In this document: positions 1 through 64,000 of the stretch, piece after piece
How positions within the stretch are numbered: position 1 is the first letter of the stretch
Layout of the letters: every line of letters starts with the position of its first letter
Assembly (NCBI RefSeq): GCF_014904695.1
Contig: NZ_JACXXN010000023.1
Coordinates: 1 to 64,000, forward strand
DNA from: Nostoc sp. MG11
GTDB taxonomy: Bacteria; Cyanobacteriota; Cyanobacteriia; Cyanobacteriales; Nostocaceae
DNA: 64,000 bases
Direction of reading: 5' to 3'
The notes under the pieces: model-generated
Told to the model about the DNA's origin: nothing
What the model saw: only the letters and a program-made list of their open reading frames with translations
Database searches by the model: none
Made by a program: the position numbers and the translations under genes

Positions 1-1761
<1,761 letters not shown>

Positions 1762-1804
1762 GTTGTAAACTTTGCTTCATCACTGACAATTAAATAGTTT
1801 AGAT

Positions 1805-1833
1805 GCTCTTGTGTCAAAGCAAGAGCTTTTTTT
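1805..1833 (+). terminator. Rho-independent terminator of psbD-psbC
   Basis: Perfect 7-bp stem GCTCTTG (1805-1811) and CAAGAGC (1820-1826), an 8-nt loop, then seven T residues (1827-1833). It lies 44 bp after the psbC stop. Confidence 0.9.
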
Positions 1834-1884
1834 ATGACTTATAGGGAGTTGCGGTAATTTTGATTGCTTAGCAGCTAAGTATTA

Positions 1885-2739
1885 TCACCATAAACTTAGC
1901 TGATTGGGGGGATGCTCAAGGCGATTCCAAGGCAGAGGTGGAACTGCTACATCGGTCTGTTCTAACAGCTGTTGGAAGTAACGCGCTGTGCTGGGCGATC
2001 GCTCCTCTATGGGACAATGAACAAAGAAATAAATTCGCACTCCCGTTTGCAACCACTGTCGAATCTGCGTGACCCATTCTTCCATAAAAGGTTGATTCAC
2101 TGACAAATTCGGATGAGAAATAAACCGAATTAGGCTGAAAGGTGCTGTCACACTGAATTGTAATGGTAATTTGGGTTTGCGTCTTTCTGATTGTAGCTGG
2201 GGGTCATCATCTCCAGTGTAGATAGGGCGCGAGTCTAACAGCACTCGCCCTACCCCAAGCTTTTCCAAAAGCGCCGTCAAATTACTAGCATGGGGTTCAT
2301 TGAACCAGTCAGGATGTCGAACTTCTAGCGCTAGAGGTGTGTCTGTACGCGGCCAAGCTTCTAGAAAGGTAGTCAAATCGTTGAGCAATCCAGGTGCATA
2401 ACTAGGTGGTAATTGGGCAAATATCGGCCCAAGATGCTTTCCTAAAGGACGCATCCCCTCTAAAAATTTTAAAGCAGCAGGGATATACGCTTGCAGTAAC
2501 CCTTGATGGGTAATATCTCGTGGCAATTTCAAGCAAAATTCAAAGCCTGGTGGTGTTTGAGCAGCCCAACGAGTAACAGTTTCTTGGTTAGGAACAGCAT
2601 AAAAGGTAGTGTTACCCTCCACAGTGGTGAAGCGACGGCTGTAGAGATGCAGAAATTCAGTAGTACGAGTTCCTTGGGGATAGAGTTCACCCACCCAACC
2701 TTTATATGCCCAAACAGCACAACCAATAAAAAATTTCAC
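1885..2739 (-). CDS. DUF72 (YecE-like) family protein
   Basis: About 284 residues of the DUF72 family, TIM-barrel-like proteins of unproven function found widely in bacteria. The family opening is visible as KFFIGCAVWAYKGWVGELYP, followed by EGNTTFYAVP and LPRDITH blocks. The frame extends upstream to a TTG at 2793, but the conserved region begins directly at a GTG (2739), so I prefer that start. The first 18 residues of the longer form look non-conserved. It stands alone between psbC and a cNMP-binding gene. No catalytic role is claimed. Confidence 0.85.
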   Translation of the reverse strand: MKFFIGCAVWAYKGWVGELYPQGTRTTEFLHLYSRRFTTVEGNTTFYAVPNQETVTRWAAQTPPGFEFCLKLPRDITHQGLLQAYIPAALKFLEGMRPLGKHLGPIFAQLPPSYAPGLLNDLTTFLEAWPRTDTPLALEVRHPDWFNEPHASNLTALLEKLGVGRVLLDSRPIYTGDDDPQLQSERRKPKLPLQFSVTAPFSLIRFISHPNLSVNQPFMEEWVTQIRQWLQTGVRIYFFVHCPIEERSPSTARYFQQLLEQTDVAVPPLPWNRLEHPPNQLSLW

Positions 2740-2856
2740 AGCACCCGAAAGCCTTGAGTTTTCATATTCAATTTTACAGGCAGGTTCTAGCAATGGATGA
2801 AGCGGGCGATGCCTAACTTTAAAGAGTTCTGTCTATTGAAAAAGTATGAGCTAGAA

Positions 2857-2893
2857 AACAATGAAGACCAGCGTTGTTCTGGTCTTCATTGTT
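2857..2893 (-). terminator. Long perfect hairpin, likely terminator for the cNMP-binding gene
   Basis: A perfect 15-bp inverted repeat (arms 2857-2871 and 2879-2893) with a 7-nt loop. On the minus strand the stem runs into TTTTC, consistent with termination of the gene ending at 2927. It may also stop transcription entering from the other side. Confidence 0.75.
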
Positions 2894-2926
2894 CTGATTA
2901 ATCTTGGTTCTGCTGACTGAAGTACT

Positions 2927-3295
2927 CTAAAGCATATGCTCTACGCGACTCAAGCGTTCTGAGTAGCTTTTCATCACCTTTATAGAAAACACAGGTGTTT
3001 CTTGAACGGCAAAGAGAAACCCTTGCTCATCTAAGAAAGCAAGTTTGCAGTCTGTTTTGGCAATAGCTGTATAAGTTCTATTTTTTACTCCAACAAGTAC
3101 CCCAACACCAAAAACTTCGCCTGTCTCAATTGTCTCTACAACCTTATCATTAACTAATATATCAACTTCTCCTTCCAGGATGCCGTACATGAAATCACCA
3201 GGCTGTCCTTCTTCAAAGATGATTTGACCTGCTGAAAATACTTTAGGGTTAGGTTGTTTTTGAAAGATACTGACTGTTACTACAGGGCTTAACAT
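2927..3295 (-). CDS. Single-domain cyclic-nucleotide-binding (Crp-like) protein
   Basis: A 122-residue protein consisting almost entirely of one cNMP-binding beta-barrel (residues about 16-110). FEEGQPGDFMYGILEGEVDI is the typical first half of the fold. The phosphate-binding cassette region (ETGEVFGVGVLVGVKNRTYTA) lacks the canonical RxA(S/T) arginine pattern that I would expect, having NRTYTA instead. There is no helix-turn-helix or effector domain, so it cannot act as a Crp-type DNA-binding regulator by itself. Stand-alone domains of this kind in cyanobacteria are usually annotated only by fold. ATG start; monocistronic with its own terminator. Confidence 0.85.
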   Translation of the reverse strand: MLSPVVTVSIFQKQPNPKVFSAGQIIFEEGQPGDFMYGILEGEVDILVNDKVVETIETGEVFGVGVLVGVKNRTYTAIAKTDCKLAFLDEQGFLFAVQETPVFSIKVMKSYSERLSRVEHML

Positions 3296-3644
3296 TTGAG
3301 CAATCCTAAAATTCTTGGTTTTTAGACGAAATCTTCATATAGGCAATACGAGAGCCGAGAAAAGTATACTACTTTCTGTTGATCAACCCTCATCCGAAAG
3401 ATTCCTGATTATTGCCCTCAGTCAGTAGCCGCTCTCTAATACCAATTTCTCCAAAGCTAATAGCTAAAGTCTTCTTTATAAGACTAAGACTGAGAGAGGG
3501 TTTGAGTTCACGCTTGCATAGAGTTGGGCTATTAGCCTGCGATTTGAATCACTGGCGAGCTGTCGTGTTACAAAAATGTGGCTAATGGCAAAGACTCAAG
3601 CCTTGGGCTACTTTAACAAAGCTTGCCAAAGCAGGTTTTTAGTC

Positions 3645-3674
3645 ATGAAGTCTGTTTTGGGAAACTTCATTTTT
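3645..3674 (+). terminator. Terminator-like hairpin in gene-poor region
   Basis: Arms ATGAAGT (3645-3651) and ACTTCAT (3664-3670), followed by a T run to 3674. No upstream gene on this strand is supported, so it may be a relic. Confidence 0.4.
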
Positions 3675-3803
3675 ATAGCCGAGTCAGTATGCTGGTTCGA
3701 CTTGTTTGCTCCTAGGGAACTCCAACAAATCAATTATCTAATCTTGTGGGATAGGGAGCGTTCGACTGAGCGCTCACGCCGAAGTCTTACCTGCCCAGTT
3801 TAC

Positions 3804-3826
3804 AGGACGGGCGAAACGCCCATCCT
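3804..3826. repeat. Short GC-rich hairpin repeat
   Basis: Arms AGGACGGGCG (3804-3813) and CGCCCATCCT (3817-3826) pair with one C-A mismatch around an AAA loop. I recall this sort of small dispersed hairpin from Nostoc-type intergenic regions; here only one copy was seen. Confidence 0.45.
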
Positions 3827-4128
3827 ACAAGAAATATTGGGATATTTTATTACTTGGAAGTCCCTTAGTGTTCCCGCTTTCTTAGTAACTGGCGTGCGAC
3901 TTCAGTCGTCGGGTACTTTTGTAAAAAATTTATTAAAGTGTATTTTTTAGACAAAAGCTAAGGTAATAATTACTAGAAAAAATATTTTTTATCAAAGACA
4001 AAAATCATTTAATTATGTCTATAAAATATGGAATTTCATATGAAAACTTAATATACAAGTTCCTGATATTTTGACTAATAAAGTAGAATTTAAGAGTCAA
4101 ATTGGCTAATGACTCCGAGAGTAAGGTA

Positions 4129-4359
4129 ATGACTAACATATCAGTTTTTGATTTTAATCTTAGTAATGTAGAGACATTTCTGCATGACCTGGCTCCAGCG
4201 CAATCTAAGACTGTATTGGGTGGTTCCTTTGATGCTCGTGTATTGACTATTCATGACGGCATAAATCGTGTAGAGGATCAGATTTTTGGTTTCAACAGTG
4301 AGCACGATAACAACTATAGCTCGGTAGACAATTCAGATAAGGTTTCAATTTGGGCATAA
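4129..4359 (+). CDS. Small peptide with Gly-Gly leader-like motif, copy 1
   Basis: A 76-residue peptide from the ATG at 4129; an in-frame TTG at 4102 would add nine residues. It is the first of four paralogues. The N-terminal part (FDFNLSNVETFLHDLAPAQ) ends in TVLGG at about residues 28-32, which fits the double-glycine leader pattern of exported bacteriocin-type precursors: hydrophobic residues at -12 and -4, Gly-Gly at -2/-1. The 44-residue remainder carries two blocks shared by the family, LTIHDGIN and HDNNYSSVDNSDKV. The stop lies 2 bp before copy 2. No maturation enzyme or transporter is adjacent, so export and processing are inferred, not shown. Confidence 0.65.
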   Translation: MTNISVFDFNLSNVETFLHDLAPAQSKTVLGGSFDARVLTIHDGINRVEDQIFGFNSEHDNNYSSVDNSDKVSIWA

Positions 4360-4361
4360 TC

Positions 4362-4592
4362 ATGGCAAAAATACTAGTTTTTGACTTTCATTTTAGTGAT
4401 GTAGAAATATTTCTGCATGAGCTGGCTTCAGCGCAAGCTGAGAATATATGGGGTGGTTCCTTTTTTGCTGAGATCATGTCAATTCATGACGGTATAAATC
4501 GTAAAGAATCTCAGTATTTTGGTGTAGGCGGCAACCACGACAATAACTATGGCTCGATAGACAATTCAGATCAAGTTTTCATTAAGGCATAA
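4362..4592 (+). CDS. Small peptide with Gly-Gly leader-like motif, copy 2
   Basis: A 76-residue paralogue of its neighbours. I use the ATG at 4362 (MAKILVFDF) rather than the in-frame ATG at 4350, because copies 3 and 4 start with the same MAKI and the longer start overlaps copy 1. The leader-like part ends ENIWGG; the remainder has SIHDGIN and HDNNYGSIDNSDQV. The first roughly 70 bases are nearly identical to copy 3, showing a recent tandem duplication. The gaps to copies 1 and 3 are only 2 bp each, so the three are probably translated from one transcript. Confidence 0.7.
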   Translation: MAKILVFDFHFSDVEIFLHELASAQAENIWGGSFFAEIMSIHDGINRKESQYFGVGGNHDNNYGSIDNSDQVFIKA

Positions 4593-4594
4593 TC

Positions 4595-4837
4595 ATGGCA
4601 AAAATACTAGTTTTTGACTTTCATTTTAGTGATGTAGAAATATTTCTGCATGAGCTGGCTCCAGCGCAAGCTGAGACTGTATTAGGTGGTTATTTTTCTG
4701 CTAAGATCATGACCATTCATGACGGCATAAATCGTGTAGAAACTCAGACTTTTGGTTCATACAGTACCCACGATAATAACTATAACTCGATAGACAATTC
4801 CGACCAAGTTTACATTTGGGCTTATCCTTATTGGTAG
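4595..4837 (+). CDS. Small peptide with Gly-Gly leader-like motif, copy 3
   Basis: An 80-residue paralogue. The leader-like segment FLHELAPAQAETVLGG is the best match in the set to a double-glycine leader. The putative core has TIHDGIN and HDNNYNSIDNSDQV and ends with an extra aromatic tail, AYPYW, absent from copies 1 and 2. It is separated from copy 2 by 2 bp and from the divergent copy 4 by 289 bp of repeat-containing DNA. Asp, Asn and Ser are frequent in the core and there is no Cys, which makes a lanthipeptide or disulfide-type product unlikely. Confidence 0.7.
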   Translation: MAKILVFDFHFSDVEIFLHELAPAQAETVLGGYFSAKIMTIHDGINRVETQTFGSYSTHDNNYNSIDNSDQVYIWAYPYW

Positions 4838-5126
4838 CCGAAGAAAGGATGAAGGATGAAATACTCTCGACTTAATCGGATACAGAGCAACTGAATTTCT
4901 TGGTGTAAGGGTTAATACTAAATCCCAAATCCTAAATCTAAAATTAGTTAACGTGAGAAAACTCTGAGTGTCAGCTTTCGGTGCTTAGAACCTCAAAAAC
5001 AGATTACCGTCAGACATCGCTTTAATAATTGAGGGCGAAGCAGATAATTTTTTCAGACCACTTGTTGGCAATTGCACTCCACTCAAGTAGCACAACTGTT
5101 CATAACCTGACCTAGAAATTAAGACA

Positions 5127-5393
5127 ATGGCTAAAATAGTAATTTCCGACTTACATCATGTTGATGCAAAGCCATTTTTGCATAACAAAATTTCAGTACC
5201 AATAAATGCCACATTAGATAGTTGTTTTCCGTATGTGTGGGGTGGTAATTCAGAACTTGAGTTAACCACTGTTCATGATGGAATAAACAACACATCATCT
5301 ACATCTAATGGGCCTTTTGGTATATATGACAACAATATGTTCACTCTTGACTTTTCCAGATTGACTATCAATTTGATACTCTGGATGGTCTAA
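5127..5393 (+). CDS. Divergent small peptide of the same family, copy 4
   Basis: An 88-residue, more diverged member starting MAKIVISDLHH. It keeps FLH, a WGG motif (residues about 38-40) and TVHDGIN, and the DNN of the second block (IYDNN), but the remaining core differs and ends in a hydrophobic tail. Cyanobacterial Gly-Gly bacteriocin-like precursors often begin with a short I-x-I-S-D-L motif, which matches this copy best. It has its own upstream gap, so it may have a separate promoter. Transposase remnants start just downstream on the other strand. Confidence 0.6.
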   Translation: MAKIVISDLHHVDAKPFLHNKISVPINATLDSCFPYVWGGNSELELTTVHDGINNTSSTSNGPFGIYDNNMFTLDFSRLTINLILWMV

Positions 5394-5407
5394 TTATTTG
5401 CCAATTA

Positions 5408-5772
5408 CTAACTGGCTTTTACAGAAATGTGCAAATAGATATAACTATTTGCATATTCTTCTATGGCTGAAGCTAACTGGACTGTTCCTCGAATTACAAG
5501 TGATGAAGGAGCGGCTTTACGACCAATACAACGAGGTTGATGATGTCGTAAAACACCAAACACCTGTTCAAGATCATTCACCATATATTCTTTGTGTTCG
5601 CTAGTTTACTTGAATATCTGATCTTCTCTAGCAAGCTTTGCCGCTCTAGTTTTTTTTGTAATTCCGAAATTTCTTTCTTCCTCGGTTTCTTATAAGGTGT
5701 GGTAATTGTTAAATCTCCTATATAAGCTTTATCCCCAATAAATTTTTCCCACAGACTTTGTTTTAAGGACAT
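5408..5772 (-). pseudogene. Transposase remnants, frameshifted or mosaic
   Basis: Two coding stretches on this strand are out of frame. The first (5578-5772) has GDKAYIGDLTITTPYKKPRK, resembling the C-terminal catalytic region of IS5-type DDE transposases. The second (about 5408-5595) reads EYMVNDLEQVFG, then HHQPRCIGRKAAPSSLVIRG, resembling the C-terminus of another transposase. Neither has an N-terminal half, a start in context or terminal repeats. They mark past insertions beside the small-peptide genes. Assignment to families is from memory of motifs only. Confidence 0.6.
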
Positions 5773-5777
5773 GTCTA

Positions 5778-5996
5778 ATGGATAGTTGGGTCAGCTCTCG
5801 CCTGAGGCTTAGATTTGAAACTGGACAGGGAAAGTTAGTAATTTACCGTCCAGATGGACAAAGATTTTTGAACTCGTTAGAACTCAATCAACGGGCAGAA
5901 CGGGCTGAGTTATTGCTAGCACAAGAACGCCAACACGCAGACCAGTTAGCAGCATACTTACGTGGTATTGGCATTGACCCCGACAATCTCCCATAA
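5778..5996 (+). pseudogene. C-terminal fragment of an Uma2 (DUF820) family protein
   Basis: The 72-codon frame reads WVSSRLRLRFETGQGKLVIY, then RPDGQRFL, a charged Glu/Arg-rich helix, and ends AAYLRGIGIDPDNLP. This is the usual C-terminal tail of cyanobacterial Uma2 family putative endonucleases, which normally have about 190-240 residues. The nuclease core is missing, so this is a remnant. Compare the full-length member at 43891-44466, which lacks this tail. Confidence 0.7.
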
Positions 5997-6397
5997 GCGA
6001 ATTTAACCCAGCTATTTGAACGTGCGCCTCCGTTGGAGACTCAGGTTGTTTTATGAAAAAAAGCCGGGTTTGTCATAAAAACAGAGGTTAACAATAGTTA
6101 TATACCTTTTATTAAGTCATAGCTCAACTACAGTTAGCTCATTTAACTGACAGATTATCTGTCATGATAGATGCTTATTTTATGAAAAATTGTCAATTAA
6201 TTCATGCCTTAGTTTTTCCTGAAAACTATTAACTATCCAGGTTACTCTTGGCAATAGAAAAACTATCAAAGGCAAACAATCGGTTCATCAATCGAGTGGA
6301 TGACCTTTAATTCTTTATTAGTTAAAAATGATTCATCTTTTTGATAGAGGGAGCAAATACATCTGCTAGTGAATATGGAAAAGACCTTTATAGGTAG
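5997..6397. other. 400-bp intergenic region with one hairpin
   Basis: No gene seen. An 8-bp inverted repeat, TTTTATGA (6049-6056) and TCATAAAA (6073-6080), may be a weak terminator. The rest is AT-rich and probably holds the promoter of the DUF2795 gene. Confidence 0.5.
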
Positions 6398-6598
6398 ATG
6401 AACATGGCTAAAGCAAACCCAGTTGCAATACAAAAACACTTGAAAGGTGTTGACTATCCAGCTAATAAGCAAACATTGATTAAACACGCTAAAAAGCAAG
6501 GCGCTGATCAGGCAATTCTCTCTCTATTAGAGCAATTGCCAGAAGAAGAATACGAAAGCCCAACTGATCTTAACAAAGCAATAGGTGAGATCGAGTAA
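6398..6598 (+). CDS. DUF2795 family small protein
   Basis: A 66-residue protein (64 if the second ATG at 6404 is used). The pattern NPVAIQKHLKGVDYPANKQ, followed by a helix with Lys-His-Ala and a Glu-rich end (LPEEEYESPTDLNKAIGEI), is typical of DUF2795, a small helical family of unknown function common in cyanobacteria and actinobacteria. It converges on moaC, with one base between the two stop codons. The upstream gap has no clear operator. Confidence 0.8.
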   Translation: MNMAKANPVAIQKHLKGVDYPANKQTLIKHAKKQGADQAILSLLEQLPEEEYESPTDLNKAIGEIE

Positions 6599-6599
6599 G

Positions 6600-7109
6600 T
6601 TATTGTTCTGGCGGGGAATAATCCCCTGATTTCCCGCCACTTTTACTAACCAAGTGAATTGATTCAATTTGAATCGACTTTTCTAAAGCTTTTGCCATAT
6701 CGTATAGAGTCAGAGCTGCAATAGAAACAGCGGTTAAGGCTTCCATCTCCACACCAGTTTCGGCTTTGGTTTTGACTGTGGCGTAAATTTGATAACCAGG
6801 TAGTTGTGGATCGGGTTTAATATCGACTGCAATTTTTTGCAAAGGCAAAGGATGACACAGAGGAATCAAGGTAGCTGTCTGCTTAGCTGCCATAATCCCA
6901 GCTATCCTTGCAGTTGCTAACACGTCTCCCTTAGGAATATTTCCGGCTTGAATAGCGGCGAAGGTTGCTGCTAGCATTCGTACCTTGGCCACTGCTACTG
7001 CTTGGCGGATAGTAGGTGTTTTGGCAGATACATCAACCATCTGTGCTTGTCCTTGGCGATCTAGATGGGTTAAGCCAGCAGAATTAAACAGAAAACTTTC
7101 TTGCGTCAT
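6600..7109 (-). CDS. moaC: Cyclic pyranopterin monophosphate synthase
   Basis: A 169-residue MoaC, which converts the MoaA product 3',8-cyclo-7,8-dihydroguanosine triphosphate into cyclic pyranopterin monophosphate in molybdenum cofactor synthesis. Family blocks are clear: [36 protein letters not shown], then HPLPLQKI, the [12 protein letters not shown] block, and a Lys-Ser-Gly-Gly-Lys-Ser-Gly end. The frame extends to a TTG at 7118; the ATG at 7109 gives the usual N-terminus. No other moa gene is nearby. A tRNA-Arg gene begins 34 bp upstream on the other strand. Confidence 0.96.
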
Positions 7110-7143
7110 TTGGTTCAAACATGTTAATATAATCTCTTGGTAA

Positions 7144-7217
7144 GGGCGTGTAGCTCAGTGGACTAGAGCACGTGGCTACGGACCACGGTGTCGGGGGTTC
7201 GAATCCCTCCTCGCCCG
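7144..7217 (+). tRNA. tRNA-Arg (anticodon ACG)
   Basis: A 74-nt cloverleaf: acceptor GGGCGTG/CTCGCCC with one U-U mismatch at the sixth pair, D stem GCTC/GAGC, anticodon stem CGTGG/CCACG with loop CTACGGA (anticodon ACG), a 5-nt variable loop, and a T arm with TTCGAAT. CCA is not encoded. Confidence 0.96.
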
Positions 7218-7263
7218 TTTATTATAAAGATTGTAGAGATCCGTGTAAGCGCGTTTTTACAAT

Positions 7264-8493
7264 CTAAATTTTTTTCAAGGCGTAAACATCTGGAGCGCGA
7301 CCTAGAGCAAAGCGTAAAGAGTTTCGTAAGTCTTTGCTGGACTGGGTAAGGAAGATGATAAGTGCCAGAAAAGTTAAAACAGCACAGTAGCCAAACATAT
7401 TGCGGTAGCCGACTTGCTCGGCGATAGAACCTAGAAGAGGCGCTGCGATCGCAATGCCAAGATCAAATCCAGCTATACATATAGCAAAAATTCGTCCCCG
7501 TTCTTGTGGTAGTGAGCGGTCTGCCATCATCGTGGTAATCATAGAGAACATTGTTCCACCACCACAGCCCTCAATGATCGCAGCGAATAAGAAAGCGATC
7601 GCACTGTTGGCTTGCCACAGTATTAGTGATGATAAACCATAACAAAATATACCAAAAGTAATAAATAAACCACGTCCTAAGCGATCGCTTGCTCGACCGG
7701 TAAACAGCCTGAGAATAAAACTAGAAAGCGCCGCAGCTGTAAAAAACAACCCAGCATTCAAATCCACACCAGTTGATTTGATAAACAACGACACAAAGGT
7801 ATGCACAGCACCAATCACTAAACCAACCAGCAACATCACTACAGCTGGAACTCTCACTCGTGGACTGCCCAAAATTTGCCAAAATTTACTGTTATTGCTC
7901 TCAACTTGCCCTTTGTGTATTGGTGGATTGGGAATTTGTAAAGTACACAAAAAAGCGGCAAAACCTAATTCAGCGGAAACTAGAAATAAGGCTGCATAAC
8001 CAGATGTAGCCTCTAAATACCCTCCCAAGGCAGGCCCAATTGCTAAACCAATGGGAGATGTCAAACTCATATAACTAATAATTTCACCACGACTCTCAGG
8101 GGGTGCTAAATCTGCAACCAAAGCACTGTACCCAGTGGTAAAAGCAGCGAGGCTAATACCATGAAAAATTCGCACTAGTATTAACAACGGAATCGATGTG
8201 AATGCCAAGTAACCAAAAGGTGCGATCGCAACTACTATCGTGCCAATCAACAAGACAATTTTTCGACTGCGTTCATCCGCTAATCTTCCCAGCATTGAGC
8301 GAAATAGCAATAAACCAATGGCAAAACTGCCCATGACAATGCCAATTTGCTGCTTACTTGCGCCTACATCTTGAATATAGAGCGGTAGAGTTGGTAAAAG
8401 CGAAGCCAAGCTAGACCAGAATAATAAACCTGCTGTAAATAAAATCAGCAGGTTGCGCCGCAGTTCGGCGTCAAAGGTATTAAATGCTTTCAA
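7264..8493 (-). CDS. MFS transporter (drug-exporter-like)
   Basis: A 409-residue protein with about 12 hydrophobic segments. The MFS motif A appears after helix 2 as GRLADERSRK (about residues 69-78) and again in the second half as GRASDRLGR. Proline- and glycine-rich helices in the first half (GLAIGPALGGYLEATSG) match the motif C type seen in antiporters of the drug-efflux branch. It sits in the cytoplasmic membrane; the substrate cannot be told from sequence. The apparent start is a TTG at 8493, with no in-frame ATG before the first helix. Downstream is tRNA-Arg on the opposite strand. Confidence 0.88.
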   Translation of the reverse strand: MKAFNTFDAELRRNLLILFTAGLLFWSSLASLLPTLPLYIQDVGASKQQIGIVMGSFAIGLLLFRSMLGRLADERSRKIVLLIGTIVVAIAPFGYLAFTSIPLLILVRIFHGISLAAFTTGYSALVADLAPPESRGEIISYMSLTSPIGLAIGPALGGYLEATSGYAALFLVSAELGFAAFLCTLQIPNPPIHKGQVESNNSKFWQILGSPRVRVPAVVMLLVGLVIGAVHTFVSLFIKSTGVDLNAGLFFTAAALSSFILRLFTGRASDRLGRGLFITFGIFCYGLSSLILWQANSAIAFLFAAIIEGCGGGTMFSMITTMMADRSLPQERGRIFAICIAGFDLGIAIAAPLLGSIAEQVGYRNMFGYCAVLTFLALIIFLTQSSKDLRNSLRFALGRAPDVYALKKI

Positions 8494-8597
8494 GGTAGAT
8501 GCAATTTAATGAGTTTTTTGTCAAGGGTCAAGAGTCAAGAGTCATTTGTCCTTTTTTAATGCCCAATGCCCCATGCCCAATCATTCCTATTGTTACG

Positions 8598-9656
8598 TTA
8601 GTTAACATTTTTTGCTACCACCTCCCGCACACGATAGATGGGGCGTCCTTGAGACTCATGATAAGTACGCATGAGCAATTCTGCCAAAAGACCGAAGCAA
8701 AACAACTGCACTCCAGTTACTAGTAGGAGAACTGCCAAAATCAGCAAAGGGCGATTGCCAATCATCTGGCCTAAAACCAATTTAATGAAAGTCAGGTAAA
8801 TTCCGATCAGTCCCCCTGAAAGCATTGAAATCAAGCCCAACAGCCCAAAAACGTGCATCGGGCGTGTAAGGAACTTTTTCATAAACAAAATGGTTAACAA
8901 ATCCATTAACACCCTGAACGTCCGCGACAGTCCATACTTACTGCGACCAAAGCGACGGGCGTGGTGACGCACGGGCATTTCTGTAATTCTTGCCCCTTCA
9001 ATGTATGCTAAAGCAGGTAAAAATCTGTGCAATTCCCCATAGAGGTGCATATCTGCCACGAGTTCTGCACGATAGGCTTTCAGCGAACAGCCATAGTCAT
9101 GAATATTGACGCTAGTGGTACGCCGAATTAACCAGTTGGCAATTTTGGAAGGAAGTAACCGATTCACAGCACCATCTTGTCTTTTTTGTCGCCAACCACT
9201 CACCAAATCGTAACCCTCGTCTAGCTTTGCTAATAGCATGGGGATATCAGCAGGGTCATTTTGGAGGTCAGCATCCAAAGTGACGATCGCTTTGCCTAGT
9301 GCATAGTTAAACCCCGCCGACATAGCCGCAGTTTGACCGTAGTTGCGACGCAAAATTACCGCTTTTAAATCATTGCGTGTTTGCGCTTCCTTTTTGAGAA
9401 ATTCCCCGGAACCATCTGTAGAACCATCATCCACACAAATGATTTCATAACTTAACTGACTAGCAGATAAGGTAGATGCGATCGCCTCTAACAAAAGCGG
9501 CAAACTTTCCACTTCGTCATGAACCGGCACTACCACCGACACATCTAGAGCAATTGCTGGAATCGCCCTATTGTCCTGATTAATCTCTTCAGAAATCAAC
9601 CCACTTTTCATATTCTCAGCATCCTCAGCGTCTTGACCGAAGTTCTGATCGGACAT
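8598..9656 (-). CDS. Glycosyltransferase family 2 with two C-terminal membrane helices
   Basis: About 352 residues. The GT2 catalytic domain shows VVVPVHDE, CVDDGSTDGS and TLDADLQNDP (the DxD-type motif), then GWRQKRQDG and a conserved CSLKAYR block. Two membrane spans close the protein (about residues 260-330). This dolichol-phosphate-mannose-synthase/ArnC-like layout transfers a sugar from a nucleotide donor to polyprenyl phosphate at the membrane. I use the ATG at 9656; a GTG at 9686 would add ten residues. The N-terminal 45 residues are Asp/Glu-rich and poorly conserved. The lipid and sugar substrates are not determined. Confidence 0.88.
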   Translation of the reverse strand: MSDQNFGQDAEDAENMKSGLISEEINQDNRAIPAIALDVSVVVPVHDEVESLPLLLEAIASTLSASQLSYEIICVDDGSTDGSGEFLKKEAQTRNDLKAVILRRNYGQTAAMSAGFNYALGKAIVTLDADLQNDPADIPMLLAKLDEGYDLVSGWRQKRQDGAVNRLLPSKIANWLIRRTTSVNIHDYGCSLKAYRAELVADMHLYGELHRFLPALAYIEGARITEMPVRHHARRFGRSKYGLSRTFRVLMDLLTILFMKKFLTRPMHVFGLLGLISMLSGGLIGIYLTFIKLVLGQMIGNRPLLILAVLLLVTGVQLFCFGLLAELLMRTYHESQGRPIYRVREVVAKNVN

Positions 9657-9726
9657 CGAACTTCTGAGCGCCGGAAGTCGGCGCACCCTGCGAAAAGCAA
9701 GCTACAGAGTTCTCGGAAACCATAGA

Positions 9727-10437
9727 TCAGACTTCTTTGTGTGGTTCGTAACTCTCAATAACTCTACCAGCACCTCGCAGCTGACGATAGTATGACTGAC
9801 TCACCATATCTCCCTGTTCCGAAAGAATATCAATCCCAATTCCATTTCTTCCTTGATCTTTGCCAGAACTATGGATATAGTATCCATCCACCAAATAAAG
9901 TCCTACATGAGTTGCTTTTTGGGGAGTTCCAAAAAACACCAGATCACCTGGCTCTAATTGGGCAACAGTAATTGTCTGGGTAAAATCTTCTTGTTGATAG
10001 GCATCTCTAGGCAACCAAATACCTACTGAAGCAAACGCCGCCTGCATTAATCCAGAACAGTCGTAATTTGGCCCGACTGTACCACCCCAGAGGTAATAAT
10101 TTGATTGTTGCATCGCTTTTTGAGTAAAATCGATGACTTCTGTTAGCAGTTTTTTAATCTCAGATTCCGAAAATGTTGCAGCCCGATAAGGTACAGTAAC
10201 AGGTTGTAATAAACCCAAATCTGAAAAGGATACCCATCCCGGATAGTCATCCTCACTTAAATTCACTTCAACTGCTGAATCCTGTTGATTTGATGTTACC
10301 CGTAAATGTCGCCCAGATGCGGCTTGAGTCGCCAAGCGCGTACATTCAGGAGAATCATATAAGTTCAGGTCAGCTAGACACTGATATTCTGCTGATTTGG
10401 GATTTGGGATTTGGGATTTTAGATTAAAGGACATCAT
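9727..10437 (-). CDS. NlpC/P60 (C40) cell-wall peptidase with N-terminal SH3-like domain
   Basis: About 236 residues. The N-terminal half is the SH3b-like region seen in cyanobacterial gamma-D-glutamyl-diamino-acid endopeptidases; the C-terminal half is an NlpC/P60 domain with catalytic Cys in YDCSGLM, His in ATHVGLY and a third polar residue, His, in YYIHSSG. It would cleave peptidoglycan stem peptides between D-Glu and the diamino acid. The frame continues to a TTG at 10470, but that overlaps the divergent gene; ATG 10437 or 10434 is more likely. The first codons after that ATG are made of the common TTTGGGATTTGGGATT repeat, so the real start could lie even further in. Confidence 0.88.
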   Translation of the reverse strand: MMSFNLKSQIPNPKSAEYQCLADLNLYDSPECTRLATQAASGRHLRVTSNQQDSAVEVNLSEDDYPGWVSFSDLGLLQPVTVPYRAATFSESEIKKLLTEVIDFTQKAMQQSNYYLWGGTVGPNYDCSGLMQAAFASVGIWLPRDAYQQEDFTQTITVAQLEPGDLVFFGTPQKATHVGLYLVDGYYIHSSGKDQGRNGIGIDILSEQGDMVSQSYYRQLRGAGRVIESYEPHKEV

Positions 10438-10443
10438 TCGAGA

Positions 10444-11385
10444 ATGATTTTTTTTAGTAAAGACGAACAACTCGAAAATCTTGGTAATGGCATTTTAGAG
10501 GCAACTTGGGCAGCTTTTCCGGCGTTAGCCCGTAATCAAATTGCTCTGACTTGGATTGTTTACGATCCACCAGTATCAGTAAATACTGGTGGCGCTCTAA
10601 CTCCTAACGCTTTTTGGAATCACTCAGTCCGTGGTTTCACTTATCGTGGTGTTGAGCGGATTTACCCTGCGAGTGTAGTCAAGCTGTTTTACCTAGTGGC
10701 GGTAAACGAATGGCTAGAGAAAGGCATGATCCAGCAAACTTCTAAGGAGTTGGAACGAGCCATGCAAGATATGATTGTAGACTCTAGTAATGATGCTACC
10801 AGCTTGGTTATAGATATTTTAAGTGGTACCACTTCTGGGCCAGAATTACCAACAGGCCCATTTGAAACTTGGAAATATCAACGTAATATTGTTAACCGCT
10901 ATTACCAGTCTTTGGGATGGGAAGAAATGCAGACAATTAACGTCTGCCAAAAAACTTGGTGTGATGGGCCTTATGGTCGGGAGAGGGCATTTTATGGGGA
11001 GATGCTAGAAAATCGCAATATGGTGACAACAAACGCGATCGCCAGGTTGCTACATAGTATTGTTGGTGGAGTGGCAGTGTCTAGCGGGCGATCGCAAGCG
11101 ATGATGGCTTTGCTCAAACGTAGTCTCAAACCTGATAATTTGCCCACTGACGTAGAAGAAGATCAGGTGACAGGCTTTTTGGGTGGTGGTCTTCCCCAAA
11201 GTGCCCAAATTTGGTCAAAGGCAGGTTGGACAAGTCAAGTTCGCCATGATGCAGCGTATATTGAGTTACTAGATCAACGCCCTTACCTCTTAGTGGTATT
11301 TACTGAAGGCAAAGCACACGCTAAGAGCCGCGCTATTTTGCCCTTAGTTTCTCAGCTAGTTACCGAAGCAATAGCTACTTTATGA
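10444..11385 (+). CDS. Serine hydrolase of the class A beta-lactamase/PBP fold
   Basis: A 313-residue protein with the three active-site signatures of the serine beta-lactamase/penicillin-binding fold: SVVK (Ser77-Lys80, in YPASVVKLFY), SSN at about 114-116 as the S-x-N element, and a KAG in WSKAGWT in place of KTG. No signal peptide is apparent. Many cyanobacterial members of this family are annotated only as serine hydrolase; true beta-lactamase activity is uncertain because the third motif deviates. It is divergent from the NlpC/P60 peptidase with only 6 bp between the proposed starts, which suggests a shared wall-related context and leaves both starts open to question. Confidence 0.85.
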   Translation: MIFFSKDEQLENLGNGILEATWAAFPALARNQIALTWIVYDPPVSVNTGGALTPNAFWNHSVRGFTYRGVERIYPASVVKLFYLVAVNEWLEKGMIQQTSKELERAMQDMIVDSSNDATSLVIDILSGTTSGPELPTGPFETWKYQRNIVNRYYQSLGWEEMQTINVCQKTWCDGPYGRERAFYGEMLENRNMVTTNAIARLLHSIVGGVAVSSGRSQAMMALLKRSLKPDNLPTDVEEDQVTGFLGGGLPQSAQIWSKAGWTSQVRHDAAYIELLDQRPYLLVVFTEGKAHAKSRAILPLVSQLVTEAIATL

Positions 11386-11850
11386 TCCTTTTTGAAATAG
11401 GAGTGGGGGCTAGGGGCCCCCTCTGGGGTTGGGCGCTGCGGGGAAAGTAACAACATAGTTATTTTTGTGCCTCTACTCTCCTCTTATGTACTCCAATTCT
11501 TAATTAGGTATTAAAAACAAGTCTAGAGATTTTGTAATTGTTGAAGAGTGAGAATATCTACGGCTACCATAATAAATGGTTACAGAATCTCTTGATTACC
11601 TTCTCAACAAATAGAGGCTTTGCTCTCAAGTATAAAAAACATGGGTTAATACAGAATAAAGATAGCTTTGTCATCTATCAAATGCAGGATATAGTATTTA
11701 ATTTTTTGCGAATAAATCTTAAGTAGATAAGTTAAATTTAGGATGTAAAAATCAATTTTTTGGTGTTAAATTTTGAATATTGCCTAAATTTGTTGACTAA
11801 AATCAACAAAACCCTTTATTTATTGTGGCAATATTCTTTTAGGAGTGAAT
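11386..11850. other. 465-bp intergenic region
   Basis: No supported gene. A GC-rich hairpin repeat (GGGGGC at 11405-11410, GCCCCC at 11416-11421) follows the serine hydrolase, and 16 bases of it (GGGGCCCCCTCTGGGG) recur inverted near 62870-62885. A palindrome TTTGTTGA/TCAACAAA lies at 11789-11810, upstream of the next gene. A 62-codon TTG frame at 11538-11726 has no family resemblance. Confidence 0.55.
11789..11810. promoter_or_regulatory. Inverted repeat upstream of the outer-membrane-like protein gene
   Basis: TTTGTTGA (11789-11796) and TCAACAAA (11803-11810) form an 8-bp dyad with a 6-bp spacer, 40 bp before the start at 11851. It could be an operator or a leader hairpin. No regulator is identified. 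Confidence 0.35.
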
Positions 11851-12669
11851 GTGAATACTATTCTTCGCAAAGGTGTTTTTTGGTTGCCAAGTTTAGCTGC
11901 GATCGCAGTCTTAGGTAATGGCTTATCAGCAGTTGCTCAAACAGTGGACATAACCGAGTCTTCCGCTGTCATGTCTCCCAACCAGTTAGATGCTGAACTA
12001 GAGACTAGCAACCAAAACCTCTCTACAGACACAACCAAAAAATCCTCAGTAACTAATTTTACCGAAGTGCAGCAGTTTCCCAATGCTGCCACACACCAAA
12101 CTGCTAGTAGAATACTTACACCCGTTCCAGGGACAGTAACAGCTACATCTGTGGCGCTGACTTCTGAGTATGTAGAACCTATCTCTGAGCCTACTTCTCA
12201 ACCATCTGATTCCAGAATGGCGCAATCAGATATTGATATAGGCAGACCTACCCGTGGCGGTAGAAGCTATATAGGTGTTGCTGGCAACATTGGTATCAGC
12301 GGTGGTACATCATCTTTGGGAGATGGCAACTTCGCGGTCATCAGCAAAGTTGGTCTGGCAAATGCCATATCAGTGCGACCATCGGCGATTTTTGGGGATA
12401 ATACTACAGTTCTAATTCCCGTCACCTACGACTTTTCCTTGCAGCAAGCAGATCCATTTAGCGAACCGCTAGCGATCGCGCCTTATGTAGGAGTAGGTGC
12501 AGCCATTCAAACTGGCGATAACTCCCAAGTTGCCGTCTTAGTATCTGGTGGTATTGATGTGCCTTTAAACTCTCAATTTACGGCTACGGCTGCTGTGAAT
12601 GCCGGATTTTTCGATGAAACTGATATTGGCTTGTTGTTAGGAGTTGGTTACAACTTCACTGGCTTCTAA
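11851..12669 (+). CDS. Secreted protein with C-terminal outer-membrane beta-barrel-like region
   Basis: About 272 residues. The N-terminus has a signal peptide (basic ILRKG, hydrophobic core, cleavage near AVAQ). A Ser/Thr/Gln-rich linker of about 100 residues follows. From about residue 130 there are alternating Gly/Val/aromatic strands (RSYIGVAGNIGISGG, APYVGVGAAIQTG, LLLGVGYNFTGF) ending in Phe, a typical outer-membrane barrel terminus. The barrel is short, perhaps eight strands. I use the GTG at 11851 because AGGAG at 11841-11845 is spaced correctly for it, not for the GTG at 11845. A predicted structured RNA lies just downstream. Confidence 0.75.
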   Translation: MNTILRKGVFWLPSLAAIAVLGNGLSAVAQTVDITESSAVMSPNQLDAELETSNQNLSTDTTKKSSVTNFTEVQQFPNAATHQTASRILTPVPGTVTATSVALTSEYVEPISEPTSQPSDSRMAQSDIDIGRPTRGGRSYIGVAGNIGISGGTSSLGDGNFAVISKVGLANAISVRPSAIFGDNTTVLIPVTYDFSLQQADPFSEPLAIAPYVGVGAAIQTGDNSQVAVLVSGGIDVPLNSQFTATAAVNAGFFDETDIGLLLGVGYNFTGF

Positions 12670-12693
12670 TTAAATTAACGTAAGTTCGATAAG

Positions 12694-12778
12694 CCTCTCC
12701 CTATCTTGAACTAAAGTTCAAGTTTGTCCCTGTCCGGTTCGGAAAGGGAAGGTTTTACGTATTCAAACCAGGGAGAGG
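12694..12778 (+). ncRNA. Predicted four-helix structured RNA element
   Basis: Four complementary helices nest without conflict: P1 CCTCTCCCT (12694-12702) with AGGGAGAGG (12770-12778); P2 CTTGAACT (12705-12712) with AGTTCAAG (12715-12722); P3 TCCCT (12727-12731) with AGGGA (12745-12749) plus an inner CCG/CGG; P4 GGTTT (12751-12755) with AAACC (12765-12769). A T6 run follows, then an ATG at 12785. It could be a complex terminator for the gene ending at 12669, or a leader that hides the ribosome site (GGGAGAGG) of the small ORF. It matches no riboswitch class I know. Confidence 0.5.
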
Positions 12779-12784
12779 TTTTTT

Positions 12785-12877
12785 ATGGCTAATTTAGATG
12801 GAAACCTTATGACTCAATACTTGTCGGTTAAGGGTAAAAAGGGAAAGAAAAAACCTTTAATCTTTCAATGGCACTAA
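12785..12877 (+). CDS. Possible 30-residue Lys-rich small protein
   Basis: A tiny frame beginning MANLDGNLMTQYL and ending with a Lys-rich stretch, then PLIFQWH. The GGGAGAGG sequence 6 bp upstream is an excellent ribosome binding site but also forms the 3' arm of helix P1 of the preceding RNA element. There is no homologue I can name. It is listed because of the ribosome site and its position, and may be chance. Confidence 0.35.
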   Translation: MANLDGNLMTQYLSVKGKKGKKKPLIFQWH

Positions 12878-12965
12878 TAAAAGGCAAAACACTTGTGGTT
12901 TAAGCCTGGTTGTTGCATAAATGCAAAGCGGCTTGCCGTTCGCGGTAGCGTCTCTGAAAGATAAG

Positions 12966-12988
12966 GCATCGCACACATTGAGCGATGC
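12966..12988 (-). terminator. Possible terminator hairpin
   Basis: Inverted repeat GCATCGC (12966-12972) and GCGATGC (12982-12988), 55 bp past the end of the minus-strand hibernation-factor gene. The U tract is weak. Confidence 0.35.
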
Positions 12989-13042
12989 AGAACTATCAAT
13001 AAAGAAAATTCAAAGGTGTTAATAACTAGTAATTTTTTGTCT

Positions 13043-14122
13043 TCAATACCGCAAAACCAATGCAATTCGCTGATGAATGAATAGTGCTTCATCGTCCACA
13101 ATGGCAATTTTTCCTCCCTTAGCCAAGACAACTTCTATAATTTCATCAACGGCATCATCCATCACCTCTGTACCACCCGGTTGATCCACTAATTCAAACC
13201 TGCCGTCTTCAGTCAAGATTGCTGGGACATGGTAGTTTTTTTCAACCAAAAGCAATTTACCTCGACCTTCATGTGTTAATCGCCACGTTTCTCCAATCGT
13301 AGAAACGACACTTTAAGTACCCATCGCGTCATCCAATGCCTGGAGTGCATCAGCTTGTTGTGCCTCCCGAACGGACTGCACGATTGACCACACATGAGGG
13401 GTCAATTCATGAATCGTAGCTTTGTCAAAATTGCCGCTCAGGCTGCCTGCAATCGCTTGAGTATCTTGCGAAACCTCCTGGAAGAAAGATACTTGCCGAT
13501 CAACCCCTCCCACAACCAATGGTAGTGACTCATTTTGATTCTGGTAGAGCGTCAATGCACTGTCTACCTGCTGAAAAAATCTGCGATGCCTGTCGTCTCG
13601 ATAGCTAGAATCAGCATCAGATGGAAGCGGAGCCGTGGCTCCGGGCCCTGTCATTTGCATTGGGAAGTTTTCATCATGAACTTCCTCAAGGGTTTCTCCT
13701 GTTCCAGCTAATAAGCGCGTGGATGCCTGACTTAACAGCAAGACCCAATAACGCTGCGCCCGATGCATTCCATAGACTAAATCTCGTGTTGCGAAGGTTT
13801 GATCAATCACAACCCGCGCGGGTACAGGAAAAGGCAGGTAATAAAGCTTGGCAAAGTTATGGCTGATGTATAGCGCTAACCCATCCAGCGTGTGGGGGTA
13901 GTCAATTTCGCTCACGAGGGTTTCGAGCCGCTTCAATAATGGTTCTAACTCGCGGCTAGTAAATTCTGTGGCAAGCCGCTTTGTTGCCTCATCTACCAGA
14001 TTTTTCACCCGAATCGGATCTTGTTTGTTGTCGGGTGATATCCGATGAGTTGGCAACAGGATGGAAAGCGCCGGAACATTGCTCAAAGATTGCAACTGCT
14101 TAAGATCCTGACGAGTAATCAT
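13043..14122 (-). pseudogene. Ribosome-hibernation/release-factor-like (baeRF3-type) gene interrupted by an in-frame stop
   Basis: Codons 1-269 (14122-13313) are followed by TAA at 13315-13313. The same frame then continues open for 89 residues (SVVSTIGETWRLTHEGRG, KLLLVEKNYHVPA and on to VLRY). Together these match the roughly 360-residue bacterial relatives of archaeo-eukaryotic release factor 1, proposed to bind stalled or hibernating ribosomes. The N-terminal part has the LSILLPTHR opening; the part after the stop carries the C-terminal alpha/beta domain. One base change restores the gene. It may be a recent nonsense mutation, a read-through case or a sequencing error. ATG start at 14122. 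Confidence 0.8.
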
Positions 14123-14161
14123 GAATATTTCCTATCAATTTTTAGTGGCGACTAAACTGCT

Positions 14162-14311
14162 TTAAATGTTAAAGACAGAACCACTTGTGATTCCTCTACC
14201 TAAAAAAGGAGAGCGATTTTTTTCGGGGTAGATAGAAATTTCAATAACAAAATCTATTCCCTCTTTTGGTATTAAGTTGCACTCTAGCTTACCACCGTGT
14301 TTTTCAGTGAT
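14162..14311 (-). pseudogene. Histidine kinase ATPase-domain remnant
   Basis: About 49 codons starting ITEKHGGKLECN and continuing EGIDFVIEISIYP before a stop at 14164-14162. The EKHGGKLEC...EG..FVIEI pattern is the end of the HATPase_c domain of two-component sensor kinases, where the block after the G2 box reads similarly. The upstream part of the domain, the H-box and any sensor are absent, and the G-x-G-T element is degraded (PKEGID). It lies directly upstream of the interrupted hibernation-factor gene. Confidence 0.6.
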
Positions 14312-14451
14312 GGGTAGTAGTAAATATGTAATACGGAGATTTACTACTACCCTAAAATTTATTGTTCATAAGGCTATTCCAGAACGTCCGGGCAGAAGTG
14401 AAGGACGAGTCCTTTTACGTCGTCCAAAAGCTTACCCCTTGATGACTTCTA

Positions 14452-14486
14452 AAAAAAGCAAAAGAAAACAATTCTTTTGCTTTTTT
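14452..14486 (-). terminator. Terminator of the amino-acid-binding lipoprotein gene
   Basis: Perfect 15-bp inverted repeat (arms 14452-14466 and 14472-14486) with a 5-nt loop and A/T tracts on both ends. It lies 28 bp beyond the stop at 14514 and could work in both directions. Confidence 0.85.
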
Positions 14487-14513
14487 ACTATCTACTTTTA
14501 ACTTTCTTAACCC

Positions 14514-15842
14514 CTACTTCTTGGGTGTAACTTTATCAATTGCCTTGATTTTGCCATCATCTCCTACCGTCCAGACATCGTAAACACCGATGACATCTCC
14601 GTTAGCATCAACATCTACATTACCGCTGGCTCCCTGGTAATTGATATCTTTACCCTCTCTAAGCAACTTCAGTCCCTCGCAGACATCAGTCACTTCTGTA
14701 CCAGGGGCGTTGGCTACTTCACGTATTTTGTTAGAGATGCCAACACCTGTATTTTGCTTAGCCGCTTGGGCTGCCAGTACCAACAAAGCCGAGGCGTCCC
14801 AGGCTTGGGGAGCAAATTCACCTGGTGAACCACCTCTCTTAGATTGCCAGAGTTTTCTAAAAGCTTCTAAAGCTTTACCATCAGAACCGGGTACTGTGCC
14901 GATTACTCCAGTAGCAATATATCTGCCATCATTGCCTTTGCCAACTTGACCAGGAAATTCGTCTGACTTCATGCCGTCTGTCAGCATGACTTGCACTCCT
15001 TTACTCAGACCTTGCTGATATGCCGACTTTAGCAACAGGCTACCCGTTTCTACATAAAAAACGCCAAGGACTGCATCTGGTTTACCAGCAAAAGCAGCTG
15101 TAGCTTCAGTTTCAAAAGTAGTGGCTTTGGGGTCGTAACGGACAGGATTATTTTTATTAACTACGGTTCCCCCCAATTTTTCAAAAGCTTGGACAAATGC
15201 TTTTTCAAACCCCACGCCATAGTCGTTGTTAATGACAACAGTAGATACTCGCTTGTAACCTCTTTTATTGGCGAGTTCGGCTAAAGCTGGCCCTTGGTAG
15301 CTATCAGGGGGAACCGTGCGTGCCCAAAAGCCTTTGAAGTCACCTTTTTGCGCCTTTTCGGTAAATACAGGGCTGGTGCTACCAGGTGAAATCAGCATGA
15401 CTTTATTTTGAGCAGCAATTGAGACAGCAGCGGTGGAAACACTACTAGCAAAAGAGCCAACAACACCTGCAACTTTATCTACAGTTGACAGTTTAGTCAT
15501 GCCAGCAGCACCAGCTTTAGGGTCTGTTTGGTCGTCTACAGCAACAAGGCTAACAGGTTGGCCATTTACACCACCGCAAGTGTTAACGGTTTCAACTAAC
15601 AAGGGAACAGAAAGTGACATCTGCTGTCCGATTGATGCCAAATCACCCGTTGTTGGCAGTAAGGAACCAATTTTTAGTCCTTGAGCACCACTGCTTGTGG
15701 TGGTTGAGTTTGCAGCTGGGGTGGCATTCCCCCCATTATTGGCTGTGTTATTGGTGTTACTAGGATTATCACAAGCTCCTAGGAAAAACCCAGTTGCTAT
15801 GGTAGTTAAGCTTAAGGCTAAAGCAGTACTAATTCTTTGCAT
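14514..15842 (-). CDS. Branched-chain/neutral amino-acid ABC transporter substrate-binding lipoprotein (LivJ/NatB-like)
   Basis: 442 residues. A lipoprotein signal ends in LGAC (Cys24), followed by an Asn/Thr/Ser-rich tether and a type I periplasmic binding fold: KIGSLLPTTGDLASIG, VNGQPVSLVAVDDQTDP, AGVVGSFASSVS, ISPGSTSP and VINNDYGVG. This is the Leu/Ile/Val-binding family; the Anabaena neutral amino-acid N-I system binding protein NatB looks similar. No permease or ATPase genes are adjacent, as is common for cyanobacterial Nat components. The 5' leader can fold so that the ribosome site is paired (15848-15883). Confidence 0.88.
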   Translation of the reverse strand: MQRISTALALSLTTIATGFFLGACDNPSNTNNTANNGGNATPAANSTTTSSGAQGLKIGSLLPTTGDLASIGQQMSLSVPLLVETVNTCGGVNGQPVSLVAVDDQTDPKAGAAGMTKLSTVDKVAGVVGSFASSVSTAAVSIAAQNKVMLISPGSTSPVFTEKAQKGDFKGFWARTVPPDSYQGPALAELANKRGYKRVSTVVINNDYGVGFEKAFVQAFEKLGGTVVNKNNPVRYDPKATTFETEATAAFAGKPDAVLGVFYVETGSLLLKSAYQQGLSKGVQVMLTDGMKSDEFPGQVGKGNDGRYIATGVIGTVPGSDGKALEAFRKLWQSKRGGSPGEFAPQAWDASALLVLAAQAAKQNTGVGISNKIREVANAPGTEVTDVCEGLKLLREGKDINYQGASGNVDVDANGDVIGVYDVWTVGDDGKIKAIDKVTPKK

Positions 15843-15847
15843 AAATT

Positions 15848-15883
15848 ACTTTCACTCCTCTGAATAGTCAGGAGCCTGAAAGT
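15848..15883 (-). promoter_or_regulatory. Leader hairpin that sequesters the ribosome binding site
   Basis: On the mRNA (minus strand) ACTTTC pairs with GAAAGT (outer) and CTCCT with AGGAG (inner) around a 10-nt loop. The AGGAG is the apparent ribosome site, 12 nt before the ATG at 15842. Translation control is inferred from pairing only. Confidence 0.45.
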
Positions 15884-15889
15884 AAGACT

Positions 15890-15914
15890 CAAGCTAGATT
15901 TTTAGGTTAGCTTG
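15890..15914. promoter_or_regulatory. Inverted repeat upstream of the binding-protein gene
   Basis: CAAGCTA (15890-15896) and TAGCTTG (15908-15914) with an 11-bp spacer, about 50-70 bp upstream of the start at 15842. Possible operator. The rest of the gap to tRNA-Ser holds no gene. Confidence 0.35.
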
Positions 15915-16186
15915 ATCTTAACAGACTCCAAAGGATAAATAATATCATCCCCTTCAGGGAGTAGATATATTTATCCCTAGATTAGGATTTATTGAACAAG
16001 AGGCAGGGGAGCAGGGAGCAAGGGAGATAATTCAGATGGGGATTCGACCCTACCTGTTGCGCCAGCTTCTCGTGGGTAGCAACTGGCGTCATTGGTAAAT
16101 CTTCCCTGTTCTCCATACTCAAAAACCACACCCATAAGGGCATGGTTTTTAATTTGTAATGTTATGGGTGTATTGAGTTTGGAAAA

Positions 16187-16278
16187 CGGAGAGGGAGGGA
16201 TTCGAACCCTCGGTACGGAGTTGCCTGCCGTACAACAGATTAGCAATCTGCCGCTTTCGACCACTCAGCCACCTCTCC
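16187..16278 (-). tRNA. tRNA-Ser (anticodon GCU)
   Basis: A 92-nt class II tRNA. Acceptor GGAGAGG/CCTCTCC; anticodon stem GCAGA/TCTGT with loop TTGCTAA (anticodon GCT); a long variable arm (TACGGCAGGCAACTCCGTA-type hairpin); T loop TTCGAAT. CCA is not encoded. An 11-bp inverted repeat (16283-16293/16308-16318) sits just upstream. Confidence 0.96.
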
Positions 16279-16282
16279 ACGG

Positions 16283-16318
16283 TCACGAATAAAGATGTTA
16301 TCAGATTTTTATTCGTGA
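16283..16318. repeat. Perfect inverted repeat next to tRNA-Ser
   Basis: TCACGAATAAA (16283-16293) and TTTATTCGTGA (16308-16318), 14-nt loop. It lies on the 5' side of the tRNA, so it may end transcription entering from upstream or be a dispersed repeat. Confidence 0.5.
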
Positions 16319-16479
16319 GTCAATAGTCATTTGTCGTCTGCATGTCATTAGTAGCGGGTGACGCTCCAGAGTGTTGTTAACGCTAGTTCATAATGGCAGG
16401 ACACGCGCCTCCTGATACAGCGCTATGCGAATAGGACTGGAATTACTGGTTGACCTACAAAGGACAAATGACTAATTTT

Positions 16480-18841
<2,362 letters not shown>

Positions 18842-19125
18842 TTAAACCTAATTTCTACATCGTTTTGCCGTTCTCATTATACGTTGCAATCCGTTACATC
18901 TAGTAGGTTTTGTGCGATCTCTTCCCCAAAAAACTTTCGCTAAAGGGAATTTTACCTACATGCACCTGCCAAAGCAAATTGCCAATACTATTGTTGGCAA
19001 TAGGTTTGCAGCGCAGTGTGCTTCTTCTCATACAGATTCCCCATTCCCCATAAGGGTGTAGGATAAGGGCTAAGCTTTTCTAGGTTAAAAATCCCAGTTG
19101 TTTGTGACACAACAGGTAAAGAATT

Positions 19126-20250
19126 ATGGCAGTATCGCAGACGTTCCAGCGCTTTGGACATCATCTAATTGTTGGTATTTCTGGTACTACATTAAGTGAT
19201 GAGGATAAACGCGCACTCAGTGAATTGAAACCAGTTGGGGTGATTTTTTTTGGTAAGAACTTTTTGGATGCTACTCCCTACGAGGTTTGGCTAGAAAGTT
19301 TCAAGGAACTGAATAATCAAATACGACAATATACTGAACGCGACTCTATGTTGATGACCCTTGATCATGAAGGGGGTCGAGTTGTGCGTACACCACTACC
19401 AATCACACGATTTCCTCATGCCTTTATGTTGCGAACTTACAAGTCAGCGCTTGCGCTATCGCATTCGCGTGAAGTAGCAAAAGCAACAGCAGTTGAGTTA
19501 AAGTCACTGGGAATCAATTTATCCTTTGCGCCTGTAGCAGATATTTTTTCCCATCCCCAAAATCCTATTATTGGCCCTCGCGCCTTTGGGAATACTCCTG
19601 AAACTGCGGCTCAAGGTGCTTGTGACTACTTCCTCGGACTTCAAGAATCAGGAGTTTTGGGATGCGCCAAGCACTTTCCTGGACATGGAGACACTAGCAA
19701 AGATTCTCACATTGAGCTACCGATACTCAATTTGACTAGAGAAGACCTACGAATTCGAGAACTTATACCCTTCAAAGCACTCATCGAAGCGCAGGTTCCT
19801 TTGATTATGACAGCTCATATTTTATTCCCTAAGATAGATGCTGATGTGCCAGCAACACTCTCTCAACCGATCCTCAAGAGCATACTCCGAGAAGAACTTG
19901 GTTTTCAGGGAGTTATAGTATCTGATGACTTGGATATGAAAGCTGTTTCAGATATGTTTGCCAAGAGTGGTACTGTAGCGCAAGCATTTAGTGCTGGCTG
20001 CGACTTATTTATTGTTTCCCGTAATATAAATTCATCATCTATTGAACGTACTTATAAAATAGCTGAAGATTTTGCCAACTCCCTCAGTAATGGTAGCCTT
20101 GATCAATCAATAGTAGAGGCAGCTAAGGAAAGAATTGACAAACTACTGGCGGTAACACCGCAATATGTTGTTCATACTCTGGATAAAGATATATTAATTC
20201 AACATGCAAAGTTGGCGATCGCTTGTTGCTTCCAAAACGTTAGTTTGTAA
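19126..20250 (+). CDS. nagZ: Beta-N-acetylhexosaminidase, glycoside hydrolase family 3
   Basis: 374 residues. NagZ-type GH3 enzymes remove N-acetylglucosamine from peptidoglycan fragments during wall recycling. The diagnostic KHFPGHGDT (residues 182-190) carries the His used as acid/base in this subfamily, and SDDLDM contains the nucleophile Asp267. LDHEGGRVVR and FAPVADI are further family blocks. No signal peptide, so it is probably cytoplasmic. It is monocistronic, followed by 940 bp of non-coding DNA with two related repeats. No amino-sugar kinase or permease is next to it. Confidence 0.93.
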   Translation: MAVSQTFQRFGHHLIVGISGTTLSDEDKRALSELKPVGVIFFGKNFLDATPYEVWLESFKELNNQIRQYTERDSMLMTLDHEGGRVVRTPLPITRFPHAFMLRTYKSALALSHSREVAKATAVELKSLGINLSFAPVADIFSHPQNPIIGPRAFGNTPETAAQGACDYFLGLQESGVLGCAKHFPGHGDTSKDSHIELPILNLTREDLRIRELIPFKALIEAQVPLIMTAHILFPKIDADVPATLSQPILKSILREELGFQGVIVSDDLDMKAVSDMFAKSGTVAQAFSAGCDLFIVSRNINSSSIERTYKIAEDFANSLSNGSLDQSIVEAAKERIDKLLAVTPQYVVHTLDKDILIQHAKLAIACCFQNVSL

Positions 20251-20332
20251 ATTATGCCTGGTGACTGGAATCGCAGCTAAAGAAACAAAGACCGCCTAGG
20301 CTTTTCTGGGAGATTTAGATCTTCTGATTTAT

Positions 20333-20459
20333 TAGACCTCTTGCAAAAGCCCGAAAATTATTAGTGTCATTCTGACCAGAATGTAGTGGAGGAAGGAATC
20401 TCACTCATAATTTTCGCTCCGCTCAACATGACAATTTAAGCATTTATACAAGAGGTCTA
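20333..20459. repeat. MITE-like repeat, copy A
   Basis: 127 bp bounded by inverted ends TAGACCTCTTG (left) and CAAGAGGTCTA (right). The interior has GTCATTCTGACC..., GGAATCTCACTC and TTCGCTCCGCTCAACATGACAA. Non-coding and related to copy B. Confidence 0.7.
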
Positions 20460-20945
20460 TTTTTTTTATAAGTCAGGTCTACTGTTGTGAGTTATTCACT
20501 TGATTGCTAAAACCTTTAAATTTACTATTGTTTTTCCACACCTTGCTCACCTATTTATGTTCTGCTGACCAGCTTTTGCTCAGATCAGTAAGAATAAACA
20601 TAGCTTAATGAAACTGTTGCTACAGAAGTTTTTCTCAGCTCAGAGAAAAATAATGCCAATTTGGCGTGACATATGCAACGACAAACTGATATTTCTTTTA
20701 CATAGCGGTTGCGTATAGCTTTAACCAAATTATTGGCTGAGCGCCAAATAATTTTAGGCATGGGTAACTTTTGATTCTTTATTATCAACTATGCCTATTA
20801 ATAGACTAGGCAACTGTAGTATTTAGGTAATTTACAGCGGTTTCTAGAGTTACTTAAACAAAATATCTACATAAATCCTCTAGAAAGTGAGCACTCAATA
20901 GAATCCAGGCATCCCAACATCATTATTTAGGTTAATTGATGATAT

Positions 20946-21117
20946 TAGACTTCTTGGAAAAATCCAAAAATCAGGAATGTCATCCTGTTCGCCTTGGTTC
21001 CCGCATGGTACGGAACGCAGTGAAGAGTACCTACGCCTTGGTTCCGCAGAAAAGAATCTCACTCCTATGTTTCGCTCCGCTCAACATGACAACTTAAGCA
21101 TTTATGCAAGATGTCTA
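20946..21117. repeat. MITE-like repeat, copy B
   Basis: 172 bp with decayed ends TAGACTTCTTG and CAAGATGTCTA. It shares the GAATCTCACTC, TTCGCTCCGCTCAACATGAC and TTAAGCATTTAT blocks with copy A. The extra length is an inserted segment with two copies of GCCTTGGTTCC. Confidence 0.65.
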
Positions 21118-21192
21118 TTGAACATCTTCTGAGTTAGATATTTATACACAAAGAAGATGATTTTGTAAATTGCTCTGGAGGTTTTTGCAAGT

Positions 21193-23214
21193 ATGAATTT
21201 ATTATTCAGAATCTTCCACCAGTTAATTAACAGTTCATTAAACAATTTGCTGAAGCTGAGAAATACGCACTTATTAATTTTCGATATCATTGTTTTTTCA
21301 ATTACTCCCTTGTTAGCTCTGCTTTTGCGTTTAGACGGCTATTTAGATAAAGCACATATATCAGAACTGGGAATTGCAACAATACTGTTTTTAGCAGTCA
21401 AATTAACTGTATTTTGGAGTTTTGGTTTTTATAGACGTTACTGGCGCTATGCCAGTATTGAGGAACTGACATATATAACCATGTTGATGGTGGGTGCAGT
21501 AATTGTCCAAACAATGTCATTTGATATTCTTCATGACACACAGCCTTTTATTATAAATAATCTGCCGCGATCGCTGCCATTTATTGATGGGTTATTGTCG
21601 TGTATTTTCATTGGAGCATTGCGTTTTAGTGTTCGGATTGTGGAAAGATTTAGTCAACGACAAACAGTATTTAACCCACGAGAGCGGGTACTGATTATTG
21701 GTGCTGGTAGTGCCGGAGTTTCCCTTGTACAAGATATGCAACGCAATCCCCAACTGGGTTTTCAGGCTATTGCCTTCATTGACGATGATCCTCGAAAGTT
21801 AAATGCACATATTAGCGGCATTCCAGTAGTTGGCGATCGCCATCAAATTTCTGATACTTTGAAATCTCTCCAAATCCATAAAGTTATCATTGCCATGCCT
21901 ACTGTTGCTGGAAAAGTCATTCGGGAAATTGTAGATATTTGCAAAGCTACTGGAATCCAGACTAGTACCTTACCTGGAATACATGAAATCCTCAATGAGC
22001 GTGTGCGAGTAGATAGTATTCGGGATGTCAGGATTGAGGATTTACTCAGACGAGAACCCGTACAGACAGATATTGAGCGAGTGTCTAAATTTATCAAGGG
22101 TAAGACAGTATTAATCACAGGCTCAGGTGGATCAATTGGTAGTGAACTTTGCCGACAAATTTTCAAATGCCAGCCTAGCAGAATGATACTTATTGGACAT
22201 GGAGAAAATTCTGTATTCAACATCCAACAAGAATTAGACCAACTTATTCAAGTACTTAAAAATGATGGCAAATCGCCAATAAATACCCCTCATATTTACA
22301 CTTTTATTGCTGATCTTCGATTTCGATATCGATTAGAACATGCTTTTGAGCGATTCCAACCTGATGTAATTTTCCACGCTGCGGCTCACAAGCATGTCCC
22401 CTTGATGGAATTAAATCCGCCAGAAGCAATTACTAACAATGTAATCGGGACAAAAAATTTACTAGAAGTGGCGCTGAAATATGATGTGAAACATTTTGTG
22501 ATGATCTCCACAGATAAAGCAGTTAATCCCACAAATGTTATGGGAGCTAGTAAAAGAGTTGCTGAAATGTTGGTACTGCAAGCTGCAAGGGAAAGTGGAA
22601 AGCATTATGTTACCGTGCGTTTTGGCAATGTTTTGGGTAGTCGTGGTAGTGTAGTTCCCACTTTTAAAAAACAAATTGCTACAGGTGGCCCAGTAACCGT
22701 TACCCATCCCGATATCTGTCGTTATTTCATGACCATTCCAGAAGCAGTTCAACTTGTTTTACAGGCTGGGGTACTTGGTCGTGGTGGTGAAGTTTTAATG
22801 CTGAATATGGGTGAACCTGTCAAAATTGTTGATTTAGCTAAGGAACTGATTCGCCTTTCAGGGTATGAGGTAAACAAAGACATTGACATTGTGTTTACAG
22901 GATTACGACCAGGGGAAAAGTTATTTGAAGAACTATTTATTAAAGGAGAGGAATATGAACCAACTCAGCACAAGAAACTATTTGTTGTTAAAAATGCCAG
23001 TCGGATTATTCCCAAAAATCTAAATTTAGGTGTGGAAAGATTGTGTATAGCAGCAGCTAAAAATGATGTTAATTCTATCCTGTTTTTGCTTGAGCAATTG
23101 ATATCAGGATACAAACCAAAATACTTGGAAAATAATCTATCAATAGGCAATTCAAGAAATAGTGCTCTATTCAAAAACTCCAATGGAAATACGCTGACGA
23201 AAGCAGAACCATGA
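21193..23214 (+). CDS. Membrane nucleotide-sugar 4,6-dehydratase (CapD/WbpM/PglF family)
   Basis: 673 residues. Four N-terminal membrane helices, a first Rossmann domain (VLIIGAGSAGVSLV, about residue 166), then the catalytic SDR domain (TVLITGSGGSIGSELCRQI, about 309). The active site reads STDKAVNPTNVMGASKR: Asp-Lys replaces the Tyr-x3-Lys seen in soluble epimerases, typical of this family. Members convert UDP-GlcNAc to the 4-keto-6-deoxy sugar. It is the first gene of the polysaccharide cluster. With the aminotransferase at 33067 and the transferase at 34300 it suggests an amino-deoxy sugar. A Lys/Asn-rich tail follows the fold. Confidence 0.92.
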   Translation: MNLLFRIFHQLINSSLNNLLKLRNTHLLIFDIIVFSITPLLALLLRLDGYLDKAHISELGIATILFLAVKLTVFWSFGFYRRYWRYASIEELTYITMLMVGAVIVQTMSFDILHDTQPFIINNLPRSLPFIDGLLSCIFIGALRFSVRIVERFSQRQTVFNPRERVLIIGAGSAGVSLVQDMQRNPQLGFQAIAFIDDDPRKLNAHISGIPVVGDRHQISDTLKSLQIHKVIIAMPTVAGKVIREIVDICKATGIQTSTLPGIHEILNERVRVDSIRDVRIEDLLRREPVQTDIERVSKFIKGKTVLITGSGGSIGSELCRQIFKCQPSRMILIGHGENSVFNIQQELDQLIQVLKNDGKSPINTPHIYTFIADLRFRYRLEHAFERFQPDVIFHAAAHKHVPLMELNPPEAITNNVIGTKNLLEVALKYDVKHFVMISTDKAVNPTNVMGASKRVAEMLVLQAARESGKHYVTVRFGNVLGSRGSVVPTFKKQIATGGPVTVTHPDICRYFMTIPEAVQLVLQAGVLGRGGEVLMLNMGEPVKIVDLAKELIRLSGYEVNKDIDIVFTGLRPGEKLFEELFIKGEEYEPTQHKKLFVVKNASRIIPKNLNLGVERLCIAAAKNDVNSILFLLEQLISGYKPKYLENNLSIGNSRNSALFKNSNGNTLTKAEP

Positions 23215-23278
23215 GGTACTGGATCAACTAGAGAATTTGAGCTTTGTCTTGATGTAGTGTTCATCCAACAACTCCAAT

Positions 23279-24274
23279 ATGAAAGTAATTCATAATCGTC
23301 ACAGCTTAGTACATGGCTTAGATAGCAGATCTGTTGTAAATTCAAGCTACTTTTCTTCTTTGAAAAAAATGGCAAGAACTTTTGTCAGAAGAAGATGTGA
23401 ATGGTCAATTGGAATTTACACAGGCAAATCACTTTTTGATTTCAGTTCAACAGAAAATATCAAAAATCCAGTTTTGACTGCAAAAGATGTAACAGATGTA
23501 ACAGCCGACTTTGTTGCCGACCCGTTTATGGTTCGTCATAACGACATTTGGTATATGTTTTTTGAAGTACTGAATAGTCTTAATGATAGAGGAGAAATAG
23601 GACTAGCAACTAGCAATGATGGATTCAATTGGGATTACAAAAAAATAGTAATTAAAGAACCGTTCCACTTGTCTTATCCTTATGTGTTCAAATTCCAAAA
23701 TGAATATTACATAATTCCAGAAAGTTATGAAGCTAATTCTATTCGCTTATACAAAGCAGTTGACTTTCCTACTAAATGGACATTTGTAAAAACTTTAATA
23801 GATGGTAGAGATTATGTAGATAGTTCTATTTTTAATTTCAATGACAGGTGGTGGATATTTACATCGTCGTCACAAAGCAATATTCTCCGTCTCTATTATG
23901 CTGATGACCTGATGGGGCATTGGATTGAACATCCTCAAAGCCCTATTATCGAAGACAATCTAAACATAGCAAGACCAGGAGGAAGAGTAGTAGTATATGA
24001 TGGTCAAATTTTCCGATATACCCAGGATGATGAGCATTTGTATGGTAATCAAGTGCGAGCGTTTGAAATAACCCATCTAACAACAACAACTTATGAAGAA
24101 AAAGAAGTTAGAGAAAATCCTATTTTAAAACCTAGCGGCTTTGGTTGGAATAAAAGCGGTATGCATAATATCGATCCTCACCAGATTACAAAAGATAAAT
24201 GGATAGCCTGTGTGGATGGATATCATATAGTTTTTGTGTTTGGTGTAGATCTGCAAAAGTTAATATCACTTTGA
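23279..24274 (+). CDS. Propeller-like glycan protein (GH43/GINT1 N-domain-like), copy 1
   Basis: 331 residues with no signal peptide. Repeated blade-like blocks (ADPFMVRHNDIWYMFFEVLN, SYPYVFKFQNEYYIIPES, GRDYVDSSIFNFNDRWWIF, NIARPGGRV) resemble the five-bladed propeller fold of GH43-type proteins and the N-terminal domain named after glucosamine inositolphosphorylceramide transferase. An Asp in ADPF and Glu in PES would occupy catalytic-like positions. Its role in the cluster is unknown: sugar transfer, trimming or binding. It is a clear paralogue of 30805-31722 but has a different last 16 residues, and an extra 38 N-terminal residues. Confidence 0.75.
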   Translation: MKVIHNRHSLVHGLDSRSVVNSSYFSSLKKMARTFVRRRCEWSIGIYTGKSLFDFSSTENIKNPVLTAKDVTDVTADFVADPFMVRHNDIWYMFFEVLNSLNDRGEIGLATSNDGFNWDYKKIVIKEPFHLSYPYVFKFQNEYYIIPESYEANSIRLYKAVDFPTKWTFVKTLIDGRDYVDSSIFNFNDRWWIFTSSSQSNILRLYYADDLMGHWIEHPQSPIIEDNLNIARPGGRVVVYDGQIFRYTQDDEHLYGNQVRAFEITHLTTTTYEEKEVRENPILKPSGFGWNKSGMHNIDPHQITKDKWIACVDGYHIVFVFGVDLQKLISL

Positions 24275-24278
24275 CCAG

Positions 24279-25547
24279 ATGCAACAAAAAAAGATACTAA
24301 CACTACGCCACAATTTCTCCTGGACTTTCACTGGCAATTTTGTTTATGCAGTTTGCCAGTGGGGAATATTGGTAATGTTAGCTAAACTCGGTAATCCAGA
24401 GATAGTAGGTCAGTTTACTTTGGGACTGGCAGTCACAGCACCCGTAATTATGTTGACAAATCTCCAACTACGAATTGTTCAAGCAACAGACGCTAAAAAA
24501 CAATATCGTTTTAGCGATTACTTGGGGCTGAGGCTGATTTCGACAATGTTGGCACTTCTGGTCATTGCAGTCATTAGTCTGTCAGGAGGATATCGCTGGG
24601 AAATATCCTTAGTTATCTTTTTGATTGGTCTGGCAAAAGCATTTGAGTCTATTAGCGATGTATTTTATGGGCTAATTCAGCAGCATGAGCGCATGGATCG
24701 GATTGCGACATCATTGATGATTAAAGGGCCTCTAGCACTGCTATTACTGGGCATTGGAGTACATATATCCGGCCGTATTTTGTGGGGTGTAGTTGGGTTA
24801 ATTTTTGCTTGGGCTGTGGTGTTGTTTGGCTACGACATTCGTAGTGGAATCTTAATGCTAAAGCAGAGGTCACAATTGCAACCTCGTTGGCGTTGGAAAA
24901 CTTTAGCGCATCTGATATGGCTCTGTTTGCCTTTAGGGCTTGTGATGATGTTAATTTCACTTAATAGCAATATTCCTCGCTATTTTATTGAGCGATATTT
25001 AGGTGAGCGAGAACTGGGTATTTTTGCAGCCATAGCCTATCTAATGGTGGCAGGAGGCATGGTAGTAAATGCCCTAGGGGAGTCAGCTATTCCTCGCTTG
25101 GCCAAATATTATGCAGAGGGCGATCGCATAGCTTTCCGCACGCTCCTACTCAAGCTGGTAGGAATTGCTACTCTATTGGGCGGAGCAGGTGTTTTAGTGG
25201 CTGTGGTGGCTGGGCGGCAGATTCTAACTATCCTGTATCGGCCTGAATATGCCGAGCACACAAATTTGTTTATCTGGCTAATGGTTGCGGCTGGGATTAA
25301 CTACGTATCGTCCTTCCTCGGCTATGGAATGACGGCAGCCCGGTACTTCCGCATTCAAATGCCTTTGTCCGCCGTTGTGGCAAGTATCTCAGCCATAGCT
25401 TGTTTATGGTTCCTGCCCAAGTGGGGATTGTTAGGAGCTGCGATCGCGCTATTGATTGCGGCAATTATCCAAGCAGGTTTAAGTTTGGCAGTTATTCTCC
25501 ATGCACTGCATAAGCCACACAGATATATAGAAGGAGTAAAATCATGA
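24279..25547 (+). CDS. Polysaccharide flippase (Wzx-like)
   Basis: 422 residues, strongly hydrophobic, with about 12 membrane segments and the N-terminal NFSWTFTGNFVYAVCQWGIL pattern of the oligosaccharide-flippase (MOP) superfamily. It would move lipid-linked repeat units across the cytoplasmic membrane. It starts 4 bp after the preceding stop and overlaps the next gene by 4 bp (ATGA), so it is translationally linked to both. Together with the polymerase at 26883 it marks a Wzx/Wzy-type pathway. Confidence 0.88.
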   Translation: MQQKKILTLRHNFSWTFTGNFVYAVCQWGILVMLAKLGNPEIVGQFTLGLAVTAPVIMLTNLQLRIVQATDAKKQYRFSDYLGLRLISTMLALLVIAVISLSGGYRWEISLVIFLIGLAKAFESISDVFYGLIQQHERMDRIATSLMIKGPLALLLLGIGVHISGRILWGVVGLIFAWAVVLFGYDIRSGILMLKQRSQLQPRWRWKTLAHLIWLCLPLGLVMMLISLNSNIPRYFIERYLGERELGIFAAIAYLMVAGGMVVNALGESAIPRLAKYYAEGDRIAFRTLLLKLVGIATLLGGAGVLVAVVAGRQILTILYRPEYAEHTNLFIWLMVAAGINYVSSFLGYGMTAARYFRIQMPLSAVVASISAIACLWFLPKWGLLGAAIALLIAAIIQAGLSLAVILHALHKPHRYIEGVKS

Positions 25548-26734
25548 CGTTATGTAACAAGCCTTCTATCCGCATTCTGCAAGTTGTTGGTGGGATGAAC
25601 CGGGCTGGAACAGAAACTTGGCTAATGCATATCCTTCGCCAGATTAATCGCGATCGCTTCCAGATAGATTTTCTAGTTCATACAACTGAACCCTGCCATT
25701 ACGATCACGAAATTCGTACTCTTGGTAGCAAGATTATTGTCTGTCCTCATCCACACTCCCAACCTTGGAAGTATGGCCACAACTTTAAACAGATTCTAAA
25801 AAAGCATAAACCTTATGACGTTATTCACAGTCATGGCCATCACTTTAGTGGTTACGTTCTCCGTTTGGCCCATCAGATAGGTGTTCCCGTCCGTATTGCC
25901 CACAGTCATTTTGATAGCTCCTCGGTTGAAGCTAAAACTAGTTTGAAGCGTAAATTGTATCTGGGTTTGATGAAAAGATGGATTTCCCAGTATGCCACTG
26001 TTGGGTTGGGATGTAGTCGAAATGCAGCAGCAGATTTATTTGGGATGAAGTGGGAAAACGATTCCCGGTGGCAATTACTTTATTGTGGTATTGACCTAGC
26101 TCCATTCCGAAATACATTTGACTCTGACGCTGTGCGTGCTGAATTGGGTATACCTGCGGATGCCTTTGTTCTGGGTCATGTAGGTAGATTTGATGCGGCA
26201 AAGAATCATTTGTTTCTTCTGGACATAGCATCAGAAATTGCCAAGCGAGAACCGAAAATGCGCCTCTTGTTGGTTGGTGACGGCAAGCTACGCCCAGAGA
26301 TCGAGCAAAAAGTTGTTCAGATAGGCTTGGCCGACCATGTAATTTTCGCAGGTGTCCGTTCTGATGTTCCCCGATTGATGCTAGGTGCTATGGATTTATT
26401 GATTTTCCCATCTCTTTATGAAGGATTGGGCTTAGTGTTAGTTGAAGCACAAGCCGCGGGACTATCTTGTATTCTTTCTAATGTTATTCCTCAAGAAGCA
26501 GATGTAGTAAAACCTTTGATGCATCGGATATCGTTATTGAAACCAGCTTCTACTTGGGCCGATGCAGTTATGGAAACTAAGCAAGATACAGCAAAAATCA
26601 ACCAATTAGAAGCGTTTAAAACTGTAGAAAATAGTCTATTTAATATTCAAAGAGGAGCTAGAGAATTGGAACTTTTATATATGGAGCAACTAAATTACCT
26701 TTCTGTTCTACAGAAAAGTCTAATAGTCACTTGA
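25544..26734 (+). CDS. Glycosyltransferase family 4 (EpsF-like)
   Basis: 396 residues with a GT-B fold. The N-terminal acceptor domain begins ILQVVGGMNRAGTETWLMHI and has HSHGHHFSGYVLRLA. The donor domain has GHVGRFDAAKNHLFLLD, LLVGDGKLRPEIE and the E-x7-E motif in PSLYEGLGLVLVEAQAAGL. This layout matches retaining GT4 enzymes of exopolysaccharide loci. It overlaps the flippase by 4 bp. Sugar specificity is not predictable. Confidence 0.9.
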   Translation: MTLCNKPSIRILQVVGGMNRAGTETWLMHILRQINRDRFQIDFLVHTTEPCHYDHEIRTLGSKIIVCPHPHSQPWKYGHNFKQILKKHKPYDVIHSHGHHFSGYVLRLAHQIGVPVRIAHSHFDSSSVEAKTSLKRKLYLGLMKRWISQYATVGLGCSRNAAADLFGMKWENDSRWQLLYCGIDLAPFRNTFDSDAVRAELGIPADAFVLGHVGRFDAAKNHLFLLDIASEIAKREPKMRLLLVGDGKLRPEIEQKVVQIGLADHVIFAGVRSDVPRLMLGAMDLLIFPSLYEGLGLVLVEAQAAGLSCILSNVIPQEADVVKPLMHRISLLKPASTWADAVMETKQDTAKINQLEAFKTVENSLFNIQRGARELELLYMEQLNYLSVLQKSLIVT

Positions 26735-26882
26735 TAAAGTAAATAATTAATAGACTTAAGCTATTGCACTATAGACTTGAAAACCTTATTGATTTTAGTA
26801 AAATTTGTCTTAGAACTTAGATATTACAAAGCATAAAAACGTTGTAAATTTTCATTCAAATAATCAAATCTAAGTTATTAGT

Positions 26883-28082
26883 ATGCAAAATTCCATGAAA
26901 CTTGAATTTAAAAAGCAACAAATTCTTACATTAATAATTCTAGCCGTCTTATTCGGCTCATCATCTATTACTAACTTAGGGAGTTCTGAAATTCCCCTAG
27001 ATTCAGCCATCGAAAAACTGCGCTATGTTCTAATTCTTACAGCATTAATGACTCTTCTACTATTATCCCGCTTTGATATATGGGGGTTCCCGAAGAAACA
27101 ACTGCCTCTAATTATAGTCTGGATTTTACTAGGTTTTATATCAGTAATATCTGGAGTTGTTAACGATGATTTAGTCTCTGTTAGAGATGGACTCTGGTTT
27201 ATGATTATAAGCCCAATGATTTTCTTTTATAGCTTACCTAAGTTGATGAAACAATATGCAAATTTTCTGCTTGCTACGTCACTTTTTTTGGGTCTTCTTC
27301 CTTATATAGTTATGTCTTTATTGCTACATCCAATCAATCAATTTCAAGGTCATTCAGATGCAAGTTATGCAGGCGTCTTTCCTAATCCCAATGATTTAGG
27401 ATTTACAAGTGTGACAATGGCATCTGGACTTTTTATTATTTTGATTGGTAGTTTGTCTGCTAAAAAGAGATTATGGTATATTTTACCGATTATTTTATGT
27501 TTAATTTTTCTCTTTGTAATTATTATTTTAGCTAATGCACGTACATCCTTAATTGCCTTTTTTGGTATGTTATCTATATTTATGTGGAGGTTATTTCAAA
27601 AATCTGGATTTTTGATTAAATTTGTTAATAGTATTGCCCTAAGCATCAGCGCCATCTTATTATTAGCAGATGAACAGTTTTATTTATTCTTCTTGAATAA
27701 CCTTAATCAATTACAAGATAAAGATGGTTTGAGTGGTAGAGAATATATTTGGAATAAGACATTTGAAGATGTAAAGTTATTGGGTAATGGTGCAGACTAC
27801 TTTGAATTAAATTTTGGTTTAGGAGGCCATAATACGATTATCAATACCCTTGGAACAATCGGTATTATTGCGGCATTTTTGATGTTATTTCTAGCATCTC
27901 TTAGTATCTTCTATGCTTATTTATATTTCAAAACTCATTCAAAGACAGACCACTATGCTATTGCACCTCTAGTAATTACAATATGTTTCTGGATTACATC
28001 TATGGGTGAGGGTATGTTTAGTGCTTTAGGTACAGCAATGACTGTTGCTTATTTTCTGTGTATTGGAATTATTGTGGCATAA
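26883..28082 (+). CDS. O-antigen polymerase/ligase-like membrane protein (Wzy-like)
   Basis: 399 residues with about ten hydrophobic helices. The large periplasmic loop region contains NARTSLIAFFGML, then DGLSGREYIWNKTFED and GLGGHNTIINTLGTIG, the pattern of the O-antigen ligase/polymerase family, which joins lipid-linked glycans on the outer face of the membrane. In a cluster with a flippase and a Wzc-like protein, a polymerase role is more likely than ligation. AT-rich coding sequence compared with flanking glycosyltransferases, which is common for wzy. Confidence 0.85.
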   Translation: MQNSMKLEFKKQQILTLIILAVLFGSSSITNLGSSEIPLDSAIEKLRYVLILTALMTLLLLSRFDIWGFPKKQLPLIIVWILLGFISVISGVVNDDLVSVRDGLWFMIISPMIFFYSLPKLMKQYANFLLATSLFLGLLPYIVMSLLLHPINQFQGHSDASYAGVFPNPNDLGFTSVTMASGLFIILIGSLSAKKRLWYILPIILCLIFLFVIIILANARTSLIAFFGMLSIFMWRLFQKSGFLIKFVNSIALSISAILLLADEQFYLFFLNNLNQLQDKDGLSGREYIWNKTFEDVKLLGNGADYFELNFGLGGHNTIINTLGTIGIIAAFLMLFLASLSIFYAYLYFKTHSKTDHYAIAPLVITICFWITSMGEGMFSALGTAMTVAYFLCIGIIVA

Positions 28083-28225
28083 CTAAATCCAAAAAAAGAA
28101 ATAGAAAAATATTATACTCATGCCATAATTTCATTTATTAATAAAAAGTAAGACACCTAATTTTGCTCACTTTTAGATATTAAAAGGCTAGAAAGCAAGT
28201 AAATCAATTTTTGTTAAGGAGAGAA

Positions 28226-29464
28226 ATGCTTAAAGAATATATTTTTAAATGGAGACGAACAATATTATTATTTATATTACCCATGTTACTTATTCTCTGT
28301 TTCTCTGCTTACGGTAACAAAATTTATCAACTTCACAACTTGGTTGATAATCAAGTGACTAGTACAATTGCTAATAGCACTATTAAAAATAACAGTAACA
28401 GCACGATTAGAATTAAAGGCAAGCCATTCTTCCCGTTTGGTTTCTACCATGAATCATATAATTTGACTTTTCAACAGTTAATACAAGCAGTTCGTGATCT
28501 TGCTGCTGCGGGATTTAACACCATTTTTGCCTCTTGTGACAACCTTGATAATTATGGTGTATTTCTTGATGAAGCCGAGCGAGTTGGTGTTTTTGTTATC
28601 ACAAGCTTTAATGTTGATGACCCTCTTGCAGTTGTCAAGAAATTCAAGGATAAACCAGCTGTTCTGGGCTGGGGAATTGCCGATGATGTTGGTGATCACG
28701 AAACCCGAAATGAAATATTAGCTTTTCACAAACAAATTAAAGCTATTGATCCTAAACATTTTACCTACATTAGTATCAGTGGTTGGTCGAGAAAATGGTT
28801 AGGCCATTCTAATATTGCGGATTTAATTGGCGGTCAATCTTACCCTATTAGCTATCCTTTCAACAACAAACCTAAAGGTTTAGCAAATGATTTAAGTACA
28901 GTACATCATGTCTTCAATATTGGTCGCTTTGAAGCAAATAAATATAATCGTCCAGTCATTGCAAACTTGCAGACTTTCCGTTGGGAAGAAGGACGCTGGC
29001 CAACTGCTAATGAAGTGTATAACATGACATATCAGGCACTTTTAGCTGGTGTTAAAGGTATTCTTTTCTACACTTATGAAGGCTATAAGGATAACAGCAT
29101 AAGACAAAAACCGGATGTATGGAGTCGTGTAAAGTCTATAGTGCCCGAAATAAACAGGCTCACCCCAGTATTGTTAGAAGGCACTTTGACGAAGCTCGAT
29201 ACTAAATTTGATGATGTGCTTGCCGGACAGTGGATATACGGCAACAGTGTTTATTTAGTTGTTTTGAATACATCACAAACAGAAACAAGACAAGTTGTGA
29301 TCACAATCCCGACTCCAGCAAAAGGTTCAGCGCAACCACTATTCTCAGGGCGTCCATCAGGGATGCGTTTTCAAGATGGTAAATTAAGAGGTTTTATAAA
29401 GCCTGAAGATGTTCATATCTATCAATTATCTCAGTCAAGAGTTCTGAGTACAACGAAGGAATGA
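28226..29464 (+). CDS. Membrane-anchored TIM-barrel glycoside-hydrolase-like protein
   Basis: 412 residues from the ATG at 28226, which has AAGGAGA just upstream; the frame reaches a TTG at 28211. One N-terminal membrane helix, a short Asn/Thr-rich linker, then a (beta/alpha)8-like domain: IKGKPFFPFGFYHES, DLAAAGFNTIF, LGWGIADDVGDHE, DLIGGQSYP and GVKGILFYTYEG. A small beta domain closes the protein (LVVLNTSQTETRQVVI). It resembles the clan of GH2/GH42-like barrels, but the usual catalytic Glu after strand 4 is replaced by ADD. It may trim or recognise the exported glycan on the outer face. Confidence 0.7.
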   Translation: MLKEYIFKWRRTILLFILPMLLILCFSAYGNKIYQLHNLVDNQVTSTIANSTIKNNSNSTIRIKGKPFFPFGFYHESYNLTFQQLIQAVRDLAAAGFNTIFASCDNLDNYGVFLDEAERVGVFVITSFNVDDPLAVVKKFKDKPAVLGWGIADDVGDHETRNEILAFHKQIKAIDPKHFTYISISGWSRKWLGHSNIADLIGGQSYPISYPFNNKPKGLANDLSTVHHVFNIGRFEANKYNRPVIANLQTFRWEEGRWPTANEVYNMTYQALLAGVKGILFYTYEGYKDNSIRQKPDVWSRVKSIVPEINRLTPVLLEGTLTKLDTKFDDVLAGQWIYGNSVYLVVLNTSQTETRQVVITIPTPAKGSAQPLFSGRPSGMRFQDGKLRGFIKPEDVHIYQLSQSRVLSTTKE

Positions 29465-29516
29465 TATAGATGATCTGATTTTCTCAACAAATGCTTAACT
29501 AGGTTAAACCAAACAA

Positions 29517-30716
29517 ATGAACGTATTAGTTACAAACTCTGCTCACTTTGTGATCACTAGCGATGGCACTCTATGGACTGCGGATGCTGCAACTCGTTAT
29601 AGTATCTGGACTAGATATTTAGATGTATTCAATGAAGTTCATTTGTTGGTGCGTGTTAAATTCTGTGGCGAACCTCCTAAAGCATGGGTTAAGGCTTCAG
29701 GTTATGGAGTCAAACCTATTCCAATACCCGACTTTGTAGGGCCATCATGGGAGTATGTGAAAAACTACGTGAGTATAAAAAGAGCTATAAGCAAGGCAAT
29801 AGCAAATGCTGAGGCTATACAGTTGCACGTACCATGCATAATTGCTGGCGAAGCCTGGAACTCTATGCCATCACGAAGACCATACTTTGTTGAAGTGATT
29901 GCTGACCCCTACGATGATTATGCTCCAGGATCTATCAAGCATCCCTTGCAACCCTTGTTTCGTTGGTGGTTTACCCGCCAATTACAACGGCAGTGCCAGC
30001 AAGCTTCTGCGGCTCTTTATGTCACAAAACAAGCACTACAACGACGTTATCCTTGCCCAAAATACTCTGTAGGCGTATCTGATGTAGAGCTTCTAGAAGG
30101 TACGTTAGTATCCAAACCCCGCCCGATTCAACAAGAAAAACGCACATTTAAGCTAATCATAGTAGGTTCACTGGCTCAACTCTACAAAGCGCCAGATGTA
30201 TTGATTGAAGCTGTTTCTATCTGCGTCAAAGAAGGATTAGATCTGAAGTTAATTTTTGTCGGAGATGGTCGGTATCGAGCAGAGTTAGAGGCAAAATCTG
30301 TGGCACTGGGCTTAGGCGATCGCGTCTTGTTTCGTGGACAGTTACCAACCAGCGAAGCTGTGCGTGAGCAATTAGATCAGTGCGACCTTTTCCTTTTGCC
30401 TTCTCGCATGGAAGGCTTGCCCAGAGCGATGGTTGAGGCAATGGCGCGATCGCTACCTTGTATTGGCTCAACAGTGGGCGGTATCCCCGAATTGCTACCT
30501 GCTGAAGATATGGTGACAGCAGGAGATGCAGTTGCTTTAGCACATAAGATTCGAGAAGTTGTCACCAACCCAGAACGCATGGCTTTAATGTCTGCTCGTA
30601 ATCTAAATAAGGCAAAAGAGTACAAAAGAGAAGTTCTCAAAGAGCAGCAGGTTGCTTTTTATCGCTATGCGCGAGAAAACACCCAAGAGTGGTTAAAGGC
30701 AGCGAAGTTATTTTAA
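29517..30716 (+). CDS. Glycosyltransferase family 4
   Basis: 399 residues, GT-B fold. The donor-binding half is clear: FKLIIVGSLAQLYKAPDVLI, LIFVGDGRYRAELE, and the motif PSRMEGLPRAMVEAMARSLP with the two Glu residues of E-x7-E. GSTVGGIPELL contacts the donor in homologues. The N-terminal acceptor domain is less conserved. It lies 52 bp after the TIM-barrel gene in the same direction. Likely adds one sugar of the repeat unit on the cytoplasmic side. Confidence 0.9.
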   Translation: MNVLVTNSAHFVITSDGTLWTADAATRYSIWTRYLDVFNEVHLLVRVKFCGEPPKAWVKASGYGVKPIPIPDFVGPSWEYVKNYVSIKRAISKAIANAEAIQLHVPCIIAGEAWNSMPSRRPYFVEVIADPYDDYAPGSIKHPLQPLFRWWFTRQLQRQCQQASAALYVTKQALQRRYPCPKYSVGVSDVELLEGTLVSKPRPIQQEKRTFKLIIVGSLAQLYKAPDVLIEAVSICVKEGLDLKLIFVGDGRYRAELEAKSVALGLGDRVLFRGQLPTSEAVREQLDQCDLFLLPSRMEGLPRAMVEAMARSLPCIGSTVGGIPELLPAEDMVTAGDAVALAHKIREVVTNPERMALMSARNLNKAKEYKREVLKEQQVAFYRYARENTQEWLKAAKLF

Positions 30717-30804
30717 TTTATCAAGTAGCAATTTAAGTTGCTACTTCACTCTTGAATTAGCATTGGCGTATTATCTGTACTAAAAAATCAGAAGCGAATT
30801 CAAT

Positions 30805-31722
30805 ATGCTAAATATCAATCTATTTCCTGTTATTAAGAATCAAATTAAAAAGATTATTGGAAAAAAGAATGATTGGGCAATTGGAATTTATCAAGGAAAT
30901 TCTTTGGTTGACTGGGAAGCTCTTAACAATATTTGCAATCCGGTTTTGACTGTTAAGGATGTCAGTGATGTGTCAGCAGAGTTTATTGCCGATCCTTTTA
31001 TGATTTTGGCGAATGGTACTTGGTATATGTTTTTTGAAGTACTGAATAAGGCTAATGGGCTAGGTGAAATTGGTTTAGCAACTAGCCAAGATGTGCTCAA
31101 TTGGAATTATCAAAAAATCATCTTGCGGGAAGATTTTCACTTGTCTTACCCTTATGTATTTTATTGGCTCAACGATTATTACATGATTCCAGAAAGCTCA
31201 CAAGCAAATGCTATTCGCTTATATAAAGCAGTTGATTTCCCCAGGCAATGGTGTTTTGTGAAAAATCTAATTGAGGGTAGAGATTATGTAGATACTTCTA
31301 TTTTTTACTTTGATAATAAGTGGTGGCTATTTACATCATCAACAGCAAGTAATATTCTGCGACTCTATTATGCTGATGAAATCATGAGTTATTGGGTTGA
31401 GCATCCTCAAAGTCCTGTAATTGAGGACGATGCAAAAATAGCCAGACCAGGAGGGAGAGTTATCGTAAATAATGGCACGGTTTTTAGATATGCCCAAGAT
31501 GACCAGTACTTATACGGTACAAAAGTTCGGGCATTTGAAATCATTGTGCTGACAACAACAGCTTATAAAGAAAAACCAATTGCAGAAAATCCCATTCTTC
31601 AAGCAAGTGGCTCCGGCTGGAATAAAACAGGAATGCATCATATTGATGCTCACAAGATTGATGAAAATAAATGGATAGCCTGTGTGGATGGATATCAAAT
31701 GTCATTAGGAGCTTGGACATAG
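30805..31722 (+). CDS. Propeller-like glycan protein (GH43/GINT1 N-domain-like), copy 2
   Basis: 305 residues, a close paralogue of 23279-24274. The shared blocks include WAIGIYQGNSL, ADPFMILANGTWYMFFEVLN, SYPYVFYWLNDYYMIPES, GRDYVDTSIF, ARPGGRV and KWIACVDGYQ. It lacks the 38-residue N-terminal extension of copy 1 and ends MSLGAWT. Conservation of the same positions in both argues that both are functional. Having two copies in one polysaccharide cluster suggests action on two related acceptors. Function is not established. Confidence 0.75.
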   Translation: MLNINLFPVIKNQIKKIIGKKNDWAIGIYQGNSLVDWEALNNICNPVLTVKDVSDVSAEFIADPFMILANGTWYMFFEVLNKANGLGEIGLATSQDVLNWNYQKIILREDFHLSYPYVFYWLNDYYMIPESSQANAIRLYKAVDFPRQWCFVKNLIEGRDYVDTSIFYFDNKWWLFTSSTASNILRLYYADEIMSYWVEHPQSPVIEDDAKIARPGGRVIVNNGTVFRYAQDDQYLYGTKVRAFEIIVLTTTAYKEKPIAENPILQASGSGWNKTGMHHIDAHKIDENKWIACVDGYQMSLGAWT

Positions 31723-31735
31723 GAAGTGTATTGAC

Positions 31736-32932
31736 ATGACTCAATATCCGAAAATGACGCTAGTGCATATCTCAACCGTGGCTGAAACATTAGAATTTAT
31801 CAACGGTCAGTCTAGTTACATGAAGGAACGAGGTTTTGAAATTCACGCGATCGCTTCTCCTAGTGAGTTGCTGACTCAATTTGGCGATCGCGAGCAAATT
31901 ACCGTTCATTCTGTCAATATGCCCAGACAGATTACTCCATTAAAGGATCTGTATGCCTTATTTCACCTCTGGCGGCATTTACGCCAAATTCGTCCCGACA
32001 TTATTCATGCTTATAGTCCTAAAGGAGGACTCTTAGGTATGATCAGTGCTTGGCTAGCAGGAGTTCCTGTCCGCGTATATCACATATATGGTTTACCATT
32101 AATGACCGCCGTTGGCTACAAACGCTTGTTGCTTTGTTTGAGTGAAAAGGTTTCCTGTTTGCTTGCCAACCAAGTATTGTGTGTCAGCCATTCAATTCGC
32201 AAAGTAGCAATTTCTGAAAATCTTTGCCCAGAAGCGAAGGTCAAAGTGCTGCTTAAAGGTGGGGTTACGGGTGTGGATGCTGCCAATCAGTTCAATAAAG
32301 CAAATTTGGCTGCAAATGTCCGCCTAAAAACGCGCAAACAATTTAATATTCCTACCGATGCTTTAGTAATAGGCTTTGTGGGGCGGATCGTTCGTGATAA
32401 GGGTTTAGCAGAACTGGTATCAGCGTGGAAAATTTTGTCCTCTGAGTTTCCCAATTTGCATTTGCTTGTTGTCGGCCCTTTTGAACCACAAGATCCAGTA
32501 TCAGAAGATGTGGAATATACGCTCAGAAATGATGCCCGCATCCATTTGACAGGAAGGCGATCGCACATATCCCCCTTATATGCGGCAATGGATATTTTGG
32601 CTCTGCCATCTTATCGGGAGGGTTTGAGTACTGTAATTTTAGAAGCGGCAGCAATGCAATTGCCAGTAGTAGCTACGCGCATTCCGGGTTGCATAGACGC
32701 AATCCAAGAAGGTGTCACAGGCATATTGGTGTCACCGTATAATGCACAGGCATTAACAGATGCAATTCGCACATATTTGCAGGATTCAAAATTGCGTCAC
32801 AGTCACGGGCAGGCAGGGCGCGAGCTAATTTTACAAGACTTTATTCCAGAAGCAATGTGCAAAGCGATATATCAAGAATATGTTCGGCTGCTAACAGAAA
32901 AAAGATTATTATCTCCTAATCATTTGGGCTAG
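31736..32932 (+). CDS. Glycosyltransferase family 4 (PglA/WbpU-like)
   Basis: 398 residues. The opening LVHISTVAETLEFINGQSSY and the block IIHAYSPKGGLLGMISAWLAG match the group that adds a HexNAc to an undecaprenyl-linked amino sugar. Donor half: GFVGRIVRDKGLAEL, LLVVGPFEPQDP and PSYREGLSTVILEAAAMQLP (E-x7-E). GT4 enzymes of this kind often follow the PglC-type transferase in the pathway, and that gene is present at 34300. Separated from the propeller gene by 13 bp. Confidence 0.9.
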   Translation: MTQYPKMTLVHISTVAETLEFINGQSSYMKERGFEIHAIASPSELLTQFGDREQITVHSVNMPRQITPLKDLYALFHLWRHLRQIRPDIIHAYSPKGGLLGMISAWLAGVPVRVYHIYGLPLMTAVGYKRLLLCLSEKVSCLLANQVLCVSHSIRKVAISENLCPEAKVKVLLKGGVTGVDAANQFNKANLAANVRLKTRKQFNIPTDALVIGFVGRIVRDKGLAELVSAWKILSSEFPNLHLLVVGPFEPQDPVSEDVEYTLRNDARIHLTGRRSHISPLYAAMDILALPSYREGLSTVILEAAAMQLPVVATRIPGCIDAIQEGVTGILVSPYNAQALTDAIRTYLQDSKLRHSHGQAGRELILQDFIPEAMCKAIYQEYVRLLTEKRLLSPNHLG

Positions 32933-33066
32933 GTGAATAGAAAGTAGTACTTGATTGTGTAGTGATCAAACACGTAGGAAAAAATTACACACTCCTAGAG
33001 TCTTATTAAAGTAGCTAATAAATAGGTTGACTGTTTAAGTTCTTAGTTGTTTATAGGTATATCATT

Positions 33067-34218
33067 ATGGAAAACTTTCTGCCTTTTGCCTTGCCCGATA
33101 TTGGAGAGGAAGAAATTGCTGAAGTAGTCCATTCTCTGAGGTCTGGTTGGCTAACTACCGGAGCAAAAACGAAGCGATTTGAACAGGATTTTGCCGAATT
33201 TATTGGGCATGGTGTAGAAGCGATCGCAGTGAATTCTGCCACATCAGGGTTACATCTAGCTCTGGAGGCTTTAGGGATTAGCCCTGGCGATGAGGTCATT
33301 ACTACAGTTCACACGTTCACTGCTACGGCGGAAGTGATTCGCTATTTAGGGGCAAATCCAGTCTTTGTCGATATTGATCCACTCACTCTGAACATCGACC
33401 CGACAAAAATAGAGGCAGCAATTACCCCTCGAACGAAAGCTATCATGCCCGTCCATTTTGGAGGACTGGCCTGTGATATGGAACCAATTCTGGCGATCGC
33501 TCAAAAGTATGGCTTGAAAGTTGTAGAAGATGCTGCCCATGCTATCCCAACAACCTATCAGAGTAAGTTGATTGGTAGTCTGGATAGTGATGTGACAGTC
33601 TATAGTTTTTATGCAACTAAGACTATTGCAACTGGCGAAGGTGGGATGCTCGTTACCCGCAATCCTGAAGTTGCTAAGCGGTGTCGGATCATGCGGTTAC
33701 ATGGTATCAGTCAAGATGCTTTTGATCGTTACACTTCAACTAAACCTTCTTGGCACTATCAGGTAGTTGCACCAGGCTTCAAATACAACATGACCGATCT
33801 GGCGGCTTCTTTAGGAATTCATCAATTGAAGAAAGCTTGGATATTCCAGAAAAAACGGGCAGCGATCGCCAATCTATATGATGCAGAGCTAGCAAACTTA
33901 CCTTTACATCTACCAGCAAAACCTGCTGAGGGTGATATTCACTCTTGGCATCTTTATGTAATTCGCTTAGACGACTCTGTAGAAGTGAGCCGCAACACCT
34001 TCATTGAACAACTAACTGCAAAAGGAATTGGTTGTAGCGTCCACTATATTCCTCTACACTTGCATCCCTACTGGCGCGATACTTATAACCTTTGCTCAGA
34101 GGATTTTCCCTGTGCATCCTATGCTTACAAACGCATAGTGAGCCTACCAATTTACACAAAAATGACCGAAGCTGATCAAACTCGCGTTATTCAAGTTGTG
34201 AAAAAAACTTTAACTTGA
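33067..34218 (+). CDS. DegT/DnrJ/EryC1/StrS family sugar aminotransferase
   Basis: 383 residues. PLP-dependent aminotransferase that installs an amino group on a keto sugar nucleotide. The Schiff-base lysine is in [15 protein letters not shown] (Lys185); the PLP-contacting Asp is in [19 protein letters not shown] and [10 protein letters not shown] are further signatures. With the 4,6-dehydratase at 21193 the likely reaction is conversion of the UDP-4-keto-6-deoxy sugar to UDP-4-amino-4,6-dideoxy-sugar (PglE/WbpE-like). The acetyltransferase that would complete a bacillosamine pathway was not found in the window. Confidence 0.93.
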
Positions 34219-34299
34219 TCCTCTTTTTCTTGCCATCAGTAAACATTTAATTGCTTTAGAGATTACCTAATTGGATTTTTCACGGACTATTACCTGATT

Positions 34300-34893
34300 A
34301 TGACTAAACGAATGTTTGACTTATTTTTTGCCCTAATTGGTATTGCAATCCTACTGCCTCTATTTTTCATTATTGCAATATGGATTAAGCTGGATTCTCC
34401 AGGCCCCGTGTTTTTTCGGCAAATTCGGATTGGACGCTACGGGCGTGAATTTAGTATCTACAAGTTCCGCACTATGGTGACTAAAGCCGAGAGTATAGGA
34501 AGACAAATTACAGTTGCTAACGATATACGGATTACGCGAAGTGGTCGCTTCTTGAGGAAGTATAAGCTAGACGAATTACCCCAATTATTCAATGTTGTAA
34601 AAGGGGAAATGAGTTTTGTTGGCCCTCGTCCTGAAGTACCAAAGTATGTTGCACTTTATACACCAGAACAGCGTCGAGTATTAGAAGTACTTCCGGGCAT
34701 AACTGATCTAGCTTCAATCAAATTCCGAAATGAAAGTGAGCTTTTAAAACAGACTGCAAATCCAGAAAATGTTTATGTTAGAGAAATAATGCCTCAAAAA
34801 TTAGAGTTAAATATGCAATATATTGCTCAAATCAGCTTACGCTTCGATATACTCATTATTGTTAGAACACTGCTGCGAGTGATAGCAACATAA
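34300..34893 (+). CDS. Initiating phosphoglycosyltransferase (PglC/WcaJ-domain sugar transferase)
   Basis: 197 residues, the short monotopic form. One N-terminal re-entrant hydrophobic helix (FDLFFALIGIAILLPLFFII), then KFRTM, the catalytic Asp-Glu in YKLDELPQ, and SFVGPRPEVP. It transfers a sugar-1-phosphate from UDP-sugar to undecaprenyl phosphate, the first membrane step of the glycan. The small size is like PglC rather than full-length WbaP/WcaJ with its extra N-terminal helices. Gene order places it directly before the Wzc-like gene. Confidence 0.93.
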   Translation: MTKRMFDLFFALIGIAILLPLFFIIAIWIKLDSPGPVFFRQIRIGRYGREFSIYKFRTMVTKAESIGRQITVANDIRITRSGRFLRKYKLDELPQLFNVVKGEMSFVGPRPEVPKYVALYTPEQRRVLEVLPGITDLASIKFRNESELLKQTANPENVYVREIMPQKLELNMQYIAQISLRFDILIIVRTLLRVIAT

Positions 34894-35070
34894 AACTTAA
34901 ATCATCAGTTTGATAGGCTAGGTCTGATATTTTAGATCATTCTCAACAAGCTCAGATAAACCGGGTTTTAAAATGATAAATCTTTAATATTCTCAACAAA
35001 GTCTGTTTGTGACTTTGATAAAATCATTCTCTGCATTTAATTACAAAATATAAAGTTTAAAAAGTTATTT

Positions 35071-37275
35071 ATGGAATATCCTGAATCATCTCCAAAGATT
35101 GGCAAATATTGGCAAATAATGAACCGTCGTTGGCTGCCTGCTATATGTGTTTTTGCCCCAGTTTTTTTGACTTTGTTATTGACTTTATCTTTTTTGAAAA
35201 AACCTACTTATTTAGCAGAAGCAAAGCTAAAGTTTCAAAGGATAAATACCACTTCAACTCTAACGGGTGTAGGAACAGAAATAAGTAAATTGGAACCATT
35301 AGTGCAGGATCAGAAAACTAATCCTCTCTATACAGAGGCAGAAGTGATCCGTTCTATGCCAATTGTCAGAACAACTATAAATCGACTGAATCTGAAAAAC
35401 AAGAAAGGTAATTTACTCACAACTAAGGAGTTTCTCAAAAATCTAATTATAAAAGATGTTAAGGGATCTGATATCCTGCAAATTTCTTACAAAGATACCA
35501 ATCGAGAAACATCTGCAAAAGTTGTTAATACTCTTGTAGAAATTTATTTAGTACAAAATGTATCTTTTCTCAGAAATGAAGCATCTGCTGCCCGCAAGTT
35601 TATCGAAAAACAACTTCCAGATGCGGAATTAATTGTTCGAAAAGCAGAAGCAGAACTAGCAAGGTTTAAAGAAAAGTACCAAGTTGTTTCTTTACAAGAA
35701 GAAGTAACTAAGGCTGTGGAAATCATTGCAGAATTGCAAAAACAACTTGGCGAAACTCAATCTAGACTTGCTGATGTCAATGCACAGTCTAAAGAAATCC
35801 GTGAGTTATTAGGTATGAACTCCCAGCAGGCGTTGATGATGACTTCCCTCAGTCAGATTTCAGGAGTGCAAGATATTGTTAAAGAAACCCAACAGATAGA
35901 ATCGCAATTGGCAGCTAGGCGTACTGTTTTGCAGGACAACCATCCGCAAATTAGAAACTTAGAGGACAAATTAAATTCTTTAAATATGCTGTTGCAACAA
36001 CGCATTGCAATGGTTGCAGGAACAAATAAACCACAACTAAACAAAAACTTTCAACTAGGACAGTTGCAACAGCAGCTCTCTACAAGACTTGTGGAATTAG
36101 AGTCAAACCGTTTGGGTTTTGAAAACCAGGCTGCTACCTTATCTAGGTTACAAATTTCTTATAAGCAACGCTTGAACAATCTGCCGAGATTGGAACAACA
36201 ACAGCGCCAGTTAGAACGTAAAGTCCAGGGTGCTCAATCTACCTACTCACTTCTGCTACAAAAGCTGCAAGAAAGCCGGATTGCTGAGAATCAAAGTGTA
36301 GGTAATGCAAGTATTATATCCGAAGCTGAAGTTCCCCAAGAACCTAGTTCTTCTCCCATGATTTCGTATTTGGGTGCAGGCATATTGGCTAGTATGGCTA
36401 CTTTGGCAGCTGTGTATTTTTTGGAAGTAAGAGATAAATCTATTAAGACCGTTGATGAGGCAAAATCATTACTGGGATTGACTTTATTAGGAGTAATTCC
36501 TTTCACTAGTAAGTCGAAAAAAATCATTCGTGGGCATGAAGAACCGGAGTCGTATAGTCAAAGAATTGTTGTTAGAGATACTCCTCGCTCCCCAATGAGT
36601 GAAGCTTACCGAATGCTCAAGGCGAATCTGAAGTTTATAAGTGCCGATAAAGAACTAAAAGTTATTGTTGTCACCAGTTCTGTACCCTCAGAAGGTAAAT
36701 CAACGGTAGCTGCCAATTTAGCTGTAGCAATGGCTCAGAGTGAGCGTAAAGTCTTACTAATAGATGGAGATTTGCACCGTCCAGTTCAGCATAAAATCTG
36801 GGAACTGACTAATAATGAAGGTCTAAGCAATTTGATTGTTGAGCAGGCTGAAATCAGAATAGCTATTAAAAAAGTTATGGATAACTTGGATGTCCTGACT
36901 TCTGGAGTAGTACCTCCTAGTCCAGCATCCCTGCTCGACTCCAAACGAATGGCTACATTGATGAAAACTCTTGCTGCCAAATACGACTTTGTGATTATTG
37001 ATGCTCCCTCATTAAACGTTGCTGCTGATGCTGCTACTTTGGGGCAAATGGCTGATGGTGTTTTATTTGTAGTTCGGCCAGGGGTAGTTGATTCGGTGAA
37101 TGCAGTTTTTGCTAAAGAACTTTTGGAAAAATCTGGTCAGAATGTGCTGGGACAGGTAGTAAATGGTGTGATTCCTAAAAATGAACCCCATAGCTACTAT
37201 TACTTTAGTGAGGATGCCGATCTAAAAGTAACCCAGGAATCCTCAAAAATTTTCAGCAATAATGCAGTACGCTAA
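35071..37275 (+). CDS. Polysaccharide co-polymerase with BY-kinase domain (Wzc-like)
   Basis: 734 residues. Wzz domain with two membrane helices (about 22-42 and 428-450) around a long periplasmic coiled-coil (residues about 170-420), then a cytoplasmic bacterial tyrosine kinase: Walker A SVPSEGKSTVA (Lys543), Walker A' LLIDGDLHRP, Walker B VIIDAPS. A short Tyr cluster, HSYYYF (Tyr709-711), stands near the C-terminus as possible autophosphorylation sites. Such proteins set chain length and drive export through an outer-membrane channel. No Wza-type gene is in the window. It is the last large gene of the cluster. Confidence 0.94.
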   Translation: MEYPESSPKIGKYWQIMNRRWLPAICVFAPVFLTLLLTLSFLKKPTYLAEAKLKFQRINTTSTLTGVGTEISKLEPLVQDQKTNPLYTEAEVIRSMPIVRTTINRLNLKNKKGNLLTTKEFLKNLIIKDVKGSDILQISYKDTNRETSAKVVNTLVEIYLVQNVSFLRNEASAARKFIEKQLPDAELIVRKAEAELARFKEKYQVVSLQEEVTKAVEIIAELQKQLGETQSRLADVNAQSKEIRELLGMNSQQALMMTSLSQISGVQDIVKETQQIESQLAARRTVLQDNHPQIRNLEDKLNSLNMLLQQRIAMVAGTNKPQLNKNFQLGQLQQQLSTRLVELESNRLGFENQAATLSRLQISYKQRLNNLPRLEQQQRQLERKVQGAQSTYSLLLQKLQESRIAENQSVGNASIISEAEVPQEPSSSPMISYLGAGILASMATLAAVYFLEVRDKSIKTVDEAKSLLGLTLLGVIPFTSKSKKIIRGHEEPESYSQRIVVRDTPRSPMSEAYRMLKANLKFISADKELKVIVVTSSVPSEGKSTVAANLAVAMAQSERKVLLIDGDLHRPVQHKIWELTNNEGLSNLIVEQAEIRIAIKKVMDNLDVLTSGVVPPSPASLLDSKRMATLMKTLAAKYDFVIIDAPSLNVAADAATLGQMADGVLFVVRPGVVDSVNAVFAKELLEKSGQNVLGQVVNGVIPKNEPHSYYYFSEDADLKVTQESSKIFSNNAVR

Positions 37276-37438
37276 ACATCGAATCCAAGTTGACAAAGAT
37301 ACAGGTAAATATTCTCAAGTGTTGGTAGAAGCAAAGCAGCTAGAACTTGATTATCGCTGTTTAATAGACAAGCTATATTTACTAAAAATCAGCGATCGCA
37401 AGTTGCAAATTAGCTTAAGCAAACATCTCTCGATTTGA
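37262..37438 (+). CDS. Possible 58-residue protein overlapping the wzc-like gene
   Basis: The frame starts at an ATG inside the last codons of the Wzc-like gene (14-bp overlap) and ends TGA at 37436-37438, 4 bp before the convergent mutL stop. The product begins MQYAKHRIQVDKDTGKY and is basic (many Lys/Arg/His) with a predicted helix, KQLELDYRCLIDKLYLLKI. No family is recognised. The overlapping arrangement fits translational coupling; chance is also possible. Confidence 0.4.
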   Translation: MQYAKHRIQVDKDTGKYSQVLVEAKQLELDYRCLIDKLYLLKISDRKLQISLSKHLSI

Positions 37439-37442
37439 AATA

Positions 37443-39143
37443 TCATACCCCATGACTTTTACCAATTACCCAATTACGCCGGAAAAAACGGGCTAAAGCC
37501 GACTCTTCGAGCGATAAATAAATAGGGCGTCCGTGGGGACAGGTGCGGGGGTTGCGAGTGCTTTGCCATTCATCTAAAAGTGTCTGCATTTCTTGCAAGT
37601 TCATGGGTGTACCATTACGAATCGCACTGCGACAAGCAACAGCTACTTGGGCGGTTTGTAAGTCGCCTCCCCAACTGAGTTCTAAAATTGCTTCTGCACA
37701 ATCTTCTCGCTGCTGCAAAAGTGTGGGTAAGGTGCGGACTGCCCAAAGTTGTTCGCCAAATGGTTCAATATCTAAACCGATGCGTTGTAGTTGTGAGACT
37801 TGTGCTGGCGACAATTGATAAAGAATAATTGGCGGTTCTGTAGGAACAAGTTGCCAATTATCGCATAATTGCTCATACAAAACTCGCTCATGGGCGATGT
37901 GTTGTTCCACTAACCACATACCACCAGAATGTTCCGCCACAATATAGGTGTTGCTAACTTGAGCGACGGCTTTTAAAGAGTGCTGAGTATCATTGCCTTC
38001 GTTTGGGTTTTTAGGATTGAAATTGTAACCGCCTTTTGCTTCTGCGGCTTTGAGTAATTTACCAACTCGTGTTGTGTGAACAGCTTCTCTGAGATTTGCA
38101 GAACTAATGCGGAGTGCTTGGTTAATTGCTTGAGTAATTTGCTCTTGCCAATAACTCAGTTCGTTGAGGTAAATTTCGGTTTTTGCTGGATTGCGGTTCC
38201 AGTTGATTTGCTCAGGAGAAATGGCAAGATGCAGAAAACAGATGGGATAGCGATCGCGTGGTAATGTTCTGTGAAAGGCCGATAAAATCGTTTGCTCTAG
38301 TTCCGGCGATTTTACCATCCGTCCGTTGATAGCTACTCGTACCCAATCTGGACGATGGCGATGGCAGCGGTCTGGTAATCCTACCACCAATGAGAGTGCT
38401 GAGTGCTGAGTGCTGAGTTCTGAGTTCTGAGTCTGGAGTGCTGAGTTGGGAGTGTTGGGAACTTCGAGTTTCACCTCTTGCAAATCACCCTGTCGGACTT
38501 GGGGTAAAATCTGCGGTAGTAGTTTTCCTGTTGTGGTCGCGGGACAAATAGTGAACCATTGACGGTCATTTTGACAAACTTGCCAAGTAACGTGAGGATG
38601 GCACAGAGCGATTTGGTGAATTGTTGCTTGCACAGCTTTCATTTGCTGTGCTGCTGATGGCAATCCCTGACGACGAGATGAGCTACCGAAGAGATTAGAA
38701 ACTATAACAACTGTACCAGGAGCGATCGCAGTTGCTTCTACTTGAACAACTTTCCCGCTATCGCTGTAGATAACCCGCCATCCTAAGTTACCACCTGTGG
38801 GACGACTTAAAATCTCTAAATCTGCTAGCGTTGTCAAACTATGCAACGCCTCACCTCGAAATCCTAAACTGTTAATTTTCCACAAATCTGCACTAGAGCG
38901 AATTTTGCTGGTGCTGTGAGCTGTGGCTGCTTGTTGCAAGTCATCTAGGTTCATTCCACAACCATTATCTGCGACGTGGATTCGCCACTGTTGTGGCCAT
39001 AGAGAAACCACAATTCGCGTTGCACCTGCATCAAGGGAATTTTCTACCAATTCCCTCACCACAGAAGCGAAAGAGTCGATTACCTCTCCAGCTGTAATGA
39101 GATATACGACTTCTGTTGGTAAAGCCTGAATAGTAGATGCCAT
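37443..39143 (-). CDS. mutL: DNA mismatch repair protein MutL
   Basis: 566 residues from the ATG at 39143 (MASTIQALPTEVVYLIT); the frame runs on to 39218 but homology starts here. The N-terminal GHKL ATPase motifs are intact: ELVENSLDAGA, DNGCGM, HSTSKI and GFRGEALHSL. The C-terminal part has EQHIAHERVLYE, equivalent to the DQHAxxE region of endonuclease-type MutL with Glu in place of the first Asp, and the later CPHGRPIYLSL. The linker (about residues 224-250) is encoded by nine 7-bp repeats at 38394-38456, which do not break the frame. No mutS is nearby. Confidence 0.95.
   Translation of the reverse strand: MASTIQALPTEVVYLITAGEVIDSFASVVRELVENSLDAGATRIVVSLWPQQWRIHVADNGCGMNLDDLQQAATAHSTSKIRSSADLWKINSLGFRGEALHSLTTLADLEILSRPTGGNLGWRVIYSDSGKVVQVEATAIAPGTVVIVSNLFGSSSRRQGLPSAAQQMKAVQATIHQIALCHPHVTWQVCQNDRQWFTICPATTTGKLLPQILPQVRQGDLQEVKLEVPNTPNSALQTQNSELSTQHSALSLVVGLPDRCHRHRPDWVRVAINGRMVKSPELEQTILSAFHRTLPRDRYPICFLHLAISPEQINWNRNPAKTEIYLNELSYWQEQITQAINQALRISSANLREAVHTTRVGKLLKAAEAKGGYNFNPKNPNEGNDTQHSLKAVAQVSNTYIVAEHSGGMWLVEQHIAHERVLYEQLCDNWQLVPTEPPIILYQLSPAQVSQLQRIGLDIEPFGEQLWAVRTLPTLLQQREDCAEAILELSWGGDLQTAQVAVACRSAIRNGTPMNLQEMQTLLDEWQSTRNPRTCPHGRPIYLSLEESALARFFRRNWVIGKSHGV
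38394..38456. repeat. Heptanucleotide tandem repeat inside mutL
   Basis: Nine consecutive 7-bp units (GAGTGCT and variants GAGTTCT, GAGTCTG, GAGTTGG, GAGTGTT). Total 63 bp, a multiple of three, so the frame is kept. Heptamer arrays of this sort are known as STRR sequences in heterocystous cyanobacteria. Confidence 0.85.
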
Positions 39144-39354
39144 AAATAATAGTTTATAGCTTCTGGGGGCAGAGGCAGTGGGGAAGTATTTTTGAATTCT
39201 ATCTCCCTGTCCTCCCAATAGGTTTCGGTTAAGGCAAAAGGGAAAGGCTGAAATTTATCCCTTACCTTGAGAAATTTTTATTAATTGTAAAGAAAACTCG
39301 ATTAAAAGTGGATGTTTGATAAATTGCTTGTGAGGTTATAAGCGGGAAAAGCTT

Positions 39355-39690
39355 ATGAGTAATAATTTAGTAGCTGATGTTCATGATCTCAAGACCCGTT
39401 TGGAATGGGGTCAACCAGGTTTTACAATTGTTGATGTGCGCGATCGCCACACCTACAATCACGGTCATATCACTGGGGCAATTCCTATCCCATTAGATGA
39501 CTTGGCATCCAGAGCAAAATCTTCTTTGCATACAAAACGCCATATCTACATTTATGGCGAAAATGATGAGCAATCAGCCAAAGCTGCACAAGTATTAAGA
39601 GCATCTGGGTTTGTTGAAGTAGCTGAAATTCAAGGTGGTCTTTCTGCTTGGAAGACTGCTGGTGGTGCTACAGAAGGCGTTGGCGCATAA
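39355..39690 (+). CDS. Rhodanese-like domain protein without the active-site cysteine
   Basis: 111 residues, a single rhodanese fold: FTIVDVRDRHTYNHGHITGA, IPIPLDDL, then IYIYGENDEQSAKAAQVLRA and VAEIQGGLSAWKTAG. The active-site loop, normally beginning Cys after the YC or VYC strand, reads YGENDEQS, so the sulfur-accepting Cys is replaced by Gly. The protein has no cysteine at all. It is therefore probably a non-catalytic binding domain. ATG start, monocistronic, with a strong terminator at 39745-39774. Confidence 0.88.
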   Translation: MSNNLVADVHDLKTRLEWGQPGFTIVDVRDRHTYNHGHITGAIPIPLDDLASRAKSSLHTKRHIYIYGENDEQSAKAAQVLRASGFVEVAEIQGGLSAWKTAGGATEGVGA

Positions 39691-39744
39691 ACTCAAGCCA
39701 GAGATATCAATCCAAATCTATTTGTTCCATAATTAATGGTTTTG

Positions 39745-39774
39745 TGTACTGCACACTGTGCAGTACAATTTTTT
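39745..39774 (+). terminator. Terminator of the rhodanese-like gene
   Basis: Perfect 11-bp inverted repeat TGTACTGCACA (39745-39755) and TGTGCAGTACA (39757-39767), followed by A and six T residues (39769-39774). Confidence 0.88.
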
Positions 39775-39899
39775 CTTGAGCATCACAGAAAGCCACTTAC
39801 TGCAACATTAATTAACATTAAATCATTTACTTTTTAACCGAACTCAGCACTTTTTATTAAACTAAGTACGTTAAATAGTAAAAGTCTTTAAAGTAGTCG

Positions 39900-40949
39900 T
39901 CAATTAATATCGCCCATGACCAAAACTTTAGAAATTTCAGGTTTTAGCAACCCACTTAACATCGATGCGGGACGTTGACTGTAAGGCCAAGCAAAAGCAT
40001 GACGAAAAGCTGCATCTTGACAAGCTTGCAGCTGTTCAAAGTTAATAATGTCGTAAGTCAAGAGATTTTCATACTCAAATGGCAAACGCACATTGTGCAA
40101 ACCGGCGTTATCTGTACAAATAGCGATGTCTACCCCAGCATCAAAACAACGGTCAAAAACTAATTTGAGTTGACGTATATCTTGCAAAGTACCAGTTTTA
40201 ATGTAAGTTGTAGGACAAACTTCTAAACACTGTCCGCGTCTAGCTACATCCTTAAGTAACTCTGGATATAGTAAGGGAATTTGGATACCGTGACCAATCC
40301 GCATCAGATAGGGTAATAGTTGTGGGTAACAGCCAGCGCTAGTTTCATAGAGGTGTCCGGTGGTGTTAATGCCCTGCGATCGCGCATAATTATATAGACT
40401 AATCCATTCTTCTAGGCGATCGGCGTAGTAGCTATCACCACCCGCTACATCTACCGCACAAACATACTGTTTGTTTTGCACTGCTAAATCAACAATCGCC
40501 TTATTCACTTCATAAGGTAGGCGCGAGTGCATACAAAGAATTTGGCTAGTGACAATCGGATATTCTGGCGGATGACTAGCTTTCCCTACTACTTCCACAA
40601 TTTCTGCCATTTTGTCAATTCTTTCCGATTGACTCAGATGCTCAGGTGTCCGTAAATATGGGGTGTAGCGTAGTTCCAGATAAGCCAAATTCTCAAAAAT
40701 ATAAGCACCCCGCACCAAGCGATAGATAAAGTAAGGCAAAGTTTCCACAGTTTGCACACTTTCTACTAGGGTGTGCAATTCCAGGTATTCATCTAGAGTA
40801 TTGCGTGGTCGTGTGTAAAAATCTTCAAATTCTGAATAGTCAGCAAAGCGAGAAATCAACTCAGAAGAATGTCGCTCGAAATATCGCCATAAAACACGGG
40901 GTACAACCGAACCACCCAAGTGTCGATGTAATTCAGCATATAAAGCCAT
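39900..40949 (-). CDS. Adenosine-deaminase-like amidohydrolase
   Basis: 349 residues from the ATG at 40949 (MALYAELHRHLGGS); an upstream start would add a non-conserved hydrophobic stretch. Metal-binding motifs of the adenosine deaminase family are present: HRHLGGS near the N-terminus, GHLYETSAG, RIGHGIQ, and CTDNAGLHN near the end, where the classical enzyme has STDDP. The catalytic Glu region usually reads HAGE; here it reads HLYE. The substrate may thus be adenosine, another N6-modified purine, or something different. No nucleoside genes are adjacent. Confidence 0.85.
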   Translation of the reverse strand: MALYAELHRHLGGSVVPRVLWRYFERHSSELISRFADYSEFEDFYTRPRNTLDEYLELHTLVESVQTVETLPYFIYRLVRGAYIFENLAYLELRYTPYLRTPEHLSQSERIDKMAEIVEVVGKASHPPEYPIVTSQILCMHSRLPYEVNKAIVDLAVQNKQYVCAVDVAGGDSYYADRLEEWISLYNYARSQGINTTGHLYETSAGCYPQLLPYLMRIGHGIQIPLLYPELLKDVARRGQCLEVCPTTYIKTGTLQDIRQLKLVFDRCFDAGVDIAICTDNAGLHNVRLPFEYENLLTYDIINFEQLQACQDAAFRHAFAWPYSQRPASMLSGLLKPEISKVLVMGDIN

Positions 40950-41124
40950 AGTGTTATTTTTAGGGAAAAATATCAATAATTGTAACAAAAGCACAAAGGA
41001 AAAAAATTTATGTCTAAAGAAAGATTGTGTAAAAATACGGCTTATTACACCTGTTGACCTACTTATTGTCAGGACAATGTGTGTATGCTAACTTTGGTTT
41101 AGAGAGAATAGCCTAATTAAAAGT

Positions 41125-41403
41125 ATGAGTCACCTAACCGAATCCAGGACTGAACGAATTGATATCCGTACTAGCTCTAGCGTTAAAAAGCTTTTACAGC
41201 AAGCAGCAGCAGCAAGTCATAAAAATGTTAGTGAATTTCTGCTTGAACATGGCTTGCAAGCTGCACAAGACACTTTAACAAATCGAAAGCTTTTTGCGCT
41301 AAACGATGAGCAATGGCAAGCTTTTCAAGACGCTCTTGATGCTCCATGTGTTGAAAAACCACGTTTACGTCGTTTGTTAACTGAGCCTAGCGTATTTGAG
41401 TAG
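41125..41403 (+). CDS. DUF1778 family antitoxin
   Basis: 92 residues. The N-terminal half, RTERIDIRTSSSVKKLLQQA, followed by HKNVSEFLLEHGL, is a ribbon-helix-helix domain of the DUF1778 (TacA-type) antitoxins, which bind the promoter and neutralise a GNAT toxin through the C-terminal tail (NDEQWQAFQDALDAP). The toxin gene overlaps it by 8 bp. Expected to autoregulate the operon; a repeat-rich promoter region precedes it but no operator is obvious. Confidence 0.92.
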   Translation: MSHLTESRTERIDIRTSSSVKKLLQQAAAASHKNVSEFLLEHGLQAAQDTLTNRKLFALNDEQWQAFQDALDAPCVEKPRLRRLLTEPSVFE

Positions 41404-41914
41404 TCTTGTGGCATCTAACAATTTATATATCACTAAATTATCAAAATCCCACGATCTAAAAAACTTTGATTGTGGGAATTCCGATTTAAACAATCATTTA
41501 AACAAATATGCTTTAAAAAATCAGCAATCTGATAGTTCAACAACCTATGTCGCTTGCTTAGGAAGTGATGTAATTGGTTATTACACTATCATCGTAGCGT
41601 CTGTTATTCATGAGAATGCACCGCCTCGTATATCTAAAGGTTTACCAAAATATCCTATCCCTGTAGCTTTATTAGCTCGGTTAGCGGTAAGCAAAGAATT
41701 TCAAAACAAAGGTATAGGGAGAGGCTTACTAAAAAACTGCTTAATTCGCATAAACCAAGCAGCTGATCTGATTGGTATTCGTGCATTATTAGTTCACGCG
41801 AAAGATGAGAAAGCGCGTGGCTGGTATCAACAATTTGATTTTGAACCTAGCCCAACAGATCCATTACATTTATTTCTGATGCTAAAAGATATTCGCGCTA
41901 TGCTAGAAAGTTAA
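41396..41914 (+). CDS. GNAT-family acetyltransferase toxin (TacT-like)
   Basis: 172 residues; TTG start at 41396, or GTG at 41408. Contains FDCGNSDLNNHL (typical start of DUF1778-paired GNAT toxins), PVALLARLAVSKEFQNKGIGRGLL with the acetyl-CoA pyrophosphate loop Q/R-x-x-G-x-G, and an Ala-Arg-Gly-Trp-Tyr-Gln-Gln-Phe-Asp-Phe block near the end. Related toxins acetylate the amino group of charged tRNAs and stop translation. Adjacent antitoxin on the same transcript supports the call. Confidence 0.9.
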   Translation: MSSLVASNNLYITKLSKSHDLKNFDCGNSDLNNHLNKYALKNQQSDSSTTYVACLGSDVIGYYTIIVASVIHENAPPRISKGLPKYPIPVALLARLAVSKEFQNKGIGRGLLKNCLIRINQAADLIGIRALLVHAKDEKARGWYQQFDFEPSPTDPLHLFLMLKDIRAMLES

Positions 41915-41974
41915 AAAGATTAACATTTTGTCTATATACCGATAGGAACATTGCACAAAAAATTATAGTTATCC

Positions 41975-42643
41975 TCATTCCTCACTTTTAACTTTGATTG
42001 CTTGCACGCCAGCCAAAATAAAATTAACCGCTTCGTGGGTATGCTGCTCAATCATTTCTGGACTCAGTAGTTGTAAATCGGGTCTAGTATGCTTGATGTT
42101 TTCGTAAGCATTGAAGTATAAGTTACAAACTCCAACAATATGCAGGGTGGTAATAAATGGATCGATTTGACGGAAACAACCCTCTGTCATCCCCCGTTCT
42201 AAAATCCTGATGAGATACCCGAAATTTTCTTGCCAATTACCCTGTTTGAAATACTTTCCCTGATTTTGGTTTGCTTCTTGGAACCACAGCATCCCTCTGT
42301 GTGGGTGAGCAGCTTCGTAAGCGATCGCTTCTTTGACAACCACCTTCAAGGCTTCCTCTGGTGGTAACTGATCCAGATTTAGCTGCTGGAACCCTTCATG
42401 CATTTCCACAGCAGGACGTTGCAAAACAGCTTTATATAGCCCTTCCTTGCTCTCGAAGTAGTAATAAATCATCGCTGTGGTTACACCTGCACTTTTGGCG
42501 ATCGCTTCTGTCCGCGCCCCACTAAGTCCATATCTGGCGAACTCTGATTCCGCTGCATCGAGAATTTGCTTTTTCGTCGCCTCTGCATCGCGCACCTGAC
42601 GCGGTTTTTTAGATGAGATTTTTGATTGCGTTGAACGACCCAC
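41975..42643 (-). CDS. TetR family transcriptional regulator
   Basis: 222 residues. N-terminal DNA-binding domain: ATKKQILDAAESEFARYGLSGARTEAIAKSAGVTTAMIYYYFESKEGLY, shown here only as the family hallmark GVTTAMIYYYFESKEGLY (recognition helix). The C-terminal domain is a ligand-binding helical bundle. Start is a GTG at 42643 preceded by a Lys/Arg-rich extension. It is divergent from the Rieske oxygenase gene at 42900, and the 256-bp gap holds two copies of an 18-bp palindrome, so it probably represses itself and the oxygenase. Confidence 0.92.
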   Translation of the reverse strand: MGRSTQSKISSKKPRQVRDAEATKKQILDAAESEFARYGLSGARTEAIAKSAGVTTAMIYYYFESKEGLYKAVLQRPAVEMHEGFQQLNLDQLPPEEALKVVVKEAIAYEAAHPHRGMLWFQEANQNQGKYFKQGNWQENFGYLIRILERGMTEGCFRQIDPFITTLHIVGVCNLYFNAYENIKHTRPDLQLLSPEMIEQHTHEAVNFILAGVQAIKVKSEE

Positions 42644-42672
42644 GTTTTTCTATCATACTAACGAAAACATCT

Positions 42673-42690
42673 TAACTAAAAAATTGGTTA
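42673..42690. promoter_or_regulatory. Putative TetR operator 1
   Basis: TAACTAA-N4-TTGGTTA (arms 42673-42679 and 42684-42690), one mismatch from a perfect palindrome. It lies 30 bp upstream of the TetR gene start. Confidence 0.65.
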
Positions 42691-42729
42691 GTAGTTGACA
42701 TAAAGCATGAGATTGATTAAATTAATAAC

Positions 42730-42747
42730 TAACTAAAAGATTAGTTA
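42730..42747. promoter_or_regulatory. Putative TetR operator 2
   Basis: TAACTAA-N4-TTAGTTA (arms 42730-42736 and 42741-42747), a perfect palindrome with the same 4-bp spacer as operator 1, and 57 bp from it. Confidence 0.7.
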
Positions 42748-42899
42748 AATAGCTTTTACATAAATCAATAATGCAATGTCTAAAGTCAGCCGAGCCGGAG
42801 CTAGGTAGCTTTGCTTATTCGATCTATATGAAATATGAAACCTATCCTCAACTTTGAGATATCTCATAAATCAAATAATTTAGACCCCTTGGAGGAAAA

Positions 42900-43853
42900 A
42901 TGGAACCAATTTTACCTGGTGCACCTTGGTTAATTGCTCACAAGTCGATGCTAGGAGTTAATAAACCTAATAAAATCACTTTAAATGGACAAGATTATGT
43001 CATTTGGCAAAACCAAAAAGGCGAAGTGTTTGCCCTTGATAACATCTGTCCGCACATGCAAGCCCCTTTATCGAACGGCTGGGTTTGTCAAGAGAAAGAT
43101 ACAATTACTTGCCCTTTTCATGCTCTAGAGTTTGACGGACAAGGCAGATTATACCAAGGTGATAAAAAAGATACCCAGCCAATTGCTAAGCCATTAGAGC
43201 TAATTGTTAACAATGATTGCATCTGGACTTATGCTGAGTTTGAGCCAAGATTACCCATCCCAGATTTGCATCAGAAAATTGTAGATGAATATGAATTCAT
43301 CGGAGTAGCTGGAGAAAAAAGTATTCAAGGTGACTTCTTGAGTAACCTAATGGTTAACTATGACTATAACCACCAAAATGGAACTCATAAAGAACTATTT
43401 AAAATCACATCTTGTAATGTCAGTTCTTTTGAAGAAAAAGGATACTACGCTAAAGTAAAACAAGAGCTTACGAGATCTGATAATACGCTAGGAGAAATTG
43501 TCAAAAATCCTATTTTAGGAATCTTCCCCAAAATACTCAGTAATACACTCGAATACGCTTTTCCTTCAACTACAGCCTTCTTTGCTAAGACACCTATTGG
43601 TGATATTGCTCAGATTCACATTCTCTACCCTGAAACAGAAAAACGAACTAAAACGTTTATTTTGATGTATGCCAAAAACATCAATTATTTAATGAAATTC
43701 CTGTTTAAAAACTCAGTTTTACAAGCAGCAGCTACAGTTATTGAGCAGGATACAGGTGCAGTTGAAAGCTTGTATTCTCGGCAAAAACCAAAAATTAGAC
43801 TACCAAATGAAGAGATTATGTTTTATGCAGAAAAACTCTACCGTGATTGGTAA
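42900..43853 (+). CDS. Rieske non-heme iron oxygenase (alpha-subunit-like)
   Basis: 317 residues. The Rieske [2Fe-2S] site is complete: Cys50-Pro-His52 and Cys71-Pro-Phe-His74. The catalytic mononuclear iron site is also seen as Asp155-x2-His158-x4-His163 (YDYNHQNGTH). This two-domain plan is that of aromatic-ring-hydroxylating and related cyanobacterial/plant oxygenases (for example choline or chlorophyll-catabolite types). No ferredoxin reductase is adjacent. TTGGAGG precedes the ATG. Probably induced when the divergent TetR protein binds a ligand. Confidence 0.9.
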   Translation: MEPILPGAPWLIAHKSMLGVNKPNKITLNGQDYVIWQNQKGEVFALDNICPHMQAPLSNGWVCQEKDTITCPFHALEFDGQGRLYQGDKKDTQPIAKPLELIVNNDCIWTYAEFEPRLPIPDLHQKIVDEYEFIGVAGEKSIQGDFLSNLMVNYDYNHQNGTHKELFKITSCNVSSFEEKGYYAKVKQELTRSDNTLGEIVKNPILGIFPKILSNTLEYAFPSTTAFFAKTPIGDIAQIHILYPETEKRTKTFILMYAKNINYLMKFLFKNSVLQAAATVIEQDTGAVESLYSRQKPKIRLPNEEIMFYAEKLYRDW

Positions 43854-43890
43854 GTGCTAGGCTACATTTAGCGATATTCACCAGGCAACA

Positions 43891-44466
43891 ATGACTGCAC
43901 TTATCCTCAACTTAAGTCCTGCCATTGAGTTAACAGATGAACAGTTCTTCCAACTCTGTCAGAATAATCGAGATTTGCGACTTGAGCGCACAGCAGAGGG
44001 AGAATTAATTATCATGCCACCAACTGGATGGGGAAGCGGAAATCGGAATAGTAGACTGACACAGCGTTTAGGCAATTGGGCTGATGCTGATGGTACAGGG
44101 CTAGCTTTTGACTCCTCAACGGGCTTCAAACTCCCCAATGATGCAAATCGATCGCCTGATGCATCTTGGGTGAGCCGGGAGCGATTAGAAGCCCTAAATC
44201 CAGACCCTACTAGATTCCTACCGATGGCTCCCGATTTTGCGGTAGAATTGCGCTCTGCTTTAGACAGCTTAAAGACTGTGCAACAAAAAATGCAGGAGTA
44301 CATTGATAATGGTGTGCGTCTAGGCTGGCTAATTGACCCTCAGAACCAAAGGGTAGAAATTTACCGCCTAGGACAGGATGTTGAGGTTCTAGAATCCCCT
44401 ACCTGCTTGTTAGGAGAGGATGTATTGCCTGGGTTTGTGCTGGATTTAGCACAGATTTTGAATTAG
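43891..44466 (+). CDS. Uma2 family putative endonuclease (DUF820)
   Basis: 191 residues. The family pattern is complete: ERTAEGELIIMPPTG, FDSSTGFKLPNDANRSPDASWVS with the PDASWV strand, FAVELRS and GVRLGWLIDP, and VEIYR near the end. These belong to a PD-(D/E)xK-like nuclease fold much expanded in cyanobacteria; enzymatic activity is unproven. The gene starts 37 bp after the Rieske gene and might be co-transcribed by accident. Here the ELRS element keeps Glu, the expected catalytic acid. Confidence 0.85.
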   Translation: MTALILNLSPAIELTDEQFFQLCQNNRDLRLERTAEGELIIMPPTGWGSGNRNSRLTQRLGNWADADGTGLAFDSSTGFKLPNDANRSPDASWVSRERLEALNPDPTRFLPMAPDFAVELRSALDSLKTVQQKMQEYIDNGVRLGWLIDPQNQRVEIYRLGQDVEVLESPTCLLGEDVLPGFVLDLAQILN

Positions 44467-44532
44467 GCGATCGCTCAATTTCACTTATTTAAATATATGT
44501 GCAATTTGCAACTATAATTGGCATAAAAATTA

Positions 44533-45765
44533 CTATTGACTAAATAACAGAAATGCTGCTTGAAATGACCCTATAACAAAACCTAAAACACCGCCTAAAG
44601 TCACAATAGCCTGCAATTCATTTTTCACAATTCCCTCAATTGCAGCTTCTAAATCAGCGGGTGACGTTGATTTCACACGGTCAACAATCACTTGATCTAT
44701 CGACAAAATCGGAATTGCCTGCGCCATAATCGCTTCTAAATCTTTTTCTAAATACCTATCTAAAATGATAGCCAACTCTTGACTTACGACCTCTAAAGAA
44801 GCACTCACAACAGGTGAACTACTAAGACGATTCAGCAACAATACAGCAATATTTTCCCAGTCAACAGAATCAGTTAATCCTTGCAGAAAATCGCTACCAC
44901 TAGTTTGTAGGTAATGACGGACACTTTCGCGTGTGGTCTTTCGCAGTTGGCGCACCGTTCCCATTGGCAAGTTTTGCAAAGATAAATTTTGCAGCAACTT
45001 CTTAAGGCGATCGCGCATTTGCAACTCTTGAATCAACTCCTGCAAACGATCATTGGTAGCTTCTTTCTCATCTAAGCAAAATGTTCGTAGCCTCGTGAGA
45101 GTATTGCGTAAGCCAAACAGATTTGCCACAACCCAATACGTACCGCTGGTTTTTTCCCGAAAGCCTTCATCAATAATTTGAATCGTGCGATCTGTTAAAA
45201 AATCAACTATTACCTGTCGCAGCACATCTGGTGGCAAAACAACCTGCAAAAGCCAATCAGCAAGTCGCGTGGATTGTTCTTCACTCAGTTGAAATTCCAG
45301 TAATATCTGGTCAAAAATTTGATTGATCTGCGCTTCCAAAAAGTCTTCGCGTCGCGCCAAAACTTTGAGTAAACGTGGCAAGGATTCTCCCAACAAATCC
45401 CGCAAAATACCTGCCACAATTTTGGCACTCTTCTCGTTCTTATCCGTTTTTATCTGTTCAATTGCCAGCCGCAACAACCACAGAATTGCTGCTTGTACGC
45501 GTTCTGTTTGTAACAGACGCCGCGCCAAATTTTGTAATTCCTCTGGCGTTAGCAGCGACCCCATGATTGTATTGGAAATGTTTAGAGCCAGACGTTCCTG
45601 GTTGCGGGGAATCAACCCAGGCGTAAACGGTACTCTTCGTCCACCAATATAAATTGCTCTGTAGGGACGAAATAACATTTTGATGGCTATATCGTTTGTG
45701 AAATAGCCGATAACTCCACCAAGTATGGGGGGAGACACATAAAGCCAAAGATGAGACCAATCCAC
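44533..45765 (-). CDS. DUF445 family membrane protein
   Basis: 410 residues. N-terminal membrane helix with the family signature [18 protein letters not shown], a long amphipathic helical middle part rich in Gln/Arg/Leu, and a second membrane helix at the C-terminus ([23 protein letters not shown]). DUF445 proteins in cyanobacteria and Bacillus (YheB-like) are anchored at both ends; their function is unknown. GTG start at 45765. It stands alone between Uma2 and ubiE, flanked upstream by short intergenic repeats. Confidence 0.87.
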
Positions 45766-45874
45766 AGGATTTTGGATTTCGGGTTTGGGACTTCAGATTT
45801 TAGATGAAATGTTGATTTGTGGATTCAAGAGTCTTTGGTTGTTTACCATTAGACCCCAATCCCAAATCTAAAAT

Positions 45875-46567
45875 CTAAAATTTGCTTACTACCAGCACTC
45901 CCATCATACCGTTCACAATGGGGTAGTGTGTGGCAACTGCAAAACCAACTTGACGAGCTAACTCTACTTGCTCTGTTCCAATGGGAAAGCGGTCTAAGCT
46001 GGGACTGATGTAAGCATATTCTTCCTTTAAACCTAAATGATTGGCCACTGGCACGACAAAACCGTCCAGATACCACTGCTGAAAAGTGCGTAACTGAGGG
46101 TTGCTCGGTCGGTGAAAATCTAAAATCGCAGCTTTAGCTCCTGGTTTCAAGACACGATATAACTCTTTGAGACTGCGAGAAATATCTGTAACATTTCTTA
46201 AACCATACCCCATTGTCGCAGCGTCAAATTGGTTATCGTCAAAGGGTAAATCTAAGACATCGGCTTCTACCCAGGTGATAGCAGGTTGGGGATAATGACT
46301 TTGGGAGCGTTCTTTGGCAGTTTCCAACAAGTTTGGGGAAAAGTCTACTCCGTACACATGTCCCATTGCTCCCACACGCCGCGCCAAGCGCAAGGCTAAA
46401 TCCCCACTACCGCAACACAAATCAAGGCAAGTATCTCCTGGTTTAGCTGCGCTCCATTTAACTGCCATTTCCTTCCATATTCGGTGTTGTCCCAGACTCA
46501 ACCAATCGTTCAACTGGTCATAAACTGGAGCAATACGGTTAAAAATGGCACGAATTTCGTTAGTCAT
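45875..46567 (-). CDS. menG: Demethyl-phylloquinone/menaquinone methyltransferase (UbiE/MenG)
   Basis: 230 residues. Class I SAM-dependent methyltransferase with FNRIAPVYDQLNDWLSLGQH (UbiE start signature), the SAM loop DLCCGSGDLALRLA, GVDFSPNLLE and the late motif DISRSLKELYRVLKPGAKA. In cyanobacteria the product is usually phylloquinone (vitamin K1), the photosystem I electron carrier, so MenG is the better name than UbiE. Start ATG at 46567. A repeat-rich stretch with a hairpin (46591-46618) separates it from the response regulator. Confidence 0.92.
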   Translation of the reverse strand: MTNEIRAIFNRIAPVYDQLNDWLSLGQHRIWKEMAVKWSAAKPGDTCLDLCCGSGDLALRLARRVGAMGHVYGVDFSPNLLETAKERSQSHYPQPAITWVEADVLDLPFDDNQFDAATMGYGLRNVTDISRSLKELYRVLKPGAKAAILDFHRPSNPQLRTFQQWYLDGFVVPVANHLGLKEEYAYISPSLDRFPIGTEQVELARQVGFAVATHYPIVNGMMGVLVVSKF

Positions 46568-46590
46568 TGGTCAAGAGTCAAGGGTCAAGA

Positions 46591-46618
46591 GTAGAGACGC
46601 GATTAACCGCGTCTTTAC
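46591..46618. repeat. Hairpin repeat flanked by TCAAGGGTCAAGAG-type repeats
   Basis: GTAGAGACGCG (46591-46601) and CGCGTCTTTAC (46608-46618) pair with one G-U. On both sides are copies of GTCAAGGGTCAAG. I recall this family as frequent in Nostoc intergenic DNA. Confidence 0.65.
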
Positions 46619-46679
46619 AAGAGTCAAGGGTCAAGGGTCAAATGCTATTGACTTTGGACTCCGGACTTTTGACTCTTGC

Positions 46680-47636
46680 CTAAATTTTGGTTTTATGAAA
46701 GCGACTACTAGTAAGAGCGATCGCCACTAGTTGCGCTGATAAATCAATTAGCTTTAATTCATCTTCTCGCAAAGTGCAGGGTTGTTTCCACTGTAGTGAT
46801 AATACTCCCAATAGTTCATTTCGATAGCTAATTGGAATAACTAAATGTGCTTGCACTCCCGTGTTTTGGTAGTGGGTAATACTATTTAATTTTGTGTCTT
46901 TAAGTACATTTAAGGATATTTGCATTTGCCCAGTGGCGATCGCTTCGCTAGTCAGTGGGTCTTGTGCTAGCCAATTTTCTACTGTACCTGTATCGCTGTA
47001 ACTCCCTTGAGTTGCAACTAGAGTATTGCCCTCTGTTAGTTGCAAAATGCAGCCATCCGCTGCAAAAGTCTCATTAACAGCCCTAGCAATTGGTGTGAGA
47101 GTCTCCTCTAAGCTAGAAGCGGCTTGAGTTACTTGCACCAAAACAGTCAGCAGCGCCATTTGGGCATGAGCACGGCGCAATTCTTCTGTGCGTTGTTTGA
47201 GCAAGTCGTAGGTTTCTGCTGCTCTTTGCACCACCGCCTTCAGTTCCCCTGGATCCCAAGGCTTGGTGATATATTTGTAGACTTGCCCAGCATTAATTGC
47301 TTCTACCAAGTCTTCAATATCAGTAAATCCGGTGAGAATTATCCTTACCGTATCAGGAAACTGAGGTACAGTCTTACTGAGAAACTCAGTTCCTTTCATT
47401 TCTGGCATTCGTTGATCGGAGATGATTACCGCAACTTCCCCTTCTGCTGCCAATACTTGGAGAGCGTTCATCCCACTATCGGCTTTGAGGACATTAAAGT
47501 CGCGCCGAAAAGTACGATAAAGCAGATCGAGATTATCTGGCTCATCGTCAACTACCAAGATTTTGAGTTTTTTTGGTCGTTCCAGAGTCATCAATTGATG
47601 ATGGACTTTATCAAGTTCGAGACTGGGATTATCCAT
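46680..47636 (-). CDS. Response regulator with receiver and GAF domains
   Basis: 318 residues. Receiver domain at about 24-140: ILVVDDEPDNLDLLYRTF, phosphoacceptor Asp74 in IISDQRMPEMKG, and ILTGFTD, YITKPW with the conserved Lys. This receiver subtype (SDQRMPEMKG) is the one found in RpfG-like proteins. A short helix follows, then a GAF domain (about 165-310) ending in a Val-Ala-Ile-Ala-Leu helix. There is no DNA-binding or enzymatic output domain. It may act by protein contact or by sensing a ligand. No partner kinase is adjacent. Confidence 0.9.
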   Translation of the reverse strand: MDNPSLELDKVHHQLMTLERPKKLKILVVDDEPDNLDLLYRTFRRDFNVLKADSGMNALQVLAAEGEVAVIISDQRMPEMKGTEFLSKTVPQFPDTVRIILTGFTDIEDLVEAINAGQVYKYITKPWDPGELKAVVQRAAETYDLLKQRTEELRRAHAQMALLTVLVQVTQAASSLEETLTPIARAVNETFAADGCILQLTEGNTLVATQGSYSDTGTVENWLAQDPLTSEAIATGQMQISLNVLKDTKLNSITHYQNTGVQAHLVIPISYRNELLGVLSLQWKQPCTLREDELKLIDLSAQLVAIALTSSRFHKTKI

Positions 47637-48228
47637 AAAATGATTCCTTTAAAATATTCACTGTTTTGTTATATTCCATACCAAGCGTAGTTGAGAAAAA
47701 TTGATAAGCCTTGCGGGTATTTGCGGATATAAGTCAAGGCTGGTTAAATCCTCTGTTCTTAAATGCTACAGATGAAATTTGCCTGTTCAAACTATCTTTG
47801 CTAGAAGAAATTTAGGCAACTATAACCAATAGAACCAAATAACTGGGTGTAAATAAACATAATTATGCAATTTGACAATGAATAAATGTCCGCTTTTAGT
47901 ATTGATTAAAACAGACAATTGGCAGTTATAACTAGCTGTTACGTTTATTCATGCCCACTTAAGTAATAGTATCATTTGTAACTTGCAATTAAATTTGATC
48001 TACATTCCTTGATGGTAAAAGCCCCCAGATTTATCTGTGGGATAAATCCAAAATTTAAAATCCGTCTTGGAAAGTTGCGTGGGCAGCTCTGCCGACTTGA
48101 GCAAACTTTCCGCAAAATCTAAAATTGAATGACGGTATGGTAGTTTCGTGTAGACAGTTAAAGATTAAAATAAGACTTGCTGATGAGGTGATGAATTATC
48201 CTCTCAAGTTAAAGCTCGCACTGTGATT
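47637..48228. other. 590-bp divergent intergenic region
   Basis: Separates the response regulator from raf1 and must contain both promoters. It contains a nested inverted-repeat element at 48062-48135. No gene was recognised. Confidence 0.6.
48062..48135. repeat. Nested inverted-repeat element upstream of raf1
   Basis: Outer CCGTC (48062-48066)/GACGG (48131-48135); middle GGAAAGTTGC (48069-48078)/GCAAACTTTCC (48101-48111, one bulge); inner GGCAG (48082-48086)/CTGCC (48089-48093). The CCGACTTGAGCAAACT core recalls a dispersed Nostoc repeat. Confidence 0.5.
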
Positions 48229-49314
48229 ATGACTGATCTGCCACCCAACACTCAAAATCCTGATGATGCTACTAATGATGTAGCACAAGAATTTTTGCGA
48301 AAGCTGAGGCAAAAGCAAGGCAGCTGGGTGGAATGGGGAGTAGCGATCGCCTACTTGCAAAAAAACGGTTACAATCCCCAAGAAATCTTTGAGGCCACGG
48401 GATTTGAGCCGATTCAACAAAATCAGGTAGTCGTTGGTTCCCAAGTTTACAATTCTTTAGAAAAGTTCGGGGCATCGGAAGCGACGCGATCGCACTACAC
48501 TGCACGCGGTAGTGATATTTTGTACGAACTGCGTTTGCTTAATCAAGAAGAACGCGCCGGCGCCGCCGAACTTGCCTTCATCCACAAAATTGACGCCGAT
48601 GAAGCGCGAGAAGTGGCAAAATCAATCAAAGAGTTCTCCTATTTCCGCACTTTGCCAGAAGGGTTTTCTACCCATCCGGGAGATGCCGTTGCTTACCAAG
48701 CTTGGAAACTAGCACGCCAAAATACAGATTTACAACAGCGATCGCGCCTAATTGCTAAAGGCTTACGTTTCGCTCATACACCAACAGCAAGGCAACAAAT
48801 CGAACAACTATTGACTGATTTTAGTGTTGTTCCCAAGCGTCCAGCACCAATTTTGCCGTTTTATCGTCTGGAATCAGAAGAAGAATTACCCCGGATCGTC
48901 CCTGTGGTGGGCGAGTTACCGTTGACAAAACAAGAGTTGCAAGCTGTACCTTTGGTGACAGAAATTGAACCATTTCGGATGGTCAAGTTTTCTGGAGAGC
49001 AAGCTTGGGTTCCATTACCGGGTTGGCAAGTGTTATTGAGGGCAGAAGATCCAATAGTGATTTTAGCAAATAGCGATCGCTTACCCAACCAGACACAAAG
49101 CGAGCCAAAACCAGTGCTGGTAGTTATAGATCGCGCCCAACGCCAATGGGATGAATCCAGCTACTTTGTTGTTGAGAACTCTGGCGAATTAGATTTTCAG
49201 TGGTTTGAAACTGAGCCAGAAATTCCTCTGTTGGGGAAAATCATCATCATTGTACGTGCTAAGAGAATCCTCGATGAAGAACTAACCAAAGATTCTTGGC
49301 AGATTGACGAATAG
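48229..49314 (+). CDS. raf1: Rubisco accumulation factor 1
   Basis: 361 residues. Raf1 is an assembly chaperone that holds Rubisco large-subunit dimers until RbcS binds. The helical N-terminal domain (SWVEWGVAIAYLQKNGYNPQEIFEATGFEP, given here only as its first part SWVEWGVAIAYLQKNGY) and the Pro-rich linker leading to the beta-domain (ILPFYRLESEEELPRIVPVV) are recognisable. ATG 48229 is preferred to the GTG two codons earlier. Not linked to rbc genes, as usual for Raf1. Confidence 0.93.
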   Translation: MTDLPPNTQNPDDATNDVAQEFLRKLRQKQGSWVEWGVAIAYLQKNGYNPQEIFEATGFEPIQQNQVVVGSQVYNSLEKFGASEATRSHYTARGSDILYELRLLNQEERAGAAELAFIHKIDADEAREVAKSIKEFSYFRTLPEGFSTHPGDAVAYQAWKLARQNTDLQQRSRLIAKGLRFAHTPTARQQIEQLLTDFSVVPKRPAPILPFYRLESEEELPRIVPVVGELPLTKQELQAVPLVTEIEPFRMVKFSGEQAWVPLPGWQVLLRAEDPIVILANSDRLPNQTQSEPKPVLVVIDRAQRQWDESSYFVVENSGELDFQWFETEPEIPLLGKIIIIVRAKRILDEELTKDSWQIDE

Positions 49315-49375
49315 CGCTCAACAGTATTTTTAGCTGCCGTTATGTGGAAGCCAAATTTCTTGACACAGCAATTGA

Positions 49376-49387
49376 GTGCATATACAC
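49376..49387. promoter_or_regulatory. Putative MarR operator A
   Basis: GTGCATATACAC, one base from the perfect palindrome seen upstream of the next gene. TTGACA (49360-49365) lies 10 bp upstream, so the site overlaps the expected -10 region of the MarR promoter. Confidence 0.6.
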
Positions 49388-49394
49388 TTATTTT

Positions 49395-49853
49395 ATGGAA
49401 GACCAAGTTACTCAATTAGCCCAACTCAAAAAAGTTGGGACTACCTGTACCTGCTTTAATCTACGTAAAGCATCTCGTGTAATCACACACCTATTTGATG
49501 AGGTATTGCAACCAAGCGGGTTATTAGTGAATCAGTTTACCCTTATGGTTGCAATTAGCCTAGTTGGCTCGATGACGATCACGCACCTAGCCCAAGAATT
49601 AGTCCTGGATCGAACCACGCTGACACGCAACCTGAAGCCACTAGAAAGACAGGGGTTTATTCAAATTCAATCAGGACAGGATCAACGGATGCGGGTTGTA
49701 AGTTTAACACCTCAAGGACAGGAAGCTTTAGCGAAAGCATTGCCGCTATGGGACTTAGCACAGACTCGAATTGTTGAGCAATTAGGTCAAGAGCGGTGGA
49801 ATACGTTGTTATCTGGTTTATCTGACACCGTGTCCTTATTCCGCGACAGTTAA
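49395..49853 (+). CDS. MarR family transcriptional regulator
   Basis: 152 residues from the ATG at 49395 (MEDQVTQL). An upstream ATG at 49344 is in frame but precedes a TTGACA-like box and the operator, so it is less likely. The winged helix contains MTITHLAQELVLDRTTLTRNLKPLERQGFIQIQ and DQRMRVVSLTPQGQEAL, of which the recognition helix DRTTLTRNLKPLE is the key part. Cys-rich N-terminus (TTCTCF) might sense redox state or metals. A palindrome overlaps its promoter and another precedes the iron-sulfur gene, so both are probably controlled by it. Confidence 0.92.
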   Translation: MEDQVTQLAQLKKVGTTCTCFNLRKASRVITHLFDEVLQPSGLLVNQFTLMVAISLVGSMTITHLAQELVLDRTTLTRNLKPLERQGFIQIQSGQDQRMRVVSLTPQGQEALAKALPLWDLAQTRIVEQLGQERWNTLLSGLSDTVSLFRDS

Positions 49854-49870
49854 ATTTTTTTGAGTAAAAA

Positions 49871-49882
49871 GTGTATATACAC
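49871..49882. promoter_or_regulatory. Putative MarR operator B
   Basis: GTGTATATACAC, a perfect 12-bp palindrome between the MarR stop (49853) and the start of the iron-sulfur gene (49909). An AGGAGAGG ribosome site follows. Confidence 0.65.
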
Positions 49883-49908
49883 ATATTTAATTAATTAGGA
49901 GAGGTTGT

Positions 49909-51249
49909 ATGTCTAAATTCGATAACCACCAGACTGTGAAAAAGTTTCGGGAGCAGAACCCACTTGATAATTCCACGCCAGTTTCTCCTTTAGATGCAGA
50001 TTGGCTTCGTCGTTTGTGTTTAGAGATGGGGGCGGATGATGTTGGCTTTGTTGAGATTGATCGCCAAGAGATTGCCGATCAACGCCAAGACATCCTTGTT
50101 GCTTTCCCGCCGACAAAAACACTAGTTAGTTTTGTGTGCCGGATGAACCGCGAAAATGTCCGTAGTCCAGCGCGATCGGTAGCCAACGTGGAATTTCATA
50201 CTACAGGCGATGAAGTCAACCAAATTGGACGTGAGATTGTCGCTACCCTTGAGCAAAAGGGCATTCGAGCCTTAAACCCAGCAATGGGTTTTCCGATGGA
50301 AATGGATCGCTTCCCTGGCAAAATTTGGGTTGTTTCCCACAAACCCGTAGCGGTTGCAGCCGGTTTAGGACACATGGGAATTCACCGCAACGTCATTCAT
50401 CCCAAATTTGGCAACTTCATTTTACTGGGGACAATTTTAATAGATGCTGAAGTGACAGCATATAACAGACCAATTGACTACAATCCTTGCTTGGAATGCA
50501 AATTATGCGTAGTAGCCTGTCCAGTGGGAGCCATTGGTATGGATGGTCACTTTAATTTCTCAGCTTGTTACACTCACAATTATCGAGAGTTTATGGGAGG
50601 ATTCACAGACTGGGTTGAAGATATTGCTGAGAGTAAAAATGCCCGTGACTACCGCCAAAAAGTGAATGATTCAGAATCAGCATCCATGTGGCAAAGTCTT
50701 AGTTTTAAGCCTAATTACAAAGCAGCTTATTGTGTGGCTGCTTGTCCAGCAGGGGAAGATGTGATTGGTCAATTCTTGAGGAATAAAAAAGAGTTTGTTC
50801 AAGAAGTAGTTAAACCTTTGCAGGATAAAGAAGAAACTATCTATGTCGTTCCCGGTTCTGACGCAGAAGCTTTTGTAGAGCGCCGATTTCCTCACAAGAA
50901 AGTTAAGCAAGTTAGTAATGGTATTCACCCTAATTCTATTCGCGGGTTTCTATTCGGGTTGCCTCTTTTATTCCAACGTAATCAATCAAAAGGTTTGGAT
51001 GTCACCTACCATTTTACATTTACTGGTGCAGAAGAATGCCAGGCAACAGTGATTATTAAAAATAAGACAATTCAAGTGCTAGATAATCATGTTGGAACAG
51101 CCAATATTCATGTTACTGCCGATACCGAAACTTGGTTGCGTTTTCTAGCTAAGGAAAAGAATATTGTTTGGGCGTTAGTGCAAAGAAAAATTCGGATTAA
51201 GGGGTCACTACAATTACTTCAGGCTTTTGGAAAATGTTTTCCTTCATAA
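49909..51249 (+). CDS. Iron-sulfur protein with QueG-like core and C-terminal SCP2-like domain
   Basis: 446 residues. The core resembles the epoxyqueuosine-reductase/reductive-dehalogenase fold with two 4Fe-4S clusters: Cys194-x2-Cys197-x2-Cys200-x3-Cys204 (CLECKLCVVACP) and Cys220 plus Cys275-x3-Cys279 (CVAACPAGED). GLGHMGIHRNVIHPKFGNF is the cofactor-binding part of the family. From about residue 340 there is an SCP2 sterol-carrier-like domain (YHFTFTGAEECQATVIIKN...IHVTADTETWLRFL). This fusion suggests a hydrophobic or lipid-like substrate. MarR-controlled. Substrate unknown. Confidence 0.85.
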   Translation: MSKFDNHQTVKKFREQNPLDNSTPVSPLDADWLRRLCLEMGADDVGFVEIDRQEIADQRQDILVAFPPTKTLVSFVCRMNRENVRSPARSVANVEFHTTGDEVNQIGREIVATLEQKGIRALNPAMGFPMEMDRFPGKIWVVSHKPVAVAAGLGHMGIHRNVIHPKFGNFILLGTILIDAEVTAYNRPIDYNPCLECKLCVVACPVGAIGMDGHFNFSACYTHNYREFMGGFTDWVEDIAESKNARDYRQKVNDSESASMWQSLSFKPNYKAAYCVAACPAGEDVIGQFLRNKKEFVQEVVKPLQDKEETIYVVPGSDAEAFVERRFPHKKVKQVSNGIHPNSIRGFLFGLPLLFQRNQSKGLDVTYHFTFTGAEECQATVIIKNKTIQVLDNHVGTANIHVTADTETWLRFLAKEKNIVWALVQRKIRIKGSLQLLQAFGKCFPS

Positions 51250-52926
51250 ATTACTGCACCGATAAAGCTGATAAGGAACACCTATGCGGTAGTGCTGCGC
51301 GGCATCTATGATGCAAGTTTGTCCAGAAAGTTCTAGACGCTGCGGATAATCCCGTTTTCTGATTCCAGGCCCAACAACCCATAAATTTAGCTTAGATGTT
51401 GCTGGTATAGGCAGTTGGGAAAGGTTTTGCCAAACAGCAGATAAGTCAGGGGATTTCTGTAAAAATGCAAAACTATCAGAGTCAATATATGAATTCAAAA
51501 CTTTGGTATCCGTTGAAGTTTGACTTCTAAGTTGTTCTAATGCTGTAGCAAAACTTAATCCCAGCGCCACATCCTGATAATTGCTATATCCCACTACTAG
51601 CATGATTGGTACAGAAGGTTCCAGGTTCATATTTTGGGCAACTTGCTCAGGCTGGAAGGGCTTTTGAAAAACTAAATTAGAAACAACAAAAATACAACTA
51701 ATTAAACCAACAAGTAAAAATATAAATACAGAATTGAGGTTATTTTTAATTCCAAAACTGGCTGCTATGAGGGCGCAAAAGCTAGGATAGTAAACAAAGT
51801 TGTAGCGTGGGACAACGGTAATATCTTTACCTAAAAAATAAACAATAATCAAGAACTGTAATAAGACGAAAATAGTAAAACTTAAAAGTGTGAAAGTTGC
51901 TAAATAAGTTGTACTTTGTAACCACAGCAGTTTTAAACCTTTGAAAACTTGTCTTCCTACCCAAATAGCAAATATCACCATTAAAAAGCCATAAATAACT
52001 GTAATTGGCAAAGGCTGATTTTCTACAGGTAGAGCAATCATCATTAACACCCAGCTAATAAGAGTTTGATATAAAGGTGCAATGTGAGTAGGAGACGGTA
52101 GCCAACTGGTTTCAGAACGCCGAACATGGCTCAATATCATTAGCAGCCAGGGAATGAAGCTAATTACAATACCACTAGTAGAAAAAATCAGGGCTAGCCA
52201 AACTTGGTGTTTGTTAATTATTTTTGCCTTACCCCAGTACATCAGCACAATTAGTGTTGCAATTTCAGCGATGAAAGCTAGAGCAAAAAAGTAGTGAACA
52301 TAAAGACCAATGCTATTAATAATTGCCCATAACAGCCAAACCCAAAATCTAATACGAGCTCGCTCAAACATATCCTGCTGAATTTGGACTAACCCTAATA
52401 ACGCTAAAGTTATAAGCAGCATGGGCATGGTATAATGACGTGCTTCTTGGGAAAGGTAAACAGCAAAGGGAGAAACAGCCATGATTGCTGCTGCCATGAT
52501 TGCAGATGTTTTGGAAAAGGCAATACGATTGACAGCATAAATTGCCGCGCTCGCACCTACACCAAATAAAGCTGGTAGCGATCGCAATTTTTCCACCCAC
52601 TCTGATCCTAAAGGAGTCATCCACCCTAACCAGCTATACATACTGCAAAAAAATAGCGGTGGATGCGTAGACTGGGTAGTAACATTTTCGGCAATTTGAG
52701 AACAACTCACCCCAGGTTGGAAAGTAAAAATCTCCTGCACGCGCTCCAGAGGAAACACAACATCCAAAGGTAAGTCATTGTAATTTTTTCCCAAGCTGAA
52801 AATGGCAGTAATTATCTCATCCATCCATAAAGGTTTTAAACCTAAATGCCAAAAGCGCAAGATCGTACCAATTACAATCACCCCAGCCAAACCCAGATAA
52901 TGTAGATAAAGTCTGTGATTTGTCAT
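51244..52926 (-). CDS. Glycosyltransferase family 39-like membrane protein
   Basis: 560 residues, about 11-12 membrane helices. The first loop carries the catalytic acid region LGLKPLWMDEIITAIFSLG, as in the PMT/ArnT-type GT-C enzymes that use polyprenyl-phosphate sugars. The second half is a periplasmic domain of about 150 residues with no named fold. The stop codon overlaps the convergent iron-sulfur gene by 6 bp. Substrates are unknown; it could act on lipids or proteins outside the membrane. The GT2 at 8598 could supply a polyprenyl-phosphate sugar donor, but they are not linked. Confidence 0.85.
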   Translation of the reverse strand: MTNHRLYLHYLGLAGVIVIGTILRFWHLGLKPLWMDEIITAIFSLGKNYNDLPLDVVFPLERVQEIFTFQPGVSCSQIAENVTTQSTHPPLFFCSMYSWLGWMTPLGSEWVEKLRSLPALFGVGASAAIYAVNRIAFSKTSAIMAAAIMAVSPFAVYLSQEARHYTMPMLLITLALLGLVQIQQDMFERARIRFWVWLLWAIINSIGLYVHYFFALAFIAEIATLIVLMYWGKAKIINKHQVWLALIFSTSGIVISFIPWLLMILSHVRRSETSWLPSPTHIAPLYQTLISWVLMMIALPVENQPLPITVIYGFLMVIFAIWVGRQVFKGLKLLWLQSTTYLATFTLLSFTIFVLLQFLIIVYFLGKDITVVPRYNFVYYPSFCALIAASFGIKNNLNSVFIFLLVGLISCIFVVSNLVFQKPFQPEQVAQNMNLEPSVPIMLVVGYSNYQDVALGLSFATALEQLRSQTSTDTKVLNSYIDSDSFAFLQKSPDLSAVWQNLSQLPIPATSKLNLWVVGPGIRKRDYPQRLELSGQTCIIDAAQHYRIGVPYQLYRCSNL

Positions 52927-53036
52927 TATTTAGTTATTAGGAATCTATAAAAACAGTAAACAGTTATCAGTGAACAATGACAATTGATAACTGATAACTG
53001 TGGTTTGGAAATTACATTCAAAATCTAAAATTTTAT

Positions 53037-55520
53037 ATGTCAGACGCTAATTTTACCGCCACTGCGCCTCAAGAATCTCTCCACTCACAATTATCTCAGC
53101 CATCGCCTATTACTTTGCTGCGGGAGAAAACTTTAGCAATCCGCAACAGTCTGCGTCCCGGACAACAACAAATGGCTGACTGGAAATCTGGGCCACTGGC
53201 TATTTCCGCCGTTCCTGGTGCTGGTAAATCCACGGGTATGGCGGCGGCGGCGGCGATCGCGATCGCACGTCAGTACGAAAGTTCTGCTACTTCACGCTCA
53301 TTTTCCCGTCGTCAGTTGGTGGTTGTGACTTTTACTCGCTCCGCCGCCGCCAATATTAAAGCGAAGATCCGTAAATATTTACGAGATGAATTATCTTTAC
53401 CTCAGACGGGTTTTGCTGTCTATACCTTGCATGGTTTGGCATTAAATATTGCCAGCCGTCATTCTGACTTATCAGGTTTACAGCTAGAAAATGTCACATT
53501 AATCACCCCAAGCCAAAGTCATCGCTTCATCCGAACTGCTGTAGAACAGTGGATTGCTAATAATCCAGGACGTTATTCTCGATTACTGGAAGGTCATCAA
53601 TTTGATGGTGAAGAGACAGAAAGATTGCGTCGCCAGTCGGTACTGCGGACAGAAGTATTGCCGGAATTGGCGATTACGGTAATTCATGAAGCAAAAAGTT
53701 CGGGTATATCGCCAGAGAAGCTGCGGGAGTGGAGTCAACAAACCACAGATGAATATACAATTTTGCGAGTTGCATCTGGTTTGTACGAGCAGTATCAAAA
53801 TTTAATGCGATCGCGTGACTTCATCGACTATGACGATATGATTTTAGCCGCGCTGCGCGTTTTGGAAAACGACAGCGCCCGTCGCATTGAGCAAAATCAA
53901 GTTTTCGCCGTCTTTGAAGACGAAGCCCAAGATTCTAGTCCCTTACAGACGCAGCTTTTAGAAATTTTGGCGAGTGACTCTTTGGAAGAGGGGGAGCAGG
54001 CGGACAATAATAACTCAGCACGGGCTAAACGCCCCGCTACCGCTAACAGCACTCAGCACTCAGGACTAAATTTAGTGCGAGTTGGTGATCCCAACCAAGC
54101 GATTAACTCTACATTTACCCCAGCTGATCCGATTTATTTCCGGCAATTTTGCGAAGAGTGCGATCGCGCCGAACGATTAGCAACAATGGATCAAGCTGGT
54201 CGCAGTACTAGAATTATCATTGAAGCTGCTAACTTTGCTCTCAAATGGGTGAATAGTTTTTATGGAGTCAAGGGTCAAGAGTTAGGAGACAGTAGTTATT
54301 ATTCTCCCCCTGCTTCCCCTGCTCCTCATCCCCCACTCCCTTTTCGTCCTCAAGCAATTCACCCTGTTAACCTTGGCGACCCTCAACTTAATGCCAACCC
54401 AGCACCAGTAGGAAGAGGATTAGAACTGTATACTCCCCGTGACATTCATCACACAAGTGAATTGCTGTCCCAGAGGGTGATCGAGTTATTTGCCCAAGAC
54501 CCAACACAAGTCAGTGCAGCGGTTTTAGTGCGAGAAAATCGTCAAGGACGTTGGCTAGCAGAGGCTCTAACACCTGTGTGTAAGGAGCATAAAATTACAC
54601 TTTATGATGTGGGAGAACGCGATCGCCGCTCTCATGTCCCGCAAGAAATTTTGGCATTACTCCAATTTTGCGATCGCCCCCACTCTCCTGATTACCTCAA
54701 AGCAGCTTTAGAAGCCTTGGTGCAGCGCCAGTTAATTCCTACCCAAGACCTCAACGCCCTTGCTAGTCTCCCAGAAGAATTTTTATATCCTGGCCCTCTG
54801 GCTCCACCTCAACCAGAAGCAGTACAAAAAGCCTCACACTTGTGCCGCAGTTTACTCCGCGCTCGCTTAGAACTGCCTCTGTACCAACTAATTTCCTTCC
54901 TCGCCTTAACATTAAACTACGACCAAGCAGAACTGGCGACTGCTGACAAACTTGCAGAAAGGGTAAATCAGCAAATAGCCGGCAATAGTTCGATGAGCGC
55001 GATGCTCTCAACCTTAAGTGAAATCGTTAGTTCAGAACGGTTTGAACCTGTGGAAACTGATGATTCGGAAGCACGTTACACCCGTACTGGCCAGCTGACG
55101 ATTATTACCATGCATAAAGCCAAAGGGTTGGACTGGGACTATGTGTTTCTTCCCTTTCTGCACGAAAACTTGATTCCTGGTAGGTTTTGGGTTCCGCCTC
55201 AAAGCCAGTTTTTAGGCGACTTTACTCTGTCAGAAGTGGCTCGCGCCCAAATTCGCGCCGCTCTCCACGGAGAATCTGATATACCGGATGTGGTACAAGC
55301 GTGGGAACAAGCAAAACACCTGAAAACTGCTGAGGAGTATCGTTTGCTCTACGTTGCAATGACACGGACAAAGCGCCTGTTATGGATGTCAGCAGCCCAG
55401 AAAGCGCCCTTTACTTGGAGTAAACCAGAGAATTTACAAGAACAAGCTGCTTGTCCTGTGTTTGGAGCATTAAAACGCCAGTTTCCCGAATGTGTAATGA
55501 ATCTAATGGCATCTAAGTAA
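53037..55520 (+). CDS. UvrD/Rep-like ATP-dependent DNA helicase (SF1)
   Basis: 827 residues. Motif I AVPGAGKST, motif Ia VVTFTRSAAANIKAKIR, motif II VFEDEAQDSSPLQ (DEAQ), motif III VGDPNQAINSTF, motif IV/Va TIITMHKAKGLDWDYVF, motif VI LLYVAMTRTKRLLWM. The DEAQ box and large size fit the UvrD family. Two in-frame inserts look like absorbed intergenic repeats: residues about 319-340 (contains the 29-bp repeat at 54013-54041) and about 410-440 (GVKGQELGDSSYYSPP then a Pro-rich run). Both lie outside the listed motifs. Direct function in repair or replication restart is inferred. Confidence 0.92.
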   Translation: MSDANFTATAPQESLHSQLSQPSPITLLREKTLAIRNSLRPGQQQMADWKSGPLAISAVPGAGKSTGMAAAAAIAIARQYESSATSRSFSRRQLVVVTFTRSAAANIKAKIRKYLRDELSLPQTGFAVYTLHGLALNIASRHSDLSGLQLENVTLITPSQSHRFIRTAVEQWIANNPGRYSRLLEGHQFDGEETERLRRQSVLRTEVLPELAITVIHEAKSSGISPEKLREWSQQTTDEYTILRVASGLYEQYQNLMRSRDFIDYDDMILAALRVLENDSARRIEQNQVFAVFEDEAQDSSPLQTQLLEILASDSLEEGEQADNNNSARAKRPATANSTQHSGLNLVRVGDPNQAINSTFTPADPIYFRQFCEECDRAERLATMDQAGRSTRIIIEAANFALKWVNSFYGVKGQELGDSSYYSPPASPAPHPPLPFRPQAIHPVNLGDPQLNANPAPVGRGLELYTPRDIHHTSELLSQRVIELFAQDPTQVSAAVLVRENRQGRWLAEALTPVCKEHKITLYDVGERDRRSHVPQEILALLQFCDRPHSPDYLKAALEALVQRQLIPTQDLNALASLPEEFLYPGPLAPPQPEAVQKASHLCRSLLRARLELPLYQLISFLALTLNYDQAELATADKLAERVNQQIAGNSSMSAMLSTLSEIVSSERFEPVETDDSEARYTRTGQLTIITMHKAKGLDWDYVFLPFLHENLIPGRFWVPPQSQFLGDFTLSEVARAQIRAALHGESDIPDVVQAWEQAKHLKTAEEYRLLYVAMTRTKRLLWMSAAQKAPFTWSKPENLQEQAACPVFGALKRQFPECVMNLMASK
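54013..54041. repeat. 29-bp dispersed repeat, copy inside helicase gene
   Basis: Exact reverse complement of 58171-58199. The unit reads ACTCAGCACGGGCTAAACGC then CCCGCTACC. It is translated as part of an in-frame insert. Confidence 0.9.
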
Positions 55521-55648
55521 GCTGTTAGGTATTTAATTTGCTAGTACGCCCTTGAAATAATTGAACGGAAACTGCATTTAGAGTATGGCGTCAAAAGAAC
55601 TATTGCCCACAGTAGCTATATTTCCTGTTCAATTTTCAAGGTATCTTT

Positions 55649-56380
55649 ATGAAATCTATTGTCAAGCTATGTTCTCTTACTAACAACACCAGCAATTTTT
55701 CTAAAAATTTTGTATTGACTCTCACGTTAACGAGTTTGCTCTCTTGTGGATTCGGACTTAGTGCTAATTATGCGGCTGAGGCTATTCCTCATGCAGAACA
55801 GATACAATCACAAAGCCCACATAGATCAAATAGATTACCAAGAGCCGTTGCCAGAGCAGTGTTACGCGATGCTTCCAAGCGTTCTGGGCAAGCAATTGCT
55901 AATTTAAAAATCACTCAATTCAAATCACAGACCTTTGGAAATCCCTGTATTTTCAACTTTGGTGAAATTTGTACTAGAGAATATAACCCGATCAAGGGCT
56001 GGCAAGTAATTGTACGAGTTCAACAGCAATTTTGGACTTATCATGTGAATCAATCTGGCTCACAAATCGTTTTAGATCCGAAAGCCAATGTATCGGGTGC
56101 CACTCAATTGCCAAAAGCGATCGCAGATGCAATTTTAGGCGATGCATCAAAGCGTTCTGGGGTAGCAACGACTGATTTAAAAATTACTCAAGCGACACCA
56201 AAAACCTTTGGAAATCCCTGTCAATTCAACTTTGGTGAAATCTGCACCCAGCAGTTTGACCCTGTTGAAGGCTGGGAAGTGATTGTCAGGATTAAGAAGC
56301 AATCTTGGACTTATCATGTGAATCAATCTGGCTCACAAATCGTTTTAGATCCGCAAGTCAGAGCCACTAGTAAAAGTTAA
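55649..56380 (+). CDS. Secreted protein with two tandem about 80-residue repeats
   Basis: 243 residues. N-terminal signal peptide (hydrophobic LTLTLTSLLSCGFGLSANYAAEA). Two copies of one domain follow, at about 65-145 and 152-235. Each has LP(R/K)A(V/I)A.A(I/V)L.DASKRSG, LKITQ, TFGNPC.FNFGEIC, GW(Q/E)VIVR and WTYHVNQSGSQIVLDP. Both copies keep a Cys pair (NPC...EIC) suited to a disulfide. The 3' 40 bases of the two repeats are identical. I do not recognise the family by name; similar repeats occur in cyanobacterial secreted proteins of unknown function. Confidence 0.75.
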   Translation: MKSIVKLCSLTNNTSNFSKNFVLTLTLTSLLSCGFGLSANYAAEAIPHAEQIQSQSPHRSNRLPRAVARAVLRDASKRSGQAIANLKITQFKSQTFGNPCIFNFGEICTREYNPIKGWQVIVRVQQQFWTYHVNQSGSQIVLDPKANVSGATQLPKAIADAILGDASKRSGVATTDLKITQATPKTFGNPCQFNFGEICTQQFDPVEGWEVIVRIKKQSWTYHVNQSGSQIVLDPQVRATSKS

Positions 56381-56384
56381 ATTA

Positions 56385-56648
56385 TTACTGAGTTTTGTTA
56401 ATATCCTCACACTGTGCTTTTGCCATCACAGCACGGATACAATCATTTTTACCATTGGTATAAGCCTCGCGATCGCTCCGAAAACTTGCCGCCAAGCGGC
56501 GCTTTGGTTTAGCAGCCATTCCTGGTATTGCAGTACTACCTATATCTACAACTAAATCATTGCCCAACACTTGCTAAATACGCGCAGCTTCTTGTTCAAA
56601 CAAGGTCTGCTAACGCGGGTCATATTCGACTATATTTATTTCATCCAT
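56385..56648 (-). pseudogene. GrpB (UPF0157) family pseudogene with internal deletion
   Basis: From ATG 56648 the frame reads MDEINIVEYDPR, stop, QTLFEQEAARI, stop, QVLGNDLVVDIGSTAIPGMA, AKPKRRLAASFRSDREAYTNGKNDCIRAVMAKAQ. The first part is the GrpB N-terminus (Y-x-P-x-W, GSTAIPG-x-AAKP) and the last part is its C-terminus (LA-x-x-x-R-x-DREAYT-x-x-K). The middle, roughly 100 codons, is missing, joining AAKP to KRRLA. Two in-frame stops make it non-functional. Intact GrpB proteins are nucleotidyltransferase-fold proteins of about 170 residues. Confidence 0.8.
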
Positions 56649-56759
56649 AAGTGAAGGTAATGTTATCTGCACTTAAAGTAGTTAAATCCTTTACTTAATT
56701 GCTATTCAAGTAATTTTAATAGTATATAATTATGGATCGTGTCGAATTAAAGCCAGCCC

Positions 56760-56957
56760 ATGCCTAAACTAAAGACTCGTAAAGCAGCGGCAAAGCGATT
56801 CCGTGCCACCGGCACAGGTAAAATCGTCCGTCGGAAAGCCTTTAAAAACCACCTTCTAGAGCATAAAAGTTCCAATAAGAAGCGTAACCTGTCCAAGACT
56901 GCACTTGTACATGAACGCGATGAAGATAATGTACGCTTGATGCTCCCATATTTGTAA
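56760..56957 (+). CDS. rpmI: Ribosomal protein bL35
   Basis: 65 residues, basic: [20 protein letters not shown], then [18 protein letters not shown], the family signature. A large-subunit protein that sits deep in the ribosome. ATG start; 21 bp before rplT. The standard bacterial infC-rpmI-rplT order is missing infC here. Confidence 0.98.
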
Positions 56958-56978
56958 GTCCTTCAGGAATATTAAGTT

Positions 56979-57335
56979 ATGACACGGGTAAAACGCGGTA
57001 ATGTCGCTCGTAAACGCCGCAATAAAATTCTCAAACTAGCTAAAGGTTTTCGCGGTTCTCACTCAACTCTGTTTAGAACCGCCAACCAACAAGTGATGAA
57101 GGCACTACGGAGTGCCTACCGCGATCGCAAAAACAAAAAACGCGATTTTCGCCGCCTCTGGATCACCCGCATCAACGCTGCTGCTAGGCTACACGGCATG
57201 AGTTACAGTCAGTTAATCGGCAACCTGAAAAAAGCCGATATCCAACTAAATCGCAAGATGTTGGCACAATTGGCAGTTCTCGATCCAGCAAGCTTCGGCA
57301 AAGTTGCTGAGTTGGCCAGTCAAGCTAAAGGATAA
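56979..57335 (+). CDS. rplT: Ribosomal protein bL20
   Basis: 118 residues. [20 protein letters not shown], the [20 protein letters not shown] region and the Arg/Lys-rich helix ([20 protein letters not shown]) are diagnostic. bL20 is needed for early 50S assembly. In many bacteria it represses its own operon by binding the leader; no such leader structure was searched for here. Followed 12 bp later by a solute-binding protein gene, possibly on the same transcript. Confidence 0.98.
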
Positions 57336-57347
57336 AGGTGGTAACGG

Positions 57348-58163
57348 ATGAATAACCGATGTAACAGATGGCTAACAATTAATCGGTTACATCTGGTATT
57401 ATCCGCTACCATAGTCTGTATTCTCTGCTATTCCATTTTGGCGACGGGATTCATCGCATCTGCTGCCCAAATGCCAGAAATTCAGCAGCGGGGCTATTTA
57501 ACTATTGCCGTCAAAGATAACTTGCGTCCCTTGGGATTTAGAGACGCCAGCGGCAATTTGCAAGGCTTAGAAATTGATTTGGCGAAGCGTTTAGCAGATG
57601 ACTTGCTAGGCAAACCAGATGCTATCAAGTTACAACCAGTAGCAAATCGCGATCGCCTAACTGTAGTCTTAGATCAGAAAGTTGATTTTGCGATCGCCAG
57701 AGTCACAGCAACCGAGTCACGCGCTCGCCTAGTTAATTTCAGTGTTCCTTACTACTTCGATGGCGCAGTCTTGGTTACAAAAGATGCCTCTGTGCAAAAG
57801 CTGAGCGATTTGGCAAAACGGAAGATTGCCGTACTTAATAACTCCAGTACCATCGCCCAAGTGCGTTACTATGTGCCAAATGCTGAGTTAGTAGGAGTAA
57901 ATTCTTACGAAGAAGCAAGAGAGCAAATAGAAAGTAATACCGCCGTAGCTTTTGCCGCAGATGCTAGCGTTCTAAGTGGTTGGGTGCAACAATATCCTCA
58001 GTATCGGCTACTGCCAACCAAACTATCTACTGAACCCTTGTCCGTAGTAATGCCCAAGGGATTGCAGTACGATGAGTTAAGACGAGGAGTGAATGAAGCG
58101 ATCACTCGTTACTTAGCAGAAGGTTGGCTTCAGCAACGCTCTCAATATTGGGGCTTACCGTAA
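57348..58163 (+). CDS. Family 3 extracellular solute-binding protein (polar amino-acid type)
   Basis: 271 residues. Signal peptide (LVLSATIVCILCYSILATGF, cleavage near ASAAQ), then GYLTIAVKDNLRPLGFRDASGN, LQGLEIDLAKRLADDLLG, and VDFAIARVTATESRARLVNFSVPYYF, the bilobed SBP_bac_3 pattern. It would capture amino acids or small polar compounds in the periplasm. No permease gene accompanies it. The ligand-contact motif T-x-x-R (TATESRARLVNFS) is retained. Confidence 0.87.
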   Translation: MNNRCNRWLTINRLHLVLSATIVCILCYSILATGFIASAAQMPEIQQRGYLTIAVKDNLRPLGFRDASGNLQGLEIDLAKRLADDLLGKPDAIKLQPVANRDRLTVVLDQKVDFAIARVTATESRARLVNFSVPYYFDGAVLVTKDASVQKLSDLAKRKIAVLNNSSTIAQVRYYVPNAELVGVNSYEEAREQIESNTAVAFAADASVLSGWVQQYPQYRLLPTKLSTEPLSVVMPKGLQYDELRRGVNEAITRYLAEGWLQQRSQYWGLP

Positions 58164-58170
58164 TTTGCAC

Positions 58171-58199
58171 GGTAGCGGGGCGTTTAGCCCGTGCTGAGT
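58171..58199. repeat. 29-bp dispersed repeat, intergenic copy
   Basis: GGTAGCGGGGCGTTTAGCCC then GTGCTGAGT, exact reverse complement of 54013-54041 in the helicase gene. It lies 8 bp after the solute-binding-protein stop and is followed by TTGACCCTTGAC-type repeats. Confidence 0.9.
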
Positions 58200-58321
58200 G
58201 GGAGATGAGGAAGCGAGAGACAAAGAGAATAACTACTAACTCTTGACCCTTGACTTTTGACCCTTGACAAAAACCTGATAATAGATACAGAAGTAACTTT
58301 TAATAATTGTATTTGCAAATA

Positions 58322-58846
58322 ATGGATAACAATCTAGCCGTTGTTTATCTCTCGATTTTGGTGGGTCTACTCGCATTTACACTTGTGGGTGTTTTTCGCC
58401 AGATTTTGAAAACTCGCAAGCTTGAAAGCTCTCTGTCACGATTGCGAAAGAAATTAGAGAAAGAAAAGGGTACAGCTCAAGAATATTATGAGTTAGCCAG
58501 TATTTATTCAGAAAAAAAATTGTTTTCCCAGGCGATCGCGCTATTTCAAAAAGCTCTTAAAGCCGCTGAAGAAGAGGGTGAAGAAAATATTGCCCCCATT
58601 TACAATGGTCTAGGCTATGCTTACTTTACCCAAGAGCAATACGACTTAGCGATTCGCCAGTACAAAGAAGCGCTCAAAAAGAAACCAGATTATGTAACAG
58701 GGTTGAATAATCTTGGTCATGCTTACGAGCGAAAAAAATTAACTGCTCAGGCATTACAAACTTACGAAGAAGCACTAAAATATTCTCCCAACAACTCTAC
58801 TGCTAAACGCCGTGCAGAATCTTTACGCCGTTTAGTTTCTGCGTAA
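58322..58846 (+). CDS. Membrane-anchored TPR protein
   Basis: 174 residues from the ATG at 58322; a TTG at 58307 is in frame but has no ribosome site. One N-terminal membrane helix (VVYLSILVGLLAFTLVGVF), a charged helix (LESSLSRLRKKLEKEKG), then about three tetratricopeptide repeats (AQEYYELASIYSEKKLFSQA, APIYNGLGYAYFTQEQYDLA, VTGLNNLGHAYERKKLTAQA). A cytosol-facing scaffold is likely. Similar proteins in cyanobacteria are implicated in photosystem assembly, but nothing here assigns that role. Terminator at 58880-58914. Confidence 0.88.
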   Translation: MDNNLAVVYLSILVGLLAFTLVGVFRQILKTRKLESSLSRLRKKLEKEKGTAQEYYELASIYSEKKLFSQAIALFQKALKAAEEEGEENIAPIYNGLGYAYFTQEQYDLAIRQYKEALKKKPDYVTGLNNLGHAYERKKLTAQALQTYEEALKYSPNNSTAKRRAESLRRLVSA

Positions 58847-58879
58847 ATAAAAGTAACTGAGTATCAGTTAAAGCGAGAG

Positions 58880-58914
58880 GGGTAAGGGGCTAAGAAAGAA
58901 TTATCCCCTTACCC
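58880..58914 (+). terminator. Terminator of the TPR gene
   Basis: Perfect 10-bp inverted repeat GGGTAAGGGG (58880-58889) and CCCCTTACCC (58905-58914), 15-nt loop, then TTT and a second C-rich run that can extend the pairing. Confidence 0.75.
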
Positions 58915-59044
58915 TTTAACCTTTCCCCTCTTAAGAGTCCCTAGCTGTTAGCAAATTAATTTGACATTAATCTCTTAATTTATCGGTTTCTAGGCTATTG
59001 CTCGGAAATAGATAAATATACGTTTATTGGAAAAATGTAAAGGG

Positions 59045-61039
59045 ATGATTAAGAGATTCCGTTTTTTTTGGATAGCTATTACCCTCATTGTCTTAATTAC
59101 TATCTCACTAGGATTTATGGAAATGTTGTCTGCTCAGCAGCCCTCGATTTCCCATCCTCTTACTGAATTAACTGAGGTAGAAATTAGAACAGCTGTTTCG
59201 GTGATCAAAAGAGCAAAAACTTTGAGCGAAATGGCAGCTTTTCCACTGATTACTTTGCAAGAACCAGATAAAAATGAAGTTATAAAATTTACACCTGGTA
59301 AAGCCTTCCAGCGAAAAGCTTTTTTGGTAGTGTATGAACGTTCGCAAAACAAAACTTACGAGGGAATTGTTGACTTAACAAGCAAAACTTTAAGTTCTTG
59401 GAAAGAAATACCCTCTGCTCAACCTGCAATTATTAATCCAGAATATGAACTAGCAACTCAGGTAGTCAAAGCCGATCCCCAGTGGCAAAAAGCGATGAAA
59501 AGCCGGGGAATTACAGATTTCAATCAAGTTAAAATTAGTTGTTGGGCGCCAGGAATCCTGAGTCAACTCGAAGTTGTCGCAGGCGATCGCCTTTGTCGAG
59601 CTTTATCCTATTACAAAGGCGATCGCTGGAATTTTTACGGTAGTCCCATTGAAGGAGTGCTAGCAACCGTCAATTTGAATACAGGTAAAATTGCCAGTTT
59701 TGTTGATAGAGGAAAAGTACCTTTTTCCAAAGAAAACTGGAACTACGATGTTAAGTCCTTGGGCAAATTACTTTCACCACCTAAAGCATTGAAAATTTTC
59801 CAACCTAATGGTAAAAGCTTCCGGCTCAACGGTAATGAAATTAGCTGGCAAGGTTGGAAGTTTCGCTATATGATGCATCCCCGCAGTGGATTGGTGCTCT
59901 ACCAAGTGAATTACAACGACGGGGGAAATGTCCGACCAGTGTTATACCGCGCTAGTCTATCGGAGATGGTAGTACCTTACTTTGATCCTGAGCCTACCTG
60001 GTCGTTTAGAAATGCATTTGATGTTGGGGAATATAACTTTGGTTTGTTAGCAAATACGATGGAGTTGGGAAAGGAAATTCCCGAAAATGGTCTTTTGCTA
60101 AACGCTGTGTTGGCTAATGAGCAGGGAGAACCTTATGTGATACCAGGTGTTCTCGGTATCTACGAGCGCGATCGCGGAATGCTCTGGAAGCACTATGAGT
60201 ACAACACCAAACGCAACGATGTCCGTCGTAATCGAGAACTAGTTATGACGATGACTGCGGCGGTTGATAACTATGATTACAACGTTAATTGGATCTTTCA
60301 CCAGGATGGGATGCTGGAGGTCGAGAACGAATTAACGGGTATCGTACTAGCACAGGGAACGGCTGCCGAAAAACAGTCTGAGGATAATTCCTATGGTCGG
60401 TTAATCGCAAAAAACATTGTCGGAGTGAATCATCAGCACTTTTTCAACTACCGTCTAGATATGGATGTAGATGGTCAGGCTAATTCTGTGATGGAAATGA
60501 ACATGAAAGCCTTGCCAATAGATGAGAAAAATCCTGTAGGAAATGCGATCGCACTTGCAGAAACCCCACTAGCAAAAGAAACGGCTGCTGTGCGCGATAT
60601 AGATATGAAACACAGTCGGGAATGGATGATTGTTAGTGCAGATAAGAAGAATAGTCTGGGGGCTGCTCCTGGATATATGCTGATGCCTGGAGGTAACTCA
60701 ATATTTTTCCCTGTGGAAGGCTCGAAGATCCGCCAAAAGGCTGAATTTGCAACTCATCATGTCTGGGTAACGAAATATGAGCCAGATGAACTTTATGCTA
60801 GCGGAGATTATCCCAACCAAGGACAGCCGGGACAGGGTTTACCTCAATATATTGCAGACGATGAGTCTTTAATGGGTGAAGATATCGTGTTGTGGTACAC
60901 AATGGGCGTGACTCATATTCCGCGATCGGAGGATTGGCCTGTGATGCCTGTTCACCGAGTTGGTTTTAAACTCGTTCCTAGAGGATTCTTTAGCCGCAAT
61001 CCAGCTATTAATTTGCCTGAACCGATACCTTTAAACTAG
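59045..61039 (+). CDS. Copper-containing primary amine oxidase
   Basis: 664 residues from the ATG at 59045. Signal peptide or anchor (FRFFWIAITLIVLITISLGFM). The Tyr that becomes the topaquinone cofactor is Tyr410 in DNYDY (N-Y-D consensus). Copper ligands are His463-x-His465 in NHQHFFNYRLDMDVDG and a third His at 571/572 in ATHHVW. The enzyme would oxidise primary amines to aldehydes with release of ammonia and hydrogen peroxide, probably in the periplasm. Length is normal for the family (about 650-700). Convergent with the iron permease gene, 50 bp apart. Uncommon in cyanobacteria as far as I know. Confidence 0.93.
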   Translation: MIKRFRFFWIAITLIVLITISLGFMEMLSAQQPSISHPLTELTEVEIRTAVSVIKRAKTLSEMAAFPLITLQEPDKNEVIKFTPGKAFQRKAFLVVYERSQNKTYEGIVDLTSKTLSSWKEIPSAQPAIINPEYELATQVVKADPQWQKAMKSRGITDFNQVKISCWAPGILSQLEVVAGDRLCRALSYYKGDRWNFYGSPIEGVLATVNLNTGKIASFVDRGKVPFSKENWNYDVKSLGKLLSPPKALKIFQPNGKSFRLNGNEISWQGWKFRYMMHPRSGLVLYQVNYNDGGNVRPVLYRASLSEMVVPYFDPEPTWSFRNAFDVGEYNFGLLANTMELGKEIPENGLLLNAVLANEQGEPYVIPGVLGIYERDRGMLWKHYEYNTKRNDVRRNRELVMTMTAAVDNYDYNVNWIFHQDGMLEVENELTGIVLAQGTAAEKQSEDNSYGRLIAKNIVGVNHQHFFNYRLDMDVDGQANSVMEMNMKALPIDEKNPVGNAIALAETPLAKETAAVRDIDMKHSREWMIVSADKKNSLGAAPGYMLMPGGNSIFFPVEGSKIRQKAEFATHHVWVTKYEPDELYASGDYPNQGQPGQGLPQYIADDESLMGEDIVLWYTMGVTHIPRSEDWPVMPVHRVGFKLVPRGFFSRNPAINLPEPIPLN

Positions 61040-61090
61040 CCTATTCCTCGTTCTGCGGCTCCATATTGCTCTTTGCTGGTAGCAAAACTG

Positions 61091-62746
61091 TTAATCAACC
61101 TCCCTTTGCAAACTACGGTATGCCTCTAAAGAGAGTCCTTTGAAGCGATTTTGAGACAACACCAACAACGTGGAACTAATTGAAATCACTAGCATTACTA
61201 GTACCGCCGCTGCTGCATCACTATAGGAAACACTCTCAGTTGCTTTCCAAATATGCGTTGCTAAGGTACTAAAGCCAATGGGAGCCAATAGTAATGTCAC
61301 TGGTAACTCCTTAATTGCAGTCAGAAACACCAACGCTGCTCCACCCAGAACCCCCGGACTCACTAGGGGCAACGTAATTTCTTTTAAACTTTGCCAGCGG
61401 GTTCTGCCTAAACTCTGGGCAGATTCTTCTAATTGGGGATTAACTTGAAGCAGGGAACTCCGCACTGTGCCAACGGACTGGGAAACAAATAATACTAAAT
61501 ATGCAAATATCAGCATTGGCAAAGTTTGATATAACCAAGGCAGGTAATTTGCTCCCCAAAATACCAGAGAGAGGGCGACTACAATTCCAGGTAAACCAAA
61601 GCCAATATAGCTACAGCGTTCAATGGCGACGGTAATGCGACTGGGAAACCGGACTGCAAGGATTGCGATTGGCAAAGCGCAGAGAGTGGCTACTATGGCG
61701 GCCAATCCTGCGGCTACTATCGAGTGCCAAGCTAACTGCATCAGTTTCAGTAAAGAGATAATTTCACCTACGCCTGTGCTTGTTAATCCTCTGACTAGCC
61801 AAAACAAAGTGACACTTATTGGTAACACCAGACCCAAGCTAGCGATGACGAGGCAAAACAAAATTGCAGGCACTTGCCAAACACCAAGATGAACCAATGC
61901 AGGCAAACGGTAGGATTTGGTGGCACGACTGTAGTAGGCAGCTCGCGATCGCGCTTTGTATTCTAACCACAACACCAGCAAAACTAAACCCACCAGCATT
62001 AAAGCTAGCGCCGCTGCATGATTGCGATCAAATGTATATCTGTACTGCAGAAAAATCGCGCGTGTAAATGTATCAAATCGCATCACTGAAGTTGTGCCAA
62101 AATCCTGCAAAGCATTCAGCGTGACCAACAATCCTCCGGCTACAATTGATGGACGCAGAGTAGGTAAGGTGATCTGAAAAAAGGTTTCCCGCTGACTATA
62201 ACCTAAACTCCTTGCAGCTTCCTCAATTGTTGGGTCAACGCCTTGCCATCCAGCCTGAATACTCAGCAGTAAATATGGATAGGAAAACAGAGTTAGTCCC
62301 AGAATTGCTCCAGTCCAACCGTAGATTTCTGGTAACTCCTGCACTCCTAGCGGTTCTAGCCAAAGTTGTAACCAGCTCCCCTTGGGGCCAAAAGCAGCAA
62401 TTAAAGCAAAACCACCCACATAGTCGGGTACAGCTAAGGGTAATGTGGTAACAATCAGCCAAAATCGCCGCCAAGGTAAATCCGTCCGCATTGTGAGAAA
62501 CGCCAGTGGTATTGCGATCGCAGCTGAAAGTAAAGTACTAACTACAGCTAGTCCAACGCTGTTAAACAACACAGTCAGCGTGCGGGGACGCGATATCAAA
62601 GCCAACAACTTTTCAGGGCCGACACCAGCCATGCGTATGACTAAGTAAGTCAAAGGTAGTGCGATCGCCATAGCCGTCAGTCCAGCTATGATTACAAGAA
62701 ACAAAGGTGGATGATGAGTTTTTATACCTCTAATGCCTCTAAGCAT
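61091..62746 (-). CDS. Iron(III) ABC transporter permease (FutB/FbpB-like)
   Basis: 551 residues from the ATG at 62746; a TTG at 62767 is also in frame. Two fused permease domains with about 12 helices. Each carries an EAA loop for the ATPase: EAARSLGYSQRETFFQITLP and SAQSLGRTRWQSLKEITLP. It would pass Fe(III) across the cytoplasmic membrane. The substrate-binding protein is at 62901, same strand, 154 bp upstream. The ATPase (FutC) gene is not in the window. Regulation by Fur is likely but no clear Fur box was found in the short gap. Confidence 0.92.
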   Translation of the reverse strand: MLRGIRGIKTHHPPLFLVIIAGLTAMAIALPLTYLVIRMAGVGPEKLLALISRPRTLTVLFNSVGLAVVSTLLSAAIAIPLAFLTMRTDLPWRRFWLIVTTLPLAVPDYVGGFALIAAFGPKGSWLQLWLEPLGVQELPEIYGWTGAILGLTLFSYPYLLLSIQAGWQGVDPTIEEAARSLGYSQRETFFQITLPTLRPSIVAGGLLVTLNALQDFGTTSVMRFDTFTRAIFLQYRYTFDRNHAAALALMLVGLVLLVLWLEYKARSRAAYYSRATKSYRLPALVHLGVWQVPAILFCLVIASLGLVLPISVTLFWLVRGLTSTGVGEIISLLKLMQLAWHSIVAAGLAAIVATLCALPIAILAVRFPSRITVAIERCSYIGFGLPGIVVALSLVFWGANYLPWLYQTLPMLIFAYLVLFVSQSVGTVRSSLLQVNPQLEESAQSLGRTRWQSLKEITLPLVSPGVLGGAALVFLTAIKELPVTLLLAPIGFSTLATHIWKATESVSYSDAAAAVLVMLVISISSTLLVLSQNRFKGLSLEAYRSLQREVD

Positions 62747-62900
62747 AGCTTCTAATAAAAATTGCAAGGCTTGAGGAGATGAGAGATTACGGAAGAGGTA
62801 GATAGGTTACAGATGATTGGGAATAACCTGCACTCATTCCCCAGTCCCCAGTCCCCATTGCCCCTTATCCCCAGAGGGGGCCCCGAGTTCCCCAATCTAG

Positions 62901-63911
62901 TTACAATAAACCTGCCTCTTGGAGTATTGAGATAGTTCCCTTTAAATCAGATAATTCACTTAGATCAAGCTGCGGAGACTGTAGCTGATTCAGCGGAACT
63001 TGTTTGTGTGATACAGGGATGCCTTTTACCAACGGATATTCATAAAACTTCTGAGTCAGGTACTTTTGTACGTCTGGGCTGAGCATGTAAGCAACAAACT
63101 TTTCTGCATCACTTTTTTGATCGGTTGTATTCAGTACTGCCAAACCTGCCACGTTAATCAATGCTCCTGCATCACCACGTGTATGATGAATAGCGACGGG
63201 GAAGTTAGGATTTGTTGTGATAAATCGATATAGGTAATAGTTATTTACTAATCCCAAAGCGATTTCTCCCCGTCCTAAGGCCTCAACAATTGCAGAATTT
63301 TTGCTATAGTCTTTGGCTCCATTGGCTTTCATCGCCTTCAACCACTGCAAAGTTTTTTGATCCCCTTCTATGAGTCGCATTGCAGTGACAAAAGATAAAA
63401 AAGAACCGTTAGTAGGTGCCCAACCGACTTTACCTCGCCACTTCGGATCACTCAGTTGCATTACACTTGTGGGAAGTTCGCTAGCTTTCACAAGCTTAGT
63501 GTTGTAGTCGATTACGCGTGCGCGTCCAGAGATGCCAACCCATTGCCCGGCGGGAGAGCGAAATTGCTGAGCAACTTTGTTCAATAATTGCGTAGGAAGA
63601 GATAAGGTTCGCCCTTCTTTGGCTATAGCTCCCAAGGAACCAGCATCTTGAGCATAAAATACATCAGCGCGGCTATTTTTACCTTCTTCGAGGAGGGCGA
63701 TCGCTAACTCAGTGGAGTCACCATAGCGTACCTGAATATTTATCCCCAAATCTTTCTGAGCTTTTTCAATCAGGGGAGCCATAATGTCCTCTTCTCGCCC
63801 TGAATAAATCGTCAATGTTTTTGAGGCCGCTACGGCTGAAATTCCCACTCCCCAGTTCAAAAGCACAGCAGCAATTACAAATGAGATTTGCTGTACTCGA
63901 ATTGAAACCAT
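62901..63911 (-). CDS. Iron(III) ABC transporter substrate-binding protein (FutA/IdiA-like)
   Basis: 336 residues. Signal peptide (VQQISFVIAAVLLNWGVGISAVAA), then a type II binding fold: LTIYSGREEDIMAPLIEKA, RADVFYAQDAGSLGAI, GISGRARVIDYN, and the Tyr cluster in GLVNNYYLYRF which coordinates Fe(III) in FutA-type proteins. It is the first gene of a two-gene iron uptake unit with the permease at 61091. Start ATG at 63911. The 89 bp upstream to the window edge hold no obvious terminator or operator. Confidence 0.92.
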   Translation of the reverse strand: MVSIRVQQISFVIAAVLLNWGVGISAVAASKTLTIYSGREEDIMAPLIEKAQKDLGINIQVRYGDSTELAIALLEEGKNSRADVFYAQDAGSLGAIAKEGRTLSLPTQLLNKVAQQFRSPAGQWVGISGRARVIDYNTKLVKASELPTSVMQLSDPKWRGKVGWAPTNGSFLSFVTAMRLIEGDQKTLQWLKAMKANGAKDYSKNSAIVEALGRGEIALGLVNNYYLYRFITTNPNFPVAIHHTRGDAGALINVAGLAVLNTTDQKSDAEKFVAYMLSPDVQKYLTQKFYEYPLVKGIPVSHKQVPLNQLQSPQLDLSELSDLKGTISILQEAGLL

Positions 63912-64000
63912 TAAATTGACCTCCGATTCTAGATCTGGGTTATGGACAAGTATTTCTGCAAGTTCTTGTGAGATTGCAAGTATGTAGAAGATTAACGAAT

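What the first reader, a model, noticed from the sequence alone, without database searches (positions are those of the whole stretch)
4129..5393. Tandem family of four small peptides with Gly-Gly leader-like motifs and conserved HDGIN / HDNN cores
Four paralogues of 76-88 residues lie in one 1.3-kb patch; copies 1-3 are 2 bp apart. All have a conserved N-terminal half ending in VLGG, IWGG or VWGG, and a core with (T/S)(I/V)HDGIN and, in three, HDNNY-x-S-(I/V)-DNSD. Seen directly: duplication, spacing and motif conservation. Established: double-glycine leaders are cut and exported by C39-peptidase ABC transporters, and cyanobacterial bacteriocin-like precursors often begin with an I-x-I-S-D-L-type motif, as copy 4 does. 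Inferred: these are exported precursor peptides, perhaps maturing in trans. No cysteine is present in the cores of copies 1-3, so they are not classic lanthipeptides. I know no named family with these core motifs.
Basis: partly seen in the sequence, partly recalled or inferred. Interest (0 to 1): 0.72.

Follow-up and report, generated by a model that had tools for sequence, protein, structure and literature searches.

The report
Paired exported peptides of Nostoc cyanobacteria
Four small neighbouring genes in a Nostoc-type cyanobacterium belong to an unnamed family of small proteins that carry a cut-and-export tag and come in two matching kinds; in relatives they often sit beside the export machine they probably use, which makes their secretion and partnership directly testable.

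Summary
In detail: four paralogues (76, 76, 80, 88 aa) at 4129-5393, all with HDGIN. They belong to a family with no Pfam, NCBIfam or PDB-sequence match, found in 55 of 192 sampled genomes of the window's family (22 of 56 genera). Leaders of copies 1-3 fit the double-glycine export signal; copy 4's VWGG is displaced and weak. In 17 of 59 loci examined, family genes lie beside HlyD and a cNMP-C39-ABC exporter, in 14 of them in the order HTH, C39, HlyD, A-like, B. All 55 genomes with the family carry that exporter lineage (one by a lower-scoring but adjacent HlyD); in this genome it is on another contig, with an intact C39 motif. So export in trans is the best reading. The family has two kinds, B (D-F/L/M-S) and non-B (mostly D-Y/N-S), together in 39 of 43 multi-gene loci. 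What the secreted pair does is unproven; I favour an EbfG-like surface or matrix role over a bacteriocin, signal or modified peptide.

The parts
4129..4359 (+). Copy 1, precursor, 76 aa, non-B subtype (D-N-S)
   Evidence: in-frame TTG at 4102 is an alternative start
4129..4224 (+). Leader of copy 1, 32 codons ending VLGG
   Evidence: L at -15 and -12, Q at -8, V at -4, GG at -2/-1
4362..4592 (+). Copy 2, precursor, 76 aa, non-B subtype
4362..4457 (+). Leader of copy 2, 32 codons ending IWGG
4595..4837 (+). Copy 3, precursor, 80 aa, non-B subtype; core under purifying selection against its orthologue in G084
4595..4690 (+). Leader of copy 3, 32 codons ending VLGG; nearer to the copy 2 leader (5 of 96 nt differ) than to its own orthologue (9 of 96)
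5127..5393 (+). Copy 4, 88 aa, subtype B (D-F-S ... LTINL); LDS at the canonical GG place
5235..5246 (+). VWGG of copy 4, 8 residues after the canonical GG place; fits the leader pattern poorly (C at -8, T at -12)

Best explanation
The four genes encode precursors of small exported proteins of one undescribed family ('DN family', my label). The first 32 residues of copies 1-3 are a double-glycine leader. A peptidase-containing ABC exporter (cNMP-binding domain, C39 peptidase, ABC) with its HlyD partner cuts after GG and exports the core of 44-48 residues. In this genome the exporter is encoded elsewhere (contig C177) and acts in trans. The products are of two kinds, non-B (A/N) and B, kept together in most multi-gene loci, and probably work as a pair outside the cell. 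Because the cores are conserved, I think a conserved extracellular role (surface or matrix proteins, as EbfG1-4 of Synechococcus elongatus) is likelier than a bacteriocin. Shown by sequence and gene order: the family, the leader pattern, the HlyD/C39 operon in relatives, the nested co-occurrence with that exporter lineage, the A+B pairing. Inferred: cleavage, export, export in trans, joint action, extracellular role. My odds: about 0.8 that these are exported GG precursors, about 0.65 that the C177 system exports them in trans, about 0.4 for a surface or matrix role. The confidence below is for export in trans.
For: Leader positions conserved over 145 members: L21 80%, Q/E25 88%, I/V29 77%, G31 90%, G32 76%. 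17 of 59 loci beside HlyD, C39-ABC and HTH; in 14 of these the order is HlyD, A-like member (13 A, one odd motif), B on the same strand. C39, HlyD and cNMP domains by Pfam. Exporter lineage (HlyD query from C177, >=680 bits) in 100 of 192 genomes and in 54 of 55 family-positive ones; the 55th, G034, has HlyD at about 626 bits (estimated from E 6.4e-188) adjacent to its family genes. Genera: 22 of 22 within 32 of 56. G000's C177 exporter falls inside the DN-linked set of a 23-row tree, is 80% identical to a linked one, has an intact QQSSSDCGAAC motif, and shows no family gene in the ~870-bp gap where relatives have A and B. B and non-B together in 39 of 43 multi-gene loci, shuffles 28.7 +/- 2.7, 0 of 10000 as high. 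Core nearly as conserved as leader.
Against: No exporter on the window's contig and in 35 of 59 loci neither C39/HlyD nor DevB nearby. 46 of 192 genomes have the exporter lineage (>=680 bits) without a detected family member. With a 720-bit threshold only 38 of 55 family-positive genomes count as carrying it. The co-occurrence and pairing tests are not corrected for relatedness. B-type members often lack GG at the canonical place: 24 of 53 have it. The branches placing C177 inside the linked set have moderate support (89/91, 89/92). Copies 1 and 2 have dN/dS near 1 against G084, on few changes. Nothing here shows expression, cleavage or secretion. Folds were predicted with low confidence (pLDDT 46 and 36).
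Confidence: 0.65

Rival explanations
1. Two-peptide bacteriocin: the exported A and B cores act together against competing cyanobacteria; the DevBCA-like exporter beside B in some loci would give self-protection or a second export step.
For: Two kinds kept together in 39 of 43 multi-gene loci; exporter clusters of the sort called bacteriocin clusters by Wang 2011 (PMC3140520); B is the nearest member to DevB in 7 of 7 DevB loci, 46-252 bp away.
Against: Cores are conserved across genera, whereas other GG peptides of the same clusters have variable cores; no immunity-like gene recurs beside the orphan loci among the neighbours I clustered.
Confidence: 0.25
2. Cell-to-cell signal: the exported cores, released by a HetC-like exporter whose cNMP domain may sense ppGpp, inform neighbouring cells of the filament.
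For: The linked exporter has the domain order reported for HetC (cNMP, C39, TM, ATPase; and PMC10986499 passages); the family is confined in my samples to the window's family of cyanobacteria; conserved cores.
Against: Only 55 of 192 genomes of the family have it, so it is no general part of heterocyst control; products of 44-48 residues in several copies are large for a signal; no receptor candidate recurs.
Confidence: 0.12
3. Modified peptide (RiPP): Ser/Thr of the conserved T/S-x-D-x-S stretch are dehydrated by the APH + HopA1 pair of the neighbourhood, as in class V lanthipeptides, before export.
For: APH and HopA1 lie within the fetched stretch in 10 of 17 C39-linked loci; APH matches LxmK weakly (76 bits, cut-off 315); CaoK/CaoY dehydration is shown in PMC9486802 (passages and one section).
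Against: HopA1 is in 190 of 192 genomes, so it does not track the family; where read, APH/HopA1 adjoin other GG peptides on the other strand from the DN genes; 7 of 17 linked loci have no HopA1 in the stretch fetched; no Cys in 53 of 53 A cores.
Confidence: 0.1
4. Not exported: small cytoplasmic proteins whose GG is incidental.
For: B-type members often lack GG at the canonical place and orphan loci are common.
Against: GG in 49 of 53 A and 28 of 28 N members, conserved leader positions, operon with C39/HlyD and nested co-occurrence.
Confidence: 0.08

Closest known systems
Precursors of cyanobacterial group II 'bacteriocin' clusters (Wang, Fewer and Sivonen 2011, PMC3140520; parts 1-3 of 5 read)
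   Same: GG leader; clusters with a long C39-ABC (N-terminal cNMP/CAP_ED domain), HlyD, a rotamase and, in some loci, M16 peptidase. Some members may be among that paper's 58 unclassified group II precursors; its tables were not seen.
   Different: The paper stresses very little core conservation; here the core defines the family and comes in two kinds. Many members lie away from any exporter.
EbfG1-4 of Synechococcus elongatus and the exporter PteB (PMC4997328, part 1 and passages; PMC9981879, passages)
   Same: Four tandem small GG proteins that depend on a C39 exporter; secreted, with a conserved exporter cysteine needed.
   Different: I had no EbfG sequence to compare; the papers report no sequence similarity of EbfG to known proteins. 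The matrix/amyloid role is shown for EbfG, not for the DN family.
HetC and its unknown substrate (PMC10986499, abstract passages and discussion passages)
   Same: Same exporter domain order; authors leave open that the substrate gene lies elsewhere in the genome, as the DN genes do here.
   Different: DN-linked exporters have an adjacent HlyD, HetC has none nearby (per the paper); the family is in only 55 of 192 genomes.
Class V lanthipeptides (LanK/LanY; PMC9486802 passages and section 7)
   Same: APH and HopA1 genes occur near some family loci; type-B candidate LanA peptides in that paper are all cyanobacterial.
   Different: A cores have no Cys (0 of 53), and APH/HopA1 adjoin other GG peptides.
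Prochlorosin-type systems (recalled; PMC10783134 seen in listing only)
   Same: Many dispersed precursors served by one system in trans.
   Different: No LanM is tied to the DN family; prochlorosins have variable cores (recalled).

Membership tests
Double-glycine peptides (substrates of peptidase-containing ABC exporters) | Leader with hydrophobic -4 and -12, acidic/polar -8, G-2 and G-1 (pattern recalled) | tested here: met
   Copies 1-3 fit; family columns conserved. Copy 4 does not fit at the canonical place, and 29 of 53 B members lack GG there.
Double-glycine peptides (substrates of peptidase-containing ABC exporters) | Encoded with a C39-ABC exporter | tested here: inconclusive
   Met in 17 of 59 loci from relatives; not met in the window, whose contig has no C39.
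Double-glycine peptides (substrates of peptidase-containing ABC exporters) | Cleavage after GG during export | not testable with these tools
   Needs exoproteomics or in vitro cleavage.
Cyanobacterial group II bacteriocin precursors (Wang 2011) | Cluster with long C39-ABC (cNMP domain), HlyD, rotamase | tested here: inconclusive
   C39/HlyD in 17 of 59 loci and rotamase (PpiC) in 10 of these 17 stretches; absent around the window copies.
Cyanobacterial group II bacteriocin precursors (Wang 2011) | Conserved leader with diverse core | tested here: not met
   Core identity 0.34 / 0.29 / 0.34 against leader 0.38 / 0.34 / 0.48 for A / B / N; control peptides 0.15 against 0.58.
NHLP and N11P (Nif11-type) precursors | Match to curated family models | tested here: not met
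   None of 48 members matches any NCBIfam or Pfam model at E <= 0.01.
Class V lanthipeptide precursors | Cys and Ser/Thr in the core | tested here: not met
   0 of 53 A cores have Cys; 8 of 53 B and 9 of 28 N do; window copies 1-3 have none.
Class V lanthipeptide precursors | LanK (APH) and LanY (HopA1) in the same cluster | tested here: inconclusive
   In 10 of 17 C39-linked loci but beside other peptides; none of the six HopA1 of G000 is on the window's contig.
EbfG-type matrix proteins | Secreted, needed for biofilm, amyloid-forming (EbfG1-3) | not testable with these tools
   Needs mutants and Congo-red or fibril assays.
Two-peptide bacteriocins | Two different cores always encoded together | tested here: met
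   B with non-B in 39 of 43 multi-gene loci; exceptions L049, L051, L156, L159.
Two-peptide bacteriocins | Dedicated immunity gene and antibacterial activity | not tested
   No recurring small neighbour seen beside orphan loci; activity needs an assay.

The most novel reading that the evidence does not exclude
A lineage-specific two-component system of Nostoc-type cyanobacteria: paired small proteins A and B, exported in trans from dispersed loci by one HetC-like, possibly nucleotide-gated C39 exporter, whose conserved D-N-[KN]...[TS]-x-D-[YNF]-S core is the working part and assembles or signals at the cell surface; the DevBCA-like exporter beside B in some genera would be a second station of the same pathway.
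Probability: 0.3. Interest if true: 0.72.

Novelty: new variant of a known kind. Interest (0 to 1): 0.5.

Why it matters
Double-glycine peptides are usually found next to their exporters and recognised by conserved leaders and variable cores. This family departs from both: many loci are away from any exporter, and the core is nearly as conserved as the leader. It gives a concrete list of candidate substrates for cNMP-C39 exporters in Nostoc-type cyanobacteria, a class in which the substrate of the best-studied member, HetC, is still unknown, and a paired A+B arrangement that deletion and exoproteomics can test.

Tried and rejected
Tried without result: Pfam and NCBIfam with the four copies (only hits far below cut-off) and with 48 members, PDB sequences with the profile; plasmid collection by tblastn with copy 3 (no match; records very near the window may be left out there). 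AlphaFold2 for copy 3 and copy 4 with 20 sequences gave mean pLDDT 46 and 36, cores mostly strand but below usable confidence, so no fold search was run. Promoter and terminator scans gave no more than shuffles (6 against 6.2; 1 against 0.9). The Cellvibrio hit (L012) has a stop in the stretch I translated and no family motif by profile and was dropped.

Considered and rejected: lanthipeptide (no Cys in A cores); HopA1/APH as cognate enzymes (HopA1 in 190 of 192 genomes; adjacent to other peptides); a functionless duplication (orthologues in relatives, copy 3 core dN 0.009 / dS 0.077). An internal HDGIN/HDNN repeat was looked at by eye only and is not claimed.

Rows dropped before counts: 6 of 151 profile hits in the 59 loci were left out as leader-only or partial. 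The 59 loci were picked from family hits, several per genome in some cases, so they are not an independent sample. The nearest-exporter count (23 of 55) used the best HlyD per genome and 27 typed family positions from lists that the tool had cut, so it is a lower bound. For G034 the HlyD place came from my locus L144 and its score (626 bits) is my estimate from the E-value. HlyD-positive genera (32) were tallied by hand from the tables.

Full report
What is there. The four genes are open frames at the stated places. Copies 1-3 form a tandem repeat with 233-nt spacing, the second and third 77% and 80% identical to the first. The window is the first 64 kb of contig C139 (98.8 kb) of an 8.4-Mb genome, G000, which has three more members, on C172, C99 and C162. 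Relatives with the nearest copies are Nostoc sp. B(2019), Atlanticothrix silvestris CENA357 and two Komarekiella species; their contig lengths equal those of G084, G015, G105 and G119.

A family, not four oddities. A search with copy 3 found relatives in 45 of 192 genomes of the same family at E <= 1e-3. A profile of 48 members (A1) finds 55 of 192 at E <= 1e-12, in 22 of 56 genera. In a sample of 386 genomes of the phylum it finds 23 at E <= 1e-5, all in the window's own family; the tool scored only part of its first-look candidates in each genome, so weak members may be missed. None of the 48 members matches Pfam or NCBIfam at E <= 0.01, and the profile has no PDB-sequence match at E <= 1. 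'DN family' is only my label.

Leader. Over 145 members from 59 loci the N-terminal part keeps I4 (89%), F17 (77%), L21 (80%), Q/E25 (88%), I/V29 (77%), G31 (90%) and G32 (76%). Counted back from GG these include -12, -8 and -4, positions that, as I recall, mark double-glycine leaders. Copies 1-3 fit. Copy 4 reads LDS at that place and has VWGG 8 residues later.

Two kinds. The residue between D67 and S69 splits the 145 members: Y (A, 53), N (28), F/L/M (B, 53), other (11). Window copies 1-3 are N, copy 4 is B. Of 43 loci with two or more members, 39 hold both B and non-B; shuffled labels give 28.7 (sd 2.7) and 0 of 10000 shuffles reach 39. Related loci are not independent, so this is support and not a probability. 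GG stands at the canonical place in 49 of 53 A and 28 of 28 N, but in 24 of 53 B.

Neighbours in relatives. I clustered neighbour proteins and named representatives with Pfam. In 17 of 59 loci family genes lie beside HlyD, a cNMP-C39-ABC exporter and an HTH protein. In 14 of the 17 the member nearest HlyD is A (13) or an odd-motif member (1), 126-1316 bp away on the same strand, with B beyond it; L056 has B nearest and on the opposite strand, and L157 and L158 have a single B. In 7 of those 14 a PpiC-type isomerase follows; overall PpiC is in 10 of the 17 stretches, and APH plus HopA1 in the same 10; two stretches (L074, L081) end within 500 bp of the last member, so absence there means little. 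In 7 other loci, of three genera, the peptides lie beside DevB- and DevC-like genes (DevA in 6), and in 7 of 7 the member nearest DevB is B, 46-252 bp away on the same strand. One of these DevB proteins scores 329 bits against a curated cut-off of 129. The remaining 35 loci, the window among them, have neither C39/HlyD nor DevB in the stretch fetched.

The exporter of this genome. G000 has 12 C39 matches, none on the window's contig. The one on C177 is the closest to the DN-linked exporters: 80% for the C39-ABC, and up to 73% for HlyD, 77% for PpiC and 83% for HTH, against at most 60%, 60% and 70% for the other G000 loci compared. In a tree of 23 it falls inside the DN-linked set with moderate support (89/91 and 89/92), and it has an intact QQSSSDCGAAC motif. 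Where relatives have A and B, it has a gap of about 870 bp without a family member at E < 0.1. Across 192 genomes, HlyD of this lineage is in 100 at >=680 bits, and 54 of the 55 family-positive genomes are among them; at 690 bits 52 of 55 within 87, at 720 bits 38 of 55 within 66. The one missing at 680, G034, has a HlyD at about 626 bits (estimated from its E-value) 210 bp from its family genes. By genus 22 of 22 within 32 of 56 (hypergeometric 3e-8, not corrected for relatedness). Within genus g7, where 11 of 28 genomes have the lineage, all 4 family-positive genomes are among the 11 (P 0.016). In at least 23 of 55 genomes a member lies within 5 kb of this HlyD. The converse does not hold: 46 genomes have the lineage at >=680 bits and no detected member.

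Core conservation. After removal of near-duplicates (70%), mean pairwise identity of leader and core is 0.38 and 0.34 for A (33 sequences), 0.34 and 0.29 for B (32), 0.48 and 0.34 for N (14). For other GG peptides of the same clusters and of G000's C39 loci (SELFxDSES type, 9 left of 24) it is 0.58 and 0.15. So the core is nearly as conserved as the leader, unlike the very little core conservation described by Wang et al. 2011 (PMC3140520, parts 1-3 of 5 read). The most conserved core positions are D67 (93%), N61 (88%), S69 (83%), D43 (82%), G54 (78%) and D60 (73%).

Selection and recent history. Against the G084 orthologues, copy 3 core has dN 0.009 and dS 0.077, copy 4 overall 0.024 and 0.055; copies 1 and 2 have dN/dS of 1.04 and 1.00, on few changes. 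The copy 3 leader differs from copy 2 of the same genome at 5 of 96 nt and from its own orthologue at 9 of 96, while its core differs from its orthologue at 3 of 132; I read this as conversion of the leader by copy 2.

How it most likely works. Shown: the family, the leader pattern, the operon in relatives, the exporter lineage in the same genome, the A+B pairing. Inferred: C39 cleavage after GG in copies 1-3, export by the C177 exporter and HlyD in trans, joint action of A and B. How B is cut is open. For the role outside the cell I favour a conserved surface or matrix function as in EbfG1-4, four tandem GG proteins whose efficient secretion needs the C39 exporter PteB (PMC4997328, part 1 of 5 and passages) and of which EbfG1-3 form amyloid and EbfG4 is on the surface and in the matrix (PMC9981879, passages). 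This rests on analogy. A bacteriocin pair, a signal and a modified peptide are not excluded.

Relation to the known. The linked exporter has the HetC domain order. HetC's cNMP domain binds ppGpp in vitro, and its authors leave open that its substrate is encoded elsewhere in the genome (PMC10986499, passages). The DN-linked clusters resemble group II of Wang 2011, and some members may be in that paper's 58 unclassified group II precursors; its tables were not seen. Nine paper searches listed nothing whose title or shown abstract describes this family; that is the extent of my claim that it is undescribed.

Noticed in passing
L104 (G000 contig C177, 1-14000), 212-7286: Four other GG peptides followed by APH and HopA1 genes and then DevC/DevB-like genes (about 42% identical to those beside DN genes in L076). 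G000 has six HopA1 genes, each beside an APH gene.
   Followed up: partly
L102 5723-6172; L105 10588-11221; L101 11294-11461 (G000): Further GG-peptide genes beside C39-ABC/HlyD and APH/HopA1, with quite different cores (for example TYTVTLTRTYSYTWTRTRTF repeats).
   Followed up: no
L053 5661-7163 and the like in L050, L059, L060, L065, L076: A sigma-70 region 2 protein (ECF-like) and a 234-aa protein without Pfam match lie 0.5-1.9 kb from DN genes in 6 of 59 loci; a possible regulator pair.
   Followed up: partly
window 4362-4690: The copy 3 leader looks converted by copy 2 (5 of 96 nt apart) while its core stays orthologous to that of G084.
   Followed up: partly
window 2927-3295, minus strand: A 122-aa protein that is a lone cNMP-binding domain (62.7 bits) upstream of the peptides; kept near them in four genomes (cluster 18).
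   Followed up: no
window 5578-5996: Two short frames on opposite strands that by eye resemble remnants of a transposase and a Uma2-type gene; no Pfam match.
   Followed up: partly
window 21193-37275: Long run of plus-strand genes that by eye looks like an exopolysaccharide cluster; not searched.
   Followed up: no
L062 9916-10188, L053 8251-8547 and others: A subgroup with GGYC...(S)C cores and IDNSKK.Y.NG ends, 9 of 28 N-type members with Cys in the core.
   Followed up: no
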